NCBI RefSeq assembly: GCF_005771495.1
Contig: NZ_VAUW01000003.1
Coordinates: 62,001 to 126,000 of the forward strand
Length of the DNA: 64,000 nucleotides
Source: Maribacter sp. ACAM166
GTDB lineage: Bacteria; Bacteroidota; Bacteroidia; Flavobacteriales; Flavobacteriaceae
Reading direction: 5' to 3'
A model generated the notes under the pieces. The model saw only the letters and a program-made list of their open reading frames with translations. It ran no database searches and had not been told where the DNA came from. The position numbers were made by a program, and so were the translations under genes. The stretch's first letter is position 1; every line of letters begins with the position of its first letter. Shown piece after piece: positions 1 to 64,000 of this stretch.

Positions 1-402
1 GCCACATGTGCCACAATGCTCTTCGGTTCTTTTGTAGCCTGCTTTAAAATCTACATCATAACTTACATTGCCTTCTATTTCTTCATAAAAACTTGGCCAT
101 CCTGTACCAGATTTAAATTTTGTCTTGCTTTTAAATAGAGGAGTTGAACAAGCAGCACAAACGTAAGTTCCTTCCTTTTTGTTCTCTAATAATTCGCTAG
201 TAAAAGGGTTTTCGGTTGCAGCTTCACGCAATACATAATACTGTTCATCGGTCAACTCTTTTTTCCATTCTTCTTTGGTTTTTTGAACCTTAAATTCTTT
301 TTGTTGCTCGGTTTTTGATTCTGTAGCCATTTCTTTCTCCTGTGATGTTACCTTGCAACTTGCAAAAAGTACCAATAGGGCTATTCCAATTTTTATTTTC
401 AT
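1..402 (-). CDS. msrB: MsrB-type peptide-methionine (R)-S-oxide reductase lipoprotein, 3' part outside window
   Basis: Reduces methionine-R-sulfoxide in proteins, here probably in the cell envelope. Reading leftwards from an ATG at 402, the 134 visible codons open with a lipoprotein signal (MKIKIGIALL... then FASC at about residues 13-16). The SelR/MsrB fold follows: first zinc pair CAAC, the GTGWPSF motif and the second pair CGTC at the window edge. The catalytic Cys region lies beyond base 1, so the gene is incomplete only because of the window. The family is recognised from these motifs; export as a lipoprotein is inferred from the signal. Confidence 0.93.
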   Translation of the reverse strand, partial: MKIKIGIALLVLFASCKVTSQEKEMATESKTEQQKEFKVQKTKEEWKKELTDEQYYVLREAATENPFTSELLENKKEGTYVCAACSTPLFKSKTKFKSGTGWPSFYEEIEGNVSYDVDFKAGYKRTEEHCGTCG

Positions 403-504
403 AATGCAATTTTAATTTTAGTCGTTAATCTTAAATTATATCTTTCAAGATATTGTATTTACGGAACTATATAGGTTAAGGTTTTCAAAAAATAACTTAA
501 CCTA

Positions 505-540
505 CAAAAAGAAAGCCTTTGAGCTATCCTCAAAGGCTTT
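505..540 (-). terminator. Rho-independent terminator of the collagen-like lipoprotein gene
   Basis: A 12-bp perfect stem (AAAGCCTTTGAG, 512-523, with 529-540) closes a 5-base loop. On the reverse strand it is followed by a short T run (TTTTTG). It lies 34 bases beyond the stop codon of the reverse-strand gene ending at 574. Confidence 0.85.
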
Positions 541-573
541 TAAAAGCTATAATGACTGCGCTATTTTGCAAAA

Positions 574-1170
574 TTAGTCAAGCTTAACTTTTTGAATGTT
601 CTCTTCATCAATACCAATATGTCGCAGTACAGCATTAAAATCTGATGTGTCTAGTTTACCTGTAGCAGCAAACTCACCAGGAATAATTACAACTCTTAAA
701 ATTTGATTATCTGTAAAATCTGGATTCAAATTAATTAAATCAAAATTTCCATCAATAAATACCTGAACATCAAAAAGTGTATGAGTATAAACATATTGTA
801 TCGTTCCTTCTTCTAGGAAGAAGTTTTGGGGAATTAATCCCCAAGAATCTTCGATAGCACCATCTTCAAATTCTACAGGTCCGTCGTACCTGTAAACTAG
901 AACTGCATCTTCCTTTCTCGTTTCGAAATTGGTGAAATCTGAAAAGGTTATTAAAGTTTCGTGTAAATTATCAGCATCGATATAATCGAAGTTTACACCA
1001 TCTAATTCAAATACTTGAGCTTGAATAGCATCAATGCCGTTCTCACCATTTTCACCATCGAATCCGTCAAATCCGTCCCTTCCATTCAAACCTGGCAGCC
1101 CTTCTGGCCCTTCGCAAGAGATTAAAAATAGGGTGACGAGTACTCCTAAAAATAAATTTAATTTTTTCAT
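574..1170 (-). CDS. Lipoprotein with short collagen-like Gly-X-Y stretch
   Basis: Protein of 198 residues with a lipoprotein signal (MKKLNLFLGV..., lipobox LISC at about 16-19). A run of about nine Gly-X-Y triplets follows at once (GPEGLPGLNGRDGFDGFDG, then further GEN triplets). The rest is acidic, about 145 residues, and I do not recognise it. Such lipoproteins with a collagen-like stalk are frequent in Bacteroidota, where the triplets may form a trimeric stalk that holds a C-terminal head away from the outer membrane. No function can be given. It is a single gene with its own terminator. Confidence 0.8.
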   Translation of the reverse strand: MKKLNLFLGVLVTLFLISCEGPEGLPGLNGRDGFDGFDGENGENGIDAIQAQVFELDGVNFDYIDADNLHETLITFSDFTNFETRKEDAVLVYRYDGPVEFEDGAIEDSWGLIPQNFFLEEGTIQYVYTHTLFDVQVFIDGNFDLINLNPDFTDNQILRVVIIPGEFAATGKLDTSDFNAVLRHIGIDEENIQKVKLD

Positions 1171-1345
1171 AAGATTAGTATTATTTAGTTTTTGTATGTA
1201 ATAGTAAAGTGTATTTCAAAAAGTGTTCCATTTTTGGTTATCTAATATATAAATCGGATATTAACTGCTATAATTTTTAACAAAAACAAACACGGTCGAC
1301 CGTCTTTCCAAGTTGATTAGCTTTACCAAAAAATTAAACGATAAT

Positions 1346-3241
1346 ATGTCTAACGTAATAGTTCACTCATTATTTACTGATTTTGATATCAACCTCTTTA
1401 AAAGTGGTAAGCATTACCGACTTTATGAAAAACTAGGTTCACATTTAATTAAGGTTGATGGAGTAAAAGGCACCTATTTTTCAGTTTGGGCACCTAGTGC
1501 AAAATCGGTTTCGGTTATCGGGAATTTTAACGCTTGGAATGTGGATAAACACAAACTGAACGTACGTTGGGATGGAAGTGGAATTTTTGAAGGGTTCATC
1601 CCAAATGTTGGCAAGGGAGAAGTGTATAAATATAAAATACAGTCTAATAATAATGATATTTGGACGGAAAAGGCAGACCCATTTGCTAGGTTTTGCGAGC
1701 ATCCACCAAACACCGCTTCTATCATATGGACAGCAGACCATAAGTGGAAGGATACCGATTGGATGGGCTATAGAAAAGAGAAGAATGGATTAGATAAGCC
1801 GTATTCAGTTTATGAGGTTCATTTAGGTTCTTGGAAAAAAAATGCTGAGAATAAGTTTTTGACCTATACCGAATTAGCAGAAGATCTTGTTTCTTATGTT
1901 AAGGAAATGGGGTATACACATATAGAGTTTATGCCTATTATGGAATACCCTTATGATCCATCTTGGGGATATCAATTAACAGGTTATTTTGCACCCACCT
2001 CAAGATTTGGAACACCAGAAGAATTTAAATTATTGGTAGATACCTTTCATCAAAACGATATAGGAGTGATTTTAGATTGGGTCCCTTCACATTTTCCAGA
2101 AGATGCACACGGTCTTGGTTTCTTTGATGGGTCAAACTTGTACGAGCATCCAGATAGGCGAAAAGGGTATCACACAGATTGGAAGAGTCTGATTTTTAAT
2201 TATGGTAGAAACGAGGTTAGGGCTTTTCTAATTAGTAATGCCCTCTTTTGGTTGGATCAATACCATATAGATGGATTGCGTGTAGATGCAGTAGCTTCCA
2301 TGCTATACCTTGATTATTCTAGGGAAGAAGGGGAGTGGGAACCAAATATATACGGCACTAACGAAAATTTGGATGCGATTTCATTTATACGTGAATTGAA
2401 TGAAGCAGTATATTCAAATTTTGATGGCGTACAGACAATAGCCGAAGAATCTACTGCATTTTCTGGAGTTTCAAAACCTGTAGAACATGGTGGTTTAGGC
2501 TTTGGAATGAAATGGATGATGGGTTGGATGCATGATACCTTACAGTTCTTCCAAAAAGAACCCATATACAGAAGACACCATCAAAATGACCTTACTTTTG
2601 GTATGACTTATACCTTTACAGAGAATTTTATGCTACCATTCTCACATGATGAGGTGGTTTATGGTAAGCAATCCCTATTATATAGAATGCCAGGTGATGA
2701 ATGGCAGCGCTTTGCGAACTTAAGGCTTCTTTTTGGATACATGTTTACACACCCAGGTACCAAACTTATGTTTATGGGCGGTGAATTTGGACAAACCGCA
2801 GAATGGAATTTTGAACAAAGTTTAGATTGGCATTTGTTACAATATGAAGGTCATTCTGGGATTCAGAATTTTGTAAAGGATTTGAACCATTTATATAAAA
2901 ATTCTCCTGCGATGTATGAAAAGCAATTTAGTCAAGAAGGTTTTCAATGGATAGACTATAGCGATCATGAAAATTCAATTCTTACCTATGTACGTAAAGG
3001 CCACGATGAAGAAAATGATTTAATTGTAGCATGTAATTTCACACCTATTCCTCGGGAAAATTATAGAATTGGCATCCCTAAAAAGGGTATAATTAAAGAG
3101 ATTTTGAATAGTGATGATAAAAAATACGGTGGAGGAGGAAATTTAAATAAAACCATCAAAACTTCATCTAAAGTTTCCCACGGGCATAAAAAGTCTATTG
3201 AAATCACTATACCCCCATTAGGAATTGTAATTTTAGGGTAA
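1346..3241 (+). CDS. glgB: 1,4-alpha-glucan branching enzyme
   Basis: Forms alpha-1,6 branches in glycogen-like glucan (GH13). An N-terminal CBM48/isoamylase-N domain (about residues 25-125) precedes the TIM barrel. Catalytic residues visible are the nucleophile D314 in DGLRVDAV, acid/base E367 in IAEEST and D435 in FSHDEV. I chose the ATG at 1346 (MSNVIVHSLFTDFD), which gives 631 residues, because the family starts here; the frame is open further upstream to a TTG at 1313. The next gene is a GH31 alpha-glucosidase on the same strand, which suggests an alpha-glucan storage or turnover unit. No glgA or glgC lies in the window. Confidence 0.96.
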   Translation: MSNVIVHSLFTDFDINLFKSGKHYRLYEKLGSHLIKVDGVKGTYFSVWAPSAKSVSVIGNFNAWNVDKHKLNVRWDGSGIFEGFIPNVGKGEVYKYKIQSNNNDIWTEKADPFARFCEHPPNTASIIWTADHKWKDTDWMGYRKEKNGLDKPYSVYEVHLGSWKKNAENKFLTYTELAEDLVSYVKEMGYTHIEFMPIMEYPYDPSWGYQLTGYFAPTSRFGTPEEFKLLVDTFHQNDIGVILDWVPSHFPEDAHGLGFFDGSNLYEHPDRRKGYHTDWKSLIFNYGRNEVRAFLISNALFWLDQYHIDGLRVDAVASMLYLDYSREEGEWEPNIYGTNENLDAISFIRELNEAVYSNFDGVQTIAEESTAFSGVSKPVEHGGLGFGMKWMMGWMHDTLQFFQKEPIYRRHHQNDLTFGMTYTFTENFMLPFSHDEVVYGKQSLLYRMPGDEWQRFANLRLLFGYMFTHPGTKLMFMGGEFGQTAEWNFEQSLDWHLLQYEGHSGIQNFVKDLNHLYKNSPAMYEKQFSQEGFQWIDYSDHENSILTYVRKGHDEENDLIVACNFTPIPRENYRIGIPKKGIIKEILNSDDKKYGGGGNLNKTIKTSSKVSHGHKKSIEITIPPLGIVILG

Positions 3242-3322
3242 TTAGTTTAAGCTAGACGATTTATCATAAGCATTATGTGATTTCGGTTTAATGTTTTTTG
3301 ATATCCTTGTAATAATATTATC

Positions 3323-5725
3323 ATGATCACAAATACAGAACTTGAATATAAAGGTAATTTATACCCCAACCATATAGTTGAGTTTACGCAAGACACAGAT
3401 AAGTTGTATTTCACAACAGAGAATGGTGTCGTTCTACAGATTACAATTCTTAGGGGGAGTGTTATACGTTTTAGATATGCTACGAATTACAACTTTGAAC
3501 CAGATTTCTCCTATGCGATTGATCCCGAAGGAATCATGGGATATAGTAAATTAGAAGTCGTAGAAAACGACACAGAATATATCATATCTACCACAAGGTT
3601 GAGTGTATTGGTCGACAAAAAAACCTTGAGAATCCAAATTTCAGATTTAAGCGGAAATATTATATATGAGGATGAACTTGGGTTTCATTGGGAAGAAAAT
3701 TATCAATACGGTGGCAATACCGTAAAAATGAGTAAGATTACGCAAACAGGTGAAAGCTTTTATGGTATGGGAGATAAAGCCATGCATAGTAATCTTAAGG
3801 GTAAAAAAGTAGAGAATTGGGTTACAGATCAATTTGCATATGCTAAGGAGCAAGACCCACTTTATAAGGCAATTCCATTCTATATTGGCTTGAATAAAGG
3901 TAAGGCCTATGGTGTCTTTTTTGATAATAGTTTTAAGACAAGTTTCGATTTTTCACATGAACGCAGAAACATAACAAGTTTTTGGGCAGACGGTGGTGAA
4001 ATGAACTATTATTTTATATTTGGACCAGACATGTCAACGGTAGTAAGTTCGTATTCTAGCCTAACCGGTACACCAGAATTACCACCTATGTGGGCATTAG
4101 GCTTTCATCAATCCAAGTGGAGTTATTATCCAGAAAGTAATGTAAAAGAAGTAGCTAGCGAATTTCGGAAACTTAAAATACCTTGTGATGCCATCTATCT
4201 AGATATAGATTATATGGACGAATTTAAATGTTTCACTTGGGACAAGAATCATTTTCCCGACCCTAAACAAATGATACAAGAACTTGAGGAGGATGGGTTT
4301 AAAACGGTAGTTATGATTGATCCAGGAATTAAAGTGGATCGAAATTATTGGATATATAATGAAGCTTTAGAAAATGATTATTTCTGTAAAAGGGGAGATG
4401 GCCCTTTGATGCATGGGAAAGTTTGGCCGGGTGAATGTAATTTTCCTGATTTCACCAATCCTAAGGTAAGAGAATGGTGGGCTGAACTTTATAAAGAGTT
4501 TATGACTGAAATAGGTGTTCATGCAGTTTGGAATGACATGAACGAGCCAGCAGTTATGGAAGTTCCTACGAAAACAGCTCCATTAGATACTAGGCATAAT
4601 TATGATGGTCATCCATGCACTCATAGAAAGGCTCATAATGTCTATGGAATGCAAATGGTTAGGGCTACTTACGAAGGCGTTAAGAAATATGTGTACCCAA
4701 ATCGACCTTTTGTAATAACAAGGGCAGCATTTGCTGGAACGCAACGATATTCCTCAACTTGGACAGGAGATAATGTGGCCACATGGGAACACTTATGGAT
4801 AGCCAACGTTCAAATGCAGCGTATGTGTTTAAGTGGTTACTCTTTCGTTGGTTCTGATATTGGGGGTTTCGCCGAACAACCAGATGGGGAATTATTTGCT
4901 AGATGGATACAATTGGGAATATTTCACCCATTTTGTAGGGTTCATTCAAGTGGCGATCATGGTGATCAAGAACCATGGTCTTTTGGAACTGAAATTACAG
5001 ATATCGTTCGAAAGTTTATAGAATTACGCTATCAGCTTTTACCTTACCTATATACCATGTTTCATAAGTATACCAAAGAGAATATACCAATGATACAATC
5101 GTTGGTTTTTTATGACCAAGAAGATACCCAAACGCATTTTAGGACAGATGAATTTATTTTTGGTGAAAAAATATTAGTTTGCCCAATTCAAGAACCAAAT
5201 GCTCAAGGTCGCAGAATGTATATTCCTAGAGGAATGTGGTATGATTTTTGGACCCATGAGGCTGTAGTTGGTGGTAAAGAAAAATGGGTTGCTGCCGGAT
5301 TGGATAAATTGCCAATTTTTATAAAAGCGGGTGCTATAATTCCGAAATATCCTGTGCAACAATATGTTGGTGAATTGAAAATTGACGAACTATTGTTAGA
5401 TGTTTATTATAAAGAAGGTGTTGAGGCTTCAGAAGTTTACGAAGATGTATCAAATGGATATGATTATAGAAAGGGGAGATACTCACTGTGTAATTTTAAA
5501 TTGACCGGAAAAGAAAATTCATTGACCATTCAGTTATTCAAAGACGGAAGTTTTGAAACTGAGTACGAGACTATTAAACTAAATTTTCACGGCTTGCCTT
5601 TTAAAATTGAAAGTGTGATGTTAGACAATGAAGATATACCGTTGAAGAGTTTAGCCTTGACGGGAGACAATATTTTGCGTTTAGACAAAAACTTTACTTT
5701 ATTACATATTACGGGAAAAGAATAA
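3323..5725 (+). CDS. Glycoside hydrolase family 31 alpha-glucosidase
   Basis: Protein of 800 residues with the full GH31 layout: N-terminal beta-sandwich (to about 245), catalytic barrel (about 250-610) and C-terminal beta domains. The nucleophile is D405 in WNDMNEP and the acid/base D483 in TGDNVATW; the RVHSSGDHGDQEPW segment also fits the family. No signal peptide is visible, so it is probably cytoplasmic and acts on maltodextrins or glycogen ends made available by the upstream glgB product. A weak -7 box (TATCCTTG, 3302-3309) precedes the ATG. Substrate specificity within GH31 cannot be read from sequence. Confidence 0.94.
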   Translation: MITNTELEYKGNLYPNHIVEFTQDTDKLYFTTENGVVLQITILRGSVIRFRYATNYNFEPDFSYAIDPEGIMGYSKLEVVENDTEYIISTTRLSVLVDKKTLRIQISDLSGNIIYEDELGFHWEENYQYGGNTVKMSKITQTGESFYGMGDKAMHSNLKGKKVENWVTDQFAYAKEQDPLYKAIPFYIGLNKGKAYGVFFDNSFKTSFDFSHERRNITSFWADGGEMNYYFIFGPDMSTVVSSYSSLTGTPELPPMWALGFHQSKWSYYPESNVKEVASEFRKLKIPCDAIYLDIDYMDEFKCFTWDKNHFPDPKQMIQELEEDGFKTVVMIDPGIKVDRNYWIYNEALENDYFCKRGDGPLMHGKVWPGECNFPDFTNPKVREWWAELYKEFMTEIGVHAVWNDMNEPAVMEVPTKTAPLDTRHNYDGHPCTHRKAHNVYGMQMVRATYEGVKKYVYPNRPFVITRAAFAGTQRYSSTWTGDNVATWEHLWIANVQMQRMCLSGYSFVGSDIGGFAEQPDGELFARWIQLGIFHPFCRVHSSGDHGDQEPWSFGTEITDIVRKFIELRYQLLPYLYTMFHKYTKENIPMIQSLVFYDQEDTQTHFRTDEFIFGEKILVCPIQEPNAQGRRMYIPRGMWYDFWTHEAVVGGKEKWVAAGLDKLPIFIKAGAIIPKYPVQQYVGELKIDELLLDVYYKEGVEASEVYEDVSNGYDYRKGRYSLCNFKLTGKENSLTIQLFKDGSFETEYETIKLNFHGLPFKIESVMLDNEDIPLKSLALTGDNILRLDKNFTLLHITGKE

Positions 5726-5730
5726 CTTTG
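5723..5730 (+). promoter_or_regulatory. Putative -7 box for the M48 protease gene
   Basis: TAACTTTG matches the Bacteroidetes -7 consensus TAnnTTTG. It overlaps the TAA stop of the GH31 gene and lies 32 bases before the ATG at 5763. No clear -33 TTG is seen. Confidence 0.4.
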
Positions 5731-5762
5731 TATTTTACTGCCATTAATTATAAAAGTTGAAA

Positions 5763-6572
5763 ATGAAAAAAATAGTATTAATAATTGCTGTATTTATTGG
5801 TGTTTCTGCCTGTAAGGTAAATCCTTTTACGGGTCAAAAAACATTGAATTTTTATCCAAATAGCCAAGTATTTCCATCTGCATTTGCGCAGTATGATCAA
5901 TTTTTGACTGAAAACAAAGTAGTAAAAGGAACTACTGAGGCCCAGATGATTACCAAAGTGGGACAACGAATCTCTTCAGCAGCAGAGCGCTGGTTGGCCG
6001 CTAACGGGTATCCAGGTTATTTAAAGGATTATAAATGGGAATATAATTTGGTAAATGATGAAACCGTAAATGCTTGGTGTATGCCTGGGGGTAAAATAGT
6101 ATTCTATTCTGGTATTTTGCCTATTTGTCAAGGAGAAACAGGTGTAGCGGTAGTTATGGGACACGAAGTTGCGCATGCTTTGGCAGACCATGGCGCGCAG
6201 CGGATGAGTGCAGGTACATTGCAACAGGTAGGAGCTGTTGCAGGTAATATTGCAATACAGGATGAACAGAAACGTAATTTGTTCAACCAAGCGTATGGTA
6301 TTGGTTCTCAAGTTGGCATTATGTTACCATTTAGTAGAGGTCATGAAACTGAGGCAGATAGAATAGGATTGCAGATAATGGCCATAGCGGGCTATAATCC
6401 AGATGAAGCAGCTGAATTATGGAAACGTATGAAGGCAAATAGTGGAGGTGAAGCTCCGCCAGAGTTTATGAGTACGCACCCTTCTAATGATACTAGAATT
6501 AATAACTTAACTGTATGGGCACCATGGGCGAGAGAAGAAGCGACCAAATTTGGAGTTACCGATTTTAACTAA
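5763..6572 (+). CDS. M48-family zinc metalloprotease lipoprotein
   Basis: Membrane-anchored zinc endopeptidase, 269 residues, related to the BepA/LoiP quality-control proteases. A lipobox (GVSAC, Cys 17) ends the signal. The zinc-binding motif is H134-E-V-A-H138 with a downstream E197 in GHETEADRIG. The ATG at 5763 is preferred over a TTG six bases upstream because it gives a normal lipoprotein signal. It is followed directly by a terminator. Its role is probably degradation of misfolded envelope proteins, inferred from the family. Confidence 0.93.
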   Translation: MKKIVLIIAVFIGVSACKVNPFTGQKTLNFYPNSQVFPSAFAQYDQFLTENKVVKGTTEAQMITKVGQRISSAAERWLAANGYPGYLKDYKWEYNLVNDETVNAWCMPGGKIVFYSGILPICQGETGVAVVMGHEVAHALADHGAQRMSAGTLQQVGAVAGNIAIQDEQKRNLFNQAYGIGSQVGIMLPFSRGHETEADRIGLQIMAIAGYNPDEAAELWKRMKANSGGEAPPEFMSTHPSNDTRINNLTVWAPWAREEATKFGVTDFN

Positions 6573-6596
6573 AACTTAAAGCATTATTGTATATTG

Positions 6597-6630
6597 AAGC
6601 CGTTCCGAAAGGAGCGGCTTTTATTTTTAT
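6597..6630 (+). terminator. Rho-independent terminator after M48 protease gene
   Basis: A 10-bp stem (AAGCCGTTCC, 6597-6606, with GGAGCGGCTT, 6611-6620, one G-U pair) closes a GAAA tetraloop and is followed by a T-rich tract. Confidence 0.9.
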
Positions 6631-6632
6631 GT

Positions 6633-7964
6633 ATGTCGAAAACACTGGTTTTAAAAGGAAGTAAAAAGTTATTGAATGCATGGGCCTTTTATGATTGGGC
6701 GAATTCGGTATATAGCCTAGTGATTTCATCTGCAGTATTCCCCATCTTTTATGGAGCCCTTTTTAGAGTTGCTGGTATTGAGAAAGTGACCGTATTTGGA
6801 GGTGAGATTGCCAGAGCACCTTTAATTAGTTATACAACTTCATTGGCCTTTATTTGTATTGCGATTATTACCCCTCTGATTTCTGGAGTTGCAGATTATT
6901 TAGGGAATAAAAAGATTTTCATGAAATTCTTCTGTTATTTAGGAGGCTTTTCATGTATAGGATTATACTGGTTTTCACTCGACAATATTTATATAGGCCT
7001 TCTTTGCTATTTCTTTGGTTTAGTAGGGTTTTGGGTAAGTTTTGCCTTAAATAATTCTTACTTGCCTGATGTGGCATTTCCAAAACAGCAGGATGCCGTA
7101 AGTGCAAAAGGTTTTTCCTTAGGTTATATAGGTAGTGTAATCCTTTTGATATTTAATTTGGCAATGGTGATGCGCCCAGAATTATTTGGAATCAGCACAG
7201 ATGAAAGTGGTTCAGCCGAAATAAAGGCAATGAAATATTCATTTATTACGGTGGGTATTTGGTGGATTCTTTTCGCTCAGTACAGTTTTTATTATTTACC
7301 TGCTGGGTATAGAAAAGAAGGTAAGCGAACTAATATTATTTTAAACGGTTTTAGAGAGTTAAAATTAGTGTGGCATCAGTTAGGAAATCAAACCAAGCTA
7401 AAGCGATATCTAAGTGCCTTTTTCGTATACAGTATGGCGGTACAGACCGTAATGTTGATTGCTACCTATTTTGGTGAGGAGGAGATTGCATGGGGAACGG
7501 ATTCTGAACGAACCACCGGACTTATCATTAGCATTTTGGTAATTCAGCTCGTGGCTATCTTTGGTGCGACAGTTACTGCTCGAGCTTCAAATTTTTTTGG
7601 TAATATTAAGACCTTAATTGTAATAAACGCACTGTGGGTGATAATTTGTATTTATGCTTATTTTGTAAAAACACCTACTGATTTTTATGCTGCTGCAGGC
7701 TGTGTTGGTTTAGTTATGGGCGGTATTCAGGCATTATCTAGATCAACTTATTCTAAATTATTACCTGAGACTAAGGATACAACCTCCTTTTTTAGTTTCT
7801 ATGATGTAGCTGAAAAAATCGGAATTATTATAGGTACATTTCTTTATGGTATTATTGCCCAACTTACAGGTAGTATGCGTAGTTCTATTATCTTTTTAGG
7901 ACTCTTCTTTTTGGTTGGGATGTTTCTATTGGTTAGGGTAAAGGAAATACAAAAGCCTCTTTAA
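6633..7964 (+). CDS. MFS transporter, UMF1/Atg22-like family
   Basis: Integral membrane protein of 443 residues with about 12 hydrophobic segments. The N-terminal NAWAFYDWANSVY motif is characteristic of the UMF1 (unknown major facilitator) branch, related to vacuolar Atg22. The ATG at 6633 is chosen because the frame's upstream TTG (6594) would place the terminator inside the coding region. The gene stands alone. The substrate is unknown; amino acid or peptide efflux is only a guess from Atg22. Confidence 0.9.
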   Translation: MSKTLVLKGSKKLLNAWAFYDWANSVYSLVISSAVFPIFYGALFRVAGIEKVTVFGGEIARAPLISYTTSLAFICIAIITPLISGVADYLGNKKIFMKFFCYLGGFSCIGLYWFSLDNIYIGLLCYFFGLVGFWVSFALNNSYLPDVAFPKQQDAVSAKGFSLGYIGSVILLIFNLAMVMRPELFGISTDESGSAEIKAMKYSFITVGIWWILFAQYSFYYLPAGYRKEGKRTNIILNGFRELKLVWHQLGNQTKLKRYLSAFFVYSMAVQTVMLIATYFGEEEIAWGTDSERTTGLIISILVIQLVAIFGATVTARASNFFGNIKTLIVINALWVIICIYAYFVKTPTDFYAAAGCVGLVMGGIQALSRSTYSKLLPETKDTTSFFSFYDVAEKIGIIIGTFLYGIIAQLTGSMRSSIIFLGLFFLVGMFLLVRVKEIQKPL

Positions 7965-7978
7965 AAGGGGCTTTTGTC
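7951..7978 (+). terminator. Terminator overlapping the stop codon of the MFS gene
   Basis: AAAAGCCTCTT (7951-7961) pairs with AAGGGGCTTTT (7965-7975) with one G-U pair. The TAA stop at 7962-7964 forms the loop, and a short T tract ends the second arm. Confidence 0.75.
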
Positions 7979-8007
7979 ATCTAATTGTTAGCAATTTTGA
8001 TTACAAT

Positions 8008-8733
8008 TTATCCTTTAGAAATATCGCCAGATCCAGAGGTTTTGGTATCTACCTTTTCAGGATTGCCTTTATACGATATATCTCCAGAACCTGAAACCCT
8101 TGCTTTAATCGATTTTTTAGCTGTTACTCGAATATCTGCTGAACCTGATATTGTAGCACTCACGTTATCGGCGTCAAGATCATAAGCTTCAATATCTCCA
8201 CTACCTGAAATTGTTACATCAAAATCGGTAGTATTGCCACTTAGAACAATATCACCAGAACCAGACATTCGAGCGGATAGTGAATTGGTATTAATATCTA
8301 AGTTAATATCTCCAGAGCCGGACATATTCGTGCTAAATTTATCGGATTTGATTTTCGTTTTCCCTGCGATATCACCAGAACCCGACAAAGAAACTGAATT
8401 GATTGATTCTATAGGTACGGTAATTCGAATCTCAGATTTCCAGGTACTGGTTTTGAGATTTACACCCTTTTCCGTTTTAATCACCAATTTTCCATCTTTA
8501 ATCTCGGTAATTATATATTGCAATAAATTTTCTTCGCCTTGTAAGGTAATGCTACCCTCGTTACCAGCTATCAAATCCACATCGAACCAACCGGATACAT
8601 CAACTCCGTTGTAATCTCCTGTGTTTCGTTCAATGGTCACATTGTTTCCATTTCCTTTTATGGTCTTTCCCCACTGTGCAGAGCAGGACATGATCATTAA
8701 ACCAGCACATACTAATACGCTTAATTTTTTCAT
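8008..8733 (-). CDS. Head GIN domain-containing (DUF2807) envelope protein
   Basis: Protein of 241 residues with a lipoprotein signal (IMSC, Cys 17). The GIN/DUF2807 fold is a right-handed beta-helix. Its rungs show as seven copies of S-G-S-G-D-I (one is SGSADI), spaced about 20 residues over residues 115-238. The family is abundant in Bacteroidota envelopes and called adhesin-like, but no activity is established. It is the last gene of the reverse-strand sigma-factor operon (10946 to 8008), 23 bases after the DUF4097 gene. Confidence 0.88.
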   Translation of the reverse strand: MKKLSVLVCAGLMIMSCSAQWGKTIKGNGNNVTIERNTGDYNGVDVSGWFDVDLIAGNEGSITLQGEENLLQYIITEIKDGKLVIKTEKGVNLKTSTWKSEIRITVPIESINSVSLSGSGDIAGKTKIKSDKFSTNMSGSGDINLDINTNSLSARMSGSGDIVLSGNTTDFDVTISGSGDIEAYDLDADNVSATISGSADIRVTAKKSIKARVSGSGDISYKGNPEKVDTKTSGSGDISKG

Positions 8734-8756
8734 CTTTTTCGTTTAAATTTGATTGA

Positions 8757-9848
8757 TTATTTTTTAGTAAAACTAATTCCTCCATAATCACTAGAAAGTG
8801 TCATCATATTACCACTGCCTTTAGATCCATAATATCCTTCATAGTGTTTATCTGAAGATTTTTCTGTGCTTACATTTATGATAAAGTCATCTTTTCCGCT
8901 AACTCCAGAATAGCTTGTGGTTATATCGAAGTCAAAATGGTATTGATGGTTGTAACCAATTTTAATGCCTGTATAATCAGATTTGATATTTACGTCTCGT
9001 GCATCAGCAGCGAGTTCATCTACTCTAATGGAACCATAATCTGAAACAATTGAAACATCACCATGAACAATTCCCATCTTTACAGTGATATAATCGCCAT
9101 TTCCGTCTATAGAGTTTAGTTCTTCGATATCCATACTTCCATAATCACTATTATATTCCAAATCATCCATTTTTCCTATACTTGCATTGGTGTAATCAGT
9201 ATTCACTTTCAGGTTTCCGGCCTTAACAATTGTAAATCCTGAATAATCTGCAATAATTTCACCACTATTGATATAGCCAATGGTAGACTTAGAGGTGTAA
9301 TCAAAATTCAACTGATTATTTCGACCTCTTAATTCACCTAATTCTAGCCGACCATAGTCACAGCTAATTTTAGCGTGGCCATCGATTCTATCTAGAATTA
9401 TAGTGCCATAATCATTGTTTAGGTCAACATTGTTCTTAATCGGAACCTTAATGGTATAATTAATCTGCATGTTTACATTACTGCTGTTGCCCCAATTCCA
9501 TCCCCAGCCATTGCTATTTTTGTTGAATATGGTTTCTGCTGAAACCCTGTTATTACTAGCTTCAAAATCAATAGATATCTCATCCAATTTCTTTTTGACC
9601 TTTTCTTCATTATTTCCGTTGGTTTTAATATGCACCTCTATAACGACCCGATTTTCATCCCAAGAAGTTATATTTAAATTTCCGTATGAATTACTAACTT
9701 TTAATACCGCATTCGCGTTAACATTAAATTCTTTTTTGATTATTTTTTCTTTGGTGTGTTTCCCGTTAAATTTCTTATCATCGGCCGATAGAACCGTAGC
9801 GCTAGCTAAAAAAATTAAGCAAGTATATTTAAATAGTATAGTTCGCAT
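8757..9848 (-). CDS. DUF4097-like beta-helix envelope protein
   Basis: Protein of 363 residues with an N-terminal signal peptide (MRTILFKYTCLIFLASATVL). Its repeats recur as DYG, DYT and DYS units about every 20-25 residues (NDYGTI, CDYGRL, SDYGSM, SDYGSI, SDYGGI), the pattern of a DUF4097/DUF2807 beta-helix. Its first bases overlap the end of the preceding putative anti-sigma gene by 20 bases, so the two are probably translationally coupled. Likely a periplasmic or surface structural protein under control of the sigma factor; function unknown. Confidence 0.85.
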   Translation of the reverse strand: MRTILFKYTCLIFLASATVLSADDKKFNGKHTKEKIIKKEFNVNANAVLKVSNSYGNLNITSWDENRVVIEVHIKTNGNNEEKVKKKLDEISIDFEASNNRVSAETIFNKNSNGWGWNWGNSSNVNMQINYTIKVPIKNNVDLNNDYGTIILDRIDGHAKISCDYGRLELGELRGRNNQLNFDYTSKSTIGYINSGEIIADYSGFTIVKAGNLKVNTDYTNASIGKMDDLEYNSDYGSMDIEELNSIDGNGDYITVKMGIVHGDVSIVSDYGSIRVDELAADARDVNIKSDYTGIKIGYNHQYHFDFDITTSYSGVSGKDDFIINVSTEKSSDKHYEGYYGSKGSGNMMTLSSDYGGISFTKK

Positions 9849-10392
9849 TATTTGTATTTTTTATTGATTTAATATTTTCTATTTGAATCATAACTTCATT
9901 CAGAAGTTCTATTCTAGTTTGAAAGTTCAGTATCATGGCGCTCAATATTAGCTTACTGTTACCGCCATTTAATAGGTCTTGTTCTATTTTTGCATAATCC
10001 AATTGTAATTTTTTCAATTGGAACATAGTGTCGTTAATAATTCGTTCAGTTTCGGGTGATTTTTCAGAGTTAAGCGCTCTTATTTGCTCCTCAATCAAAT
10101 TCGCAAAGTAAAATTGTGTGTTAGAAGCCTCGGGTGAAATTTCGGCAAGCTTTTCATCTATAGTTTTAGAGTTATTGAATTGAAAAACTCCAACGGTCAA
10201 GAGAAGTGTAATCGCAGCAGCAATAGACGTAATTCGCAACCAAGAATAATTCTTTTTGGCAACTAGGGGCGTAATACCATTGGTTGCATTTAGTTTTTCT
10301 AAAAAGCGGTGTTGGTGCCCTTCATTGGGTTCTTCAAAATCCATCTTGTCCTGCAACTTATTAAACAGGTCTTTTATGTTATCTTTTTTCAT
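9829..10392 (-). CDS. Single-pass membrane protein, putative anti-sigma factor
   Basis: Protein of 187 residues: a charged cytoplasmic N-terminus (1-48), one membrane segment (about 52-70, ITSIAAAITLLLTVGVF) and a helical, probably coiled-coil periplasmic part. Layout and position, starting on the last base of the ECF sigma gene, fit a membrane-anchored anti-sigma factor. No zinc-type ZAS motif is seen, so this role is inferred from context and not from homology. Confidence 0.6.
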   Translation of the reverse strand: MKKDNIKDLFNKLQDKMDFEEPNEGHQHRFLEKLNATNGITPLVAKKNYSWLRITSIAAAITLLLTVGVFQFNNSKTIDEKLAEISPEASNTQFYFANLIEEQIRALNSEKSPETERIINDTMFQLKKLQLDYAKIEQDLLNGGNSKLILSAMILNFQTRIELLNEVMIQIENIKSIKNTNNANYTI

Positions 10393-10946
10393 CAGCTTGC
10401 TAGTATCAATTTTTTTCTAAGACTTTCTTTTGCCCGTGAAACAGTTGTTCTACAATTGGCATAACTAATATTCATGATTTCACTAATTTCATTATAATCA
10501 AACCCTTCTATTAAATGTAAGGTCAAAGAAACTCTGTAATTTTCCTTCAAATCTTTCATGGTCTCCATCACTTTTTGAGCCTTTAGTTCTGTAAACACAT
10601 GATTGGGGTCTATTCCATCATTATCTTCGACCTTATATAATACTTCATCTAAAGCAACTTCATTCTTTTTTTGTTGCTTTCTATATTGATATATGCTGTT
10701 GTTAATTACAATACGTTTTAACCAAGCTCCAAAAGTTACTTCCCCTTTAAAAGTATGCAGTTTTGTGAAAGCGCTTAAAAACGATTCTTGCATAATATCT
10801 TCTGCTTGCGCAGTTTCTTTTACAATTCTTAGTGCTGTATTGAACATAGCCTTGTAATATCTATTGTACACTTCTAGCTGTGCACTTTGTATACCGGCTA
10901 AGCATGATTGCACTAGCGTATCAATATGTTCTCTTTGTTGGCTCAA
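10392..10946 (-). CDS. ECF-family RNA polymerase sigma factor
   Basis: Protein of 184 residues with sigma region 2 (about 25-95; AEDIMQESFLSAF) and region 4 (about 130-180; helix-turn-helix YNEISEIMNISYANCRTTV). There is no region 3, as expected for ECF sigmas. It opens a four-gene reverse-strand operon with a membrane-anchored partner and two beta-helix envelope proteins. It therefore probably controls envelope composition and its own operon, as is usual for such pairs. Confidence 0.93.
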   Translation of the reverse strand: MSQQREHIDTLVQSCLAGIQSAQLEVYNRYYKAMFNTALRIVKETAQAEDIMQESFLSAFTKLHTFKGEVTFGAWLKRIVINNSIYQYRKQQKKNEVALDEVLYKVEDNDGIDPNHVFTELKAQKVMETMKDLKENYRVSLTLHLIEGFDYNEISEIMNISYANCRTTVSRAKESLRKKLILAS

Positions 10947-11207
10947 AAAGTGATTAGTTTATTTAATGATGATTCAATTTACGGTTTGTTACAGTTGAAG
11001 ATAATTTATAATTAAATTTTTATTTAAATGTTGCTTGACAATATTTCCTGTGAATTGTTTTTGTTGGCATAAGAATTGAAATAGTAACCTTAGAATAAAG
11101 TTTTAATTGCTGTACTCGCTTTGTGTGCAATGCCTTTGCAGCATTTTTGTATAATTTATAAAAATAAAATTCTGTTGGTATAATGACAGAATGACCGATA
11201 TATAAGT

Positions 11208-13658
11208 ATGGAAGATTCTAAATTTTCAAATTTTGACACTATGTCTTTACAGGGAATCGATCAGGATTCTGAGTTAATACCGTTATTGACCCCTGAGGAT
11301 GAGGAACAAATGAATAGTGAAACCTTACCCGAAACGTTACCGATTTTGCCTTTAAGAAATACAGTGCTTTTTCCAGGTGTGGTAATTCCAATAACTGCTG
11401 GTAGAGATAAAAGTATTCGATTAATTAAAGATGCTAATAATGGCTCTAAAGTGATTGGTGTTGTTTCTCAGAAAGATGAAGAAACAGAAAATCCTGATGT
11501 TAAGGATATTAATACGTTGGGTACGGTAGCCAGAATATTACGTGTACTTCAAATGCCAGATGGTAATACCACGGTTATAATTCAAGGTAAAAAACGATTT
11601 GAGATTGCAGAAGTTTTAACCAAAAAGCCATACATAACTGCTACAGTTAGGGAAACAAAAGAGGTAAGGCCAAAGAGAAATAATAAAGAGTTTTTAGCTA
11701 TTATAGAATCCATAAAAGAGTTGGCTCTTAAGATAATTAGGGATAATCCGAATATTCCTAGTGAGGCTTCATTTGCAATTAAGAATATTCAAAGTGATTC
11801 CTTTCTTATAAATTTTGTTTCATCCAATCTTAATTTGGATGTAAAGGCGAAACAAGAATTATTGGAGATAGGAAGCTTGCAGAAAAGAGCATTGGCGACA
11901 TTGAAATATATGAATATTGAGATGCAGAAATTGGAGTTGAAAAACGACATTCAGTCAAAAGTTCGAAATGATCTAGATCAACAACAACGCGAATATTTTC
12001 TACACCAACAAATGAAAACCATTCAAGAAGAATTGGGAGGTGTTTCTTATGATGAGGAATTGGAGGAGATGAAGATTAGGTCGAAAAAGAAAAAATGGGG
12101 TAAGAAGGTAAAAGAGCACTTTACAAAAGAGTTATCTAAAATGCAGCGGATGAATCCGCAAGTAGCAGAATATTCTATTCAAAGAAACTATTTAGATTTA
12201 TTACTGGATTTACCTTGGAGGGAGTTTTCAAAAGACAAATTTGATTTAAAAAGAGCCAAACGTATATTAGATCGTGATCATTATGGCCTGGAAGATGTAA
12301 AGCGGCGTATCATTGAATATTTGGCGGTTTTGAAATTGAGAAATGACATGAAGTCCCCAATTTTATGCCTATATGGCCCACCGGGAGTAGGTAAAACTTC
12401 ATTGGGTAAATCTGTTGCAGAAGCATTGGGTAGGGAATATGTGAGAATTTCATTAGGCGGATTAAGAGATGAGGCTGAAATTAGAGGGCATCGTAAAACC
12501 TATATTGGTGCAATGCCTGGTAGAATAATTCAGAGTCTTAAGAAAGCTGGTACTTCCAATCCTGTTTTTATATTGGATGAGATTGATAAGTTATCGAATA
12601 GTAATCAGGGCGATCCTTCTTCTGCAATGTTAGAAGTTTTGGACCCTGAACAAAACAGCGATTTTCACGATAACTTTTTAGAGTTGGGGTATGATTTGTC
12701 AAAGGTAATGTTTGTGGCAACTGCCAATAATTTGGGTACTATTCAGCCAGCATTGCGAGACCGTATGGAGATTATTCATGTAAGCGGCTACACAATTGAA
12801 GAGAAAGTGGAAATTGCTAAAAAGCATTTGTTGCCAAAACAATTGACGGAACACGGCTTAAATACAACCCACTTAAAAATTGGTAAACCACAATTAGAGA
12901 AAATAGTTGAGGGGTATACGCGTGAATCTGGTGTACGCTCATTGGAGAAGCAAATTGCAAAAATGGTTCGTTACGCTGCGAAGTCAATTGCAACAGAAGA
13001 GGAATATGAGATAAAGGTGAGCAATGAGGTTATTATTAATGTTTTGGGAGCTCCAAAAATGGAGCGAGATAAATATGAGAATAATGACGTAGCAGGTGTT
13101 GTTACAGGTCTAGCTTGGACAAGTGTTGGTGGGGATATTCTTTTTATAGAATCTATTCTTTCTAAAGGCAAGGGAACCATGAGTATTACAGGTAATCTTG
13201 GTAAAGTCATGAAAGAGTCTGCAACTATTGCCATGGAGTATATTAAATCAAATGCAGAACGTTTTGGTATTGACCCGGAAATTTTTGAAAAGTACAATGT
13301 GCATATTCATGTTCCTGAAGGAGCAACGCCTAAAGATGGACCAAGTGCGGGAGTAACAATGCTGACCTCATTGGTTTCTTTGTTTACTCAAAAGCGAATC
13401 AAGAAGAGTTTAGCTATGACCGGGGAAATAACCTTACGAGGAAAAGTATTGCCTGTGGGTGGAATTAAAGAGAAGATTCTTGCAGCAAAAAGAGCGCGTA
13501 TAAAAGAAATCATACTTTGTGCTGATAATGAGCGGGATATTAAAGAGATAAAAGAGTCTTATTTAAAAGGTTTGACATTTCATTATGTAAAAGAAATGTC
13601 TGAGGTGATTGATATTGCAATAACTGAAGAAAACGTCAAAAACGCAAAAGAGTTATAA
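11208..13658 (+). CDS. lon: ATP-dependent protease Lon (LonA)
   Basis: Cytoplasmic AAA+ serine protease for damaged and regulatory proteins, 816 residues. It shows the N-terminal LON substrate domain (about 40-240), a coiled region, the Walker A motif GPPGVGKT (from G390), Walker B (FILDEIDK) and the C-terminal protease domain. The Ser-Lys dyad is S713 in GPSAG and K754 in GGIKEK, which marks the LonA type. It is divergent from the ECF operon across 261 bases that hold no clear gene; no heat-shock operator was recognised there. Confidence 0.97.
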
Positions 13659-13673
13659 CCGCTCTTTTCTTTA

Positions 13674-13681
13674 TACTTTTG
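13674..13681 (+). promoter_or_regulatory. Putative -7 box immediately before cmk
   Basis: TACTTTTG fits TAnnTTTG and ends 5 bases before the cmk ATG (13687). Transcription would therefore start at or next to the start codon. No convincing -33 TTG lies upstream, so read-through from lon is equally possible. Confidence 0.35.
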
Positions 13682-13686
13682 GAACA

Positions 13687-14382
13687 ATGAAAAAAATTAC
13701 TATAGCTATTGATGGATTTTCCTCCACAGGTAAGAGTACTTTAGCCAAGCAATTGGCAAAGAAGTTACACTACATATATGTGGATACAGGTGCAATGTAC
13801 CGTGCAGTTACGTTATTTGCCATGAGGGCGGGTTTTGTAGAAGATGGTAAGATTGATAAGAAACCTTTAATTCAGTCATTAGAAGAAATTGACTTGAGAT
13901 TTGTTTTTAGCACCAATTTAGGATTCGCTGAAATGTTTTTGAACAGTGAAAATGTAGAGAAGGAAATACGAACAATGTCAGTATCTAGAAATGTGAGTCA
14001 GGTTTCTGAGTTAGCAGAAGTGCGAAAAAAATTGGTTGCTATGCAGCAAACTATGGGTGCTGATAAAGGAATCGTAATGGACGGTAGAGATATTGGTTCC
14101 GTAGTTTTTCCTGATGCAGAGCTTAAGATTTTTATGACGGCATCCCCAGAAAAAAGAGCGGTAAGAAGGTATAAGGAATTATTGGATAGGGGAGAAGATG
14201 TGAAATATAGTGATATTTTAGAAAATGTTCAGAAACGTGATTATATCGATTCACACAGAGCTATTTCTCCGTTGGTGAAAGCTGAAGGTGCAATTGATTT
14301 TGATAATAGCGACGTTAGTATGGATGATCAGTTCCAAAGAATTTATGAGCATGCACGTCGTATTATTCAAAAGGAAGCATAA
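13687..14382 (+). CDS. cmk: (d)CMP kinase
   Basis: Phosphorylates CMP and dCMP. The protein has 231 residues with the P-loop G-F-S-S-T-G-K-S-T near residue 10, the YVDTGAMYRAVT motif and the DGRDIGSVVFPDA segment that binds the cytosine nucleotide. It lies 28 bases after lon and ends on a strong terminator. In many bacteria cmk precedes rpsA; here rpsA follows after one reverse-strand LysM gene. Confidence 0.96.
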   Translation: MKKITIAIDGFSSTGKSTLAKQLAKKLHYIYVDTGAMYRAVTLFAMRAGFVEDGKIDKKPLIQSLEEIDLRFVFSTNLGFAEMFLNSENVEKEIRTMSVSRNVSQVSELAEVRKKLVAMQQTMGADKGIVMDGRDIGSVVFPDAELKIFMTASPEKRAVRRYKELLDRGEDVKYSDILENVQKRDYIDSHRAISPLVKAEGAIDFDNSDVSMDDQFQRIYEHARRIIQKEA

Positions 14383-14413
14383 AAAAAGAGGTTAGCACTG
14401 CTAACCTCTTTTT
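14383..14413. terminator. Bidirectional terminator between cmk and the LysM gene
   Basis: A long stem (AAAAAGAGGTTAGC, paired with GCTAACCTCTTTTT) with a 3-base loop has an A run before it and a T run after it. It can serve both convergent genes. Confidence 0.92.
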
Positions 14414-14422
14414 ACTTTAACT

Positions 14423-14812
14423 CTAAAATTTATTTGGTATAATCAATACTTGATCAGGATGGATAACATCAGGATTTTTCAAAATATTAGTGTTAGCCTC
14501 AAAGATAGCTTTGTATTTCATAGCATCTCCATAATAGTGTTTTGCTATTTTACTAAGTGATTCTCCGCCTTTTACAACATGCCTGTGGTAAACCGAATCG
14601 TCTTCTACAGTAATGTTCGCTTTAATATCAGATGGGTTGTCTCCACCTATTTCCTTTATTTTATCCCAAATAAGGTCTTTTTCAAACGGAGTTTTTGCTT
14701 CTCCTTTTACCTTAAGAACATCACCTTCAACGGTAATTTTTCCATCTTTTATTCCTAATTGTTCACCTAAGTCTAAAACACCTTGGTATTTCGCTTTAAC
14801 ACTCATAATCAT
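14423..14812 (-). CDS. BON-LysM protein, Kbp/YgaU-like
   Basis: Protein of 129 residues without a signal peptide. Residues about 20-75 look like a BON domain (LGIKDGKITVEGDVLKVKG) and residues about 78-128 are a LysM domain (HVVKGGESLSKIAKHYYGD). This order and size match the cytoplasmic K+-binding protein Kbp (YgaU) of enteric bacteria. The alternative start is the ATG two codons downstream (14806). It stands alone with its own upstream region. The potassium role is by analogy only. Confidence 0.85.
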   Translation of the reverse strand: MIMSVKAKYQGVLDLGEQLGIKDGKITVEGDVLKVKGEAKTPFEKDLIWDKIKEIGGDNPSDIKANITVEDDSVYHRHVVKGGESLSKIAKHYYGDAMKYKAIFEANTNILKNPDVIHPDQVLIIPNKF

Positions 14813-14916
14813 ACTTTTTTTAATGGTTAATTAATAACATATAATATAGTAATAATAAAATTATTTTTCTTTAAAACAGCGTATAATATTTTAATGGATA
14901 CTTCATAGTAGTGTTG

Positions 14917-14948
14917 TTTGTCTTATTTGAAAAAAATATGTATTTTTG
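14917..14948 (+). promoter_or_regulatory. Bacteroidetes-type promoter of rpsA
   Basis: TTTG (14917-14920), a 20-base spacer, then TATTTTTG (14941-14948), an exact TAnnTTTG -7 box. It gives a leader of roughly 110 bases before the rpsA ATG. Confidence 0.75.
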
Positions 14949-15065
14949 CACACCTTTTTTGCAAGGAATTCAAGAGAAAAAGGATTAAAAAAATAAAGAT
15001 AACTACTTTCATAATTGTTGCCTAAGTCTTGATAAGGTTATGAAATACAAATTAATAATCAGCAA

Positions 15066-16910
15066 ATGGCTGAAGAAAAAACAAATGCAGAGGTAGATGA
15101 AACTACTGAAGCAACACAACAGGCTGCTGTAGAAACTCCACAGCAAGATCCACAAGAATTTTTAGAAAGTTTCAATTGGGAGAAATACGAGCAAGGAATT
15201 GAGCGTGTTGATGATTCTAAATTGAAAGAATTTGAAAAATTAGTGGCGGAAAATTTCGTTGACACTGCAGATGCTGAAGTAGTTCAGGGAACGGTAGTTT
15301 ATATTACGGACAGAGAAGCAATCATTGATATCAATGCTAAATCTGAAGGTGTAATTTCGTTGAACGAATTTCGCTACAATCCAGGTTTAAAAGTTGGTGA
15401 CAAGGTTGAGGTATTGATTGATATCCGTGAGGATAAAAGTGGTCAATTGGTATTGTCTCACAGAAAAGCGAGAACCATTATGGCTTGGGATCGTGTAAAT
15501 GCGGCTCATGACAAAGAGGAAATCGTTAGTGGTTTTGTAAAATGCAGAACTAAAGGTGGTATGATCGTTGATGTTTTTGGAATTGAGGCATTCTTGCCAG
15601 GTTCTCAAATCGATGTGAAGCCTATTCGTGATTACGATCAGTACGTAAACAAAACAATGGAATTTAAGGTTGTGAAAATCAACCACGAATTTAAAAACGT
15701 TGTTGTTTCTCATAAAGCGCTTATTGAAGCGGATATTGAAGAACAGAAAAAAGAAATCATTAGCCAACTTGAAAAAGGACAGGTGCTTGAAGGTGTTGTT
15801 AAAAACATTACTTCTTACGGTGTCTTTATTGATCTTGGTGGTGTAGATGGTTTGGTACATATTACTGATCTTTCTTGGAGCAGAATTAATCATCCGAATG
15901 AGGTTGTTGAATTAGATCAAAAATTAAATGTTGTAATTCTTGATTTTGATGAAAACAAATCTAGAATTCAATTAGGTCTTAAGCAACTAGAGAAGCACCC
16001 TTGGGAAGCGCTAAGTGATGAGATTAAAATTGGCGATAAAGTTAAAGGCAAAGTAGTCGTTATAGCTGATTACGGTGCATTTATCGAAGTTGTGGAAGGT
16101 GTTGAAGGTCTTATCCACGTATCGGAAATGTCATGGTCTACGCATTTACGTTCCGCTCAGGATTTCGTAAAAGTAGGTGATGAAGTTGAGGCTATTGTAT
16201 TGACATTGGATCGTGAAGATCGTAAAATGTCTCTTGGAATCAAGCAATTGACGCCAGACCCTTGGACTGATATTACAACGAAATACCCTGTTGGTTCTAA
16301 GCACAAGGGTATCGTTAGAAACTTTACCAACTTTGGTGTATTTGTTGAACTAGAAGAAGGTATTGACGGTTTAATTTATATCTCTGATCTTTCTTGGACT
16401 AAGAAAATTAAGCATCCATCAGAATTCACTAATGTAGGTGACACGTTGGAAGTTGAAGTATTAGAGTTAGATGTTAACGGTCGTAAGTTGAGCTTAGGTC
16501 ATAAGCAAACTACCGAAAATCCATGGGATAAATACGAAACTGAGTTCGCATTAGGTACTGTTCATAAAGCAACAATATCTGATGTAGTTGATAAAGGTGC
16601 AACAATTGACTTTAACGAGGATATTACTGCATTTATACCACAACGTCACTTGGAAAAAGAAGATGGTAAAAAACTAGGTAAAGGCGATGAAGCAGAATTC
16701 AAAATTATTGAGTTCAACAAAGACTTCAAACGTGTAGTAGCTAGTCATACTGCTATTTTCCGTGAAGAGGAGCAACGTAATGTTAAAGCAGCTGTCAAAA
16801 GGCAAGCAACTAGCGGAGATGAAGCTAAGACTACTTTAGGTGATGCTAACGATGCATTACAAGCGTTAAAGGATAAAATGGATGCTGCTGATTCTAAAAA
16901 GAAGAAGTAA
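15066..16910 (+). CDS. rpsA: 30S ribosomal protein S1
   Basis: RNA-binding ribosomal protein that helps load mRNA on the 30S subunit, 614 residues. It has an acidic N-terminus typical of Bacteroidota, then a series of about six S1/OB repeats. These can be followed by their G-x-F-I/V segments (GVFIDLGGVDGLVHITDLSW and related copies near residues 255, 340 and 428). The tail is Lys-rich. It is monocistronic, with its own promoter and terminator. Confidence 0.97.
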   Translation: MAEEKTNAEVDETTEATQQAAVETPQQDPQEFLESFNWEKYEQGIERVDDSKLKEFEKLVAENFVDTADAEVVQGTVVYITDREAIIDINAKSEGVISLNEFRYNPGLKVGDKVEVLIDIREDKSGQLVLSHRKARTIMAWDRVNAAHDKEEIVSGFVKCRTKGGMIVDVFGIEAFLPGSQIDVKPIRDYDQYVNKTMEFKVVKINHEFKNVVVSHKALIEADIEEQKKEIISQLEKGQVLEGVVKNITSYGVFIDLGGVDGLVHITDLSWSRINHPNEVVELDQKLNVVILDFDENKSRIQLGLKQLEKHPWEALSDEIKIGDKVKGKVVVIADYGAFIEVVEGVEGLIHVSEMSWSTHLRSAQDFVKVGDEVEAIVLTLDREDRKMSLGIKQLTPDPWTDITTKYPVGSKHKGIVRNFTNFGVFVELEEGIDGLIYISDLSWTKKIKHPSEFTNVGDTLEVEVLELDVNGRKLSLGHKQTTENPWDKYETEFALGTVHKATISDVVDKGATIDFNEDITAFIPQRHLEKEDGKKLGKGDEAEFKIIEFNKDFKRVVASHTAIFREEEQRNVKAAVKRQATSGDEAKTTLGDANDALQALKDKMDAADSKKKK

Positions 16911-16941
16911 TTTCATAATACATCCTTTATAGGATTTTATT

Positions 16942-16973
16942 AAAAAGCCCGGATACTAATCCGGGCTTTTTTA
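16942..16973 (+). terminator. Terminator of rpsA
   Basis: AAAAAGCCCGGAT pairs with ATCCGGGCTTTTT around a 4-base loop (ACTA) and runs into a T tract, 31 bases after the rpsA stop. Confidence 0.95.
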
Positions 16974-17538
16974 TTTAAGATGTTTTCCAATTACTCGGTG
17001 TGATGATTTATTTGTAGAATTCCTCTATTTCAACTGTTGCAATAGTCTGTTCAATACTAGCGTATTCAGTGGGAGACCAAGTTTAGTTTTTTAAGTCAAA
17101 TGGTTGAGTCTGGAAAATTTCTTTAGGGGCGTGTTTTTTTTTAATCTTCTTAAATACGTTTTTATTACAGCTAAGTTTTCTTTTTCAGGCACTGGAAAGT
17201 CGGTACTACCATTGATTTCGAATACGGGACATATGCCTTTTTTCGAGCAATTTCGCCAGATTTGAGGTTTACAAAGAATGTATCCAAGGGCTATTAATGC
17301 TGCTAGATACACTTCATCATTTTTGAAGATAAAAGACTATGTTTAGTTGTAGAGATTCTGATTTTCTATACTAATCTCTCTCGATTTCCTGAGAGAAGAA
17401 TGCACCTAGGTAACTAAAAATTATACATAAAAAGAAGTATTTCTTCAATGACCAGTATAGCTGTTATTTTAACTTTTAAGGTGCAAAAGATAGTCAAGTA
17501 AAATTAGAATAGGGGTTAAAAACTATAGGTCGCAATAA
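16974..17538. other. Intergenic stretch without a supported gene
   Basis: About 565 AT-rich bases between the rpsA terminator and the pyrR promoter. One reverse-strand frame of 73 codons (17091-17312) is open, but it has no recognisable motif or convincing start region. No RNA gene, repeat or mobile element was recognised. Confidence 0.5.
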
Positions 17539-17572
17539 TTGATTAAGTTTTAAAGGGAATTCCCTATTTTTG
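17539..17572 (+). promoter_or_regulatory. Promoter of pyrR-pyrB
   Basis: TTG (17539-17541), a 23-base spacer, then TATTTTTG (17565-17572). The expected start is near 17579, only about 10 bases before the first ATG. This leaves no room for a PyrR-type RNA attenuator in front of pyrR. Confidence 0.6.
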
Positions 17573-17589
17573 TTTAGCTAAAAGTACGG

Positions 17590-18138
17590 ATGCCAATTAT
17601 GAGTCAAAAAGTTTTACTCTCTTCCAAGGAAATCAACATCATCTTGCATCGATTGGCTTGTCAGCTGCTTGAAAATCATTTAACATTTGAAAATACAGTT
17701 CTTATAGGTATTCAACCTCGCGGGAAGTTTGTTGCACAAAGATTAACTAAAATATTAAAGGAAGAATACAAGGTAAATCATATAGACCTAGGGTTCTTGG
17801 ACATTACCTTTTTCAGAGATGATTTTAGAAGAGGTGATAAAACTTTAGAAGCCACTAAAACCAATATTGATTTCTTAGTCGAAGATAAGAACGTAGTTTT
17901 GATAGACGATGTCTTATATACTGGTAGAAGTATTAATGCAGCTTTAACGGCATTACAGTCTTTTGGTAGACCTAAAGATGTAGAGTTATTATGTCTAATC
18001 GATCGTAGATTTAGTAGGCATTTGCCAATTCAACCTAATTATAGGGGTAGACAGGTAGATGCTATTAATGAAGAAAAAGTAAAGGTAATGTGGGAGGAAA
18101 ATGACGGAGAGGATATCATATATTTAGTAAATAGATAA
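17590..18138 (+). CDS. pyrR: PyrR-type uracil phosphoribosyltransferase/regulator
   Basis: Type I phosphoribosyltransferase fold, 182 residues, with the PRPP loop VVLIDDVLYTGRS at 102-114 and a basic C-terminal segment. In other bacteria PyrR binds pyr mRNA and also makes UMP from uracil. Here the mRNA leader seems too short for attenuation, so regulation may differ or act elsewhere. The second ATG (17599) is an alternative start. pyrB follows after 4 bases. Confidence 0.92.
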   Translation: MPIMSQKVLLSSKEINIILHRLACQLLENHLTFENTVLIGIQPRGKFVAQRLTKILKEEYKVNHIDLGFLDITFFRDDFRRGDKTLEATKTNIDFLVEDKNVVLIDDVLYTGRSINAALTALQSFGRPKDVELLCLIDRRFSRHLPIQPNYRGRQVDAINEEKVKVMWEENDGEDIIYLVNR

Positions 18139-18142
18139 CAAA

Positions 18143-19069
18143 ATGAGCGAACTGAGTGTCAAACACTTATTGGGAATCAAATATCTTAAGGAATCCGATA
18201 TTCAGCTTATTTTTGAAACTGCCGATCATTTTAAGGAAGTAATTAACCGATCGATAAAAAAGGTTCCTTCGCTTCGCGATATAACAATAGCGAATATCTT
18301 TTTTGAAAATAGTACACGTACTAAACTGTCCTTTGAACTGGCAGAGAAAAGATTGTCTGCCGATGTTCTCAATTTTTCAGCTAGTCAGTCTTCGGTAAAA
18401 AAAGGAGAAACTCTTATAGATACCGTAAACAATATTCTATCTATGAAAGTAGATATGGTAGTGATGCGTCACCCTAACCCAGGGGCTGGTATATTTCTTT
18501 CAAAACATGTAGAAGCTTCTATTGTGAATGCAGGTGATGGTGCGCATGAACATCCTACACAGGCCTTATTGGACTCTTATTCCATTCGGGAGAAGTTAGG
18601 TGATGTCGCTGGAAAAAACGTAGTTATTGTTGGGGATATACTTCATTCTAGAGTAGCATTGTCCAATATTTTTGCCTTAAAATTACAAGGAGCAAACGTT
18701 AAGGTGTGTGGTCCTAAAACTTTATTACCTAAATACATAGATTCTTTAGGGGTGGGCGTGGAGACCAATTTGAGAAAAGCTTTGGAATGGTGTGATGTTG
18801 CCAATATGTTACGTATTCAGAATGAAAGGTTGGACATCAGTTATTTCCCAACAACACGAGAATACACCCAACAGTTTGGAGTCAATAAAAAGCTATTGGA
18901 TAGTTTGGATAAAGAGGTAGTGATTATGCACCCGGGCCCAATTAATAGAGGTGTCGAAATTACTAGCGATGTTGCCGATTCAAAACAATCTATAATTTTG
19001 AACCAAGTTGAAAACGGTGTTGCCATACGTATGGCCGTTATTTATTTATTGGCATCTAAAATAAAATGA
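18143..19069 (+). CDS. pyrB: Aspartate carbamoyltransferase catalytic chain
   Basis: Second step of UMP synthesis: carbamoyl phosphate plus aspartate. The protein has 308 residues with the carbamoyl phosphate motif S-T-R-T (57-60, in FFENSTRTKLSFE), HPTQALLD in the middle and HPGPINRG near the C-terminus. It forms a tight operon with pyrR upstream and a small STAS-like gene one base downstream. No pyrI regulatory chain is present. Confidence 0.97.
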   Translation: MSELSVKHLLGIKYLKESDIQLIFETADHFKEVINRSIKKVPSLRDITIANIFFENSTRTKLSFELAEKRLSADVLNFSASQSSVKKGETLIDTVNNILSMKVDMVVMRHPNPGAGIFLSKHVEASIVNAGDGAHEHPTQALLDSYSIREKLGDVAGKNVVIVGDILHSRVALSNIFALKLQGANVKVCGPKTLLPKYIDSLGVGVETNLRKALEWCDVANMLRIQNERLDISYFPTTREYTQQFGVNKKLLDSLDKEVVIMHPGPINRGVEITSDVADSKQSIILNQVENGVAIRMAVIYLLASKIK

Positions 19070-19070
19070 T

Positions 19071-19403
19071 ATGATTTTTAATAAAGAAGCATCGTTGATT
19101 GTAATTTCTCAGGAAAAAATTTCTATTGATGTCTTTTTACAAAATTTAGAAAAGGATTATTCCAAATTAAAAAATGATAATCTGGTCATAGATTTATTGA
19201 GTTTTACAAAACTTACTCCGTACAACGTAATTTCGTTTTTAGAAATGGCCAAAAAACATAGAGAAAATGGTAAATCATTTTTATTGGTTTCTGAGAAGGT
19301 TTCATACGATGATGTGCCACAAGAAATCAATTTAGTTCCCACACTTCAAGAAGCACGAGATGTTGTTGAAATGGAGGATATAGAACGCGATTTGGGTTTA
19401 TAA
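19071..19403 (+). CDS. Small STAS-like protein next to rnz
   Basis: Protein of 110 residues with alternating strands and helices (LIVISQEKISI, DNLVIDLLSF, KSFLLVSEKV) suggestive of an anti-sigma-antagonist/STAS fold. I see no phosphorylatable Ser context that proves it. It starts one base after pyrB and ends 47 bases before rnz, so it is probably co-transcribed with both. Function unknown. Confidence 0.6.
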   Translation: MIFNKEASLIVISQEKISIDVFLQNLEKDYSKLKNDNLVIDLLSFTKLTPYNVISFLEMAKKHRENGKSFLLVSEKVSYDDVPQEINLVPTLQEARDVVEMEDIERDLGL

Positions 19404-19450
19404 TTTAATTAGATTAAAGAACGAATAGAAATTTATTATCACCACTATTT

Positions 19451-20356
19451 ATGCGCCTTACCATATTAGGCTGTTATGCGGCAACCCCAAGAACATTCAC
19501 GAACCCTACCGCTCAAATTCTTGAAATCAACAATCATATTATTCTTATTGATTGTGGTGAAGGTACTCAAGTAGAGTTACGAAGGCATAAGATTAAATTC
19601 TCAAGAATAAATCATATTTTCATATCTCACCTTCATGGAGATCATTTTTTTGGGCTTCCAGGGTTAGTGTCCACAATGCGACTTTTAGGAAGAGAAAAAG
19701 AATTACATATCTATGGACCAAAGGGGATAAAGGAAGCCATAACGCTACTTTTAAAATTAGGTGATTCTTGGACCAATTATCCGTTACTATTTCATGAGTT
19801 AACATCTAAGGAGCCAGAACTTATTTTTGAGGATAAAAATATTTCTATTACCACCATACCGCTCTATCATAGAATTTATACCAATGGCTTTTTGTTTAGG
19901 GAGAAGGTTGGTAAACGAAAATTGAATATTGAAGCAGTTGAAAACTATAAAATAGACAAAGCCTATTTTCAGAATATAAAAAATGGAAAAGATATTGTTC
20001 TTGATAATGGAAATACAATTGCTAATAACGAGTTGACCCTTGATCCCCCAACACCAAAGTCATATGCTTTTTGTAGTGATACGGTTTACAATCCAGAAAT
20101 AGCGGTTCAAATAAATGGGGTTGATGTACTCTACCATGAATCTACTTTTTTGGAATCAGAAGCACTTTTAGCTGCCAAGACCAAACATACTACAGCAATG
20201 CAGGCTGCTAAAATTGCTAAATCTGCCAACGTAAAAAACTTAATTCTAGGGCATTATTCAACAAGGTATAAATCAATAACGCTTTTTAAGGATGAGGCAT
20301 CTACAGTATTTTCAAATGTACATCTTGCGGATGACGGCCGCACTTTTGATTTTTAA
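19451..20356 (+). CDS. rnz: Ribonuclease Z
   Basis: Zinc-dependent endonuclease that removes 3' trailers from tRNA precursors, 301 residues. The metallo-beta-lactamase motif is H60-L-H62-G-D64-H65. Further metal ligands are likely in CSDT (SYAFCSDTV) and LGHYSTRY near the C-terminus. The length is typical of the short bacterial form. Confidence 0.95.
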   Translation: MRLTILGCYAATPRTFTNPTAQILEINNHIILIDCGEGTQVELRRHKIKFSRINHIFISHLHGDHFFGLPGLVSTMRLLGREKELHIYGPKGIKEAITLLLKLGDSWTNYPLLFHELTSKEPELIFEDKNISITTIPLYHRIYTNGFLFREKVGKRKLNIEAVENYKIDKAYFQNIKNGKDIVLDNGNTIANNELTLDPPTPKSYAFCSDTVYNPEIAVQINGVDVLYHESTFLESEALLAAKTKHTTAMQAAKIAKSANVKNLILGHYSTRYKSITLFKDEASTVFSNVHLADDGRTFDF

Positions 20357-20429
20357 CTTTTAATCAGATTAAATAGTACTAATCTTCCTTTCTTTTTAGA
20401 ACTTTGTTTATCTTGTTTTTAAGTTGAAA

Positions 20430-21080
20430 ATGATGCAGAAAGATTTAAGTGATTACCGAAAATCATACGAGAAAAGCGCCTTAATGGAGGATAGTATTTC
20501 AGACAATCCTATACAGCTCTTTCAAACATGGTTTTATGAAGTAGAGCAATCAGATGGTGTTGATGAACCTAATGCTATGACAATCTCTACTGTGGGTCTA
20601 GATGGTTTTCCAAAAAGTAGGGTGGTGCTACTTAAAAAATATACCCATGAAGGTTTCATCTTTTACACGAACTACAATAGTGAAAAGGGCAAGGCTATAA
20701 GAGAAAACTCTAAAGTTTGTATTTCATTTTTTTGGTCAAATTTAGAGCGGCAAATTATAATAAAAGGAAACGCAGAGAAATTAGCCGAAAATCTTTCTGA
20801 TGGATATTTTGAATCACGCCCAGATGGTAGTAAGCTAGGCGCTTTGGTATCTAACCAGAGTTCAGTAATTGATTCTCGAATAGTATTGGAAAATAAACTT
20901 ATCCAACTTGAAAATGAATATAGAAATAAAGAGATAGAGAGACCAGAACATTGGGGCGGTTATCTTGTAAGACCTGTTTCTATGGAGTTTTGGCAGGGTA
21001 GACCAAATAGGTTGCATGATCGCATACGCTATACGTTGTCAGATGATTTTGATTGGAAAATGGAACGGTTGGCGCCTTAA
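20430..21080 (+). CDS. pdxH: Pyridoxamine 5'-phosphate oxidase
   Basis: FMN enzyme that makes pyridoxal 5'-phosphate, 216 residues from the ATG at 20430; the next ATG (20433) is equally good, and a TTG lies six bases upstream. Family motifs visible are SRVVLLKKY, the FYTNYNSEKGK segment and the C-terminal EFWQGRPNRLHDRI. It is followed after 16 bases by the SixA-like gene. Confidence 0.95.
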   Translation: MMQKDLSDYRKSYEKSALMEDSISDNPIQLFQTWFYEVEQSDGVDEPNAMTISTVGLDGFPKSRVVLLKKYTHEGFIFYTNYNSEKGKAIRENSKVCISFFWSNLERQIIIKGNAEKLAENLSDGYFESRPDGSKLGALVSNQSSVIDSRIVLENKLIQLENEYRNKEIERPEHWGGYLVRPVSMEFWQGRPNRLHDRIRYTLSDDFDWKMERLAP

Positions 21081-21096
21081 AAATAAGTAGGTTTAA

Positions 21097-21588
21097 ATGA
21101 AGAATTTATATTTAATGCGACACGGCAAGTCATCATGGGAACTCAATGCAAGTGATCAAGATAGACCTCTTGAGCAAAGAGGGATTTCTGATGCTCATTT
21201 AGTGGGGGTTGAACTCACAAGAAAAAACTTAGTTATAGATAAAGTTTTTTCTAGTCCAGCTAACAGGGCTTTACATACATGTATGATTTGTTTGAGGGAA
21301 ATAGAATACCCATTAAAAAACTGTACAATAGTCTCAGAATTATACGATTTTTCAGGTGAGAAGGTTATTGATTTTATAAAAAATACCGATGATGGGTTGG
21401 ATAATATCCTCATATTTGGACATAATCACGCATTCACTTTTATAGCAAATGCAATGGGAGACAAACATATTGAGAATGTTCCCACAAGTGGGTTTGTGCA
21501 ATTACAGTTCAAAGAGAATTCATGGTCCCGTGTTACTAAGGGCACAACAATACAAACTATTTTCCCTAAGCAATTGAAGGCATGGTAA
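21097..21588 (+). CDS. SixA-like histidine phosphatase
   Basis: Small phosphohistidine phosphatase-type protein of 163 residues with the catalytic R8-H9-G10 in LMRHGKSSW and a second His in FGHNHAFT. The histidine phosphatase superfamily is clear, and the size matches SixA. It overlaps ppk1 by 7 bases, so the two are translationally coupled. A phosphate or polyphosphate-linked role is suggested by context only. Confidence 0.88.
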   Translation: MKNLYLMRHGKSSWELNASDQDRPLEQRGISDAHLVGVELTRKNLVIDKVFSSPANRALHTCMICLREIEYPLKNCTIVSELYDFSGEKVIDFIKNTDDGLDNILIFGHNHAFTFIANAMGDKHIENVPTSGFVQLQFKENSWSRVTKGTTIQTIFPKQLKAW

Positions 21589-23654
21589 AAAATAATAATC
21601 AGTACGTAAATAGAGAAATTAGTTGGTTGTGGTTCAACGAACGAGTATTACAAGAAAGTGCCGATAAGAACGTACCATTAATTGAAAGGCTTCGATTTTT
21701 AGGAATATTTTCTAATAATTTAGATGAGTTCTTTAAAGTACGATACGCAACTGTAAAACGTATTGTCGAAGCCGGTAAAAATGGGAAGAGTGTTTTAGGA
21801 GGGGAGAAAGCCAAAGACCTTCTAGAGGAGATTACTAAAATTGTTATTGAACAACAGACCAAAAGTTTAGTAATCTTAAAACAAATAGGACGTGAACTTG
21901 AGGGCAAGAATATTTTTATTTTAAAGGAAACCGAACTAAACGAGGGTCAGAAAGAATTTGTGAAAGACTATTTCTTAAAAGAGGTCAGTCCACAATTAAT
22001 GACCATTATATTAAGTGAGCTTACGCGGTTCCCAACGTTGAAAGATACTGCTGCCTACTTAGCAGTAAAAATGGTCATTAAGAGCGATAATAGTAAAAAG
22101 GAAAAACGGTATGCTTTAATTGAGATTCCAAAAGGAATTGATCGTTTTGTAGTATTGCCTGATGAGGGAGATAAGAGCTTTATCATTATTTTAGATGATA
22201 TGATTCGGTATTGTTTAGATAATATTTTTACAATGTTTGAATATGAGTCGATTACAGCTCATATGATTAAAATTACGAGGGATGCCGAACTCGATATGGA
22301 TAATAATGACCTGAGTAAGAGTTTTATTGAAAAGATATCTTCAAGCGTTGAGCATAGAAAGATAAGTGATCCAGTCCGTTTTGTTTATGATAAAAATATT
22401 GCGAAGGATACGCTGACATTTCTAAAGGATAAAATGAATATTGAAGATACGGATAGTGTAATACCAGGAGGTAGGTACCATAACCGTAGAGATTATATGG
22501 GCTTTCCTAGTTTGGGTAGAAAGGATTTGTTATATGAAAAAATCACCCCATTACCCGTACAGGGCCTAAGCATAGAAGGAAGTATTTTGGAAAGTATTGC
22601 CAAAAAAGATTATTTACAGTATACACCGTACCATACCTTCTCTTATATATTAAAGTTTTTACGAGAAGCAGCACTAGACCCAAAGGTTCGTTCAATTAAG
22701 ATTACCGTCTATAGATTGGCAAGCAATTCTCAAGTAGCTGCCTCTTTGATTAATGCGGTCAAAAATGGAAAACAAGTAACTGTTCAGATAGAACTTCAAG
22801 CTCGTTTCGATGAACAGGCGAATATTGAATATGCTGAACAGCTACAAGCAGAGGGTGTTAAATTGATTTTTGGTGTTCCAGGTCTTAAGGTGCATAGTAA
22901 AATTTGTTTGATTGAACGGGAAGAAGGAGATATAATAAAGCGCTACGGATTTATTAGTACAGGAAACTTCAATGAATCTACTGCAAGAATCTATACGGAT
23001 TATACGTTATTTACAGCTCATGATCCAATTTTAAAGGAGCTGAACAAGGTATTTGACTTTTTTGAAACTACGTATAAAATCAACAAGTATAAGCATCTTA
23101 TTGTTTCACCGCATTATACAAAGAATGCGTTCCAGAAGTTGATTGATATTGAAATTGCAAATGCCATATTAGGGAAAGAGGCCTACATCAAAATTAAGAT
23201 GAATAGTTTCACTTCATACAAGATGGTAGATAAGCTTTATGAGGCCAGTAGGGCAGGTGTAAAGATTCAATTGATTATAAGGGGTATATGTTGTTTGGTT
23301 CCAGGTGTTAAGGGAATGAGTGAGAATATAGAAGCGATAAGTGTAATAGATAAGTTCTTGGAACATACCAGATTATTTGCATTTGCAAATGGAGGCAATC
23401 CTATTGTGTATATATCTTCTGCTGATTGGATGACTAGGAACTTAGATTTTAGGGTAGAGGTAGGATGTCCAATCTATGATGAAGATATAAAAAAGGAATT
23501 GATGGATACTTTCGAAATTTGTTGGGAGGATAATATGAAAGCTCGAATTTTCACAGATAAACAAGACAATGCATATCGCAAAACCAATCTACCAAAGTTG
23601 AGGTCACAATTTGCAACGTATGATTATTATGCCAAAAACTTAAAAAAGGAGTGA
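21582..23654 (+). CDS. ppk1: Polyphosphate kinase 1
   Basis: Reversibly polymerises ATP gamma-phosphate into polyphosphate. Protein of 690 residues in the four-domain PPK1 layout, beginning YVNREISWLWFNERVL. The autophosphorylated histidine is H438 in LKVHSKICL, followed by the FISTGNFNESTA motif; the second active-site segment is in the C-terminal third. Coupled to the SixA-like gene and convergent with miaE, with only 8 bases between stops. Confidence 0.97.
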   Translation: MVKNNNQYVNREISWLWFNERVLQESADKNVPLIERLRFLGIFSNNLDEFFKVRYATVKRIVEAGKNGKSVLGGEKAKDLLEEITKIVIEQQTKSLVILKQIGRELEGKNIFILKETELNEGQKEFVKDYFLKEVSPQLMTIILSELTRFPTLKDTAAYLAVKMVIKSDNSKKEKRYALIEIPKGIDRFVVLPDEGDKSFIIILDDMIRYCLDNIFTMFEYESITAHMIKITRDAELDMDNNDLSKSFIEKISSSVEHRKISDPVRFVYDKNIAKDTLTFLKDKMNIEDTDSVIPGGRYHNRRDYMGFPSLGRKDLLYEKITPLPVQGLSIEGSILESIAKKDYLQYTPYHTFSYILKFLREAALDPKVRSIKITVYRLASNSQVAASLINAVKNGKQVTVQIELQARFDEQANIEYAEQLQAEGVKLIFGVPGLKVHSKICLIEREEGDIIKRYGFISTGNFNESTARIYTDYTLFTAHDPILKELNKVFDFFETTYKINKYKHLIVSPHYTKNAFQKLIDIEIANAILGKEAYIKIKMNSFTSYKMVDKLYEASRAGVKIQLIIRGICCLVPGVKGMSENIEAISVIDKFLEHTRLFAFANGGNPIVYISSADWMTRNLDFRVEVGCPIYDEDIKKELMDTFEICWEDNMKARIFTDKQDNAYRKTNLPKLRSQFATYDYYAKNLKKE

Positions 23655-23662
23655 TTTAAGCG

Positions 23663-24244
23663 TTAACCATGAATGGATTCTTTCGTGCCTAAATCTTTCA
23701 TGATTTTGGCTTCGTATTCCAAGAGACTATTCCATTTTTCGTTAACGTCCTCTATATCTCCGTATTTACGGGCAAATCGTAAGAACATGGTATAATGACC
23801 AGCTTCGCTTATCATTAACTTATGATAAAAGTCGCCTAATTTTCTGTCTTCCAATTCTTCCGATAGTAATCTGAAACGTTCACAGCTGCGGGCTTCAATT
23901 AGGCCAGCATATAACAATCTATGAACTAACTGAGTAGTTCGGCTCCCTCCTTTTGGAAAGAATTTAAGTAGTTCAATTACATATTCATCTTTTCGATCTC
24001 TACCTAAAGTATTGCCACGCTTTAAAATAAGGTCATGTACCATTTTAAAATGACCCATTTCTTCTCGTGATAAACTAACCATTTCATCAACAAGTTCAGT
24101 ATATTCAGGAAAGGATACAATTAGTGAAATAGCGGTACTGGCAGCTTTTTGCTCGCAGTAAGCATGATCGGTCAATATCTCGTCAATATTCTTTTCTACT
24201 ATATTTACCCATCTTGGGTCAGTAGGTAGTTTTAGCCCCAGCAT
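23663..24244 (-). CDS. miaE: tRNA-(ms2io6A)-hydroxylase
   Basis: Non-haem di-iron monooxygenase that hydroxylates the ms2i6A37 modification in tRNA, 193 residues. Iron-ligand patterns of the ferritin-like four-helix bundle are seen: DHAYCEQKAAS, SREEMGHFKMVH, EARSCERF and SEAGHYTMF. It starts divergently from the ebo operon. The enzyme needs oxygen, so it operates under aerobic conditions. Confidence 0.94.
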   Translation of the reverse strand: MLGLKLPTDPRWVNIVEKNIDEILTDHAYCEQKAASTAISLIVSFPEYTELVDEMVSLSREEMGHFKMVHDLILKRGNTLGRDRKDEYVIELLKFFPKGGSRTTQLVHRLLYAGLIEARSCERFRLLSEELEDRKLGDFYHKLMISEAGHYTMFLRFARKYGDIEDVNEKWNSLLEYEAKIMKDLGTKESIHG

Positions 24245-24304
24245 ATTATTCTTTTGTTCAAAATTAGAAAGATTTTACAGACTTCACCAATATAATTAAC
24301 CAGC

Positions 24305-24338
24305 TTGTCAACTAACTAGTTAATAATATTTATTTTTG
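24305..24338 (+). promoter_or_regulatory. Promoter of the ebo operon with palindrome in the spacer
   Basis: TTG (24305-24307), a 23-base spacer and TATTTTTG (24331-24338). The spacer holds a perfect palindrome, TAACTAGTTA (24313-24322), a possible repressor site. The expected start is about 20 bases before the eboA ATG. Confidence 0.6.
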
Positions 24339-24364
24339 AAGTAAAGTCACTTTTAATTTATAAA

Positions 24365-25213
24365 ATGCACAATCAAAAGGAGATTCAAAATATCTTAGTA
24401 AAACATGGTCCGCCTGAAAGTTTGGTGTGGTTAAATGAAAAAATCGCAAAGTTGACGAAAAGCAAATCTTCGAAAGATTTGTTTATGACGTATAGCCTAT
24501 TAAATGTGAAGTTTGATGCTACTAAGTCCGTTTCATTTGAGAATGAAGACAATGTTAATGCAAATTATTTCAGGACTCATAAAGCAAATTTGCTTCAGAT
24601 AGCACGTATTTATCTTTTGTCGGCTGTGCTTGAACAGGATCAGGAATTCTATGCGCCAAAGGTTGCGAATATTATACAGGTTGCAGACACAGGAGAGTTA
24701 GAAACATTTTTAAAATACTTGGTTTTATTGCCAAATCCAGAGCAGTACAAGCAAACTGCTGTAGAGGCACTGCGCACCAATATTGGTATTATTTTTGACG
24801 CTATATCGTTGAATAATCCTTATCCGGCAAAATACTTTGACGACCAACAGTGGAATCAAATGTATTTAAAGGCGGCTTTTATGGAACGTGATCTCTCTCA
24901 AATAGAATTTGTAGATAAACGTGCAAACGCAGACTTGACTAGAATTATATCCGATTATGCACATGAGCGCTGGGCGGCTACAAGAAAAATTGACCCGTTA
25001 TTTTGGCGACCAGTTTCGAAGTTTTTAAATAATCATCTTTTAAAAGATATGACTAGGCTCCTTAATAGCGATGATGCCATAGAGCAAAAGGCAGGAGCTT
25101 TATGCTGTTATTATTCGGGAAATGATACAGCGATTGAATTGCTAAATAACTATCCGGAAATGAAGCAAGATGTGAGTTCAAATAAAATTAGTTGGAATAC
25201 GCTTAAACAATAA
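24365..25213 (+). CDS. eboA: EboA domain-containing protein
   Basis: First gene of the ebo cluster, 282 residues, helical with no signal peptide. Its own sequence (EIQNILVKHGPPESLVWLNE at the start, LFMTYSLLNVKF, ARIYLLSAVLEQD) fits the EboA family, whose activity is unknown. Identification rests mainly on the perfect gene order that follows: TatD hydrolase, UbiA, 3-dehydroquinate synthase-like, EboE, phosphodiesterase. In cyanobacteria the cluster is needed to export a scytonemin monomer to the periplasm; the product in this organism is unknown. Confidence 0.88.
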   Translation: MHNQKEIQNILVKHGPPESLVWLNEKIAKLTKSKSSKDLFMTYSLLNVKFDATKSVSFENEDNVNANYFRTHKANLLQIARIYLLSAVLEQDQEFYAPKVANIIQVADTGELETFLKYLVLLPNPEQYKQTAVEALRTNIGIIFDAISLNNPYPAKYFDDQQWNQMYLKAAFMERDLSQIEFVDKRANADLTRIISDYAHERWAATRKIDPLFWRPVSKFLNNHLLKDMTRLLNSDDAIEQKAGALCCYYSGNDTAIELLNNYPEMKQDVSSNKISWNTLKQ

Positions 25214-25217
25214 AAGT

Positions 25218-26126
25218 ATGGATGATAAAATGATGATTATTGACCCACATGTTCACATGACGTCAAGAACAACGGATGATTATGAAGCAATGGCTGCGGC
25301 AGGTGTCGTTGCAATTATAGAGCCTTCATTTTGGATGGGGCAACCTCGAACCCAGGTTGGCTCGTTTCAAGATTACTTCAGTAGCCTTGTAGGTTGGGAA
25401 CCATTTAGAGCTAGTCAATTCGGTATTAAACATTATTGTACTATCGGGCTAAATTCTAAAGAAGCAAATAACGAGGCACTTGCCGAGCAGGTAATTGAAT
25501 TGTTACCGTTGTATTTACATAAAGAAAATGTAGTAGCTATAGGTGAAATTGGTTATGACGACCAAACACCTGCTGAAGACAAGTTTTTTAGAATGCAATT
25601 AGAAATGGCTAAAGAGTTAGGAATGACCGTACAGGTGCATACTCCGCACCGTGATAAAAAGGCGGGTACTATTAAAAGTATGGAGGTATGCCTGGAACAT
25701 GGCCTAGATCCTTCAAATGTGATTATTGACCATAATAACGAAGAAACTGTTAAAGATGTATTGGACCGTGGTTTTATCGCAGCCTTTACAATTTACCCTA
25801 AAACAAAAATGGGCAATGAACGAATGGTTGAGGTCGTAAAAAAATATGGCAGTTCGAATATTATAGTGGATAGCTCTGCCGATTGGGGTGTTAGTGATCC
25901 TTTGGCAGTGCCCAAAACCGCATCGTTAATGTTGAAAAGGGGTATCGATAAGGAAGATGTTAGAAAAACCTGCTATCAAAATGCATTAGATGCCTTTAGT
26001 AAGAATGGTAAAATGAAGGAAGCACATTGGTTGCAACCCGATAGTATCAATCAATCGCAACTATTTAACGATAACAGTGTACTAAGAGGACAGATGCCAA
26101 GAATCGACGAGGATCAAATCACCTAG
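25218..26126 (+). CDS. eboB: TatD-family metal-dependent hydrolase of the ebo cluster (EboB)
   Basis: TIM-barrel amidohydrolase-like protein of 302 residues. Metal ligands are visible as D9-P-H11-V-H13, a Glu in AIGEIGYDD, His in VQVHTPHRD, and the VDSSADWGVSD strand. It starts 4 bases after eboA and ends one base before the UbiA gene. It lacks a signal peptide. The family includes nucleases and phosphotriesterase-like enzymes; the ebo substrate is not known. Confidence 0.9.
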   Translation: MDDKMMIIDPHVHMTSRTTDDYEAMAAAGVVAIIEPSFWMGQPRTQVGSFQDYFSSLVGWEPFRASQFGIKHYCTIGLNSKEANNEALAEQVIELLPLYLHKENVVAIGEIGYDDQTPAEDKFFRMQLEMAKELGMTVQVHTPHRDKKAGTIKSMEVCLEHGLDPSNVIIDHNNEETVKDVLDRGFIAAFTIYPKTKMGNERMVEVVKKYGSSNIIVDSSADWGVSDPLAVPKTASLMLKRGIDKEDVRKTCYQNALDAFSKNGKMKEAHWLQPDSINQSQLFNDNSVLRGQMPRIDEDQIT

Positions 26127-26127
26127 A

Positions 26128-27027
26128 ATGAAAGAGAAGCTTTTAGGTTTTGCGCATTTGGCAAGACCTGCAAATTTACCAACTGCTGCTGCAGATATTT
26201 TGGCGGGTATTGCAATTGGTCTTTTTTTTGAAAACATTGCTGCCATTGCTTTTTTAAAAGAAAACCTTCTTAGTGTTTTATCATTAATATTTTCATCCGT
26301 TTTTCTATATGCCGGAGGTGTTGTTTTTAATGACGTTTTTGATGCCAAGTTGGATGCTGTTGAACGTCCAGAAAGAGCTATACCGAGTGGCTTGATACCC
26401 ATACGTCAAGCTGTTTGTTTTGGTATCTTTTTGATGGTAATTGGGGTTGTATTGGCATTTAACTGCAATTTAGTAGCAGGAGGGATTTCTATTGTGTTGA
26501 CCATCGCCATAGTGCTGTATGATGCCTATTTTAAGCAATTTAGATTTTTAGGCCCTTTAAATATGGGTATCTGCCGTGGATTGAATCTTTTATTAGGTAT
26601 GTCAATAGTAGCAGTACTATCCAATTGGTGTATTTCACTTGTGCCCGTGGTTTATATTTTTGCAATCACTTTAATCAGTAGGGGTGAGGTTCACGGAAAT
26701 AATAAAAAACACATTGTATGGGCTGGTATATTATATGCTATAGTTATAACGACAATGGCGCTTATAGTAGTACTACACACAGATAATGAATTGGTTTTAG
26801 TGCCGTTTTTAATCTTATTTGGAATTCTGATTTTTCGACCATTGTTTACGGCTTATAGGGAGAATTCACCGAAGAATATTAAAAAAGCAGTTATTTCGGG
26901 TGTATTGTCACTTGTAGTTATGAACGCCTGCTGGGTGGCTGGTTTTTTAAATTGGCAATTAGCGCTAGCGGTTTTATTGTTATTACCTTTATCTATGATT
27001 TTGTCTAAATTATTTGCTGTAACCTAA
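26128..27027 (+). CDS. eboC: UbiA-like prenyltransferase of the ebo cluster (EboC)
   Basis: Integral membrane aromatic prenyltransferase-type protein of 299 residues with about nine membrane segments. The first Asp-rich motif is N68-D69-V-F-D72-A-K-L-D76; the second is less canonical (YDAYFKQF). It may attach a polyprenyl or similar lipid to an acceptor made by the cluster's other enzymes, as inferred from family membership. Confidence 0.92.
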   Translation: MKEKLLGFAHLARPANLPTAAADILAGIAIGLFFENIAAIAFLKENLLSVLSLIFSSVFLYAGGVVFNDVFDAKLDAVERPERAIPSGLIPIRQAVCFGIFLMVIGVVLAFNCNLVAGGISIVLTIAIVLYDAYFKQFRFLGPLNMGICRGLNLLLGMSIVAVLSNWCISLVPVVYIFAITLISRGEVHGNNKKHIVWAGILYAIVITTMALIVVLHTDNELVLVPFLILFGILIFRPLFTAYRENSPKNIKKAVISGVLSLVVMNACWVAGFLNWQLALAVLLLLPLSMILSKLFAVT

Positions 27028-27035
27028 GAATTGAT

Positions 27036-28196
27036 ATGCAATTACCATCTATAAAACAGTCCTTTAAAGTTCAATACGAATATCAATTATATTTTACAGC
27101 AGGACTTTTCAATCTAGAAAATCCGTTATTTGAAAAACTTATAGCGGACTATAAAGAGTTTGAACCGGTTAAGTTATTATTCGTTATTGATGATGGGGTT
27201 AAAAATTATCATCCTAATTTAATTTCTCAGATAAAAGCTTATTGCAATAGCAATTCCGAAACGCTAAAGCTTACTGAATCAATGGTTGTTTCGGGAGGGG
27301 AACAAGCTAAAAATAGCAATGCTTCGATTGAATTGGTTTTAAAAGGAATCAATGAAAACAAAATTTGCCGTCATTCTTTCGTCGTAGTGATTGGTGGTGG
27401 AGCGATTATCGATATGGTTGGCTATGCTGCAGCTATAGCGCATAGAGGAGTTAAATTAATACGTATACCAACGACGGTTCTTTCTCAAAATGATTCTGCC
27501 GTTGGTGTTAAGAATAGTGTGAACGCTTTTAAAAAAAAGAACTTTTTAGGAACCTTTGCTCCGCCTTATGCAATTATAAACGATACTGATTTTTTAGAAA
27601 CCTTAGAGCAACGCGATTGGATTTCTGGTGTTGCCGAGGCTATTAAAGTTGCGTTAATAAAGGATAAACTATTTTTTCAATACATCGCTGACCATGCCAG
27701 TGCCTTAAAGAAAAGGGAGATGGAACCTATGCAATATGTGATTTATAAATGTGCAGAAATGCATATGCATCATATTGCACAAGGGGGTGACCCATTTGAA
27801 TCGGGTTCCTCTAGGCCTTTAGATTTTGGTCATTGGGCTGCCCATAAAATGGAATTCATGACCAATTATTCCATGCGTCATGGTGAAGCGGTAGCGAAAG
27901 GAATTGCTCTTGATGTAACATACGCTCAATTAATTGGATTAATTACTGAAGCTGATTTACAACATATTTTAGATGTAATGATTACCGTTGGTTTTGATCT
28001 TTCTCTTCCTGTGGACACAACGAGTGAAATTGAATCATTGTTAAATGGAATAGAAGAGTTTAGAGAGCACTTAGGTGGACAATTGACTATTACGTTAATT
28101 TCTGGTTTAGGCACCAAACATGACGTGCATACCATCGATATAAAGCTTATGGCGCAAGCAATTAAGAAGTTGAATCAACAATTGACTTTAAACTAA
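27036..28196 (+). CDS. eboD: 3-dehydroquinate synthase-like sugar-phosphate cyclase (EboD)
   Basis: Protein of 386 residues in the dehydroquinate synthase superfamily: nucleotide-binding glycines in VIGGGAIIDMVGYAAA, the PTTVLSQNDSAVGVKN active-site loop, and zinc ligands in GHWAAHK and MRHGEAVAKG. In the ebo family this is a dedicated paralogue and not the housekeeping aroB, so the cyclised product may differ. It lies between the UbiA-like and EboE genes with 8- and 4-base gaps. Confidence 0.92.
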   Translation: MQLPSIKQSFKVQYEYQLYFTAGLFNLENPLFEKLIADYKEFEPVKLLFVIDDGVKNYHPNLISQIKAYCNSNSETLKLTESMVVSGGEQAKNSNASIELVLKGINENKICRHSFVVVIGGGAIIDMVGYAAAIAHRGVKLIRIPTTVLSQNDSAVGVKNSVNAFKKKNFLGTFAPPYAIINDTDFLETLEQRDWISGVAEAIKVALIKDKLFFQYIADHASALKKREMEPMQYVIYKCAEMHMHHIAQGGDPFESGSSRPLDFGHWAAHKMEFMTNYSMRHGEAVAKGIALDVTYAQLIGLITEADLQHILDVMITVGFDLSLPVDTTSEIESLLNGIEEFREHLGGQLTITLISGLGTKHDVHTIDIKLMAQAIKKLNQQLTLN

Positions 28197-28200
28197 ATAC

Positions 28201-29394
28201 ATGCTAGTAAAAAAGGACCTTCACTTAACATATTGCACCAATATTCATCCTGGTCAAGATTGGAAAAGTACCTTTGAGAGTATTCAAAAACATGTTCCTG
28301 GTATCAAAAAAGAAGTTTCTGACGCTGAATCTTTTGGTCTAGGGCTGCGATTATCTAATAAAGCCAGTGAGGAACTTGATAATGGCACTAATATGGCCAA
28401 TTTTCAAGAATGGTTAGTCAAAAACGATGTGTATGTTTTTACTATGAACGGATTTCCTTATGGTAATTTTCATGATGAACGGGTAAAGGATATGGTTCAT
28501 GCTCCAGATTGGACTACAAATGAGCGATGTATATATACAAAACGGTTGTTTAAGCAACTTTCAGAACTATTGCCAAAAGGAATAAATGGCGGTATATCAA
28601 CAGCGCCAATCACATATAAATATTGGCACAAGAGCGAAGATGAAACCGTAAAGGCATTTGAAACTGGTGCCAAGAATATGCTTGAAGTAGCCAACTATTT
28701 GTTTGAATTGGAAAAAATAACCGGCAAGTATATGCATTTGGATATTGAACCAGAACCTGACGGACTTTTGGAGAATAGTGATGAAGTACTGCACTTTTTC
28801 ACAGAATACCTATTGCCAATAGGTATTCCCTTTTTTAAGTCGGAGTTAGGTTTAAACCAACTGCAAGCCGAAGCGCTCATAAAAAAGTATATCACTGTCT
28901 GTTATGATATTTGTCATTTCTCATTAGCTTTTGAGGAGCCAAGTGATACCTTTTCAAAGTTTAAGGAGCATAATATTAGTATTGGAAAAATACAAGTAAG
29001 TGCAGCATTAAAAATAATATTCGATGGTAGGGACGATGAATCGGTTTGGCAAGAACTTTCCAAATTCAATGAACCCACTTACCTTCACCAGGTAACAGAA
29101 AAAATAGGCGATACTGTAAAAACGTACAGTGACCTTCCTGTAATTTTAGAAAAGAAAGGAGCTCATAAAGAATTACGTGCGCACTATCACGTTCCTCTAT
29201 TTCTGGAGAAGTATGGCGCATTGTTTTCCACTCAAGATCATATTCTAAAGACATTAAATTATATAAAAGACAATCCTGTTTCTGAACATTTAGAAATAGA
29301 AACTTATACTTGGGATGTACTTCCATCAGATTTAAAACAAGATTTGTCAGAATCCATTGTTAGGGAAATTCAATGGCTAAAAACACGCTTATAA
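28201..29394 (+). CDS. eboE: EboE, TIM-barrel metabolite-traffic protein
   Basis: Protein of 397 residues with a xylose isomerase-like TIM barrel pattern: HLTYCTNIHPGQDW at the start, LHLDIEPEPDGL in the middle (a possible metal site), then VCYDICHFSLAFEEP. This matches EboE, which is annotated as a sugar isomerase/epimerase-like protein without a proven reaction. It ends one base before eboF. Confidence 0.9.
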   Translation: MLVKKDLHLTYCTNIHPGQDWKSTFESIQKHVPGIKKEVSDAESFGLGLRLSNKASEELDNGTNMANFQEWLVKNDVYVFTMNGFPYGNFHDERVKDMVHAPDWTTNERCIYTKRLFKQLSELLPKGINGGISTAPITYKYWHKSEDETVKAFETGAKNMLEVANYLFELEKITGKYMHLDIEPEPDGLLENSDEVLHFFTEYLLPIGIPFFKSELGLNQLQAEALIKKYITVCYDICHFSLAFEEPSDTFSKFKEHNISIGKIQVSAALKIIFDGRDDESVWQELSKFNEPTYLHQVTEKIGDTVKTYSDLPVILEKKGAHKELRAHYHVPLFLEKYGALFSTQDHILKTLNYIKDNPVSEHLEIETYTWDVLPSDLKQDLSESIVREIQWLKTRL

Positions 29395-29395
29395 T

Positions 29396-30769
29396 ATGAA
29401 GAAGACTGTTGTCATTAATGTAGTTGGATTAACGAAACGATTGATAGGTGAATATACTCCATTCATAAAATCGTTTTTAGAAAAAGGTAAGGCATCATAT
29501 ATAACCCCTGTTTTACCTTCGGTGACTTGTGCCGTACAATCCACTTATGTAACAGGAAAGTGGCCTTCAGAACATGGTGTTGTTGGTAATGGATGGTATA
29601 TTAAAGATGATTGTGAAATTAAATTCTGGAAGCAGTCCAATAACCTTGTGCAGCAACCAAAAATTTGGGATGATTTAAAAGAAAAATATCCAAATTTCAC
29701 CTGTGCCAATCACTTTTGGTGGTATAATATGTATTCTAATGTAGATTATAGTATTACACCGAGGCCAAATTATTTAGCAGATGGTAGAAAAATCCCAGAT
29801 ATTTATACGTATCCAGCCAAGCTTAGGGATGATATGCAAGAAGCGCTAGGAACCTTTCCATTATTTGAATTTTGGGGCCCAAAGACGACAATAAATTCTT
29901 CGAAATGGATTGCAGATGCAGCAGTTTTGACAGATAAAAAACATAACCCGGATCTTACATTAATTTACTTGCCACATTTAGATTACAATTTGCAGCGGTA
30001 TGGCCTTGACTTTGATATCATTTCTAAAGATCTCTTGGAAATTGATGAGGTTGTAAAACAATTGGTAACCCATTACGAAGCTTTAGATACGCGTGTTATA
30101 CTCATTTCTGAATACGGAATTACAAATGTAAATAGACCAATTCACCTCAATAGAGTATTACGAAAAGAGGGGTATATTGCTATTAGAGAGGAGCGAGGGT
30201 TAGAGCTTTTAGATGCAGGAGCTAGTGATGCTTTTGCGGTTGCTGATCATCAAATTGCCCACGTATATTGTAAGAATTCTAAAGATATTGATAAGCTTGT
30301 TAAGCAAATAAAGCAGATTGAAGGCGTAGAAAAAGTACTTTTTGGTGAAGAATTAGTTAAGCATAAGATTGAACATGAACGGTGTGGAGATATTGTTGTT
30401 GTAGCCGATAAAGATTCATGGTTCACATATTACTTTTGGTTAGATGATGCCAAAGCTCCAGATTATGCCAGAATGGTTGATATTCATAAGAAACCAGGGT
30501 ACGATCCTGTTGAAATGTTGACAGACCCGAAAGATAAACTGGTTATGGCCAAAGTGGTAGGGAAATTACTAAAGAAGAAACTTGGGTTTAGAACTGTAAT
30601 GGATATCATTCCAATAGATGCAAATCTTATAAAAGGTTCACACGGCCGTTTAAACGAAAATTTAGATGACTACCCTCTTTTAATCAGTAATTATAATGAT
30701 GGAATTGGGAAGGAAGCAATTGATGCAGTTGAAGTGCGAGAAATTATTGAGAATCACTTATTAAACTAA
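29396..30769 (+). CDS. eboF: Alkaline phosphatase/nucleotide pyrophosphatase-family protein (EboF)
   Basis: Protein of 457 residues of the nucleotide pyrophosphatase/phosphodiesterase fold. The nucleophile region is PSVTCAVQSTYVTGKWP, with the likely Thr after PSV, and HGVVGNGWY follows. Further metal-ligand regions are LPHLDYNLQRYG, ISEYGI and SHGRLNENLDDYP. No signal peptide is seen, so it should act in the cytoplasm. It completes eboA-F in the canonical order. Confidence 0.9.
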   Translation: MKKTVVINVVGLTKRLIGEYTPFIKSFLEKGKASYITPVLPSVTCAVQSTYVTGKWPSEHGVVGNGWYIKDDCEIKFWKQSNNLVQQPKIWDDLKEKYPNFTCANHFWWYNMYSNVDYSITPRPNYLADGRKIPDIYTYPAKLRDDMQEALGTFPLFEFWGPKTTINSSKWIADAAVLTDKKHNPDLTLIYLPHLDYNLQRYGLDFDIISKDLLEIDEVVKQLVTHYEALDTRVILISEYGITNVNRPIHLNRVLRKEGYIAIREERGLELLDAGASDAFAVADHQIAHVYCKNSKDIDKLVKQIKQIEGVEKVLFGEELVKHKIEHERCGDIVVVADKDSWFTYYFWLDDAKAPDYARMVDIHKKPGYDPVEMLTDPKDKLVMAKVVGKLLKKKLGFRTVMDIIPIDANLIKGSHGRLNENLDDYPLLISNYNDGIGKEAIDAVEVREIIENHLLN

Positions 30770-30776
30770 ATTCAAA

Positions 30777-31124
30777 ATGAAGGTAGTATTTAAAGTACTC
30801 GGATATCTATTTGCCTTATTATTCTTCATTGGTGCAGCCTTGCAATATAATGATCCAGATGCAATACTTTGGGTGATTATCTACACTATAGCGGCATTGG
30901 TTTCAGTAGGCTTTGCATTAAATAAAATTAGATATTATTTACCTATGGTTATTGGGGTAATTGCCTTTATTAATTTTTTGTATTTATATCCTAGGAATTT
31001 TCAAGGATTTGATTTGAATGATGGAGATGTCGTAATAGTAGAACTAGGTAGAGAGGCATTTGGCCTTTTAATTATTTCCGTGGTACTATTAGTTTTTGCT
31101 TTTAGATTAAAACGAAAACTATAG
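30777..31124 (+). CDS. TMEM220-family small membrane protein
   Basis: Protein of 115 residues with four hydrophobic segments and the QYNDPDAILW motif between the first two, the mark of the TMEM220 family. It begins 7 bases after eboF, so it is probably transcribed with the ebo operon. Its stop overlaps the convergent dnaX end by 6 bases. Function unknown. Confidence 0.82.
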   Translation: MKVVFKVLGYLFALLFFIGAALQYNDPDAILWVIIYTIAALVSVGFALNKIRYYLPMVIGVIAFINFLYLYPRNFQGFDLNDGDVVIVELGREAFGLLIISVVLLVFAFRLKRKL

Positions 31125-31968
31125 ATCTAAATCAAACTCTGTTCTCAGCAAATCGATAACTGGATATTTTTCACGTAGCTTTTGATATTTTTCCTCTGGT
31201 GTAAAAGCAAATTTTTTGGCAGTTTCTTCATTCACACTAATTTCTAATTGAATAAAGTGATTGTTCAATTTGGAGCGTAGATACTCTATAAGTTCATATT
31301 GTTCGCGCTCAATTTCCTTTTTCATAGTTCCGTTAGGAAGTTCTATATGAATCGTAAATTCATCCTTTAACTTCGGAATATCTGTATTTAAATTTGAAGC
31401 CAGAATCTTTTGTCCCATTTTATCTATACGTTCAACAAATTCAGCCCAATGTTTGCGTAATTCCTCTTCTGAAAATGCGCTTTTCGGTAAGTTGTTTTCA
31501 TCTACAACTACCTCGATTTTATTTAGCTCATGTTGCTTTTTTGCATTAAGGCTAGAAATTGACAATCCTGATACACGTTTGTTTGGAAGGTTTATGTTGA
31601 TTTTCTTTGACTCCGTTTCAGATGTAGCGGTATTCAGTTTTTCAGTACCATTAGGAGTGCTTTCAATTTTCGTTTCCTCTTGCCTTGCGGTTACAGGTTG
31701 TGGATTGGTTTCTTCCTCTTTTTTAATAGCTACAGAAGTATTCTCGGCAGCTATTTTTACCGCTGCTTTAGATGTAGGTTCTTTCTGTTGAACTATTTCA
31801 GGTATTGGAGAGGGAATATCCTTTTCTTCAATCTTTGCAGAAGTATTCTGGGGAGTAGTCTTTTCGGTTTGTTTAATTGGTCGTTTTTGAACCTGCTGAT
31901 AAAAAGCTGCAGGGGCAATAAAATCTATTGTTTTATTGTGAAGTGCTACGGATTCAGGTTTTTTTTTT
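31119..31968 (-). CDS. dnaX: Tau-specific C-terminal part of DNA polymerase III gamma/tau, reached by -1 slippage
   Basis: Reading the A10 run (reverse strand) with one extra base leads from the gamma-like part into an uninterrupted frame of about 280 codons, ending at 31119. It starts KPESVALHNKTIDF, continues through a Pro/Glu/Lys/Thr-rich linker and ends in a folded region (KHWAEFVERIDKMGQKILAS) typical of the tau C-terminus of Bacteroidota. The joined product from 33028 would be 636 residues, normal for tau. The absence of stops over 280 codons argues for maintained coding and against decay. Confidence 0.85.
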
Positions 31969-33028
31969 CTCCATCAAAATCGATAGAGGCAAGTTTCATC
32001 AAGGTAAGTTCTACCAACAGCCGCTGGTTTCTACTTGTTTTATATTTTAGGTCGCAGTCATTTGCAATATCTAAACCCCGCAAAAGAAAGGAGGCAGAAG
32101 TGATTTTACTTTGGTCTCTATATAATTGCTGTGCCGCTTCACCTACTTCTAATAAAGTTATAGTATCAGGATGTTGGCATACCATTAGGTCTCTAAAATG
32201 TGATGCGAGTCCCGAAATGAAATGGTGTCCGTCAAAACCTAGAGATAACGTATTATTAAAAAGCAAAAGAAGGTTTGGTATGTTGTGCTCTAAAATTAAA
32301 TCGGTAGCTTCAAAATACGTATCGTAGTCTAAAACATTAAGGTTTTCGGTAACTGCTTTACGAGTAAGTTCCGACCCAGAAAAACTGACGACTCTGTCAA
32401 AAATAGATAGGGCATCGCGCATAGCACCATCCGCTTTTTGGGCAATGATATGTAATGCATCTTCTTCAGCATTTATACCTTGATTTTCTGCAATGTATTT
32501 TAAGTATTCTGCAGAATCCTTAACGGTTATTCTCTTGAAATCAAATATTTGACATCTAGAAAGTATTGTTGGTATTATTTTATGCTTTTCGGTGGTCGCC
32601 AAAATAAAGATGGCATGCTTAGGTGGCTCTTCCAACGTCTTTAAAAAAGCATTGAAAGCAGATAGAGACAACATGTGCACCTCATCTATAATATATACCT
32701 TGTATTTACCTACTTGTGGAGGTATACGTACTTGATCTATTAAATTTCGTATATCATCAACAGAGTTGTTAGATGCAGCATCAAGTTCAAAAATATTGAA
32801 TGCAAAATCTTCATCTGTACGTTCAGTTCCATCAGAATTTATCTGTTTTGCTAAAATACGTGCGCAGGTTGTTTTGCCAACACCTCTTGGTCCACAGAAT
32901 AATAACGCTTGAGCCAAATGGTTTTGGTCAATGGCATTTTGTAACGTATTGGTAATGGCTTGTTGGCCCACGACATCCTTAAAGGTCTGAGGTCTATACT
33001 TACGTGCCGATACTATAAATGGTTCCAA
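31946..33028 (-). CDS. dnaX: DNA polymerase III subunit gamma/tau, zero-frame (gamma-like) product
   Basis: Clamp-loader ATPase. The zero frame gives 360 residues with Walker A GPRGVGKTT, the Walker B/DExx motif IIDEVHML, the SRC motif (TILSRCQIF) and domain III. It ends 7 codons after the A10 run at GEKKNLNP-stop. This is where gamma ends relative to tau in bacteria that make both forms. The rest of tau lies in the -1 frame (31968 to 31119). A sequencing error in the homopolymer is the alternative. Confidence 0.94.
   Translation of the reverse strand: MEPFIVSARKYRPQTFKDVVGQQAITNTLQNAIDQNHLAQALLFCGPRGVGKTTCARILAKQINSDGTERTDEDFAFNIFELDAASNNSVDDIRNLIDQVRIPPQVGKYKVYIIDEVHMLSLSAFNAFLKTLEEPPKHAIFILATTEKHKIIPTILSRCQIFDFKRITVKDSAEYLKYIAENQGINAEEDALHIIAQKADGAMRDALSIFDRVVSFSGSELTRKAVTENLNVLDYDTYFEATDLILEHNIPNLLLLFNNTLSLGFDGHHFISGLASHFRDLMVCQHPDTITLLEVGEAAQQLYRDQSKITSASFLLRGLDIANDCDLKYKTSRNQRLLVELTLMKLASIDFDGEKKNLNP
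31959..31968 (-). other. dnaX: A10 slippage site in dnaX
   Basis: Ten consecutive T on the given strand are ten A in the dnaX mRNA (GGAG then A10 then CCTG). Polymerase or ribosome slippage here would switch between the short zero-frame product and full-length tau. Thermus thermophilus dnaX is known to use a similar run of nine A for transcriptional slippage, while E. coli uses ribosomal -1 shifting on A6G. Confidence 0.75.
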
Positions 33029-33137
33029 AATACTACGATGATTTAATCTAACACAAATATAAATATAGCGGTTAATTCTAAAGAGAATTAAAAATAGAGA
33101 TCATCCTTAGTTATCAACAATTACAGTACATTTGCGC

Positions 33138-33462
33138 AAGCAGGCCACCTTATCGCGGATTCTCCCGATGCTTCGGGTAGAATACGAGGAAAGTCCGGAC
33201 ACCATAGTGCAGTATAGCGGGTAACGCCCGTCCGCTGAAAAGTGAGGACAAGTGCAACAGAAAGCAAGTACAGTTCGGCTGTAGTGAAACCAGGTAAACT
33301 CTATACGGTGAAACGTCATGTAAATCGATGTTTAAGGGCTGCACGCTCAAGTCGAAGGGTAGGCGGTTCGAGCCTTGGGGCAACCTTTGGCCTAGATAAA
33401 TGATAAGGCATTTCTGAACTAGTTTCAGAATATACAGAATCCGGCTTATGGCCTGCTTTTTT
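33138..33462 (+). ncRNA. rnpB: RNase P RNA, bacterial type A
   Basis: RNA subunit of RNase P, which matures tRNA 5' ends. Landmarks are all in order: GAGGAAAGTCCGGACACC (CR-I), ACAGAAAGCAAGTACAG, AGATAAATGATAAGG (CR-V region) and ACAGAATCCGGCTTA near the 3' end. The P1 helix pairs AAGCAGGCCA (33138-33147) with TGGCCTGCTT (33449-33458) and runs into a T tract that serves as terminator. It lies between the divergent-start dnaX and the reverse-strand rsmD. Confidence 0.97.
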
Positions 33463-33471
33463 TGATTTTAA

Positions 33472-34014
33472 TTAGGAGTTATCTTTGAAGAAACTGAATA
33501 CACTACCTCCATATTTTCGAGAGTTATTATAAAAAGGGAGGTGCTCTAAACTGGTTCGATTAGAATGTTCAATAATTAAGACACCATCCTCTAAAAGAAG
33601 TTTTTTTTCAAAAACCAATTCCGGTAGTTTTTCAAAATCGGAAAGTTCCATGTCATAAAATGGATCCCCGAATATGATATCGAATTGCTCGGTATTACGT
33701 TGTAAAAATGTAAAAACCTCACTCTTTAGGGTTCGAATACTCATGTCTAAAAGGCCAGCAGTCTTGTCTATGAAATCTATGCAACCGGCATGAGCATCTA
33801 TTGCGAGGATATCATCTACGCCTCTAGATGCAAATTCATAACTAATATTTCCAGTGCCGGCAAAAAGGTCTAGAACTTTTAAATCTGGAAAATAATAGCC
33901 GTTATTTAGAATATTAAACAAACTCTCTTTGGCCATATCTTTTGTAGGCCTTACAGGTAATTTCTGAGGAGCGATTAAATTACGACCTTTGTGTTTTCCT
34001 GAAATTATGCGCAT
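33472..34014 (-). CDS. rsmD: 16S rRNA (guanine(966)-N2)-methyltransferase RsmD
   Basis: SAM-dependent methyltransferase of 180 residues. It begins MRIISGKHKGR and has VRPTKDMAKESLFNIL, the SAM loop F51-AGTGN-56 and catalytic D117-PFY-120 (usual form DPPY; here the second Pro is Phe). It is the last of three overlapping reverse-strand genes and starts on the last base of the DUF3822 gene. Confidence 0.93.
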   Translation of the reverse strand: MRIISGKHKGRNLIAPQKLPVRPTKDMAKESLFNILNNGYYFPDLKVLDLFAGTGNISYEFASRGVDDILAIDAHAGCIDFIDKTAGLLDMSIRTLKSEVFTFLQRNTEQFDIIFGDPFYDMELSDFEKLPELVFEKKLLLEDGVLIIEHSNRTSLEHLPFYNNSRKYGGSVFSFFKDNS

Positions 34015-34850
34015 TATAAGGTGTTGATAAGTGTGAAGTCTATTGAACTAGAAGCTGGCTCTCCCATCTTAATCAATTGCAATGATGAAGGTGCAAAGAT
34101 ACGTATATGCTGAATATAAGAATAGCATAATTGAAAGATAGGGTCATCTTCCTCGATAGCTCCAAACAATTTTACAATTGCTATTTTTGGATCTAAATCT
34201 AGTTGCTCCAAAACAAACAATAAGTAGTAGGCAAAATCCTCTTTGGTGGTATAGGTAAAGCTATTGTAAAGTAATAATTTACGTTGATTAAGAACGGTAA
34301 TGTCTAGCTGATTTTTATTTACATGAACATAACAGATGGTTTCTCGGTCTTGGGTTTCATTGTTCATTAAAGACTGTAAAAGTACAGTGCCATTATGCAT
34401 ATAAGTGAATTCTCCAAAAAGGTTGTAGATGTAATTGTTTATGTTCATGTAGGGGACATAGACATTCACTAAGTCATGATTTTCAACTTCATCAAACGAT
34501 AATACGTCTGTGGCTAAAACTTTGGTGTTGAATTTAAGATACTCTAGTAAGTGCTCTGCGTTAAAAAGGGATTTGGGAACAAGGCCAAAAAGGGTGTTTC
34601 TGTGCACTGCTACAACCTCGTCAAATTCCATATGAGTAATTTGATGTTTTTGGAAGAGTTTCTCCAATTCATCTTTTACAATCATTGGATTTTTTTCTTC
34701 TGAAAATTCTATAGTATCAGAAATAAGTAATTTTTGTGAAACAGTATCTGCCACACAAAAAGAAAGTCCATTCAAGCTAACTTGAATGGACAATTTCTTA
34801 AAATTTTTATCCGCTATATCTAAACGGTTATTGATCGTTTTTTTTGTCAT
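34014..34850 (-). CDS. DUF3822 family protein
   Basis: Protein of 278 residues with an actin/Hsp70-like duplicated alternating pattern (LSIQVSLNGLSFCVAD near the start). It matches the DUF3822 family, which in Bacteroidota sits beside rsmD as here. No active-site motif is evident. It overlaps its upstream neighbour by 23 bases and rsmD by one, so the three are co-translated. Function unknown. Confidence 0.85.
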   Translation of the reverse strand: MTKKTINNRLDIADKNFKKLSIQVSLNGLSFCVADTVSQKLLISDTIEFSEEKNPMIVKDELEKLFQKHQITHMEFDEVVAVHRNTLFGLVPKSLFNAEHLLEYLKFNTKVLATDVLSFDEVENHDLVNVYVPYMNINNYIYNLFGEFTYMHNGTVLLQSLMNNETQDRETICYVHVNKNQLDITVLNQRKLLLYNSFTYTTKEDFAYYLLFVLEQLDLDPKIAIVKLFGAIEEDDPIFQLCYSYIQHIRIFAPSSLQLIKMGEPASSSIDFTLINTL

Positions 34851-35478
34851 AAACAGCAGGCCAGTTACCTGTAGTACTTACTTCGTCTAAAGAACCTATA
34901 TAAATTGATGGTCCATTAACCTCTTCTACACTTAAAGCGGCTTTTTCACGAGATAATAAATCTTTTGGTTGGTCATAAAGTATCACTTCCTTATCTACCT
35001 TAACTTGGAAAACAGGGGCTCTATAACCACTCTTTTCAACAAAGGCTGCTTTCATCGTGAATTTTTCACCATTAGCAGCAGTAGGTACATCCATCAAATT
35101 TTTATAACGCGTATCTTTTTTGAAAAGTGAATCTTTAATAGAAACAAACCCTAATGTATCAATGATTTTAACTTCTTTCAATAAATCGATACCATACGCT
35201 TTATCAAACTCCATAAAAGAAGAATCTCTTTGTTGAGTGATTACATAGTTTGCCGTATCGATAAAACTAATTAGACTATTAAAGTCATTTGCGTAGTTAC
35301 CATTCACCGTTTTATAGGCATCTTGAGAATTTCTAATGTCTTTTAATTTGGCTACAACTTGAGCATAGCGCTCTTGTTTAACTTCGTTGAATTTAATTGG
35401 TCCCGTAATGGAATTATAAATTAGGTATCCTAAAGCGATACACCCAACCCAAAGTACAATTTGTATAATGGTCTTCAT
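34828..35478 (-). CDS. Membrane-anchored protein of unknown function in the rsmD operon
   Basis: Protein of 216 residues with one N-terminal membrane helix (IIQIVLWVGCIALGYLIYNS, 4-23) and a soluble domain on the outer face. The first part (KDIRNSQDAYKTVNGNYA) has a pilin/pseudopilin-like helical look but no prepilin cleavage site, so a pilin role is not supported. It is the first gene of the three-gene rsmD unit. Confidence 0.75.
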   Translation of the reverse strand: MKTIIQIVLWVGCIALGYLIYNSITGPIKFNEVKQERYAQVVAKLKDIRNSQDAYKTVNGNYANDFNSLISFIDTANYVITQQRDSSFMEFDKAYGIDLLKEVKIIDTLGFVSIKDSLFKKDTRYKNLMDVPTAANGEKFTMKAAFVEKSGYRAPVFQVKVDKEVILYDQPKDLLSREKAALSVEEVNGPSIYIGSLDEVSTTGNWPAVYDKKNDQ

Positions 35479-35545
35479 TTCGTATGTGTTATTTTAATTT
35501 AGTGGTCTTCACAAATCTACAATTTTTTTTTAATGGTAAAAGTTT

Positions 35546-35572
35546 TTGACCGAAAAATCATCTTTATCTTTG
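35546..35572 (+). promoter_or_regulatory. Promoter giving a probably leaderless helicase mRNA
   Basis: TTG (35546-35548), a 16-base spacer (short) and an exact TATCTTTG -7 box (35565-35572). The ATG at 35580 follows the box after only 7 bases, so transcription should begin at or beside the start codon. Confidence 0.55.
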
Positions 35573-35579
35573 AGGGCTC

Positions 35580-37013
35580 ATGAAATCAACAACTCCCGCA
35601 TCTTTCTATAGTTTACTGGAAACTAAATTTCCATACACACCAACTGCCACACAATCAGTAGCTTTACAAAAACTAGCAGAGTTTACACTGTCAACCGAAA
35701 AGGACGAAGTTTTTTTATTAAAAGGCTATGCCGGTACTGGAAAAACTACTTTAATTGGTACTTTGGTGAATAGTCTTTGGAAGGTTCAAAAGAAAGCTGT
35801 TCTAATGGCACCGACAGGTAGAGCGGCAAAAGTGATGTCAAACTATGCAAAGACACAAGCGTTTACCATTCACCGAAAAATTTATTTTCCAAAGAAACAA
35901 GGTGGTGGCGGTGTACAGTTTGTACTTGCACCGAATAAACATAAAGACACCTTATTTATTGTAGATGAGGCTTCAATGATACCCGATGTGGCGGCCGATT
36001 CTAAACTTTTTGAAAATGGTTCATTGTTAGATGATTTAATGATGTTCGTATACTCTGGGCACAAATGCAAATTGTTGTTGATAGGTGATACAGCGCAGCT
36101 ACCTCCAGTACATTTAGAATTAAGTCCGGCATTAGATGCTGATAAACTTTCTTTGAACTATAATAAAGAAGTCATACGTTTAGAATTGGATGAAGTGGTG
36201 CGGCAAGCTGGTGATTCTGGAATCTTGGCTAATGCAACGTTATTAAGGGAACAATTACAGGGTGATTTTTATGATGATTTCAAATTTGATGTAAACCCCT
36301 TTACCGACATTGTTAGATTAATTGATGGAAATGAGATTCAAGAAGCTATAGACAGTTCTTATTCAGAAAATGGTAAGGAAGAAACGGCATTTATTGTAAG
36401 ATCAAATAAAAGAGCAAATCTTTATAACCAGAATATAAGGGAGCGAATTTTATTCTTGGAAAATGATTTGGCAGTAGGTGATTATATGATGGTGGTAAAG
36501 AATAATTATTTTTGGATAAAGCCAACTACAGAAGCTGGTTTTATAGCAAATGGTGACATTATTGAAATATTGGAAATTTATGATATAAAGGAAATCTACA
36601 CGTTTAAATTTGCCGAAGTAAAGGTAAAAATGGTAGACTACCCAAACATGGCGCCGTTTGAAACGGTTTTATTGTTGGATACCATTACGGCAGTATCCCC
36701 GTCACTTTCCTACGAAGATGGAAATAGACTCTATCAAGAGGTCATGAAAGATTTTGCACATGAGACATCTAAGTATAAAAAGTTTTTAGGTGTAAAGAAC
36801 AATAAATATTTTAACGGATTACAGGTGAAATTTTCCTATGCCATAACATGTCATAAATCGCAAGGCGGACAATGGGACACCGTGTTTGTAGAACAACCTT
36901 ATCTTCCAAATGGAATAGATAAGGAGTATTTACGTTGGCTATATACTGCTGTGACTAGAGCAAAAAATAAATTGTACCTCATAGGATTCAAAGACGATTT
37001 TTTTGTTGATTAA
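35580..37013 (+). CDS. RecD-like superfamily 1 ATP-dependent DNA helicase
   Basis: Protein of 477 residues with Walker A G49-YAGTGKTT-57, motif Ia TGRAAKVMS, Walker B LFIVDEASM, the GDTAQLPPV motif III, and a UvrD-like C-terminal part with AITCHKSQGGQWDTVFVEQ and AVTRAKNKLYLIG. This is the RecD2/Pif1-like core without N-terminal extension and without partner recB/recC nearby, so it probably acts alone in repair or recombination. Confidence 0.92.
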   Translation: MKSTTPASFYSLLETKFPYTPTATQSVALQKLAEFTLSTEKDEVFLLKGYAGTGKTTLIGTLVNSLWKVQKKAVLMAPTGRAAKVMSNYAKTQAFTIHRKIYFPKKQGGGGVQFVLAPNKHKDTLFIVDEASMIPDVAADSKLFENGSLLDDLMMFVYSGHKCKLLLIGDTAQLPPVHLELSPALDADKLSLNYNKEVIRLELDEVVRQAGDSGILANATLLREQLQGDFYDDFKFDVNPFTDIVRLIDGNEIQEAIDSSYSENGKEETAFIVRSNKRANLYNQNIRERILFLENDLAVGDYMMVVKNNYFWIKPTTEAGFIANGDIIEILEIYDIKEIYTFKFAEVKVKMVDYPNMAPFETVLLLDTITAVSPSLSYEDGNRLYQEVMKDFAHETSKYKKFLGVKNNKYFNGLQVKFSYAITCHKSQGGQWDTVFVEQPYLPNGIDKEYLRWLYTAVTRAKNKLYLIGFKDDFFVD

Positions 37014-37074
37014 TAAAAGATTATTTTAGTGATTATGGACAAAGGATGATAACTTTATCCATCGAAATTATAAC

Positions 37075-37644
37075 ATGGCAACAGAGACGATTTTAAGTAT
37101 ATTTTTAGGTGTAGGACTTGCTGCTTCAGTTGGTTTCAGAGTGTTTTTACCATTGTTCGCTCTGAGTTTGGCATCTTATTTTGGTGTCTGGGAATTGAAT
37201 GAAAATTGGCAGTGGATAGGAGGTTTAGTCGCCGTATTGACCTTGGGGGTAGCAACGCTTCTGGAAATTTTCGCTTATTTCATTCCTTGGTTCGATAATT
37301 TATTGGATAGTATATCAATACCTTTAGCAGCAATGGCAGGTACCGCCGTTATGGTTTCAACAGTAACAGATTTAGATCCAGTCATAACTTGGTCATTGGC
37401 AATTATAGCTGGTGGTGGTACAGCCACTGCAATAAAATCGGCAGGGGCAACTGGTAGATTGGCATCTACGGCCACTACGGGCGGATTGGCAAATCCGGTT
37501 CTAGCAACTGTTGAAACAGGTACCGCAATAGTGGTTACTGCAGCATCAATTTTTGCGCCTATTCTTGCAGCCGTACTTGTTATAATAATTCTGGTAATAA
37601 TTTTTAGGATATATAGAAGTTTCCGACCAAGGTCCAAAACATAA
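37075..37644 (+). CDS. DUF4126 family membrane protein
   Basis: Protein of 189 residues with about five hydrophobic segments rich in Ala, Gly and Thr. The region SAGATGRLASTATTGGLANP links helices and fits the DUF4126 family. Function unknown. It starts 61 bases after the helicase gene and ends 11 bases before kdsB. Confidence 0.85.
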   Translation: MATETILSIFLGVGLAASVGFRVFLPLFALSLASYFGVWELNENWQWIGGLVAVLTLGVATLLEIFAYFIPWFDNLLDSISIPLAAMAGTAVMVSTVTDLDPVITWSLAIIAGGGTATAIKSAGATGRLASTATTGGLANPVLATVETGTAIVVTAASIFAPILAAVLVIIILVIIFRIYRSFRPRSKT

Positions 37645-37655
37645 AATAATTTAAG

Positions 37656-38384
37656 TTGAAGATAATAGCAATGATTCCTGCTCGGTATGCAGCATCAAGA
37701 TTTCCGGCAAAACTAATGAAAGATTTGGTCGGTAAACCGGTAATTGTTAGAACGTACCAAGCAGCAGTAAAGACTAAATTGTTTGATGAGGTATATGTAG
37801 TTACTGATAGTGACGTAATTTATGATACAATAGTTAAGGAAGGTGGTTTGGCCATAATGAGCAAAAAGCAACATGATTGCGGTAGTGATCGTATTGCTGA
37901 AGCGGTAATGCAAATGGACGTTGATATAATCGTGAACGTACAGGGTGATGAACCTTTTACGGACCGGGAAAGTCTAGAGGGAGTAATAAAAGTATTTGAA
38001 GATGACGTTCACAAAGAAATTGATTTAGCCTCTTTAATGGTGAAAATTACTGATGAAGAAGAAATAAATAACCCAAATACGGTTAAAGTAATCGTTGATA
38101 ATAGGAATTTTGCATTGTACTTCTCAAGATCTCCTATTCCATACCCAAGGGCGAAAGACTCAAACACAACCTATTTTAAGCATAAAGGAATTTATGCATT
38201 CAGAAAAAGGGCCTTGATGGATTTTCAACGTTTGCCAATGTTGCCTTTGGAAGCCACTGAGAAAATAGAAGCCATTCGCTATTTGGAATATGGTAAGAAG
38301 ATAAAAATGGTAGAAACCAACGTTCAAGGTATTGAAATAGATACACCAGATGATTTAAAGAAAGCGCAAGCAGCATGGAAATAA
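37656..38384 (+). CDS. kdsB: 3-deoxy-manno-octulosonate cytidylyltransferase
   Basis: Activates Kdo as CMP-Kdo for lipopolysaccharide core synthesis, 242 residues. The motif [19 protein letters not shown] is intact only if the TTG at 37656 is the start; the next ATG (37671) would remove strand 1. Other family motifs are [11 protein letters not shown] and NVQGDEPF. The next gene, a HAD phosphatase, overlaps by 10 bases. Confidence 0.96.
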
Positions 38385-39073
38385 ATTTTGATGGAATACG
38401 TGTTATCGGTTTTGATGCTGATGATACATTATGGGTAAATGAAACCTATTTTAGGGAAGCAGAAGATAAGTTTGCAGCTTTATTAGATAAATATGAAACC
38501 AAAAACAAGATAGATCAAGAGCTTTTTAAGACCGAAATACGAAATTTAGACTTGTATGGTTACGGCATAAAAGGTTTTATATTATCAATGATTGAATGTG
38601 CCTTGGAACTTTCAAATAACCAAGTTTCTCAGAAAACATTGGTAGCGTGTTTGAACCTTGGAAAAGAAATGATATTACAACCAGTAGAATTATTAAATGG
38701 GGTAGTAGAGGTCTTGAAAGAGTTGAAAGACAGGTATAGATTAATTGTTTTGACTAAAGGAGATTTGCTAGATCAAGAACGTAAAATAGAACGTTCTGGG
38801 CTCTCTGAATATTTTCATCATGTAGAAGTATTAAGTGATAAAAAGGAGAAGAATTATAGCGATTTACTTGAGCATTTACAGGTTTCACCAAGTGAATTTT
38901 TAATGATAGGAAATTCTTTAAAATCAGATGTATTACCATTGGTGGAAATAGGAGCACGTGCGGTGCATGTACCTTTCCACACCACATGGCAACATGAAGA
39001 GGTGTTAGAACCTGAAGAAAATAAAGGATATATGACAATTTCTACGTTGACTGATATTCTTGAATACGTATAA
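38375..39073 (+). CDS. HAD-superfamily hydrolase
   Basis: Phosphatase-type protein of 232 residues. It has motif I FDADDTLW (in [11 protein letters not shown]), motif II VLTKGD and motif IV region [12 protein letters not shown]. Overlaps kdsB by 10 bases. A sugar-phosphate substrate, possibly in Kdo or LPS metabolism, is inferred from the coupling only. Confidence 0.9.
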
Positions 39074-39078
39074 TTACA

Positions 39079-40206
39079 ATGGAGGTTAAAAAAGAAATAG
39101 CATTGAAGAACATACCTACTAAAGCTTCCGAACAATATCGAAATTTCCCTATGGTACCAAGAGTAGTCTATGGGAAAGGAAGTTTTGATCAGCTTGGCGA
39201 TATTTTGATGCCGAAAAGGAAACATTCAGAAGCTCCTATGATTTACTTGGTTGATGATGTTTTTGAAGGGACGGACTTAATTAATAGAATTCCAAGTATT
39301 TTCTGTGATCAAATTATTCTAATCTCGGCCGAGGAGGAGCCGAAAACTGAACAAGTAGATACTTTGGTTAAAATGATACTAGAGAAATATAGTGAACTAC
39401 CTTCAGGAGTTATAGGCATTGGTGGTGGCACCCTATTGGATTTAGCTAAAGCGATTGCTATTATGTTAACCAATAAAGGGGATGCAGCACAATACCAAGG
39501 TTGGGATTTGGTTAATAATCGGTCTGTTTATCATGTTGGTATACCAACTATTAGTGGTACTGGTGCAGAGGTCTCTAGAACTACAGTTTTAATGGGTCCA
39601 GAAAAAAAATTAGGAATCAATTCAGATTACACCACTTTTGATCAGGTGCTATTGGATCCGGATTTGACTAAAGGAGTGCCAAAAGTTCAGTGGTTTTATA
39701 CTGGTATGGACTGTTTTATTCATTGTATAGAATCTCTTAACGGAACATTTTTAAATGCTTTTAGTAAAAGTTATGGTGAGAAATCATTAGAGCTCTGTAA
39801 AGAAGTTTTTTTAGAAAATAATTCAGAAACGGATAATAGGGAGAAATTAATGATGGCATCTTGGCATGGGGGTATGAGCATAGCCTATTCACAAGTTGGT
39901 GTAGCACATGCCATGAGTTATGGTTTGGGATTTGTTTTAGGCGTAAAGCATGGTATAGGTAATTGTTTAGTCTTTCAACATCTTGAAGAATTTTATCCAG
40001 AAGGTGTTTCATTGTTTAATAAGATGCTAGATAAACATAACATAGTTTTGCCAACTGAGGTTTGTTCCCGTTTGTCGGTATCTGAAATGGATATTATGAT
40101 TTCGGTAGCCATTGGAATGGTACCATTATGGGAAAATGCTTTGGGTGAACATTGGAAATCGGTTATTACGCCTGAAAAATTAAAATCGATTTATAAAAAA
40201 ATATAA
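39079..40206 (+). CDS. Iron-dependent alcohol dehydrogenase family protein, KdnB-like candidate
   Basis: Protein of 375 residues in the Fe-ADH fold: NAD-binding GIGGGTLLDLAKAIA, a PTISGTGAEVSRTTVL loop and metal-ligand regions DCFIHCIES and MSYGLGFVLGVKHGIG. KdnB of Shewanella (Kdo 8-oxidase) belongs to this family, and the neighbours here are kdsB and a phosphatase. That makes a Kdo-modifying role plausible. The partner aminotransferase KdnA is not in the window, so other alcohol substrates remain possible. Confidence 0.85.
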   Translation: MEVKKEIALKNIPTKASEQYRNFPMVPRVVYGKGSFDQLGDILMPKRKHSEAPMIYLVDDVFEGTDLINRIPSIFCDQIILISAEEEPKTEQVDTLVKMILEKYSELPSGVIGIGGGTLLDLAKAIAIMLTNKGDAAQYQGWDLVNNRSVYHVGIPTISGTGAEVSRTTVLMGPEKKLGINSDYTTFDQVLLDPDLTKGVPKVQWFYTGMDCFIHCIESLNGTFLNAFSKSYGEKSLELCKEVFLENNSETDNREKLMMASWHGGMSIAYSQVGVAHAMSYGLGFVLGVKHGIGNCLVFQHLEEFYPEGVSLFNKMLDKHNIVLPTEVCSRLSVSEMDIMISVAIGMVPLWENALGEHWKSVITPEKLKSIYKKI

Positions 40207-40267
40207 TTTCAAAAACACTGTTCGTTCTAGCTGAGTCGAGAACTTACTTTGTTTGTAAAATAGTTCG

Positions 40268-40798
40268 ATGCAACAGTTCGCAAAATTCATTTATTTTAAA
40301 CTTTTAGGATGGAAGCTTAATGGAGAGTTTCCAGGTGACTTGAAAAAATTCGTCATTATTGTAGTGCCTCATACCAGTTGGTGGGATTTTCTATTAGGAC
40401 TGCTAATCAGAGAGGTTTGGAATCAACAAATCAACTATATTGGAAAGAAAAGCCTTTTCGATTCGCCCGTAGGATGGTTCTTTAAATGGACAGGAGGTGC
40501 CCCTATAGATCGTTCGAAAATAAGTGATACCGTAAAAGCAACTGCACAGATATTTGAAGAAAGAGAAATATTCAGGTTGTCATTATCACCAGAGGGTACT
40601 CGAAAAAAAGTGGAGAAATGGAAAACGGGATTCTATTTTATCGCCAAAACTGCAAATGTACCAATCGTACTTGTGGCTTTTGATTATGGTAAAAAGGAAA
40701 TCAAGGTTTCAGAACCTTATTATACTCAAAAAAATCAAGAAGCTGATTTTAAAAAGTACCATGCTTTTTTTGATGGGGTGGTTGGTAAACATCAATAG
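40268..40798 (+). CDS. 1-acyl-glycerol-3-phosphate acyltransferase (PlsC-like)
   Basis: Protein of 176 residues with the acyltransferase signature H35-TSWW-D40 (HX4D) and SPEGTRKK (EGTR). It is short for PlsC, and fits the small Bacteroidota branch. It makes or remodels phosphatidate or a related lipid and is probably membrane-associated. It follows the KdnB-like gene after a 61-base gap and is the last gene of the AT-rich core segment. Confidence 0.9.
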   Translation: MQQFAKFIYFKLLGWKLNGEFPGDLKKFVIIVVPHTSWWDFLLGLLIREVWNQQINYIGKKSLFDSPVGWFFKWTGGAPIDRSKISDTVKATAQIFEEREIFRLSLSPEGTRKKVEKWKTGFYFIAKTANVPIVLVAFDYGKKEIKVSEPYYTQKNQEADFKKYHAFFDGVVGKHQ

Positions 40799-40866
40799 GA
40801 GGTAAAGATTTCTTCAATCTTGAAAATTCTAATTCCATTTAAACTCTACTCGTTTCTTAAAAATTG

Positions 40867-41023
40867 ATAAACAACACTTTTTTTTAACACTTATAATAAA
40901 ACCTATTTGATATCTACTCGTAAATAAGACGAATAGGGTTGGTCAAGTAGCATTTTAAGATGAACGCTTTTATTCTCAAAAGAGTTATTAAAAAATAGGT
41001 TTTATAGGTTGTTTATAATTGGG
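40867..41023 (+). ncRNA. Candidate structured RNA, 6S-like layout
   Basis: Two nested long-range pairings enclose about 85 bases: ATAAACAAC (40867-40875) with GTTGTTTAT (41008-41016), and ATAAAACCTATTT (40896-40908) with AAATAGGTTTTAT (40993-41005). They are separated by a one-sided 20-base bubble. A small hairpin (CTACT...AGTAG) lies inside. A strong terminator follows 7 bases later. Size and long-rod-with-bubble shape recall 6S RNA, but no primary-sequence match can be claimed. The 3' UTR of the acyltransferase gene is the alternative. Confidence 0.45.
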
Positions 41024-41060
41024 AAAAGGTCCGCTTTTGGGAAGCGGACCTTTTTATTTT
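41024..41060 (+). terminator. Strong intrinsic terminator not next to any gene
   Basis: AAAAGGTCCGCTT (41024-41036) pairs with AAGCGGACCTTTT (41042-41054) around a 5-base loop and is followed by a T-rich tract. The nearest upstream stop codon is 226 bases away. Confidence 0.93.
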
Positions 41061-41289
41061 TAAATAATAAAATGAATATTTATTCACTCCTCCATAGAAT
41101 GATAAACATTCTGAACATCATCATTATGTATTTAGTTATTTGATTTATAACAATTTATGAATTGAATAAATAAAATTAGTTCGTTATTTGTTCGATTATG
41201 GTAGATGAATTTTAAAAGTAGAATTGACTTAGGCGTTTTGTAAAGAGCGATTGAGTGCTTAATTTAAGGTAAAATCCTTAAAAAATCTG
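41061..41289. other. AT-rich intergenic stretch
   Basis: No gene, repeat or site recognised in these 229 bases between the terminator and the transposase remnant. Confidence 0.5.
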
Positions 41290-41801
41290 ATGCTAAGATT
41301 CAAGAGCCTATCCCTTTTCGATTTCAGGTGACTTTTTCCGGACAGGGACAGTTGGCTTTCCCACCTTGCCGATAAGAAGTGGGGCTATGTGTTCAAGTGC
41401 CGTAAATGCGGTCACGGCAAATATTATACCGGTGGCATGCCCTATTCACGTGAGTGTACTTCTTGCCGCTATGACGAATCCCCGGCCGCGGGTGCCCTTT
41501 TCCATAAGGTTAAGTTCGACCTGTACAAGGCGTTCTATATAGTGTAATTGGTATCGACCAACAAAAGGACATTAGCTCCACCGAGCTTGCCCGCAAGTTC
41601 TCCCTTTGGCAGAAGACCTGTTGGGCATTCAAGCGCAAGGTTATGAAGGCGATGAAAAGTCCGGGCGACCATCCCATAACCGGCACGGCGGCAGTGTACG
41701 ATACGGTCTTTGGCGGACAGGAAGAAGGTGTCAGGGGCAGGAAGAACGAGAGCAAAAAATTGGTGGTAATCGGCATCGAGAAAAAGAAAAAGGGCGTTTA
41801 A
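41290..41801 (+). pseudogene. Decayed IS1595-family transposase
   Basis: Three frames pieced together give MLRFKSLSLFDFR, a TGA stop, then LFPDRDSW, a zinc-ribbon (FKCRKCGHGKYYT... ECTSCRY), ALFHKVKFDLYKAFYIV, a TAA stop, then after a frame change DISSTELARKFSLWQKTCW, TAAVYDTVFGGQEEG and KNESKKLVVIGIE. This is the IS1595 (ISXO2-like DDE) transposase order. The first catalytic Asp-Glu of the usual VDE motif reads Y-D. Two stops, one frameshift and loss of the C-terminal half show it is inactive. Base composition is richer in G+C than the flanking upstream DNA. Confidence 0.85.
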
Positions 41802-42035
41802 TCTTTGATAGAGTGTCTCTATCGACTTCTCTTGACATATTCAGGTGTAAAACTTTCTACACACTATTTGCATACAAGCATATCTGCAACATTTTTAAAA
41901 ATAGGTTAATCTTGCAGAGTTCAATTCTTATAACCAACTATATGTATATTGTTGATTAGAATGTTTAACTGAACTGATAATCATCATTGCTTAAATACAT
42001 TAGAAAACGGAGCTTTCGGGAAAACAACCAAAACA

Positions 42036-42542
42036 ATGAGATATTTAATCGTTTTGTTGCCCCTGTTAGGACTTATTTGCTGCAAAGATAGTCAAGAGTC
42101 GAAAATGGAACCCCTTGACAATATTTCCGTTATAGAACAAGCACATACAAGTAAACCACATCCCGGAAAAATAATCATGGAGCAGGAATGTTATAGCTGC
42201 CATGATCCAGCAGCCTCGATGACCAATAGGATCGCCCCACCGATGGAGGCCATCAAAAGGCACTACATCGATTCCAGCATAACGAAAAAAGAATTTACGG
42301 AAGCTTTGATTCTGTGGGTCAACGATCCGGAGACGGAAAAGAAAATGCCCGGTGCCCATAAAAACTTTGGCCCTATGCCGTACATGCCCAATCCAGATGA
42401 GGCCATTGCTTTGATCGCTGAATACATATACGACTACGAGCTTGAACGGCCTGACTGGTTTGAAGCGCACTTTCAAGAGGCACATAAAAAAGGAATGGGC
42501 GTATGTAAATGTTTTGAACTTCAAGAACCAAAAACGGACTAA
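42036..42542 (+). CDS. Monohaem c-type cytochrome lipoprotein
   Basis: Protein of 168 residues with a lipoprotein signal ending in LICC (Cys 15 or 16) and one haem c site, C52-Y-S-C55-H56. A Met-rich stretch (KKMPGAHKNFGPMPYMP) probably gives the distal ligand. The fold is that of small periplasmic or outer-membrane-anchored electron carriers. It is the first gene of the G+C-richer block, 235 bases after the transposase remnant. Likely part of the respiratory set that includes the sulfite dehydrogenase. Confidence 0.88.
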   Translation: MRYLIVLLPLLGLICCKDSQESKMEPLDNISVIEQAHTSKPHPGKIIMEQECYSCHDPAASMTNRIAPPMEAIKRHYIDSSITKKEFTEALILWVNDPETEKKMPGAHKNFGPMPYMPNPDEAIALIAEYIYDYELERPDWFEAHFQEAHKKGMGVCKCFELQEPKTD

Positions 42543-42864
42543 GTCGATACCGGCTATGTCTATGCCCATAATGCTATGGCAAGCCTAATGAGCAAATAAA
42601 GTCATTGACTCCGACCGCCGTAAAAGCTTTTTTCCGATGGACAAGGTCATTAGCGATGAAACCAATGAAGTCCAATACTTGAAGCATCCATTCTCATTGT
42701 GGGTATCAACTGCACTTCTATTGCCCATCAAAAAAAATACAATGGGACTGATGTAGGTCATTTCTATTCCCGTTCTCATTTATCATCTTTAATTAATCAA
42801 ATTACCGTATCGATTTGTGAACATCAGTACTGTCATATCGTAATGGTTTTAAAAGTATACTAAC
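42543..42864 (+). promoter_or_regulatory. Intergenic region with TGAYSTASGTCA operator
   Basis: Holds one copy of the recurring dyad, TGATGTAGGTCA (42749-42760), 104 bases before the next ATG. A 38-codon frame (42639-42756) is open but unsupported. No other feature seen. Confidence 0.6.
42749..42760 (+). promoter_or_regulatory. Operator copy 1, TGATGTAGGTCA
   Basis: One of five copies of the near-palindrome TGAYSTASGTCA found only in this block. The context ACTGATGTAGGTCATTT is almost identical to the copies before baeRF and hsp20. It serves the membrane protein gene at 42865. Confidence 0.7.
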
Positions 42865-43563
42865 ATGGAAACAGGGAATATATTTAAAAAGGATTTTGAA
42901 ACAAAATTTACAGGTTGGGTTTTTATTGCAGCTGCATTAATGCTTTGGGGGGGATGGATTTTGTCGCCCCATCACATTGGTGAGTATTTGGTAGCTTCAG
43001 ACTTTACCGCTATTGGTGAGCAGGTTTGGCCATGGATTTGGATGTTCCGAATCCATATTTTTGGGTGGGTCATTATGGCCATTGCAATGTTCGCCCTGGC
43101 CTCTATAACATTTAAGAAACCTTATCGGGTTTTAATAGCCCCTGGAGCCGGAATGGTCGTCGTGGGAAGCATTACCCTTGCCCTTGCATCCGCATTTTAT
43201 TATAATTTTGGTGCATGGGGTGTTGGCGAGACCATGGGCAAGTCGGCCGCTGAAATTCAGGAATTCATGGACAATATTCTGTACACGAACCAATACGTCA
43301 CGTGTTTTGTTCGATTTGGACGGGTTTTTTCAGGGGTCGGGTTAGTATTGTTGGGCCTTGGACTTGTAAAATGGAAAATTGTCTATGTTTGGTTAGGTTG
43401 GTTGACGGCCCTATTGGGTCTTGCCGCTATGGGAATTGTCATGGGCATACCCGACAACTTTGAAATCTATAAGCCTCTTTTTCACGTGAAAGCTATCTGG
43501 TTGGGACTCATGGGCATAACGATTCTAAAACGTGGAATTTGCCTTCCGGAGCCTAAATCATAA
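42865..43563 (+). CDS. Polytopic membrane protein of unknown function
   Basis: Protein of 232 residues with about six membrane segments (for example GWVFIAAALMLWGGWIL and IYKPLFHVKAIWLGLMGI). There are several His and Trp residues near the membrane faces (SPHHIGEYL, WPWIWMFRIHIFGW). No known family was recognised. Neighbouring haem and sulfite genes and the upstream operator suggest a role in respiration or quinone handling, but nothing in the sequence proves it. Confidence 0.75.
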   Translation: METGNIFKKDFETKFTGWVFIAAALMLWGGWILSPHHIGEYLVASDFTAIGEQVWPWIWMFRIHIFGWVIMAIAMFALASITFKKPYRVLIAPGAGMVVVGSITLALASAFYYNFGAWGVGETMGKSAAEIQEFMDNILYTNQYVTCFVRFGRVFSGVGLVLLGLGLVKWKIVYVWLGWLTALLGLAAMGIVMGIPDNFEIYKPLFHVKAIWLGLMGITILKRGICLPEPKS

Positions 43564-43616
43564 AATTCTATAGTTTTGGTAAGCGTTGAACATCTTACTC
43601 CGCCACCTCAATAAAG

Positions 43617-43656
43617 GCTCCAATAGCATTGGGGCATAAGTTAACATACGTATGTT
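43617..43656. repeat. Stem-loop and perfect palindrome between convergent genes
   Basis: GCTCCAAT-AGC-ATTGGGGC (43617-43635) can form an 8-bp hairpin, and AACATACGTATGTT (43643-43656) is a perfect 14-base palindrome. Both lie between the stops of two convergent genes. A terminator role is possible, but no T tract follows on either strand. Confidence 0.4.
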
Positions 43657-43767
43657 TATATGTATCGGATAAGTTGTGCCAGTCAGATTTAACAAGCAAA
43701 AATCCCCACTATTTTGTAACTTTAAGATTTATATCTGGAACTGGTACTGATTGAACAATATACTTTG

Positions 43768-44643
43768 CTAATCTTTTGATTTACCGAATCCATAGATTTC
43801 TTGATGTAAAAAATCTTTTGGAAACTTTTCATCCCCCGGAAATCCCAATTCAACTGTACCGCTATCTTCAGGAATATAATTGGTCTTAAAAATATAGTCC
43901 CAAAGACTTAGACTGATACCGAAATTGACTCCGTATTTACCTTTTGGAAGCACATAGGCATGATGGTACAAGTGCATTACCGGATTGTTAAAGATATATT
44001 TCAGTGGTCCCCATGTAATCTTTAGATTGGCATGGTTGAGGTGTCCGATAGCTATAGCCACAAAATGAACGATATAAGCTTGTTCCGGTTCAAACCCGCC
44101 CAATACCATAACGCCAAGGGTCTTTAGGGGTTTGTAAAGGATATTCTCCATCCAGTGATAGCGTAGGTGGGCAGCAAAACCCATTTCTTTTACCGAATGG
44201 TGCACCTTATGAAAATTCCATAAAATTTTATACTTATGAAGAAGTACATGGGTAAACCATTGTACAAAATCAAGGATTATAAAGAAAATAAGCAATTGGG
44301 CCCACATCGGGATTGCTGAAAGATCCAAAATCGTGAGGCTTTTAGCTGAAATACCTATATCGTTAAAAAGAACTCCTAATAAATTATAGAAACCGCTTAT
44401 GGCAATGGCAAAAAGAAAAAAGTTGAAATACATGTAAAAGCCATCCAACCAAAAATCCTTCCTAAAAATCGATTGCTCTTTGCGCCATGGGAAGGCAATC
44501 TCCAATCCCCATACCACAAGGGATATTACGGTAAGCCCCCAGAAATAATTGGTGTACCAAGGAACCTCGAATAAAATGGATTTCCACGTCCAATCGATAC
44601 TGCCCAAAAAGGCATCTACAAATGCATTTATATACTTTTCCAT
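43768..44643 (-). CDS. Sterol desaturase/fatty acid hydroxylase family protein
   Basis: Integral membrane di-iron oxygenase of 291 residues. The His clusters are HVLLH, HKVHH and HLYHH with HLNH, in the order of the family, set between about four membrane segments. It uses O2 to hydroxylate or desaturate a lipid; the substrate is unknown. It is the third gene of a reverse-strand set after the sulfite dehydrogenase pair (45171-46391 and 44689-45168), 45 bases downstream. Confidence 0.9.
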   Translation of the reverse strand: MEKYINAFVDAFLGSIDWTWKSILFEVPWYTNYFWGLTVISLVVWGLEIAFPWRKEQSIFRKDFWLDGFYMYFNFFLFAIAISGFYNLLGVLFNDIGISAKSLTILDLSAIPMWAQLLIFFIILDFVQWFTHVLLHKYKILWNFHKVHHSVKEMGFAAHLRYHWMENILYKPLKTLGVMVLGGFEPEQAYIVHFVAIAIGHLNHANLKITWGPLKYIFNNPVMHLYHHAYVLPKGKYGVNFGISLSLWDYIFKTNYIPEDSGTVELGFPGDEKFPKDFLHQEIYGFGKSKD

Positions 44644-44688
44644 AACTTATTTGTTTATTTCTAATACTATTTTTTCGAAAGATGGCTA

Positions 44689-45168
44689 CTATTGTTCAAG
44701 TGCGTACCACTCAATATCGGTCAATATTTCCCTTCTTCCCTTTTTCTTTGATGGATAGTTGGTTACCAGATAATTGACTATTATTTCTTCGTTATTTCCT
44801 AAATCCCATAAGTTTTGTGTCTCCTGCATCCATCGTATAGTAGCTATCCAACGTTCTTTGTTCATCCTGTTCTGCATTACCAATTTTGCGGAATGGCAGT
44901 TGGTGCAATTATTTATGACTTCCGTTAGCCCCTCGGCCTCTAAAAGTCCGGTTCTTAAATGTATACCGTTCTCTATCTTATCATAATCCTCTTCTTCGGG
45001 TACGGCAACATATTCAGCTTCGGGTATATTTTTCTTGCGGGAAAGCGCATCAGGATTGTTAAGCATATAAATTATAGCTATTGCCAATACTGCAAATAAG
45101 GAGAATATGCCGATAAAAAGTCGGTAAATCTTCCTAATTCCCTGTCTTATTTTTTCATGCTCTTCCAT
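44689..45168 (-). CDS. Membrane-anchored monohaem cytochrome c, SorB-like
   Basis: Protein of 159 residues with an N-terminal membrane helix (about 17-36) and one haem c site C88-T-N-C91-H92. It starts 2 bases after the sulfite dehydrogenase gene. In SorAB-type sulfite dehydrogenases the molybdenum subunit is encoded with a monohaem cytochrome c electron acceptor. The arrangement here matches, so this is probably the SorB equivalent, anchored in the inner membrane. Confidence 0.82.
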   Translation of the reverse strand: MEEHEKIRQGIRKIYRLFIGIFSLFAVLAIAIIYMLNNPDALSRKKNIPEAEYVAVPEEEDYDKIENGIHLRTGLLEAEGLTEVINNCTNCHSAKLVMQNRMNKERWIATIRWMQETQNLWDLGNNEEIIVNYLVTNYPSKKKGRREILTDIEWYALEQ

Positions 45169-45170
45169 GG

Positions 45171-46391
45171 CTATATGACCTTTACCGCAATTCTATGACA
45201 GGCGTTATTGAGATATCCTTTCGGGTTCCAACCGGGCAGCAACATGGGTTGACTGGTACCTTGAGCATCCGTTGCCCTTGCCCATATCTCATAGTACCCT
45301 TTCTTCGGAAAACCGATACTTGCTGAAAAATGCTGCCATGCCAAACGGTTAGCAGGTTTTTCAACAGGGCATTCCTTCCAAGTAGCACCAAAATCTATGG
45401 AATACTCCATTTTTGATACTTCCAATTCTCCCGCCCATGCGTGCCCCCTGATATTCAATTGCTTTCCCTCTTTGATTGTCGCACCGGATTTGGGATAGGT
45501 AATCAATGATTTCACGGGCATTGATTCTATAATACACATGTCCTCGTCCTTCACTTTTTCGCCCGGCGCTACGGGGTTGCAAGGAACACGATAGGCGTCT
45601 CCTGTCATCTTCGGACCGTCATGTACGACATTTCGAATACTAATTCTATTTACCCATTTTCCCGAAACGGAAGCGGGCCAACCGCCAGCTACCAATCTAA
45701 GTGGGTAGCCATGGGCAATCGGAATATCTTCGCCGTTCATTTGAAATGCCAGTAACGTCTCGTCCTGTAAAGCTTTGGGCATCGGAGCACCTCGGGAAAT
45801 GGGTTCTTTATCGGGATCTCTACTAAGGTGTACATCGGCAGCATGGTACCCTATATAAACAGCATCGTCTTTCATACCGACATCTTCCAGTACATCACGT
45901 AGGCGTATCCCCGTCCATGTAGCACAGGATACCGCTCCCACCGTCCATTGATTGCCCTTCGCCGGCGGGTCGAATTCACTTCGGCCATTACCCCCGCATT
46001 CCAATGTAAGCTGATAAGTATATTGCGGAAACTTAGATTTTAGATCAGCCAACGTAAAGATTTTTTCTTGGTTTACCGATTCTCCATCAATGGTCAATGT
46101 CCAACTATTGGCATTCAAATTTTCAGGAATAAGCCCGTTGTTTCGTATAAACATATATTTATTTGGAGTGATTTTATCATCCAACAAATGTGCTTTGGCT
46201 TCTATGTTCCATGGTTTGTCATTCAATACCTCCATGCCCTTGTCCTTATTGAACATTTTAAAGGGGTCTGGGTCTTGAAAGGCTAAAGGCCGATATCCCT
46301 TGGGCATGGTAGCGGCAAAGACTATTTCCGATCCAATAACTGCGGTCATGGAACCCAAAATGGCTTTTCTAACAAAGTTTCTTCTTTTCAT
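45171..46391 (-). CDS. Molybdenum sulfite oxidase-family dehydrogenase, SorA-like
   Basis: Protein of 406 residues that oxidises sulfite to sulfate, or a related substrate, in the periplasm. An N-terminal twin-Arg segment (KRRNFVRK) and hydrophobic stretch suggest Tat export. The molybdopterin domain has the Cys ligand C132 in ECGGNGR (CAGNRR in classic sulfite oxidases). The C-terminal Mo-co dimerisation domain includes VSKMEYSIDFGATW. It heads a reverse-strand operon with a cytochrome c and a fatty acid hydroxylase. Two operator types precede it. Confidence 0.88.
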   Translation of the reverse strand: MKRRNFVRKAILGSMTAVIGSEIVFAATMPKGYRPLAFQDPDPFKMFNKDKGMEVLNDKPWNIEAKAHLLDDKITPNKYMFIRNNGLIPENLNANSWTLTIDGESVNQEKIFTLADLKSKFPQYTYQLTLECGGNGRSEFDPPAKGNQWTVGAVSCATWTGIRLRDVLEDVGMKDDAVYIGYHAADVHLSRDPDKEPISRGAPMPKALQDETLLAFQMNGEDIPIAHGYPLRLVAGGWPASVSGKWVNRISIRNVVHDGPKMTGDAYRVPCNPVAPGEKVKDEDMCIIESMPVKSLITYPKSGATIKEGKQLNIRGHAWAGELEVSKMEYSIDFGATWKECPVEKPANRLAWQHFSASIGFPKKGYYEIWARATDAQGTSQPMLLPGWNPKGYLNNACHRIAVKVI

Positions 46392-46453
46392 TTGCTGGTT
46401 TATTCTGCAATGGGATTTAATTTTTGAAACTAACTTTTTCTGTCATTAGATGC

Positions 46454-46469
46454 TGTAACTTATGTTACA
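46454..46469 (-). promoter_or_regulatory. Operator of second family, TGTAACTTATGTTACA
   Basis: Perfect half-sites TGTAAC/GTTACA with a 4-base spacer. It is centred about 42 bases before the expected start of the sulfite dehydrogenase transcript if the reverse-strand TAGTTTCA at 46425-46432 is its -7 box. Confidence 0.6.
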
Positions 46470-46507
46470 TAAGGGATAAAATTAAAGCACAAGTTTTTTT
46501 TGTGGAA

Positions 46508-46519
46508 TGACCTACGTCA
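46508..46519 (-). promoter_or_regulatory. Operator copy 2, TGACCTACGTCA
   Basis: Second copy of TGAYSTASGTCA, farther upstream of the sulfite dehydrogenase gene (117 bases from its ATG). Confidence 0.65.
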
Positions 46520-46621
46520 TTTTAGTTTTAACTGTTACCTGATTTAAAAAAATGTTTCAAAGCAAAACCCGATAGTAAGATGAGTTCACATTCAGCATGT
46601 TTAAGGTAAACACCCCTTTTG

Positions 46622-46637
46622 TGTAACATAGGTTACA
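46622..46637 (+). promoter_or_regulatory. Operator of second family, TGTAACATAGGTTACA
   Basis: Same half-sites as the copy at 46454, here extended by one more matching base pair on each side (G..C). It lies about 85 bases before the likely start of the DUF6799 transcript. Confidence 0.6.
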
Positions 46638-46665
46638 CAAACCCCCTATATTTATTGACCTTAAC

Positions 46666-46677
46666 TGACCTACGTCA
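46666..46677 (+). promoter_or_regulatory. Operator copy 3, TGACCTACGTCA
   Basis: Identical to copy 2. It is centred about 43 bases before a start predicted from the -7-like TAATTTTA (46701-46708), upstream of the DUF6799 gene. Confidence 0.7.
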
Positions 46678-46737
46678 TTTTGAAAGCCATAAACGGAACT
46701 TAATTTTACCGTATAATTAATTCTAAAATATAATGTG

Positions 46738-47415
46738 ATGAAAAAAATACTGCTTTTAACTGCATTTGTTGTTCTAGGAACTACAATGCTTACAGCCCAA
46801 GATCAAGATAAAGTTCAAGATCGTGATCAAGACCGTTTAATGTTGGTCGATGGCGATGTGCTACAAATTCGAGATAGAGATCAAATACGATTACAAGACC
46901 CGATTACATTAAATGACGGTACCGTTGTGAACCTTGATGGTTCTTACCTAACGAGGGATCGTGACAGATTACGTTTGAAGGATGGCGAATGTCTGGACAA
47001 TGATGGTGTCATGTACCGCAACGAATATCAATATCGATACAAGGTAAAACAAGAGAACAAAGGATTAAACGAAGCCCAGATAAATGAGCGTAACCAAAAC
47101 AGGTATCAAGTGATGATGATCGATGGGGAAGTCTACCAAATTAGAAATAGGGAACAAAACCGACTTCAGAATCAGGTCAATCTAGGGGACGGATTGGTCG
47201 TAAACCCGGATGGAAGCTATCAAAATGCCCAGCGGCAACAATTACGCCTTCAGGACGGGGAGTGCATCAATATGGATGGGGCCAAGTTCAAGAACATGTA
47301 CCAACATCGCAAAACGATGCTCCAAAAAAATAGGATGGGCAACAAAAAAATGATGAATAAGAAAGGCGTGAAGAAACCTGCAACGAAAAAGAAGGGAAAA
47401 AAGGCGACTAAATAA
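46738..47415 (+). CDS. Secreted DUF6799-repeat protein
   Basis: Protein of 225 residues from the ATG at 46738; a GTG three bases earlier is also in frame. A signal peptide (KKILLLTAFVVLGTTMLTAQ) is followed by two copies of a unit with L-x-D-G-D/E-V-x-Q-I-R-x-R, L-x-N/D-G-x-V-V-N-x-D-G-S-Y and L-x-D-G-E-C. This matches DUF6799. A strongly basic tail (KKPATKKKGKKATK) ends it. Rich in Gln, Asp and Arg. Function unknown; probably periplasmic. Confidence 0.8.
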   Translation: MKKILLLTAFVVLGTTMLTAQDQDKVQDRDQDRLMLVDGDVLQIRDRDQIRLQDPITLNDGTVVNLDGSYLTRDRDRLRLKDGECLDNDGVMYRNEYQYRYKVKQENKGLNEAQINERNQNRYQVMMIDGEVYQIRNREQNRLQNQVNLGDGLVVNPDGSYQNAQRQQLRLQDGECINMDGAKFKNMYQHRKTMLQKNRMGNKKMMNKKGVKKPATKKKGKKATK

Positions 47416-47424
47416 GATTTGGTT

Positions 47425-47458
47425 TTGGGCTTTGCCATGGTCTTATGACAAAGCCCAA
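47425..47458 (+). terminator. Hairpin after the DUF6799 gene
   Basis: TTGGGCTTTG (47425-47434) pairs perfectly with CAAAGCCCAA (47449-47458) around a 14-base loop and is followed by TTCTTT. It is a weak or partial terminator before the next gene at 47485. Confidence 0.55.
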
Positions 47459-47484
47459 TTCTTTACCATATAAATCCTTTTATC

Positions 47485-48393
47485 ATGAAAACTTGGTACA
47501 TCTATTGGTTTTTACTGTTTTTTATGCCTGCATTTTTGATAGCGCAGAACAACAAAAAATCCGCTGAGGAAATCTCCAGCAATGAGCAATCTTACTTCCT
47601 AACGGATATCAGCTATATCAATGATGCGGTGTTTATGGGCAGGCGCGATTCCATTGCGGCGCCTTATATTTTCCCCTCCATAGGCTACTACGATAAATCA
47701 GGCTTCTTTGTAGATGCTTCGGTATCCTATTTGGTTAGCTCCGAGGAAAACCGGGTGGATCTGTTTTTGACCAGTTTGGGGTATACATTCGGCGGCGAAA
47801 AACTAAGCGGCGGAATTTCGGGTACGGCCTATTTTTTCAATGACGATAGTTATAATGCAAAATCCTCGGTTTTGGGTGATATATCAGGATACTTAAGCTA
47901 TGATCTTAAAGCATTGGAGGTATCCGTTTTGGCCAGTGCGTATTTTAATGATGGCAGTTCTACGGATATTTTCACGGGGTTAATGCTCGACCGTGTTTTT
48001 TACAATACTGATAAGAGCTTTTTAATCAACCCCTCGATAGCCGTATATGCAGGTTCCCAATATTTTTATCAGGAATATTACAGTACAAGTCGCTTGGGCA
48101 ACCGAAAAGGTAAGGGGCAGGGACAAGGTTCTGGAGGTGTTGATGAAACGGTGTCCACTACAGTAGAAATCAAGGAAGCTTCCGAATTCAATATTTTAAA
48201 TATGGAGCTTAGCCTTCCCTTGCAATACTATCACAAGCAGTTCATTTTTTCATCCACCCCCTTATTAGCAATACCTCAGAGCAGCACGACAATCACTACC
48301 GCGGATACGATCATATCGGAAGATTTGGAAAGTACGTTCTATTTTTCGACCGGTATCAGTTATTGGTTCCATACTAAAAAGAAGTCACAATAA
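47485..48393 (+). CDS. Putative outer-membrane beta-barrel protein
   Basis: Protein of 302 residues with a signal peptide (cleavage likely after FLIAQ) and repeated amphipathic strands ending in aromatic residues (for example GYYDKSGFFVDASVSYLV, YFSTGISYWFHTKKK at the end). The layout suggests a transmembrane barrel. A Gly/Gln-rich loop lies at about 208-220 (GKGQGQGSGG). No family is recognised. It follows the DUF6799 gene after 69 bases. Confidence 0.7.
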   Translation: MKTWYIYWFLLFFMPAFLIAQNNKKSAEEISSNEQSYFLTDISYINDAVFMGRRDSIAAPYIFPSIGYYDKSGFFVDASVSYLVSSEENRVDLFLTSLGYTFGGEKLSGGISGTAYFFNDDSYNAKSSVLGDISGYLSYDLKALEVSVLASAYFNDGSSTDIFTGLMLDRVFYNTDKSFLINPSIAVYAGSQYFYQEYYSTSRLGNRKGKGQGQGSGGVDETVSTTVEIKEASEFNILNMELSLPLQYYHKQFIFSSTPLLAIPQSSTTITTADTIISEDLESTFYFSTGISYWFHTKKKSQ

Positions 48394-48490
48394 GCTGGTT
48401 GCCAGTGGTTCTTTGAATAAACTCCCCCACCATAATATAGTAGCAAAATTAGGTTTTTGATTCCATCAAGAACTGCTCTTTAGTTTACTT

Positions 48491-48506
48491 GGTAACCCAG
48501 GTTACT
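48491..48506 (+). promoter_or_regulatory. Operator of second family before the efflux operon
   Basis: GGTAACCCAGGTTACT matches TGTAAC-N4-GTTACA at 14 of 16 positions. Its centre is about 42 bases before the start expected from the -7 box at 48528. Confidence 0.55.
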
Positions 48507-48527
48507 TACCAGCCCTCTTTGAGGTTA

Positions 48528-48535
48528 TAATTTTG
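48528..48535 (+). promoter_or_regulatory. -7 box of the efflux operon
   Basis: TAATTTTG fits TAnnTTTG exactly and lies 32 bases before the ATG of the TolC-family gene. No TTG -33 element is needed if the upstream dyad recruits an activator. Confidence 0.55.
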
Positions 48536-48566
48536 CAGCAGTAAAAGAAGAAAATAAAAAATAACG

Positions 48567-49871
48567 ATGAAAAATATTGCATTCATTTTAGGAATATTTC
48601 TTTTTGTCCTACCTATAAAGGCCCAGGAAAACCTTCCGATTTCCAAACAGGAGGTCTTGGCAAAGGTTAAAGAAAATAACACTGCTTTGAAAATGGCCCA
48701 ACAAGATATTCTGATGGCCAAGGGTGATTTTAATCAGACCAATGCGGTGCTTTTACCTACTATTGGAATATCCCATACGGGTATTGCAACTACGAATCCC
48801 TTAATGGCCTTTGGTTCTAAATTGAACCAGGAAATATTGACGCAGGCGGATTTTAACCCCGACTTATTGAACGACCCAAGGCAAATAAAGGATTTTGCTA
48901 CACGGGTGGATGTGCAACAGCCCTTGTTGAATTTGGATGGGCTCTACCAGCGAAAAGCAGCAAAAGCAAAGTGGAACGCCACCGAACTACAATCGGAAAG
49001 AAAGCAAGACTATGTGGCCCTTGAAGCGGATAAGGCATACATGCAATTACAGTTGGCTTATAAAACGGTAGAAGTACTTCAAAAGGCCAAGGAATCGGCT
49101 TCGGAAAATCTACGGATAGCCAACAACAGTTTTAGACAGGGGTATCTACAGAAGTCCGATGTATTAGCGGTAGAGGTACGTGTGATGGAAATCGATAATC
49201 AGTTGCAGTATGCCAAAAGCAATATCCTAAATGCGTCCAATTCCCTTTCTGTTTTGATGGACACAGATTCAAACCAGATTTTAAAACCTACGGATTCGCT
49301 GACCTTAGTTTCTGAAACGATTTCCTCAGAAGAATTTCTTGACGATAGAAAAGATATTCAGGCCATGGAATCCATTTCAGATGCCTACAATCAACAATAC
49401 AAGGCGGACAAAATGAGTTTTCTGCCCCGTTTGAATGCCTTCGGTACTTATGAATTACATGATAACGAAGTCTTCCAAGGTAATGCCAAAGGTTACCTTT
49501 TCGGAGCCTCGTTGCAATGGAACATTTTAGAAGGCACCAAACGCTTCGGGAAAGCCCAAAAAAGTAAAGCAGAGCTTGAAAAATCGAAATTGGAGCTTCA
49601 TCAATACAAAGCGGAGAGCCAATTGGAACTCAACAAGGCAAACAGAATGTTGTCTGATGCCAAGAACAATATAAAACTAACGCAACTGGCCTTGGAACAG
49701 TCCAAGGAAGCGCTGCGTATAAGAACCAATCGGTTTGAGCAGGGCCTTGAGAAAACCACGGAACTACTCATGGCCGAAACACAATATTCGCAAAAGCAAT
49801 TGGAATACTACGCCACGATTTTTCAACACAATTATGCGTTGGCGTATGTAATTTTTTTGACTAAAGAATAA
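48567..49871 (+). CDS. TolC-family outer membrane efflux protein
   Basis: Protein of 434 residues with a signal peptide (to about AQENL) and the duplicated long helical coiled-coil pattern of the TolC/OEP family (two segments rich in A/L/Q/E, with a possible equatorial region near 200-260). It is the outer-membrane channel for the RND pump encoded downstream. It is followed after 3 bases by the adaptor gene region. Confidence 0.92.
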   Translation: MKNIAFILGIFLFVLPIKAQENLPISKQEVLAKVKENNTALKMAQQDILMAKGDFNQTNAVLLPTIGISHTGIATTNPLMAFGSKLNQEILTQADFNPDLLNDPRQIKDFATRVDVQQPLLNLDGLYQRKAAKAKWNATELQSERKQDYVALEADKAYMQLQLAYKTVEVLQKAKESASENLRIANNSFRQGYLQKSDVLAVEVRVMEIDNQLQYAKSNILNASNSLSVLMDTDSNQILKPTDSLTLVSETISSEEFLDDRKDIQAMESISDAYNQQYKADKMSFLPRLNAFGTYELHDNEVFQGNAKGYLFGASLQWNILEGTKRFGKAQKSKAELEKSKLELHQYKAESQLELNKANRMLSDAKNNIKLTQLALEQSKEALRIRTNRFEQGLEKTTELLMAETQYSQKQLEYYATIFQHNYALAYVIFLTKE

Positions 49872-49913
49872 AACGTGAAAAGAATTATACCCTTGAATCT
49901 AAAAGAAATAAAA

Positions 49914-50999
49914 ATGAAAAAAATAAACTATATTCTATTGCTGACCGGTGTCTTGGCACTTGCGGTAAGCTGCGGTGGAAACGACGCCAAGGTAGCAGCC
50001 CATACCACGGACGTAGTTCCGGTACAGGTAAGAACTGTTGCGAAGGAAGACCGTGGTGCATTGTTAATGGTTAGCGGCACGGTAGAAGCGGTAAAAAGTA
50101 GCGCAATAAGCACCCGAATGATGGGGTATATGGATAGAATCTATGTGAACGTCGGGGATAAGGTGCGAAAGGGTCAGCTCTTGTTGAGTATCAACAATGC
50201 CGATTTGTCCGCCAAACTGGCGCAGGTAAATGCGGGCATCACGGAAGCATCGGTAGCGTTCAGCAATGCCGAAAAAGATTTTAATAGGTACACAACCCTT
50301 TTTAACGAAACTAGTGCCTCCCAGAAAGAATTGGATGATATTTCAGCGAGCTACAATATGGCCAAGGCACGATTGGAATCGGCCAAACAAATGAAAAATG
50401 AGGTCAATGCGCAATTTTCGTACGCCAATATACGGGCACCTTTTAATGGAGTGGTAACGAACAAATTCATCAATGCAGGGGACATGGCAAATCCTGGTAT
50501 GCCCTTATTGGAAGTGGAGGCTCCTGGCAATTTTCAAATACTGGCCATGGTTCCTGAATCTGAAATTTCACAAATTAAAGTGGATACTGAAGTTGACGTG
50601 CTCGTAAAATCTTTAAATGAAAGTGTATCGGGCAAAGTAGCTGAGGTAAGCACCTCGGCAAAAAGTACCGGCGGCCAGTATTTGGTAAAAGTATTATTGG
50701 ACAAAACTGAAACCAACCTCATGTCAGGTATGTATGCGACAGTACAATTTCCGACAGGGGAAAAAGCGATCTCCCAAGCGGTTTTTGTGCCGCTAGAGGC
50801 CATTGTGAAGCGAGGACAGTTGTCGGGGATTTATACCGTCAGCCAAAATAACACCGCATTGCTACGTTGGCTGCGTTTAGGTCGAACGTTTGGGGATAGG
50901 GTAGAGGTACTCTCAGGGCTATCCCCCGATGAACAATATATCATCGGCTCACAAGGGAAATTGTACAACGGGGCAAAAATCAGTCTTTACGTAAAATAA
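49914..50999 (+). CDS. RND efflux periplasmic adaptor (HlyD/MFP family) lipoprotein
   Basis: Protein of 361 residues. From the ATG at 49914 it has a lipobox (AVSC, Cys 20); an upstream in-frame GTG (49875) would put extra residues before the signal and is rejected. It shows the lipoyl half-motif VKSSAISTRMMGYMDRIYVNVGDKVRKGQ, a helical hairpin and NIRAPFNGVVTNKFINAGDM. It bridges the TolC-like channel and the RND pump. Confidence 0.93.
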   Translation: MKKINYILLLTGVLALAVSCGGNDAKVAAHTTDVVPVQVRTVAKEDRGALLMVSGTVEAVKSSAISTRMMGYMDRIYVNVGDKVRKGQLLLSINNADLSAKLAQVNAGITEASVAFSNAEKDFNRYTTLFNETSASQKELDDISASYNMAKARLESAKQMKNEVNAQFSYANIRAPFNGVVTNKFINAGDMANPGMPLLEVEAPGNFQILAMVPESEISQIKVDTEVDVLVKSLNESVSGKVAEVSTSAKSTGGQYLVKVLLDKTETNLMSGMYATVQFPTGEKAISQAVFVPLEAIVKRGQLSGIYTVSQNNTALLRWLRLGRTFGDRVEVLSGLSPDEQYIIGSQGKLYNGAKISLYVK

Positions 51000-51095
51000 C
51001 AAAGCACTATGAAATGAGCATTAAAAAATCTAGATACAATCGAGATGATTAATTGCGAATTACATCTGACTTAACAAAACAATAAAAATAAACAG

Positions 51096-54000
51096 ATGAA
51101 AGAAGGATTAGCAGGCAAAATTGCCAAGGTCTTTATCGGGTCAAAACTTACGGTGCTCCTGATGATCGTTTTTATGGTCATAGGGGTGTACAGTTCGTTT
51201 CTCATTCCAAGGGAAGAAGAACCACAGATTGATGTGCCGATGGCCGATATATTTGTGGGATACCCAGGGGCAAGTCCCACTGAGGTAGAATCACGAGTCA
51301 TCAAACCTTTGGAAAAATTGATTTCGAACATCAAAGGGGTGGAGTATGTCTATTCCACAGCGATGAAAGAACAGGGTATGGTCATCGTTCAGTTTTATGT
51401 GGGCGAGGATATAGAACGTTCTTTTGTAAAGCTTTACAATGAAATCAACAAGCACATGGATATTATGCCCCAAGGGGTAACATTTCCCTTGGTCAAAACA
51501 AGGGCGATTGATGACGTGCCCATGTTGGGACTGACCCTATGGAGCGAAAATTATGATGACTATCAATTAAAGCAGATCGCCCAAGAACTTACCGACGAAA
51601 TTGAAAAAGTAAACGATGTGTCCGCTACCCAAAAAATAGGAGGACGCAACCGACAGCTTAGGGTTGTTTTGGATAAGGATAAAATGGCCGAGAGCGGATT
51701 GGATTTTCTATCGGTTTCCGAAATGATAAAAGCCAACAATCATCAATTGGCCAGCGGTAGTTTTGACAAAAACGATACGGAGTTTTTGGTCACTACAGGC
51801 CGATTTCTGGAGAATAAAGAAGATGTAGAAAATTTGGTCGTGGGAACGCAACAGAACAGACCTATTTATCTAAAACAGATTGCCAATATTCAGGATGGCC
51901 CCGAACTACCCAAGAACTATGTTTCTTTGGGTTTTGGTCAGGCCAGCGAAAAGGCATCCAGTTATAAATCGGAATATCCTGCGGTAACGATTTCCATTGC
52001 AAAGCGCAAAGGTGCCGATGCCATGAAGATTTCGGATATCATCCTTGAAAAAGTAGACCATCTGAAAAAGGACTTGATTCCAGATGATGTACATGTGGAA
52101 GTAACCCGTAACTATGGCGAGACCGCATCCCATAAAGTTTCGGAGCTGTTGATGCATTTGATCGGTGCCATTATAGCCGTAACCTTTGTGGTCATGTTGG
52201 CGATGGGTTGGCGAGGCGGTTTGGTGGTATTCCTTTCCGTACCCATAACATTTGCGTTGACCTTGTTGAGCTACTATATGTTAGACTATACCTTGAACCG
52301 AATTACGCTTTTTGCCTTGGTATTCGTAACGGGAATCGTAGTGGATGATTCTATCATCATTGCAGAAAACATGCACCGGCATTTTAAGATGAAAAGGTTG
52401 CCGTTCAAGCAAGCTGCTTTATACGCAATAAATGAAGTCGGTAACCCTACCATTTTGGCCACCTTCACGGTAATCGCATCGGTATTGCCAATGGCTTTCG
52501 TTTCTGGGCTTATGGGGCCATATATGTCCCCCATGCCCATAGGTGCTTCCATTGCGATGATATTATCGCTCTTCGTCGCCTTAACTATTACCCCCTATTT
52601 GGGATATATTTTCCTAAGAGAAAAAGAAACAAAGGGTAAAGAGAAAGTAGAAAAACCTTTAGAGGATACTTTCATTTATCGCATTTACGAAAAGTTTGAA
52701 AAACCACTAATTGAGAACAAAAAGAAACGTTGGTTGTTTTTGGGGATTACCTTCTTGTTGCTATTAGGTTCGATGGGATTGTTCTTTACGAAATCGGTCG
52801 CCGTTAAGATGTTACCTTTTGATAATAAGAACGAATTTCAGGTCGTCATCGATATGCCCGAAGGCACCACTTTGGAACGCACAGGAGTCGTTGCCCAAGA
52901 AATAGCGCAATACTTGGCTACACGCCTAGAAGTAGTGAATTATCAAAGTTATGTAGGCACTTCGGCACCCATAACCTTTAACGGTTTGGTACGGCATTAT
53001 GATTTACGGGGCGGCAGCAATATGGCGGATATTCAAGTGAACTTGATTGACAAAAGAGAACGAAGTGCTCAAAGTCATGACATTGCCAGCCTTTTTCGTC
53101 CAGAAATACAGAAGATCGGGGAAAAGTACAATGCGAATATCAAAATAGTAGAAGTTCCACCCGGACCACCTGTGCTCTCGACCATAGTTGGGGAAATCTA
53201 TGGCCCTGATTATGACCAGCAAATCGATATTGCCGATCAAGTACAGGGTATTTTAAAGAACACCCAAGATGTAGTGGATGTGGATTGGATGGTAGAGGCC
53301 GAGCAGACCGAATATGAATTTATCATCGATAAAGAAAAAGCAATGCTTTATGGGGTGGCACCACAACAAATTGCCCATACCATGAACATGGCGTTATCGG
53401 AAAGGGCGGTAACTACGCTGTACGATGAAAATGCCTCCAACCAAATCGGATTGATTCTGGCCATGGATGAAAAGGAGAAATCAACCATCAATGATATTGC
53501 CCAACTGAAGGTAAAATCATCGCAGGGTAACATGATTACCGTAGGCGATTTGGTTCAAATCGAGGAAGCTACGCGAGCAAAAAACATTTATAGAAAGAAC
53601 CAGAAACGGGTCGTCTATGTACTCGCCGATATGGCCGGGGAACTCGAAAGTCCGGTATATGCCATTTTGGGCATGACGGACAAGCTAGCGGCCATGAACC
53701 TACCAGAAGGATATTCCATTGACGAACTTTATCTGGACCAACCCGAATTCGAAGATGACTATACCGTTAAATGGGATGGGGAATGGCAGATTACCCTAGA
53801 AGTTTTTCGGGATTTAGGATTGGCTTTTTTAGGGGTTATCATCATTATTTACATCTTGATCGTAGGCTGGTTCCAAAACTTTAAGACACCTATTGTCATG
53901 ATGGTTGCCATCCCGTTATCTCTGATAGGAATTATTTTAGGGCACTGGTTGTTGGGCGCATTTTTTACGGCCACGTCTTTTATAGGAATGATTGCTTTGG

Positions 54001-54338
54001 CCGGAATCATGGTACGGAACTCTGTTTTACTTATTGATTTCGTCAATTTACGTCTGGCAGACGGAATACCCATAAAACAAGCGGTAATCGAAGCAGGAGC
54101 TGTACGAACCACTCCCATTTTATTGACTGCGGGCACGGTAGTTATTGGTGCCTTTGTCATTTTGTTCGACCCAATTTTTCAAGGTTTGGCCATCTCCTTA
54201 ATGGGTGGTACAATTGTATCCACGGTATTGACGCTTTTGGTCGTGCCTTTGGTTTACTACATGATTGAGCGCAAAAACTATCTCGAAGAACCCGAAACGG
54301 TTGTTGTTGAAGAAGTTGAAATACAAAAAAATAAATAA
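51096..54338 (+). CDS. RND-family efflux pump permease
   Basis: Inner-membrane proton-driven pump of 1080 residues with the 12-helix RND layout: one N-terminal segment, a large periplasmic loop with PREEEPQIDVPMADI, a central helix block with TGIVVDDSII (proton-relay Asp pair), a second loop with PPGPPVLSTIVGEIYG and a final helix block. The motif pattern suggests the HAE/AcrB side more than metal-type CzcA. The substrate is unknown. Confidence 0.93.
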   Translation: MKEGLAGKIAKVFIGSKLTVLLMIVFMVIGVYSSFLIPREEEPQIDVPMADIFVGYPGASPTEVESRVIKPLEKLISNIKGVEYVYSTAMKEQGMVIVQFYVGEDIERSFVKLYNEINKHMDIMPQGVTFPLVKTRAIDDVPMLGLTLWSENYDDYQLKQIAQELTDEIEKVNDVSATQKIGGRNRQLRVVLDKDKMAESGLDFLSVSEMIKANNHQLASGSFDKNDTEFLVTTGRFLENKEDVENLVVGTQQNRPIYLKQIANIQDGPELPKNYVSLGFGQASEKASSYKSEYPAVTISIAKRKGADAMKISDIILEKVDHLKKDLIPDDVHVEVTRNYGETASHKVSELLMHLIGAIIAVTFVVMLAMGWRGGLVVFLSVPITFALTLLSYYMLDYTLNRITLFALVFVTGIVVDDSIIIAENMHRHFKMKRLPFKQAALYAINEVGNPTILATFTVIASVLPMAFVSGLMGPYMSPMPIGASIAMILSLFVALTITPYLGYIFLREKETKGKEKVEKPLEDTFIYRIYEKFEKPLIENKKKRWLFLGITFLLLLGSMGLFFTKSVAVKMLPFDNKNEFQVVIDMPEGTTLERTGVVAQEIAQYLATRLEVVNYQSYVGTSAPITFNGLVRHYDLRGGSNMADIQVNLIDKRERSAQSHDIASLFRPEIQKIGEKYNANIKIVEVPPGPPVLSTIVGEIYGPDYDQQIDIADQVQGILKNTQDVVDVDWMVEAEQTEYEFIIDKEKAMLYGVAPQQIAHTMNMALSERAVTTLYDENASNQIGLILAMDEKEKSTINDIAQLKVKSSQGNMITVGDLVQIEEATRAKNIYRKNQKRVVYVLADMAGELESPVYAILGMTDKLAAMNLPEGYSIDELYLDQPEFEDDYTVKWDGEWQITLEVFRDLGLAFLGVIIIIYILIVGWFQNFKTPIVMMVAIPLSLIGIILGHWLLGAFFTATSFIGMIALAGIMVRNSVLLIDFVNLRLADGIPIKQAVIEAGAVRTTPILLTAGTVVIGAFVILFDPIFQGLAISLMGGTIVSTVLTLLVVPLVYYMIERKNYLEEPETVVVEEVEIQKNK

Positions 54339-54342
54339 AAAA

Positions 54343-54648
54343 ATGAAACTACTAATTGTAACGGTCGTAGAAGAATTCCATGACAAGATCCTGCTCCTAT
54401 TTAAGCAGGCAGAGATTGAGAGCTTCAGTGGTTCGGAAATTGACGGATATAAAAGTTCGGCTTCCCTGTTAATGACGAAGAGCTGGTTTCCGAGTGAAAA
54501 GGGAGGGGCCGAATCCAGTTTATTTTTCTCCTTTACCGAAGAAGAAAAGATAGAAACCTTGTTCGGGTTAATCGAGGAATTCAATCAACATTTGGAGACC
54601 AATAATCCCATTAAGGCAGTTGTGGTTCCCATTGAAAAATTTATATAA
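54343..54648 (+). CDS. PII-like small protein linked to the RND operon
   Basis: Protein of 101 residues with the alternating beta-alpha-beta pattern of the PII/DUF3240-like family (KLLIVTVVEEFHDKILLLF at the start, IKAVVVPIEKFI at the end). It overlaps no gene and begins 4 bases after the pump stop; an upstream in-frame start inside the pump gene is less likely. PII-like proteins beside RND pumps are thought to sense or modulate the pump. No nucleotide-binding residues can be assigned. Confidence 0.65.
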   Translation: MKLLIVTVVEEFHDKILLLFKQAEIESFSGSEIDGYKSSASLLMTKSWFPSEKGGAESSLFFSFTEEEKIETLFGLIEEFNQHLETNNPIKAVVVPIEKFI

Positions 54649-54665
54649 ACCAAAAATGTATTACT

Positions 54666-54872
54666 ATGATTAATAGATATATAAGAGCCATCGCAGGTAC
54701 TTTTATCATTATAAGTGTATTATTGGCGATGTATGTAAACATCAACTGGTTGTGGTTTACCCTCTTTGTGGGTGCCAACCTATTGCAATCGGCTTTTACA
54801 CGATGGTGTTTAATGGAAAAATTCATATTTCGGCTGGGTATCAAAAAGGATGGAGGCAGTTGTACCACCTAG
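54666..54872 (+). CDS. DUF2892 small membrane protein
   Basis: Protein of 68 residues with two hydrophobic segments (YIRAIAGTFIIISVLLAMYV and LWFTLFVGANLLQSAFTRWC). This fits DUF2892, also seen as the membrane part of YgaP-type rhodanese proteins, and ends GIKKDGGSCTT. It is the fifth gene of the TolC-adaptor-pump-PII set, 17 bases after the PII-like gene. Confidence 0.75.
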   Translation: MINRYIRAIAGTFIIISVLLAMYVNINWLWFTLFVGANLLQSAFTRWCLMEKFIFRLGIKKDGGSCTT

Positions 54873-54908
54873 CTTAATAATTGTAATTTTAGATAATGCG
54901 CTTCAATT

Positions 54909-55562
54909 ATGACCGTACATCACTTTGGCGAGGGAAATTCGCTATTAAATCAGTTCATTTCAGAAATTAGGGATGTTGAAATCCAAAAAGATGCTATGCG
55001 TTTTCGCAGAAATATCGAAAGAATTGGAGAAATTCTGAGCTATGAGCTAAGTAAGAACTTAAATTATGTCGATAAAACCGTAAGGACACCCTTTGGGAGC
55101 AAGGAAATGTCACTACCCCTAGATAAGTTGGTACTCTGTTCCGTACTGCGGGCAGGCCTACCCCTGCACCAAGGCATGTTGAACTATTTTGACGGAGCGG
55201 AAAATGCTTTTATTTCTGCCTATCGCCATCATCGGGGCGATGAAGATGCCTTTAAGGTCATCGTAAAATATTTTGCCGCGCCCTCTTTGGTCGGTAAAAC
55301 CTTAGTGCTTACAGATCCGATGTTGGCCACAGGAAAGACCTTGGAAAATGTGCTCAATGCGCTAAAGGATCATGGGAATCCAGAACAGATTCATATCCTT
55401 TCCGTAATCGGCTCTCAGACAGGCATCGAACATATCAAAAAAGTTTTCCCCGAAAGCACCCATTCGTGGATTGCGGCCATTGATGAAAAGCTAAATAACA
55501 GAGGTTATATTCTTCCAGGAATCGGGGATGCAGGGGATTTGGCTTTTGGTGTAAAACTATGA
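54909..55562 (+). CDS. upp: Uracil phosphoribosyltransferase
   Basis: Makes UMP from uracil and PRPP, 217 residues. PRPP-binding motif TDPMLATGKT (135-144) and the family-specific PGIGDAGDLAFG tail are present. It is distinct from the pyrR gene at 17590. It lies 36 bases after the DUF2892 gene; it may be read from the efflux operon or from its own promoter. Confidence 0.94.
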   Translation: MTVHHFGEGNSLLNQFISEIRDVEIQKDAMRFRRNIERIGEILSYELSKNLNYVDKTVRTPFGSKEMSLPLDKLVLCSVLRAGLPLHQGMLNYFDGAENAFISAYRHHRGDEDAFKVIVKYFAAPSLVGKTLVLTDPMLATGKTLENVLNALKDHGNPEQIHILSVIGSQTGIEHIKKVFPESTHSWIAAIDEKLNNRGYILPGIGDAGDLAFGVKL

Positions 55563-55643
55563 TTGTTAAAAAAAAACATAACTAAATATCTTTTTTATAG
55601 CCTTCCTCTTTTTGTTGTTATTTTCTTTGAAATAGGTCTGTAC

Positions 55644-55655
55644 TGATCTAGGTCA
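55644..55655 (+). promoter_or_regulatory. Operator copy 4, TGATCTAGGTCA, with class II geometry
   Basis: Copy of TGAYSTASGTCA. A -7-like TATCTTTC lies at 55679-55686, so the centre of the site is about 42 bases before the expected start. The next gene is the baeRF protein at 55736. Confidence 0.75.
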
Positions 55656-55735
55656 TTTCATATAAAACACTCCTTTTCTATCTTTCCGTTTGTAGAAACT
55701 ACAATAAAGAGGTCTACCTAAAACTTAGTTAGAAA

Positions 55736-56890
55736 ATGGCATTGATCACAAAAAAGGAAATCGAGGAGTTGGACGGTATCCATAGCGAAAGCTGCATTTC
55801 TATTTTCATACCCACCCATCGTGCAGGGGAAGAGGTATTGAAGGGAAAGGACGCCCTTAAACTAAAGAACCAATTGAAAGAAGTCAGCAACAAGCTGGAA
55901 AAAGAGGGAATGGGCCCTAGGGAGATCGACACCCTCATCACACCCATTCAAGAACTTTTGGATGACAGCGAATTCTGGCGGCACCAATCTGATGGACTTG
56001 CGATTTTCCGTTCCGATAGTTTTTTTAAAAAATATACGCTTCCCGTTCATTTCGAGGCCTTCGATTATGTGGCAAATGGGTTTTACCTAAAACCTTTGCT
56101 TCCCATGTTTGCGGGCGATGGAAGTTTTTACGTTTTGGCCTTGGAACTAGAGAAAGTAAGACTCTACGAGCAGACCAGGCACAGTATCGCCGAGGTCGTC
56201 CTCGATGATTTGATTCCGTCACGTATGGAAGAACGTGTAGGCTATGATTACGAGCCGAAAAGCCTTCAGTATAAAAGCGGGGCAGATGCCCAGGGCCGGG
56301 CCATGTACCACGGCCATGCGGAAGGAGACCGGGATCGCAAGAACGAAATAGCTCGATATTTCAGGGCGATCGACAAAGGACTGATGACCCTTTTGAAAGA
56401 TGAAAACGTTCCGATGGTCGTCGCATCGCAAGACTATTTGTTTTCGATATATAAAGAGGGAAACAGTTACCAACATTTGTTGGACGGCCCTATAACCTGC
56501 AATCTGTCGGAGACCGATACCTTGCTCTTGCACGAAATGGCCTGGGAAAAAGTCGCTCCAATTTTTGATGGGGAGCGCAAGGAAAAAATAGAAAACTTTA
56601 AGCAATATGATGGTACGGGCAGAACTTCCTCTGAAATAGAGCAAGTAGTGCCCGCTGCCTTGGACGGAAAAATAGACACGCTTTTCGTGCAGAATAGCAC
56701 CGATATCTGGGGCATCTACGATCCCGAAAAAAGACATGTGAGGGTAGATGAAGAGCCATTGTCCTCAAGTGTATCGCTATTGAACAAAGCGGCTATCAAA
56801 ACCTTTTTGAACGGGGGCAAGGTCTATTTATCGGAAAAAGATGAAATGCCGAACCCGCATTCAAAAGTGAACGCACTATATCGGTATTAA
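55736..56890 (+). CDS. baeRF-family release-factor-like protein
   Basis: Protein of 384 residues that matches the bacterial archaeo-eukaryotic release factor (baeRF) superfamily, related to eRF1/Pelota domains. Seen are an N-terminal segment with ISIFIPTHRAG, a middle domain (AGDGSFYVLALELEKVRLYE) and an eRF1-domain-3-like C-terminal part (GKIDTLFVQNSTDIWGIY). Such proteins are thought to act on stalled or stressed ribosomes, but none has been proven to do so. It heads an operon with an HPF-like gene and a lipoprotein. Confidence 0.82.
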   Translation: MALITKKEIEELDGIHSESCISIFIPTHRAGEEVLKGKDALKLKNQLKEVSNKLEKEGMGPREIDTLITPIQELLDDSEFWRHQSDGLAIFRSDSFFKKYTLPVHFEAFDYVANGFYLKPLLPMFAGDGSFYVLALELEKVRLYEQTRHSIAEVVLDDLIPSRMEERVGYDYEPKSLQYKSGADAQGRAMYHGHAEGDRDRKNEIARYFRAIDKGLMTLLKDENVPMVVASQDYLFSIYKEGNSYQHLLDGPITCNLSETDTLLLHEMAWEKVAPIFDGERKEKIENFKQYDGTGRTSSEIEQVVPAALDGKIDTLFVQNSTDIWGIYDPEKRHVRVDEEPLSSSVSLLNKAAIKTFLNGGKVYLSEKDEMPNPHSKVNALYRY

Positions 56891-56984
56891 GCGACTATTT
56901 GAGATGATAGGTATAACAAAAGTCCTTACCGGTTTTCATTGCTCAAATGGCATTTTATTTAAAGAAAACAAAAAATAACAATCG

Positions 56985-57284
56985 ATGAAAGTGAATATTC
57001 AATTTGTACAGACCGCCCAGAGAAAATGGGCAGAAGAATTAGTCGATCAAAAGCTGGATGATCTGGGCCAAAAATACGACTGGATTATTGGAGCCGACGT
57101 TTTTTTCAAAGAGGAAAAAGATACTGACGGAAAGGGTAAAATATGCGATATACGCTTGAGTTTGCCTGGCCCTAGAATATTCGCATCCTCTGATGAAGAA
57201 AGCTTTGAAGCCTCTGTCGCCGAGACCATTCGCGATTTGGAAGTCCAACTTAAAAAGAGGAAGGCCCAGATGAGCACCCATTGA
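56985..57284 (+). CDS. Short HPF/RaiA-like ribosome-associated protein
   Basis: Protein of 99 residues with the beta-alpha-beta-beta-beta-alpha pattern of the sigma-54 modulation/HPF family (MKVNIQFVQTAQRKWAEELV, DVFFKEEKD, CDIRLSLPGPRIFASS). The C-terminal helix is basic. It lacks the long C-terminal dimerisation domain of long HPF. Likely binds the 30S A/P-site region of idle ribosomes. It lies 94 bases after the baeRF gene and 25 before a lipoprotein gene. Confidence 0.8.
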   Translation: MKVNIQFVQTAQRKWAEELVDQKLDDLGQKYDWIIGADVFFKEEKDTDGKGKICDIRLSLPGPRIFASSDEESFEASVAETIRDLEVQLKKRKAQMSTH

Positions 57285-57309
57285 AACCTAATATGAAACC
57301 CGAGATAAA

Positions 57310-57999
57310 ATGAATATCCGTAGCGTTATCCTTATAGTAGTATTTTTAGGTATCGTAAACGCATGCCAACCTCCCGTAGTTTTCGGCGAGCCGCAGCCCA
57401 GCGATACAAAACCGCTATCGGCGATTCCCCGTGACTATCAAGGCATCTATTGGTGCAAGGTCGATAGTGCCTCCTTATTTATTGATGACCGAACTTTTAT
57501 CAAGCGAAAGGAATTCCTGATAAAAATGACCCGTGCCGAAATAGATTCCAGTAATGATCTTGAACTTCGCAACGGTAGGTTGTTCGTAAAAGAATGGGAA
57601 ACCGACTTCCCCACTAATGAAAAAGGCGATACTATCGTGTCAAAGGTCGTTATGCGCGATACCATTTTTGCGATACGGGAAGGACAGGTTCTGAAACCCT
57701 ATAAAGGACATCTCATCTTGAATACCAAATTGGACGAAGATGGTTGGGCAGTTTTGGTGGCTTCCCACAAAGGGATCGGAACGCTTTCCCTTTCACGGGC
57801 CGAAATCCCCGAAAACCTCTCACAATTAGATGCCATCACTCCTGTAAAAATGCTAACAGAAGGTGATGAAGAAGGAACACAGATCTACATTACCCCAACG
57901 GCGGAGCAATTTGGCCGTATTCTGGATCGAGGCCTACTATTTAATTCCTCCTGTTCCGAATTCGAACGGATTATTCCTTTGCCGGAGCATATCTATTAA
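57310..57999 (+). CDS. Lipoprotein of unknown function
   Basis: Protein of 229 residues with a lipobox (IVNAC, Cys 19) and a mostly beta, acidic C-terminal domain. No family is recognised. It follows the HPF-like gene in what looks like a three-gene operon under the TGATCTAGGTCA site. The combination with ribosome-associated neighbours is unexplained. Confidence 0.75.
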   Translation: MNIRSVILIVVFLGIVNACQPPVVFGEPQPSDTKPLSAIPRDYQGIYWCKVDSASLFIDDRTFIKRKEFLIKMTRAEIDSSNDLELRNGRLFVKEWETDFPTNEKGDTIVSKVVMRDTIFAIREGQVLKPYKGHLILNTKLDEDGWAVLVASHKGIGTLSLSRAEIPENLSQLDAITPVKMLTEGDEEGTQIYITPTAEQFGRILDRGLLFNSSCSEFERIIPLPEHIY

Positions 58000-58037
58000 A
58001 GTTGTTTCAAAAATAATCTCAAAAAAGTATACTGTAC

Positions 58038-58049
58038 TGATGTAGGTCA
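58038..58049 (+). promoter_or_regulatory. Operator copy 5, TGATGTAGGTCA, before hsp20
   Basis: Same 12 bases as copy 1 (also preceded by AC and followed by TTT). A -7-like TACTTTAG at 58073-58080 sets the centre at about -43 from the expected start. The hsp20 ATG is at 58122. Confidence 0.75.
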
Positions 58050-58121
58050 TTTTCAAAACTAGATGCTGATTGTACTTTAGGGTCAGATTTAAATGATTGT
58101 TTAACCCAAAATTATAACATT

Positions 58122-58583
58122 ATGTCACTAGTAAAATTTAGAAGAAGACCTTTTGGAAATCTCGCAACCCAAGATTTTTTCGACATGGACAATTTTTTCG
58201 ATAACCGATGGGCAAGTAACATGCTTCCCGAGAATTTTTGGAACGGCAAGTCGGCCGAACCTGCCCTGAACATCAAGGAAAACGATGATAATTTCGAGAT
58301 CGAACTTGCCGCGCCCGGTTTCGGTAAAAAAGACTTTGAAGTGACCATTGAAGATGGTTGCCTCAATATCAAGGCCGAAAAAGAAACCTCCGAAGAGGAG
58401 AAGGACGACAACTATACCCGTCGTGAGTTCAGCTACAACGCTTTCGAGCGTTCGCTGCAATTGCCCGATAGCATAAAGGATGAAGACATCAAGGCCAAGT
58501 ATGACGGTGGTATCTTGAGCTTTAAATTGGCCAAAAAAGAAGAGGCCAAGAAATTGCCGCCCAAAAAGGTACAGATCGCTTAA
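58122..58583 (+). CDS. Hsp20/alpha-crystallin family small heat shock protein
   Basis: ATP-independent holdase chaperone of 153 residues. The alpha-crystallin domain covers about 44-145 with APGFGKKDFEVTIEDGCLNIK and the conserved GILSFKLAK strand. The basic tail ends PPKKVQIA. In many bacteria this protein is induced by heat, low oxygen or stationary phase. Here the upstream dyad suggests control by a CRP/FNR-type activator. Confidence 0.92.
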   Translation: MSLVKFRRRPFGNLATQDFFDMDNFFDNRWASNMLPENFWNGKSAEPALNIKENDDNFEIELAAPGFGKKDFEVTIEDGCLNIKAEKETSEEEKDDNYTRREFSYNAFERSLQLPDSIKDEDIKAKYDGGILSFKLAKKEEAKKLPPKKVQIA

Positions 58584-58704
58584 TACTGTTAAGAATCAAA
58601 ATGCCCTCTTGCCACCACCTAAATGCGTCCATGTAAATAGGTTTGGTTCGGGGGCATTGTCGGTTTTTGTGGTGGGTTTGTTATTCCGAGGCAAGCTCTT
58701 TTTT

Positions 58705-58804
58705 GTTATTCCGACGAAGGAGGAATCCCACGCACCGCCGTTCTGACGCTCCGATATAGAGATTCCCTGTCCGTCCGGCAAGCGGGTTCGTGCCTCGGAA
58801 TGAC
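58705..58804. repeat. Inverted-repeat element, copy 1
   Basis: Outer arms GTTATTCCGA (58705) and TCGGAATGAC (ending 58804) and inner arms AGGAATCCC and GATTCC form a nested dyad. The same design recurs at 61531. A further short piece, TTATTCCGAGGCAAGCTC, lies at 58681. It looks like a short REP or MITE-like element without coding capacity, between hsp20 and the ATPase gene. Confidence 0.7.
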
Positions 58805-58850
58805 AACCATACTAAAGGAATGACAGATAACAAACAAAACCCCAAAAAAG

Positions 58851-61487
58851 ATGCCCCAAGATCCGTGCGCCCTTCCTGTAGAAAAAATCCTCGCCCAATT
58901 CGGCAGCGATAGCGAACACGGTCTTGAAAAAGAAGAAGCCAGAAAGCGTCTTGAAAAATACGGACTGAACCAAATTCCCGAACAAGGCACTAAAAGCCGC
59001 TGGCGAATATTGGCCGATCAGTTGTTCGATCCCATCATCTATATTTTGGCCGTAGCGGCCGTACTCGCATTTTTCTTTAGTGATTTGTTGGAGGGTTTCG
59101 CCATTATCGTTGTAATCCTGATTTCAGTAGGCATCGGATTTTTTATGGAGTTGCAAGCCATCCGTTCCTTGGAGGCATTGCGGAAAATGGGCCAAGCGAT
59201 GATTTATGTCATCCGCTCGGGAAAAAGAATCAAGATCAAAGCTGCAGAAGTTGTTCCGGGCGACATAGTACTCATACAAACCGGGGATGTAATCCCTGCT
59301 GATGCCCGATTGATGACAGTTGATGTGCTATCCGTAAAAGAATCCGCCTTAACGGGAGAAAGTATTCCGGTAACCAAAAAAACCGAGGTGTTAAAAGAAA
59401 AGACCTCGATTACAGAACGGACCAATATGGTCTTTAGGGGAACAATGGCCGTTACGGGATCGGGCAAGGCTGTGGTAATTGCCACCGGGAAAAATACCGA
59501 ACTGGGCAAGATCCAACAAATGGGCGTGGATGCGCATAAGGAACGCACGCCTTTGGAAAAGAAACTGAACCAATTGAGCAAATGGCTGATCTGGTTGACC
59601 CTGTTTTTTGCCGTCTTGATTGTGGTTACGGGATATATTCGCGGAAAAGACCTGTTACTCATGATTGAAACGGGCGTGGCACTTGCCGTGGCGGCCATAC
59701 CCGAAGGACTCCCCATCGTAGCCACCATTGCTTTGGCTCAGGGGATGCTGCGCTTATCGAAAAAAGATGTTATCATCAAAAAATTGGAGGCCGTTCAGAC
59801 CTTGGGCGCGACCGATATTATCTGTACGGACAAAACTGGCACGCTGACCGAGGACCAAATGAAGGTGCATACCGTGGTTCTCGGTACTGAATCTTTGAGC
59901 GGAGTGTTTCCCACCAAATCAGATGTCTTGAATTCTGAAAGCAAATATGCGGCTTTTGAGAAAATGATAATGGCTTCCATTCTCTGTAATAATGTTGCTG
60001 CTGACGATGAAGACGGGCAGGGCGATTCCATTGAACTGGCCTTGATACATTTCGCTAACCGTTTGGGCTACGACACGGCCTCCATCAAAAATGAACATCG
60101 CGAAAAGTTCGAACTTCCCTTTGATGCCGAGCGCAAATTGATGGCGACCGTCAACCGGAACAAAGCTAGTTTCGAAGTATTTGTAAAAGGAGCATTTGAA
60201 AGTGTGATGCCCCATTGCGATTCTTATTGGGATGCATCAGGAAGAAAACCCTTCGACCAAAAAGAAGCATGGAACAAAAAATTGGACGGATTGGCATCCC
60301 AAGGACTGCGCACTTTGGCTTTTGCCTTCAAGGAAGTACAGGAAATTCCAAAGAAAAATTACCTGTTAAAAAACCTTACTTTTTTAGGTATTATCGGTTT
60401 TATCGATCCCGCGCGAGCGGATGTAAAACCGGTCATGGATATCTATAAAAAAGCGGGCATACGAGTTGTGATGGTAACGGGAGACCATCCGGGCACTTCC
60501 CGAAAAATAGCGGAAGAAGTAGGTTTGTTGGAACCTGATTCCTCAAATGAAAAAGTCCAATTAGGGAGAAATCTTCAAAACAGCTCGGACGATAATGGTA
60601 ATCTATCCATTGAATTGGGCAAGGCCTCAGTTTTTGCAAGGGTAACTCCCGAGCAAAAATTGAATTTGGTATCCATGTACCAAAAGAACGGTCATATCGT
60701 AGGGATGATCGGCGATGGCATTAACGATGTGCCCGCCCTGAAAAAAGCCGATATTGGCATCGCGATGGGTATTCGTGGCACCGAAGCCGCGCGTGAAGTA
60801 GCGGATGTGATTCTAAAGAACGATAAATTTACGGCCATTGAACTGGGCATCCGGCAGGGTAGGGTGGTGTTTCAGAACATCCGTCAGTTTGTGGTATACC
60901 TTTTGTCTTGCAACCTTGCCGAGATTCTATCCGTGGGCTTGGCGGCATTATTCAATTTACCCGCACCATTGTTGCCGTTGCAAATATTGTTTCTCAATTT
61001 AGTAACCGATGTCTTCCCAGCTTTGGCACTCGGGCTCGGAAAGGGGGAGGCCGATATTATGGAGCAACCGCCCAAAAACCCAAACGAACCTATCATGAGC
61101 CGTCAAGATTGGTCGGCGACCGCAGTTTATGGACTTTGCATTAGTGCCGCCGTACTCGGGGTCGTAGCCTATGGAAATTTTGTATTGGAATTGTCAGCAA
61201 ATACAATCAACAACATGGCATTTTATACCTTGGTCATGGCACAGTTGTTCAACGTTTTCAACATGCCCAAACGGCAAGAATCGTTTGTTAAGAACGAAGT
61301 GACCCAAAACGTTTGGGTATGGGGCGCAATTGTACTTTCATTGTTGATTACCATTGCCGCCTATCTGATACCGCCCGTGGCGGATGCACTTTCTTTACAG
61401 GCCTTGTCCTTTGAACTAGTTGTTACCGTTGTTGGGTTTGGGCTGGGTTCTTTGGTGCTAGCGCAGTTGCTGAAGCGTGTTGCGTAG
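58851..61487 (+). CDS. P-type cation-transporting ATPase, P2 (Ca2+/Mn2+-type)
   Basis: Membrane ATPase of 878 residues with the N-terminal cation ATPase domain, actuator TGES, M4 motif AIPEGLP (transport site), phosphorylation site D327 in ICTDKTGTLTED and GDGINDVPAL hinge. The PEGLP form and length place it in the P2A/PMR1-like branch, so Ca2+ or Mn2+ is likely. The gene is the nearest to Hsp20, apart from the repeat element; the pairing resembles dormancy regulons of other bacteria. Confidence 0.93.
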   Translation: MPQDPCALPVEKILAQFGSDSEHGLEKEEARKRLEKYGLNQIPEQGTKSRWRILADQLFDPIIYILAVAAVLAFFFSDLLEGFAIIVVILISVGIGFFMELQAIRSLEALRKMGQAMIYVIRSGKRIKIKAAEVVPGDIVLIQTGDVIPADARLMTVDVLSVKESALTGESIPVTKKTEVLKEKTSITERTNMVFRGTMAVTGSGKAVVIATGKNTELGKIQQMGVDAHKERTPLEKKLNQLSKWLIWLTLFFAVLIVVTGYIRGKDLLLMIETGVALAVAAIPEGLPIVATIALAQGMLRLSKKDVIIKKLEAVQTLGATDIICTDKTGTLTEDQMKVHTVVLGTESLSGVFPTKSDVLNSESKYAAFEKMIMASILCNNVAADDEDGQGDSIELALIHFANRLGYDTASIKNEHREKFELPFDAERKLMATVNRNKASFEVFVKGAFESVMPHCDSYWDASGRKPFDQKEAWNKKLDGLASQGLRTLAFAFKEVQEIPKKNYLLKNLTFLGIIGFIDPARADVKPVMDIYKKAGIRVVMVTGDHPGTSRKIAEEVGLLEPDSSNEKVQLGRNLQNSSDDNGNLSIELGKASVFARVTPEQKLNLVSMYQKNGHIVGMIGDGINDVPALKKADIGIAMGIRGTEAAREVADVILKNDKFTAIELGIRQGRVVFQNIRQFVVYLLSCNLAEILSVGLAALFNLPAPLLPLQILFLNLVTDVFPALALGLGKGEADIMEQPPKNPNEPIMSRQDWSATAVYGLCISAAVLGVVAYGNFVLELSANTINNMAFYTLVMAQLFNVFNMPKRQESFVKNEVTQNVWVWGAIVLSLLITIAAYLIPPVADALSLQALSFELVVTVVGFGLGSLVLAQLLKRVA

Positions 61488-61530
61488 TTTTTTAAATTGA
61501 ATCTTTTGATAAGACCAACCCCCGTTTTTT

Positions 61531-61610
61531 GTCATTCCGACGCAGGAGGAATCCCACGGCCAGTTGCGCCCTGCTGTTCCGAAAAACAGATTCCTCGTGC
61601 CTCGGAACGA
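61531..61610. repeat. Inverted-repeat element, copy 2
   Basis: GTCATTCCGACGCAGGAGG (61531 onward) with TTCCTCGTGCCTCGGAACGA (to 61610) repeat the copy-1 arms. The middle part differs from copy 1. It lies between the ATPase and the PAS-protein genes. Confidence 0.7.
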
Positions 61611-61783
61611 AAAAACCTTGGTATTACTTTCCGAAACCATCAAGATCTGTGTTATCTCACATAACCTGAATAGTTGAGAAATACTCCTACTACCCTTAAT
61701 CCGCTTAATGGCATATTTCAAAATAGCCTCCAAATTACCATTGCCGCACTTTCATAACTTGCAAAACGAATGCCGATAAACTA

Positions 61784-61805
61784 CATTTGACATGCATGTC
61801 AAATG
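61784..61805. promoter_or_regulatory. Perfect 22-base palindrome before the PAS/LOV gene
   Basis: The core TTTGACATGCATGTCAAA is extended by CA on the left and TG on the right, all perfectly palindromic. It is 32 bases before the ATG. It may be an operator (TTGAC-N6-GTCAA) or form a hairpin in the mRNA leader. Confidence 0.55.
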
Positions 61806-61836
61806 AAACGAACCGGAATCTTAGCATCCCCGAATT

Positions 61837-64000
61837 ATGAGCGACCAAGTAAACTATGCCCCCTTTTTCGAATCGATATTTGAGACCGCTGTTGAAGGCA
61901 TATTGGTCGTCGGAGAAAAAGGAAACATTAAAATGGCAAATGCGGCCAGCGAACTTATTTTTGGGTATGGCAAGGGCGAACTGAACGGCAAGGGCATCGC
62001 CGAGCTTATTCCCGAAAAATTCAGGAAATCGCATCGCGATCATGAACTAAAATATACCGAAAAACCCAAAAAGCGGACGGTAAGCAAACAAATAGACCTG
62101 TGGGGTCTTAAAAAAGATGGAACTGAGTTCCCCATTGACATCAGTCTTACCCCTAACAACTTTGACGGCCAATTCGTGACCGTTGCTTTTTTACGGGATG
62201 CCACCAATCGAAAAAAAGACACCTCTCTTTTGGAAAAATCGAACACCGTACTGACCGAGACCAACCGAAAGTACAGCACCTTGATCGGTAACCTTAGGGG
62301 CATCGTCTATCGCTGCCAGAACGATCGCGACTGGACTATGGAATATATAAGCCAGGGATGCGAACGGATCACGGGCTATACTCCAAAAGAATTTTTGGAG
62401 GGCAAGGTGCAATTTTCACATATCACTTTTAAGGAAGACCAAAAAGAGGTTTGGGAAATTACGCAAAAGGCTTTGGAGAAAAAAGAACCCTTTAGCCTTG
62501 CCTTTCGGATAAAGGATAAGAAGGGCAGGGTAAAATATATGCGCGAGCTAGGTCAGGGCATTTTTGACGAGAAAGGAAATTTGATTGCCCTGGAAGGTTT
62601 TATGGCCGACATCACACCCCAAAAAGAGGCCGAACTAGAAGTGCGTGCCAACGAGGCCAAGAACAAGGCCTTGCTAGAAGCAATGCCCGATATGATGTTC
62701 ATACAGGATTATAAGGGAAACTATCTCGATTTTTATGCCCCAGAACCTGAAAAACTGCTCGTGCCCAAAAAAGAAATTATCGGGAAGAATATGAAAGACC
62801 TTTTGCCATCAGCGGTGTACAAAAAAGTAAAAGCGGCGATGGAAAAGGCTATTGAAGGCAAAGAGCTACAGATTATCGAATATGCCATGGGCGATGCGGT
62901 CGGCCAACGGATGTTTGAGGCGCGCATCATAAACCTTAACAACCATGGGGTCTTGACTATTGTCCGCGATATTACTGAAAACAAACAAGCGGCACTTGCC
63001 CTTAAAAAAGAGAAAGATACCCTGAAACAATACCTCGATACGGCCGCATCGATTTTCGTGGTCATAGGTACTGATCACAAAATAAGGTTGATCAACCAAA
63101 AGGGTTGTGAAATACTTGGTTTTACAGAAGATGAAGTCTTGGGCAACAGTTGGTTTGATAGGTTCATCCCGAAAAGGGAACAAAAAGAAATGATCGTACT
63201 ATTCGACAAAGTACTCCAAGGAAAAATACCGTTCGAAGAACATTTTGAGAACGATATTGTGACCAATGAAAAACAGAAAAGGTTGATCCAATGGCGCAAT
63301 GCGATTATAAGGGATACTGCGGGAAAACCAACGGCAATCTTAAGCTCAGGGGTAGATATTACCGAGGCAAGAATCCTACAGAACGTCCTGAACACTAGAA
63401 ATAGTGCCTTGGAGGCCGCTAGCAATAGTATCATTATTGTAGATACCCAGACCGAAGACCTTCCGATTATCTACTGCAACGATGCTTTTTGTGCGATGAC
63501 CGGTTACGCAGAACATGAGATTTTGGGCAAGAACTGCCGCTTTTTACAGTCCGATGATAGAGAACAAGAGCAGGTGGATGTCATCCGTCAGGCGATTGTT
63601 GCCGAAAAGCCTTCGGAAACGATATTGCGTAATTATAAAAAAGACGGCACCCTTTTCTATAACGAATTGACCATAACCCCCGTAAAGAACGATCAGGGCA
63701 AACTGACGCATTTCATAGGCGTTCAGAACGATGTAAGCGAACGGATCAAGGAAGAACAGCTCAAAGACGAAATACGAAAAATTTTAGAGATGATCGCCAA
63801 GCGAGGGGCTTTGGAGGAAATTGGCATTGCCATATTAAAAGCATTGGAAGGTCATTTAAAGGGTTGTGCGGGATCTATCTTAAGGTTGGATCCGAAGGAG
63901 AAAACGCTACACAAATTGGCAGCACCAAATCTTCCGAAAGGGTTTTGCGATGCCATCGAGGGCTTAAGGATCGGGCCAAAAGTTGGTGCTTGCGGTACGG
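61837..64000 (+). CDS. Multi-PAS sensor protein with LOV motif and GAF start, incomplete
   Basis: Open from the ATG at 61837 to the window end (721 codons, no stop). It holds about five PAS domains (roughly 8-120, 145-265, 270-385, 395-515, 525-640) and then the start of a GAF domain (LEMIAKRGALEEIGIAILKALE). The fifth PAS has the flavin-adduct signature G-K-N-C567-R-F-L-Q of LOV photoreceptors. The output domain, probably a histidine kinase or similar, lies outside the window. G+C-rich like the rest of the block. Confidence 0.88.
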   Translation, partial: MSDQVNYAPFFESIFETAVEGILVVGEKGNIKMANAASELIFGYGKGELNGKGIAELIPEKFRKSHRDHELKYTEKPKKRTVSKQIDLWGLKKDGTEFPIDISLTPNNFDGQFVTVAFLRDATNRKKDTSLLEKSNTVLTETNRKYSTLIGNLRGIVYRCQNDRDWTMEYISQGCERITGYTPKEFLEGKVQFSHITFKEDQKEVWEITQKALEKKEPFSLAFRIKDKKGRVKYMRELGQGIFDEKGNLIALEGFMADITPQKEAELEVRANEAKNKALLEAMPDMMFIQDYKGNYLDFYAPEPEKLLVPKKEIIGKNMKDLLPSAVYKKVKAAMEKAIEGKELQIIEYAMGDAVGQRMFEARIINLNNHGVLTIVRDITENKQAALALKKEKDTLKQYLDTAASIFVVIGTDHKIRLINQKGCEILGFTEDEVLGNSWFDRFIPKREQKEMIVLFDKVLQGKIPFEEHFENDIVTNEKQKRLIQWRNAIIRDTAGKPTAILSSGVDITEARILQNVLNTRNSALEAASNSIIIVDTQTEDLPIIYCNDAFCAMTGYAEHEILGKNCRFLQSDDREQEQVDVIRQAIVAEKPSETILRNYKKDGTLFYNELTITPVKNDQGKLTHFIGVQNDVSERIKEEQLKDEIRKILEMIAKRGALEEIGIAILKALEGHLKGCAGSILRLDPKEKTLHKLAAPNLPKGFCDAIEGLRIGPKVGACGT

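Follow-up and report, generated by a model that had tools for sequence, protein, structure and literature searches.

The hypoxia-induced genes listed for Mycobacterium tuberculosis include Rv0079, ctpF, hspX, Rv2629, pfkB, and many conserved hypotheticals (PMC4082495, Table 1); Rv2629 is a homolog of Balon, and Rv0079 has been called RaiA (PMC10901736). The most frequent neighbor of a Balon gene is RaiA, and Hsp20, HdeD, OsmC, and OsmY are common nearby (PMC10901736). The portion of that paper drawn on here describes no shared operator or regulator for Balon operons, and its main text contains no word beginning with "Bacteroid." In the parts of the reports used here, the low-oxygen-activated (lxa) locus of Burkholderia cenocepacia is a strain-variable region that encodes stress, metabolism, and transport functions, has six universal stress proteins (USPs), and serves anoxic persistence (PMC9104464), and the NmpRSTU oxygen utilization regulon of Myxococcus xanthus places USP, cbb3 oxidase, and HemN genes under two-component control (PMC11841059). 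The main text of the latter paper mentions neither "hibernation" nor "Hsp20."

Gene content and operators of the set

We analyzed 64,000 nucleotides of the Maribacter sp. ACAM166 genome (the window), in which a dormancy-like gene set had been predicted at positions 55736-61487. Pfam and NCBIfam searches bore out the grouping of baeRF, a short HPF, a lipoprotein-like open reading frame (ORF), Hsp20, and a P2-type ATPase (Table 1).

Table 1. Features of the window and the adjoining contig (C61 prefixes mark contig positions)
Feature	Position	Strand	Remarks
Left end of element: displaced 3' end of yebC (att repeat)	41082-41124	.	43 nt shared with C61:262047-262089
Like-type dyad upstream of ORF 42865-43563	42749-42760	+	no TAnnTT at +23
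Dyad between divergent SorA-like gene (45171-46391, -) and DUF6799 gene (+)	46508-46519	.	+23 box towards SorA
Dyad upstream of DUF6799 gene	46666-46677	+	TAATTTT at +23
Dyad TGATCTAGGTCA, predicted operator of baeRF unit	55644-55655	+	exact to TACTGATNTAGGTCATTT
TATCTTTC, promoter-like box	55679-55686	+	TATCTTT, strict TAnnTTT, begins exactly +23 behind baeRF dyad
baeRF, predicted Balon-family ribosome hibernation factor, 384 aa	55736-56890	+	Pfam, NCBIfam, PDB sequence, fold search
Short HPF/RaiA, 99 aa, second gene of baeRF unit	56985-57284	+	Pfam Ribosomal_S30AE 1.3e-11
Lipoprotein-like ORF, third gene of baeRF unit	57310-57999	+	no Pfam or NCBIfam match; similar three-gene unit on contig C63
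Dyad TGATGTAGGTCA, predicted operator of Hsp20 unit	58038-58049	+	exact to TACTGATNTAGGTCATTT
TACTTTAG, promoter-like box	58073-58080	+	TACTTTA, TAnnTT with last base off strict TAnnTTT, exactly +23 behind Hsp20 dyad
Hsp20/alpha-crystallin holdase	58122-58583	+	Pfam HSP20 2.3e-24
P2-type ATPase, probably Ca2+ (or Mn2+), without own dyad	58851-61487	+	TIGR01522 closest NCBIfam; DKTGT, PEGLP, NLVTD motifs
PAS/LOV/GAF sensor histidine kinase, 1220 aa, beside set	61837-64000, on past window to C61:127499	+	
REC-CRP response regulator (receiver-CRP fusion), beyond window	C61:127630-128700	-	

The baeRF protein matched Pfam baeRF_family7 (9.7e-44). Its score against the NCBIfam equivalog NF052287 (AOC03_06830 family; 5.2e-42) was 144.6 bits, below the cutoff of 330, and it is therefore treated as a relative within the Balon family, not filed as an equivalog. 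The sole match in a PDB sequence search extended to an E value of 1 was Balon 8rd8 (5.5e-11). Foldseek searches with the predicted model (pLDDT 83.5) returned Balon first (8rdw, 8rd8, and 8rdv; E 3.2e-22 to 2.5e-21), followed by Msmeg1130, aRF1, and Rv2629; the modeled fold is aeRF1-like, with Balon nearest. Neither GGQ nor NIKS occurs as a string in the window baeRF protein, and among 16 aligned baeRF proteins the letters GGQ were found in one (L111) and NIKS in none. The HPF protein scored 45.5 bits against Ribosomal_S30AE (cutoff, 23.7) and 27.6 bits against TIGR00741, below the cutoff of 40.9; its predicted architecture is that of a short HPF/RaiA, an S30AE domain without the C-terminal dimerization domain. 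The ATPase fell below the cutoff of the PMR1-type equivalog TIGR01522 (609.7 versus 798.3 bits) and contains the P-type core and Ca2+-site motifs DKTGT, TGES, GDGIND, PEGLP, NLAE, and NLVTD, of which PEGLP, the N/E pair, and NLVTD are presumably Ca2+ ligands.

The expectation that two units carry the same operator also held, with matching dyads upstream of baeRF and of Hsp20 in a number far above chance. The 18-mer TACTGATNTAGGTCATTT, which was written from these two dyads themselves, matched five places in the window at up to 3 mismatches, against 0.22 expected in shuffles. We take the operator class, TGAY-N4-RTCA, to be FNR-like. HPF has no dyad directly upstream and lies downstream in the baeRF unit; contig C63 carries a second baeRF-HPF-lipoprotein copy, and a dyad is present there too. 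The ATPase had been placed under the same dyad, and this holds conditionally: no dyad occurs in 58584-58850, so operator control would require cotranscription with Hsp20, with which the ATPase probably rides as one transcript.

A conjugative element and a fixed promoter spacing

The whole set sits on what is, judged by its sequence, a 159-kb integrative conjugative element that occupies the window from 41.1 kb onward. Its two att repeats are 81% identical over 43 nt (E 1.2e-6 in a blastn comparison of the two end zones), and the frame of the remnant reads DDVQNVYHSMEE and a stop versus DDDVQNVYHTMRE and a stop in YebC. The element encodes a tyrosine integrase, a relaxase, a T4CP, TraG, TraM, and MobC, and the hallmarks looked for (integrase, relaxase, T4CP, mating-pair genes, and att at a gene end) are all present. 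Its GC3 is 0.476 versus 0.290. The backbone is conserved in other genera, and the cargo differs in the two that were read. Other cargo here includes USPs, PfkB, PEP synthase, FtsH and an EreA-like protein (Pfam), BON, HdeD-like, and DnaJ proteins (by eye), and a Crp/Fnr protein (C61:180163) encoded behind a dyad and box.

Across the genome, the 17-mer core at up to 2 mismatches gave 45 strand-places, near-palindromic sites being counted twice, versus 1 for the reversed pattern. All 20 distinct dyads on contig C61 lie inside the element, and further dyads occur on other contigs; the set is thus part of a larger predicted regulon marked by the shared dyad. Trained on the Maribacter genome alone, a matrix found 47 sites in 480 kb from 11 held-out genomes, 47/47 of them intergenic, versus 0.6 in resampled sequence, and 3 sites in 380 kb of control islands.

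Of 268 dyad-gene pairs from this genome and type-A loci, 118 had a TAnnTTT box at exactly +23 from the dyad, with every other offset at 5 or fewer. At 80 named loci the count was 119/416 pairs, with 18 for the next offset and a mean of 2.1 for the others. The strict box is absent at +23 in half or more of the pairs, the Hsp20 promoter described here included. We consider it very unlikely that a repressor uses the dyad or that binding there leaves these promoters unaffected, because a constant dyad-to-box distance fits class II activation and a repressor needs none. The pairing of a CRP-class dyad with a TAnnTT(T) box exactly 23 nt behind it gives an operator code that can be tested directly in Bacteroidota. 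The same architecture and spacing, with a CRP/FNR-class operator, was found upstream of 29 of 30 cbb3 oxidase operons read in the family. Since the dyad-box code precedes cbb3 oxidase, HPF, and Hsp20 genes, ribosome silencing would be tied to an FNR-like control class in the Flavobacteriaceae.

Candidate regulator, input signal, and conservation

REC-CRP is the likely reader of the dyads. It contains Response_reg, cNMP_binding, and HTH_Crp_2 domains and a recognition-helix pattern of E...R. It has a receiver domain, a single cysteine (counted by eye), and no FNR-type cysteine cluster, and FNR-type Fe-S sensing is therefore not expected. With the Maribacter genome left out, 11 sampled genomes encoded a close REC-CRP homolog, and 9 of them contained dyads, versus 16/167 genomes without such a homolog (Fisher 2.3e-7); the other 2 of the 11 had no dyad at up to 1 mismatch. 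Seventeen of the 21 dyad places in those 11 genomes were within 35 kb of the REC-CRP gene. The reversed pattern was present in 1/11 and 21/167 genomes, respectively, which puts the 16/167 at background.

The dyads might instead be read by a stand-alone CRP/FNR protein, either the FNR-like protein that is native to this genome and encoded next to cbb3 (contig C114) or the element's own Crp/Fnr. Promoters of cbb3 and HPF have dyads of this class at the same 23-nt distance, also in genomes without any REC-CRP, where AT-core dyads still precede both, and the element Crp/Fnr gene itself stands behind a dyad and box. However, the CTAG-core form tracks close REC-CRP homologs and stands near them, whereas CTAG is absent from the cores of the dyads around FNR and a second REC-CRP in the Maribacter genome, most of which are AT-rich. 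Homologs of the element Crp/Fnr occur in at least 160 of 179 genomes, and in type-A genomes the best of them, among the matches listed (by eye), are on other contigs or at least 135 kb from dyads. We therefore think a stand-alone reader unlikely. The presence in this genome of stand-alone FNR/CRP proteins, predicted readers of the same dyad class, does count against our best explanation.

REC-CRP remains the preferred reader, and its input may not be low oxygen. Chances are only a little short of even that the kinase reports redox, blue light, or general stress and that the regulon is a general survival program. Kinase residues of about 520-645 match LOV photoreceptors (7r5n, 1.6e-34; YtvA 2pr5, 1.3e-29), and keep the GKNCRFLQ motif. 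Of 13 type-A kinases read, one of them truncated in its sequence stretch, 7 keep the motif. The first PAS domain is closest to the multisensor kinase 10jx (3.5e-19), the cargo is broad (FtsH, EreA-like, BON, HdeD-like, and DnaJ proteins), and none of the 13 type-A regulators has cbb3 genes within 15 kb. On the side of oxygen, FixL is the second match of that PAS domain (8.3e-11). The FixL PAS domain uses a proximal histidine and a distal arginine as heme/oxygen-sensing residues; here the histidine is kept and isoleucine stands at the arginine position in the alignment, and this missing residue and the LOV domain leave low oxygen a candidate signal only. The type-B kinase of the same genome has a PAS domain that best matches DosP and FixL, both heme oxygen sensors, and cbb3 genes lie within 15 kb of 16 of the 85 type-B regulators. 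With PAS, LOV, and GAF domains in one kinase, oxygen competes with redox, light, and other stress as the candidate signal.

Co-occurrence of the five families in relatives, proposed as a check, revealed no conserved unit: within about 10 kb of the regulator homolog, HPF was found at 0/80 and baeRF at 2/80 named loci. Over the same distance, Hsp20 was present at 20 of the 80 loci and a P2 ATPase at 14 at most. All four counts cover some incomplete loci, and that for the ATPase may include other P-type ATPases. A dyad precedes all 27 distinct Hsp20 homologs (at least 50% identity) in related loci, and the ATPase is the next gene in 13 of the 27. The strict dyad and box preceded only 2 of 16 baeRF copies, both from Maribacter sp. 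ACAM166. It looks as if a baeRF-HPF cassette was inserted into an older Hsp20-ATPase-kinase-regulator core. The rarity of baeRF and HPF near the regulator in relatives counts against our best explanation. It would also suit a chance grouping in a gene-rich stress island with no functional unit, as would the order in genome G377, where UPRT is directly followed by the dyad, Hsp20, and the ATPase. But both units carry the operator here, as does the C63 copy, and we judge chance quite unlikely.

Proposed mechanism and comparison with described systems

Given the element, its genes, the dyads, their fixed promoter spacing, and the co-occurrence and co-location of dyad and regulator, we consider it likely that a 159-kb element bears a complete stress survival regulon with its own switch, that the set is part of this cargo, and that REC-CRP drives the regulon through class II-like activation. 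The histidine kinase would phosphorylate REC-CRP, which would then bind TGAYSTASRTCA dyads centered 29 nt before the start of the TAnnTT(T) box and recruit RNA polymerase in class II CRP/FNR fashion. The predicted outputs are the Balon-like factor and short HPF for ribosome silencing, Hsp20 for protein protection, the presumably cotranscribed cation ATPase, and, elsewhere on the element, USPs, PfkB, PEP synthase, and others. The input may be energy or oxygen limitation or redox or light stress.

Ribosome hibernation and dormancy are usually regarded as core, vertically inherited physiology. Because effectors, operators, and likely regulator lie together on a mobile element, a shutdown program could be gained by conjugation, and a whole dormancy program may travel between bacteria as a single package. 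We give roughly even chances to the fuller proposal, in which the element's own kinase, CRP-type response regulator, and private CTAG-core code make up a self-contained dormancy regulon that is installable in a new host in parallel to a host FNR-like program that has the same promoter geometry and AT-rich dyads.

The lxa locus is likewise strain variable, with stress, metabolism, and transport genes and USPs; it belongs to another phylum, and the part of its account used here mentions no conjugative element or shared operator (PMC9104464). NmpRSTU shares two-component control of USP genes, but its regulator is described there as NtrC-like, unlike REC-CRP (PMC11841059). As in Balon operons, baeRF adjoins HPF and has Hsp20 in its vicinity; the element additionally encodes BON and HdeD-like proteins, identified by eye. 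In the sections drawn on here, DosS/DosT-DosR of M. tuberculosis is alike in two-component control and gene content (PMC4082495). In Maribacter sp. ACAM166, genes for Hsp20, a cation ATPase, a Balon homolog, an HPF-like protein, and USPs fall under a shared operator beside a two-component regulator, with the ATPase and HPF included as downstream genes only and with control by that regulator predicted. The DosR output domain is of the NarL/LuxR type; here it is cNMP_binding plus HTH_Crp_2, the kinase is PAS/LOV/GAF, and the regulon is on a conjugative element. With ANR, FNR, and FixK the locus shares the TGAY-N4-RTCA operator and the fixed class II-like promoter distance, although its regulator is fused to a receiver and has one cysteine. 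The predicted resemblance to DosR and Anr logic thus stands for gene content and operator class and fails for a conserved five-family set. The likely regulator, predicted to differ from both, resembles DosR in being a two-component response regulator and ANR, not DosR, in its CRP-type DNA-binding domain. The receiver-CRP fusion would join a DosR-type phosphorelay input to ANR-type DNA binding.

Gene set and operators

The original prediction described a set of five genes, and all five are present (see table below; gene calls came from a simple longest-ORF script and are uncurated). It also placed the same operator before two units, which was confirmed by the CRP/FNR-class dyads listed with the genes. 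Exactly 23 nt behind the baeRF dyad starts TATCTTTC, a strict TAnnTTT box resembling a promoter element. Exactly 23 nt behind the Hsp20 dyad starts TACTTTAG, which reads TACTTTA and thus matches TAnnTT, not the strict form. The Bacteroidota promoter consensus is TAnnTTTG, a string that was not found in the 12 papers searched for it. The ATPase had also been placed under the same dyad; no dyad of the ATPase's own was found, and this part would hold only through co-transcription with Hsp20, which is probable.

Dyads and genes of the set in the window
Feature	Position (nt)	Remark
Dyad TGATCTAGGTCA	55644-55655	Precedes baeRF unit
baeRF	55736-56890	First gene of dyad-baeRF-HPF-lipoprotein cassette
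Short HPF	56985-57284	99 aa, short form
Lipoprotein-like ORF	57310-57999	No family assigned
Dyad TGATGTAGGTCA	58038-58049	Precedes Hsp20 unit
Hsp20	58122-58583	
P2-type ATPase	58851-61487	

With a limit of E 1, the baeRF protein has one PDB sequence match, 8rd8 (5.5e-11), which is among the entries deposited by the Balon paper. A structure model (alignment of 16 proteins, mean pLDDT 83.5) gave the three Balon structures as its closest folds (E 3.2e-22 to 2.5e-21), with Msmeg1130, aRF1, and Rv2629 ranking next. Neither GGQ nor NIKS was found in the protein. At 144.6 bits it scores below the NCBIfam equivalog cutoff of 330, and it is therefore named a Balon-family relative. The P2-type ATPase keeps DKTGT, PEGLP, and NLVTD; its nearest family is TIGR01522, with a score under the family cutoff, and we infer that its substrate is calcium. 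By eye, a similar dispersed repeat ('attccgacg..ggaggaatcccacg') occurs in two intergenic gaps of the set, at 58596-58850 and 61520-61620.

The regulon and its likely regulator

The operator core ACTGAYSTASGTCATTT, allowing up to 2 mismatches, occurs at 45 strand-places in the 4.92-Mb genome (a near-palindromic site counts twice) versus 1 for the reversed pattern. Most places lie on C61, the contig that contains the window, and the remainder are on contigs C63, C51, C38, and a few others. With a matrix built from own-genome sites, 20 distinct dyads were found on C61, all within 104.7-196.5 kb. Among the genes immediately downstream of a TGAYNNNNRTCA dyad and strict box are those for SorA-like, DUF6799, baeRF, and YtxH-like proteins, three BON proteins, PDH E1, four universal stress proteins, and one Crp/Fnr protein (names partly by eye). 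The same block encodes PfkB, PEP synthase (PPDK-type), EreA-like, PRTase, PPOX, and FtsH proteins. The SorA-like sulfite dehydrogenase gene (45171-46391) and the DUF6799 gene (46735-47415) diverge from two dyads, each gene having its own dyad and a box at +23.

Some 350 nt past the ATPase begins the gene of a histidine kinase (1220 aa; PAS, LOV, and GAF domains). The next gene, convergent to it, has a 356-aa product that combines a receiver, a cNMP-binding-like domain, and HTH_Crp_2, a receiver-CRP response regulator (REC-CRP). Phosphorylation motifs are present in kinase and receiver; the LOV motif is GxNCRFLQ. A close REC-CRP homologue (at least 53% identity, almost full length; with the present protein, type A) was found in 11 other genomes of the 179 sampled from the family. 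Dyads with at most 1 mismatch occur in 9 of these 11 genomes versus 16 of the 167 without a close homologue (Fisher 2.3e-7, kinship ignored), and 17 of the 21 dyad places in the 11 genomes fall within 35 kb of the regulator gene. The reversed pattern was found in 1/11 and 21/167, respectively, so the 16 dyad genomes among the 167 represent background.

The own-genome matrix was then run as a held-out test on 480 kb around the close homologues in the 11 other genomes. It returned 47 sites, every one intergenic, compared with 0.6 in resampled sequence and 3 sites in 380 kb of 19 control islands. A second, more distant type of REC-CRP (type B, 40 to 50% identity) is also encoded in the Maribacter genome. 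Type-B islands have mostly AT-rich dyad cores, and the recognition helix is mostly TATETAIR in type B versus IATESLIR patterns in type A. Of the dyad forms, only the CTAG core is tied to the type-A REC-CRP. The Crp/Fnr protein encoded at C61:180163 was considered as a reader of type-A sites and judged unlikely, as it has homologues in 160 of the 179 genomes; none of these stood beside type-A dyads among the matches listed.

Of the 268 dyad-gene pairs from the own and type-A loci, 118 have TAnnTTT starting exactly at +23; so do 73 of 141 pairs from type-B islands, and any other offset accounts for at most 5 pairs in these counts. Among the 80 named regulator-homologue loci (best 80 of 577), which may share members with the sampled genomes, the figure was 119/416, with 18 at the next most frequent offset. 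A second, weaker TAnnTTT peak was seen at 45 nt behind the dyad in 18/416 pairs (L181-L260, best 80 of 577). On the shuffle, reversed-pattern, held-out-matrix, and spacing counts, the idea that the dyads arose by chance was rejected. Every one of the 27 distinct Hsp20 genes in type-A loci (at least 50% identity, 49 sources; identical proteins and those of lower identity left out) has a dyad within 300 bp. The box at +23 is strict in 6 of them and TAnnTT in 20 more, and the upstream stretch of the remaining gene (L192) is too short to show one. Class II CRP/FNR activation would require such a fixed distance between dyad and box, which suggests that these genes are activated.

Likely origin of the set and its conjugative carrier

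A proposed check was whether the five families co-occur in other Bacteroidota genomes. No such conserved set was found among the 80 regulator-homologue loci (best 80 of 577). In G377, which has the closest regulator homologue seen outside the named loci (77%), the locus reads UPRT, dyad, Hsp20, ATPase, REC-CRP, and kinase. The window has dyad-baeRF-HPF-lipoprotein standing between UPRT and the dyad of Hsp20, and a second baeRF-HPF-lipoprotein cassette with its own dyad lies on C63. In G258, whose regulator is at 75%, a baeRF of lower similarity (36%) lies some 25 kb away from the regulator gene. From this gene order, the C63 copy, and the distant baeRF, the likely history is that the cassette joined an older Hsp20-ATPase-sensor core; that core would have gained a ribosome-silencing cassette carrying a compatible operator. 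The genome assembly comprises 114 contigs with 4.58% contamination, and the C51 and C63 copies could be plasmids or foreign. On C63 (L036/L037, 33.9 kb), the second baeRF and HPF are 88% and 89% identical to the first copies. That contig also has a second P2-type ATPase, an ATP-synthase-type operon preceded by a dyad, a TraG-like fragment, and IS21-type genes (the latter by eye), with a native-like GC of 0.359.

baeRF and REC-CRP are statistically linked. Among genomes that encode a REC-CRP of either type, 14 of 77 have baeRF, compared with 0 of 102 among the rest, leaving out five partial, weaker matches (G027, G038, G041, and G093 with REC-CRP, G135 without); with these added, the counts are 18/77 and 1/102. 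Only 2 of 16 baeRF promoters, both own-genome copies, follow the strict dyad-and-box rule. Five further promoters have a dyad and a near-box at +23, that of G119 has dyads and no box in register, and the other eight had no such site near the start.

The set lies within a stretch, C61:103082-262089 (from window position 41082), that has a GC content of 0.416 versus 0.354 and 0.356 in its flanks and a GC3 of 0.476 (71 genes, 104.5-222 kb) versus 0.290 (66 genes left of 103 kb). Its left boundary is marked by a displaced yebC end, and it ends in a tyrosine integrase gene beside yebC. It also has genes for a relaxase, MobC-like protein, T4CP, TraG, TraM, TrbL-like protein, and ParA-like protein, and we interpret the stretch as an integrative conjugative element roughly 159 kb long. 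Between dyad-bearing units of the element, at 48567-54338, are genes of outer-membrane factor, membrane-fusion, and RND-type efflux kinds (by eye). Since further dyads lie on C63, C51, and C38, the regulon is not wholly on the element.

Among 397 genomes, 15 others encode a TraG relative, at 52 to 91% identity in 12 cases. REC-CRP was checked in 12 of the 15, and type A was present in 2, each time on a different contig from TraG. Two siblings, read in G215 (160 kb) and G347 (60 kb), have the transfer backbone; in the stretches read, neither a match to the regulator, Hsp20, or P2-ATPase nor a type-A dyad was found. Isolated matches in G215 were to HPF (51%) and to the ORF at C61:151944 (73%), and G347 gave one weak matrix hit. 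In the 11 relatives, no copy of this TraG was found adjoining the type-A islands; 5 of these genomes have a distant TraG (24 to 26% identity) elsewhere. Because type-A islands thus occur without an adjoining TraG, the regulon probably predates its carriage by the element.

Possible signals, FNR-like control, and known systems

The nearest PDB matches of the PAS domain of the genome's own type-B kinase are the heme oxygen sensors DosP (6.9e-16) and FixL (2e-15). The FixL-aligned histidine is invariant among 18 aligned type-B kinases, whose profile matches a LOV-FixL chimera, DosP, and FixL in the PAS region. cbb3 genes lie within 15 kb of 16 of 85 type-B regulators, versus about 0.7 by chance, and of 0 of 13 type-A regulators. 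The first PAS domain of the type-A kinase best matches the multi-sensor kinase 10jx (3.5e-19), then FixL (8.3e-11); the kinase differs from FixL at the distal arginine position and has an added LOV domain. On these comparisons, oxygen and non-oxygen signals for the type-A kinase have similar odds. The type-B kinase/REC-CRP pair itself is widespread (L180, the own copy; L161-L179).

AT-core dyads with the same spacing precede 29 of 30 cbb3 operons, including those in 8 of the 9 genomes (of 30) without a listed full-length REC-CRP; G123 had none. They also precede 15 of 30 short HPF genes (0 of 5800 shuffles), some in genomes without a full-length REC-CRP (G082, G138, G005, G083, and G008). The type-B REC-CRP was therefore dropped as the reader of all AT-core dyads, and the dyad class in general is assigned to FNR-like control. 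In the Maribacter genome, an FNR-like protein that stands alone and has a CxxC motif is encoded next to cbb3. At that locus (L291, C114:131845-144126) there are also HemN-like and USP genes, as well as boxes and dyads with AT cores (names by eye). The 15 short HPF genes, among loci L131-L160 of many Flavobacteriaceae-like genomes, have TAnnTTT at +23 behind the dyad, and FNR-type control seems to extend to ribosome hibernation across the family. HPF lies within 10 kb of at least 16 of 85 type-B loci among the matches listed, against about 0.56 by chance; this count is unbiased, and those from the type-B islands read are biased, the islands having been picked partly for HPF nearby.

In the literature seen, mostly titles and the opening parts of abstracts, we found no account of such a Bacteroidota regulon under the control of a receiver-CRP protein, nor of this receiver-CRP protein with its own operator core, the rigid promoter geometry, or carriage of the whole regulon on a conjugative element. 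Balon next to RaiA and Hsp20 is already known from PMC10901736, in which Rv2629 is a Balon homologue and Rv0079 is RaiA. The likeness to Anr that had been proposed is borne out in operator class, which ANR/FNR systems share with the dyads described here. The proposed likeness to DosR is borne out in two respects: the DosR regulon, as described in PMC4082495, resembles the set both in gene content and in two-component logic.
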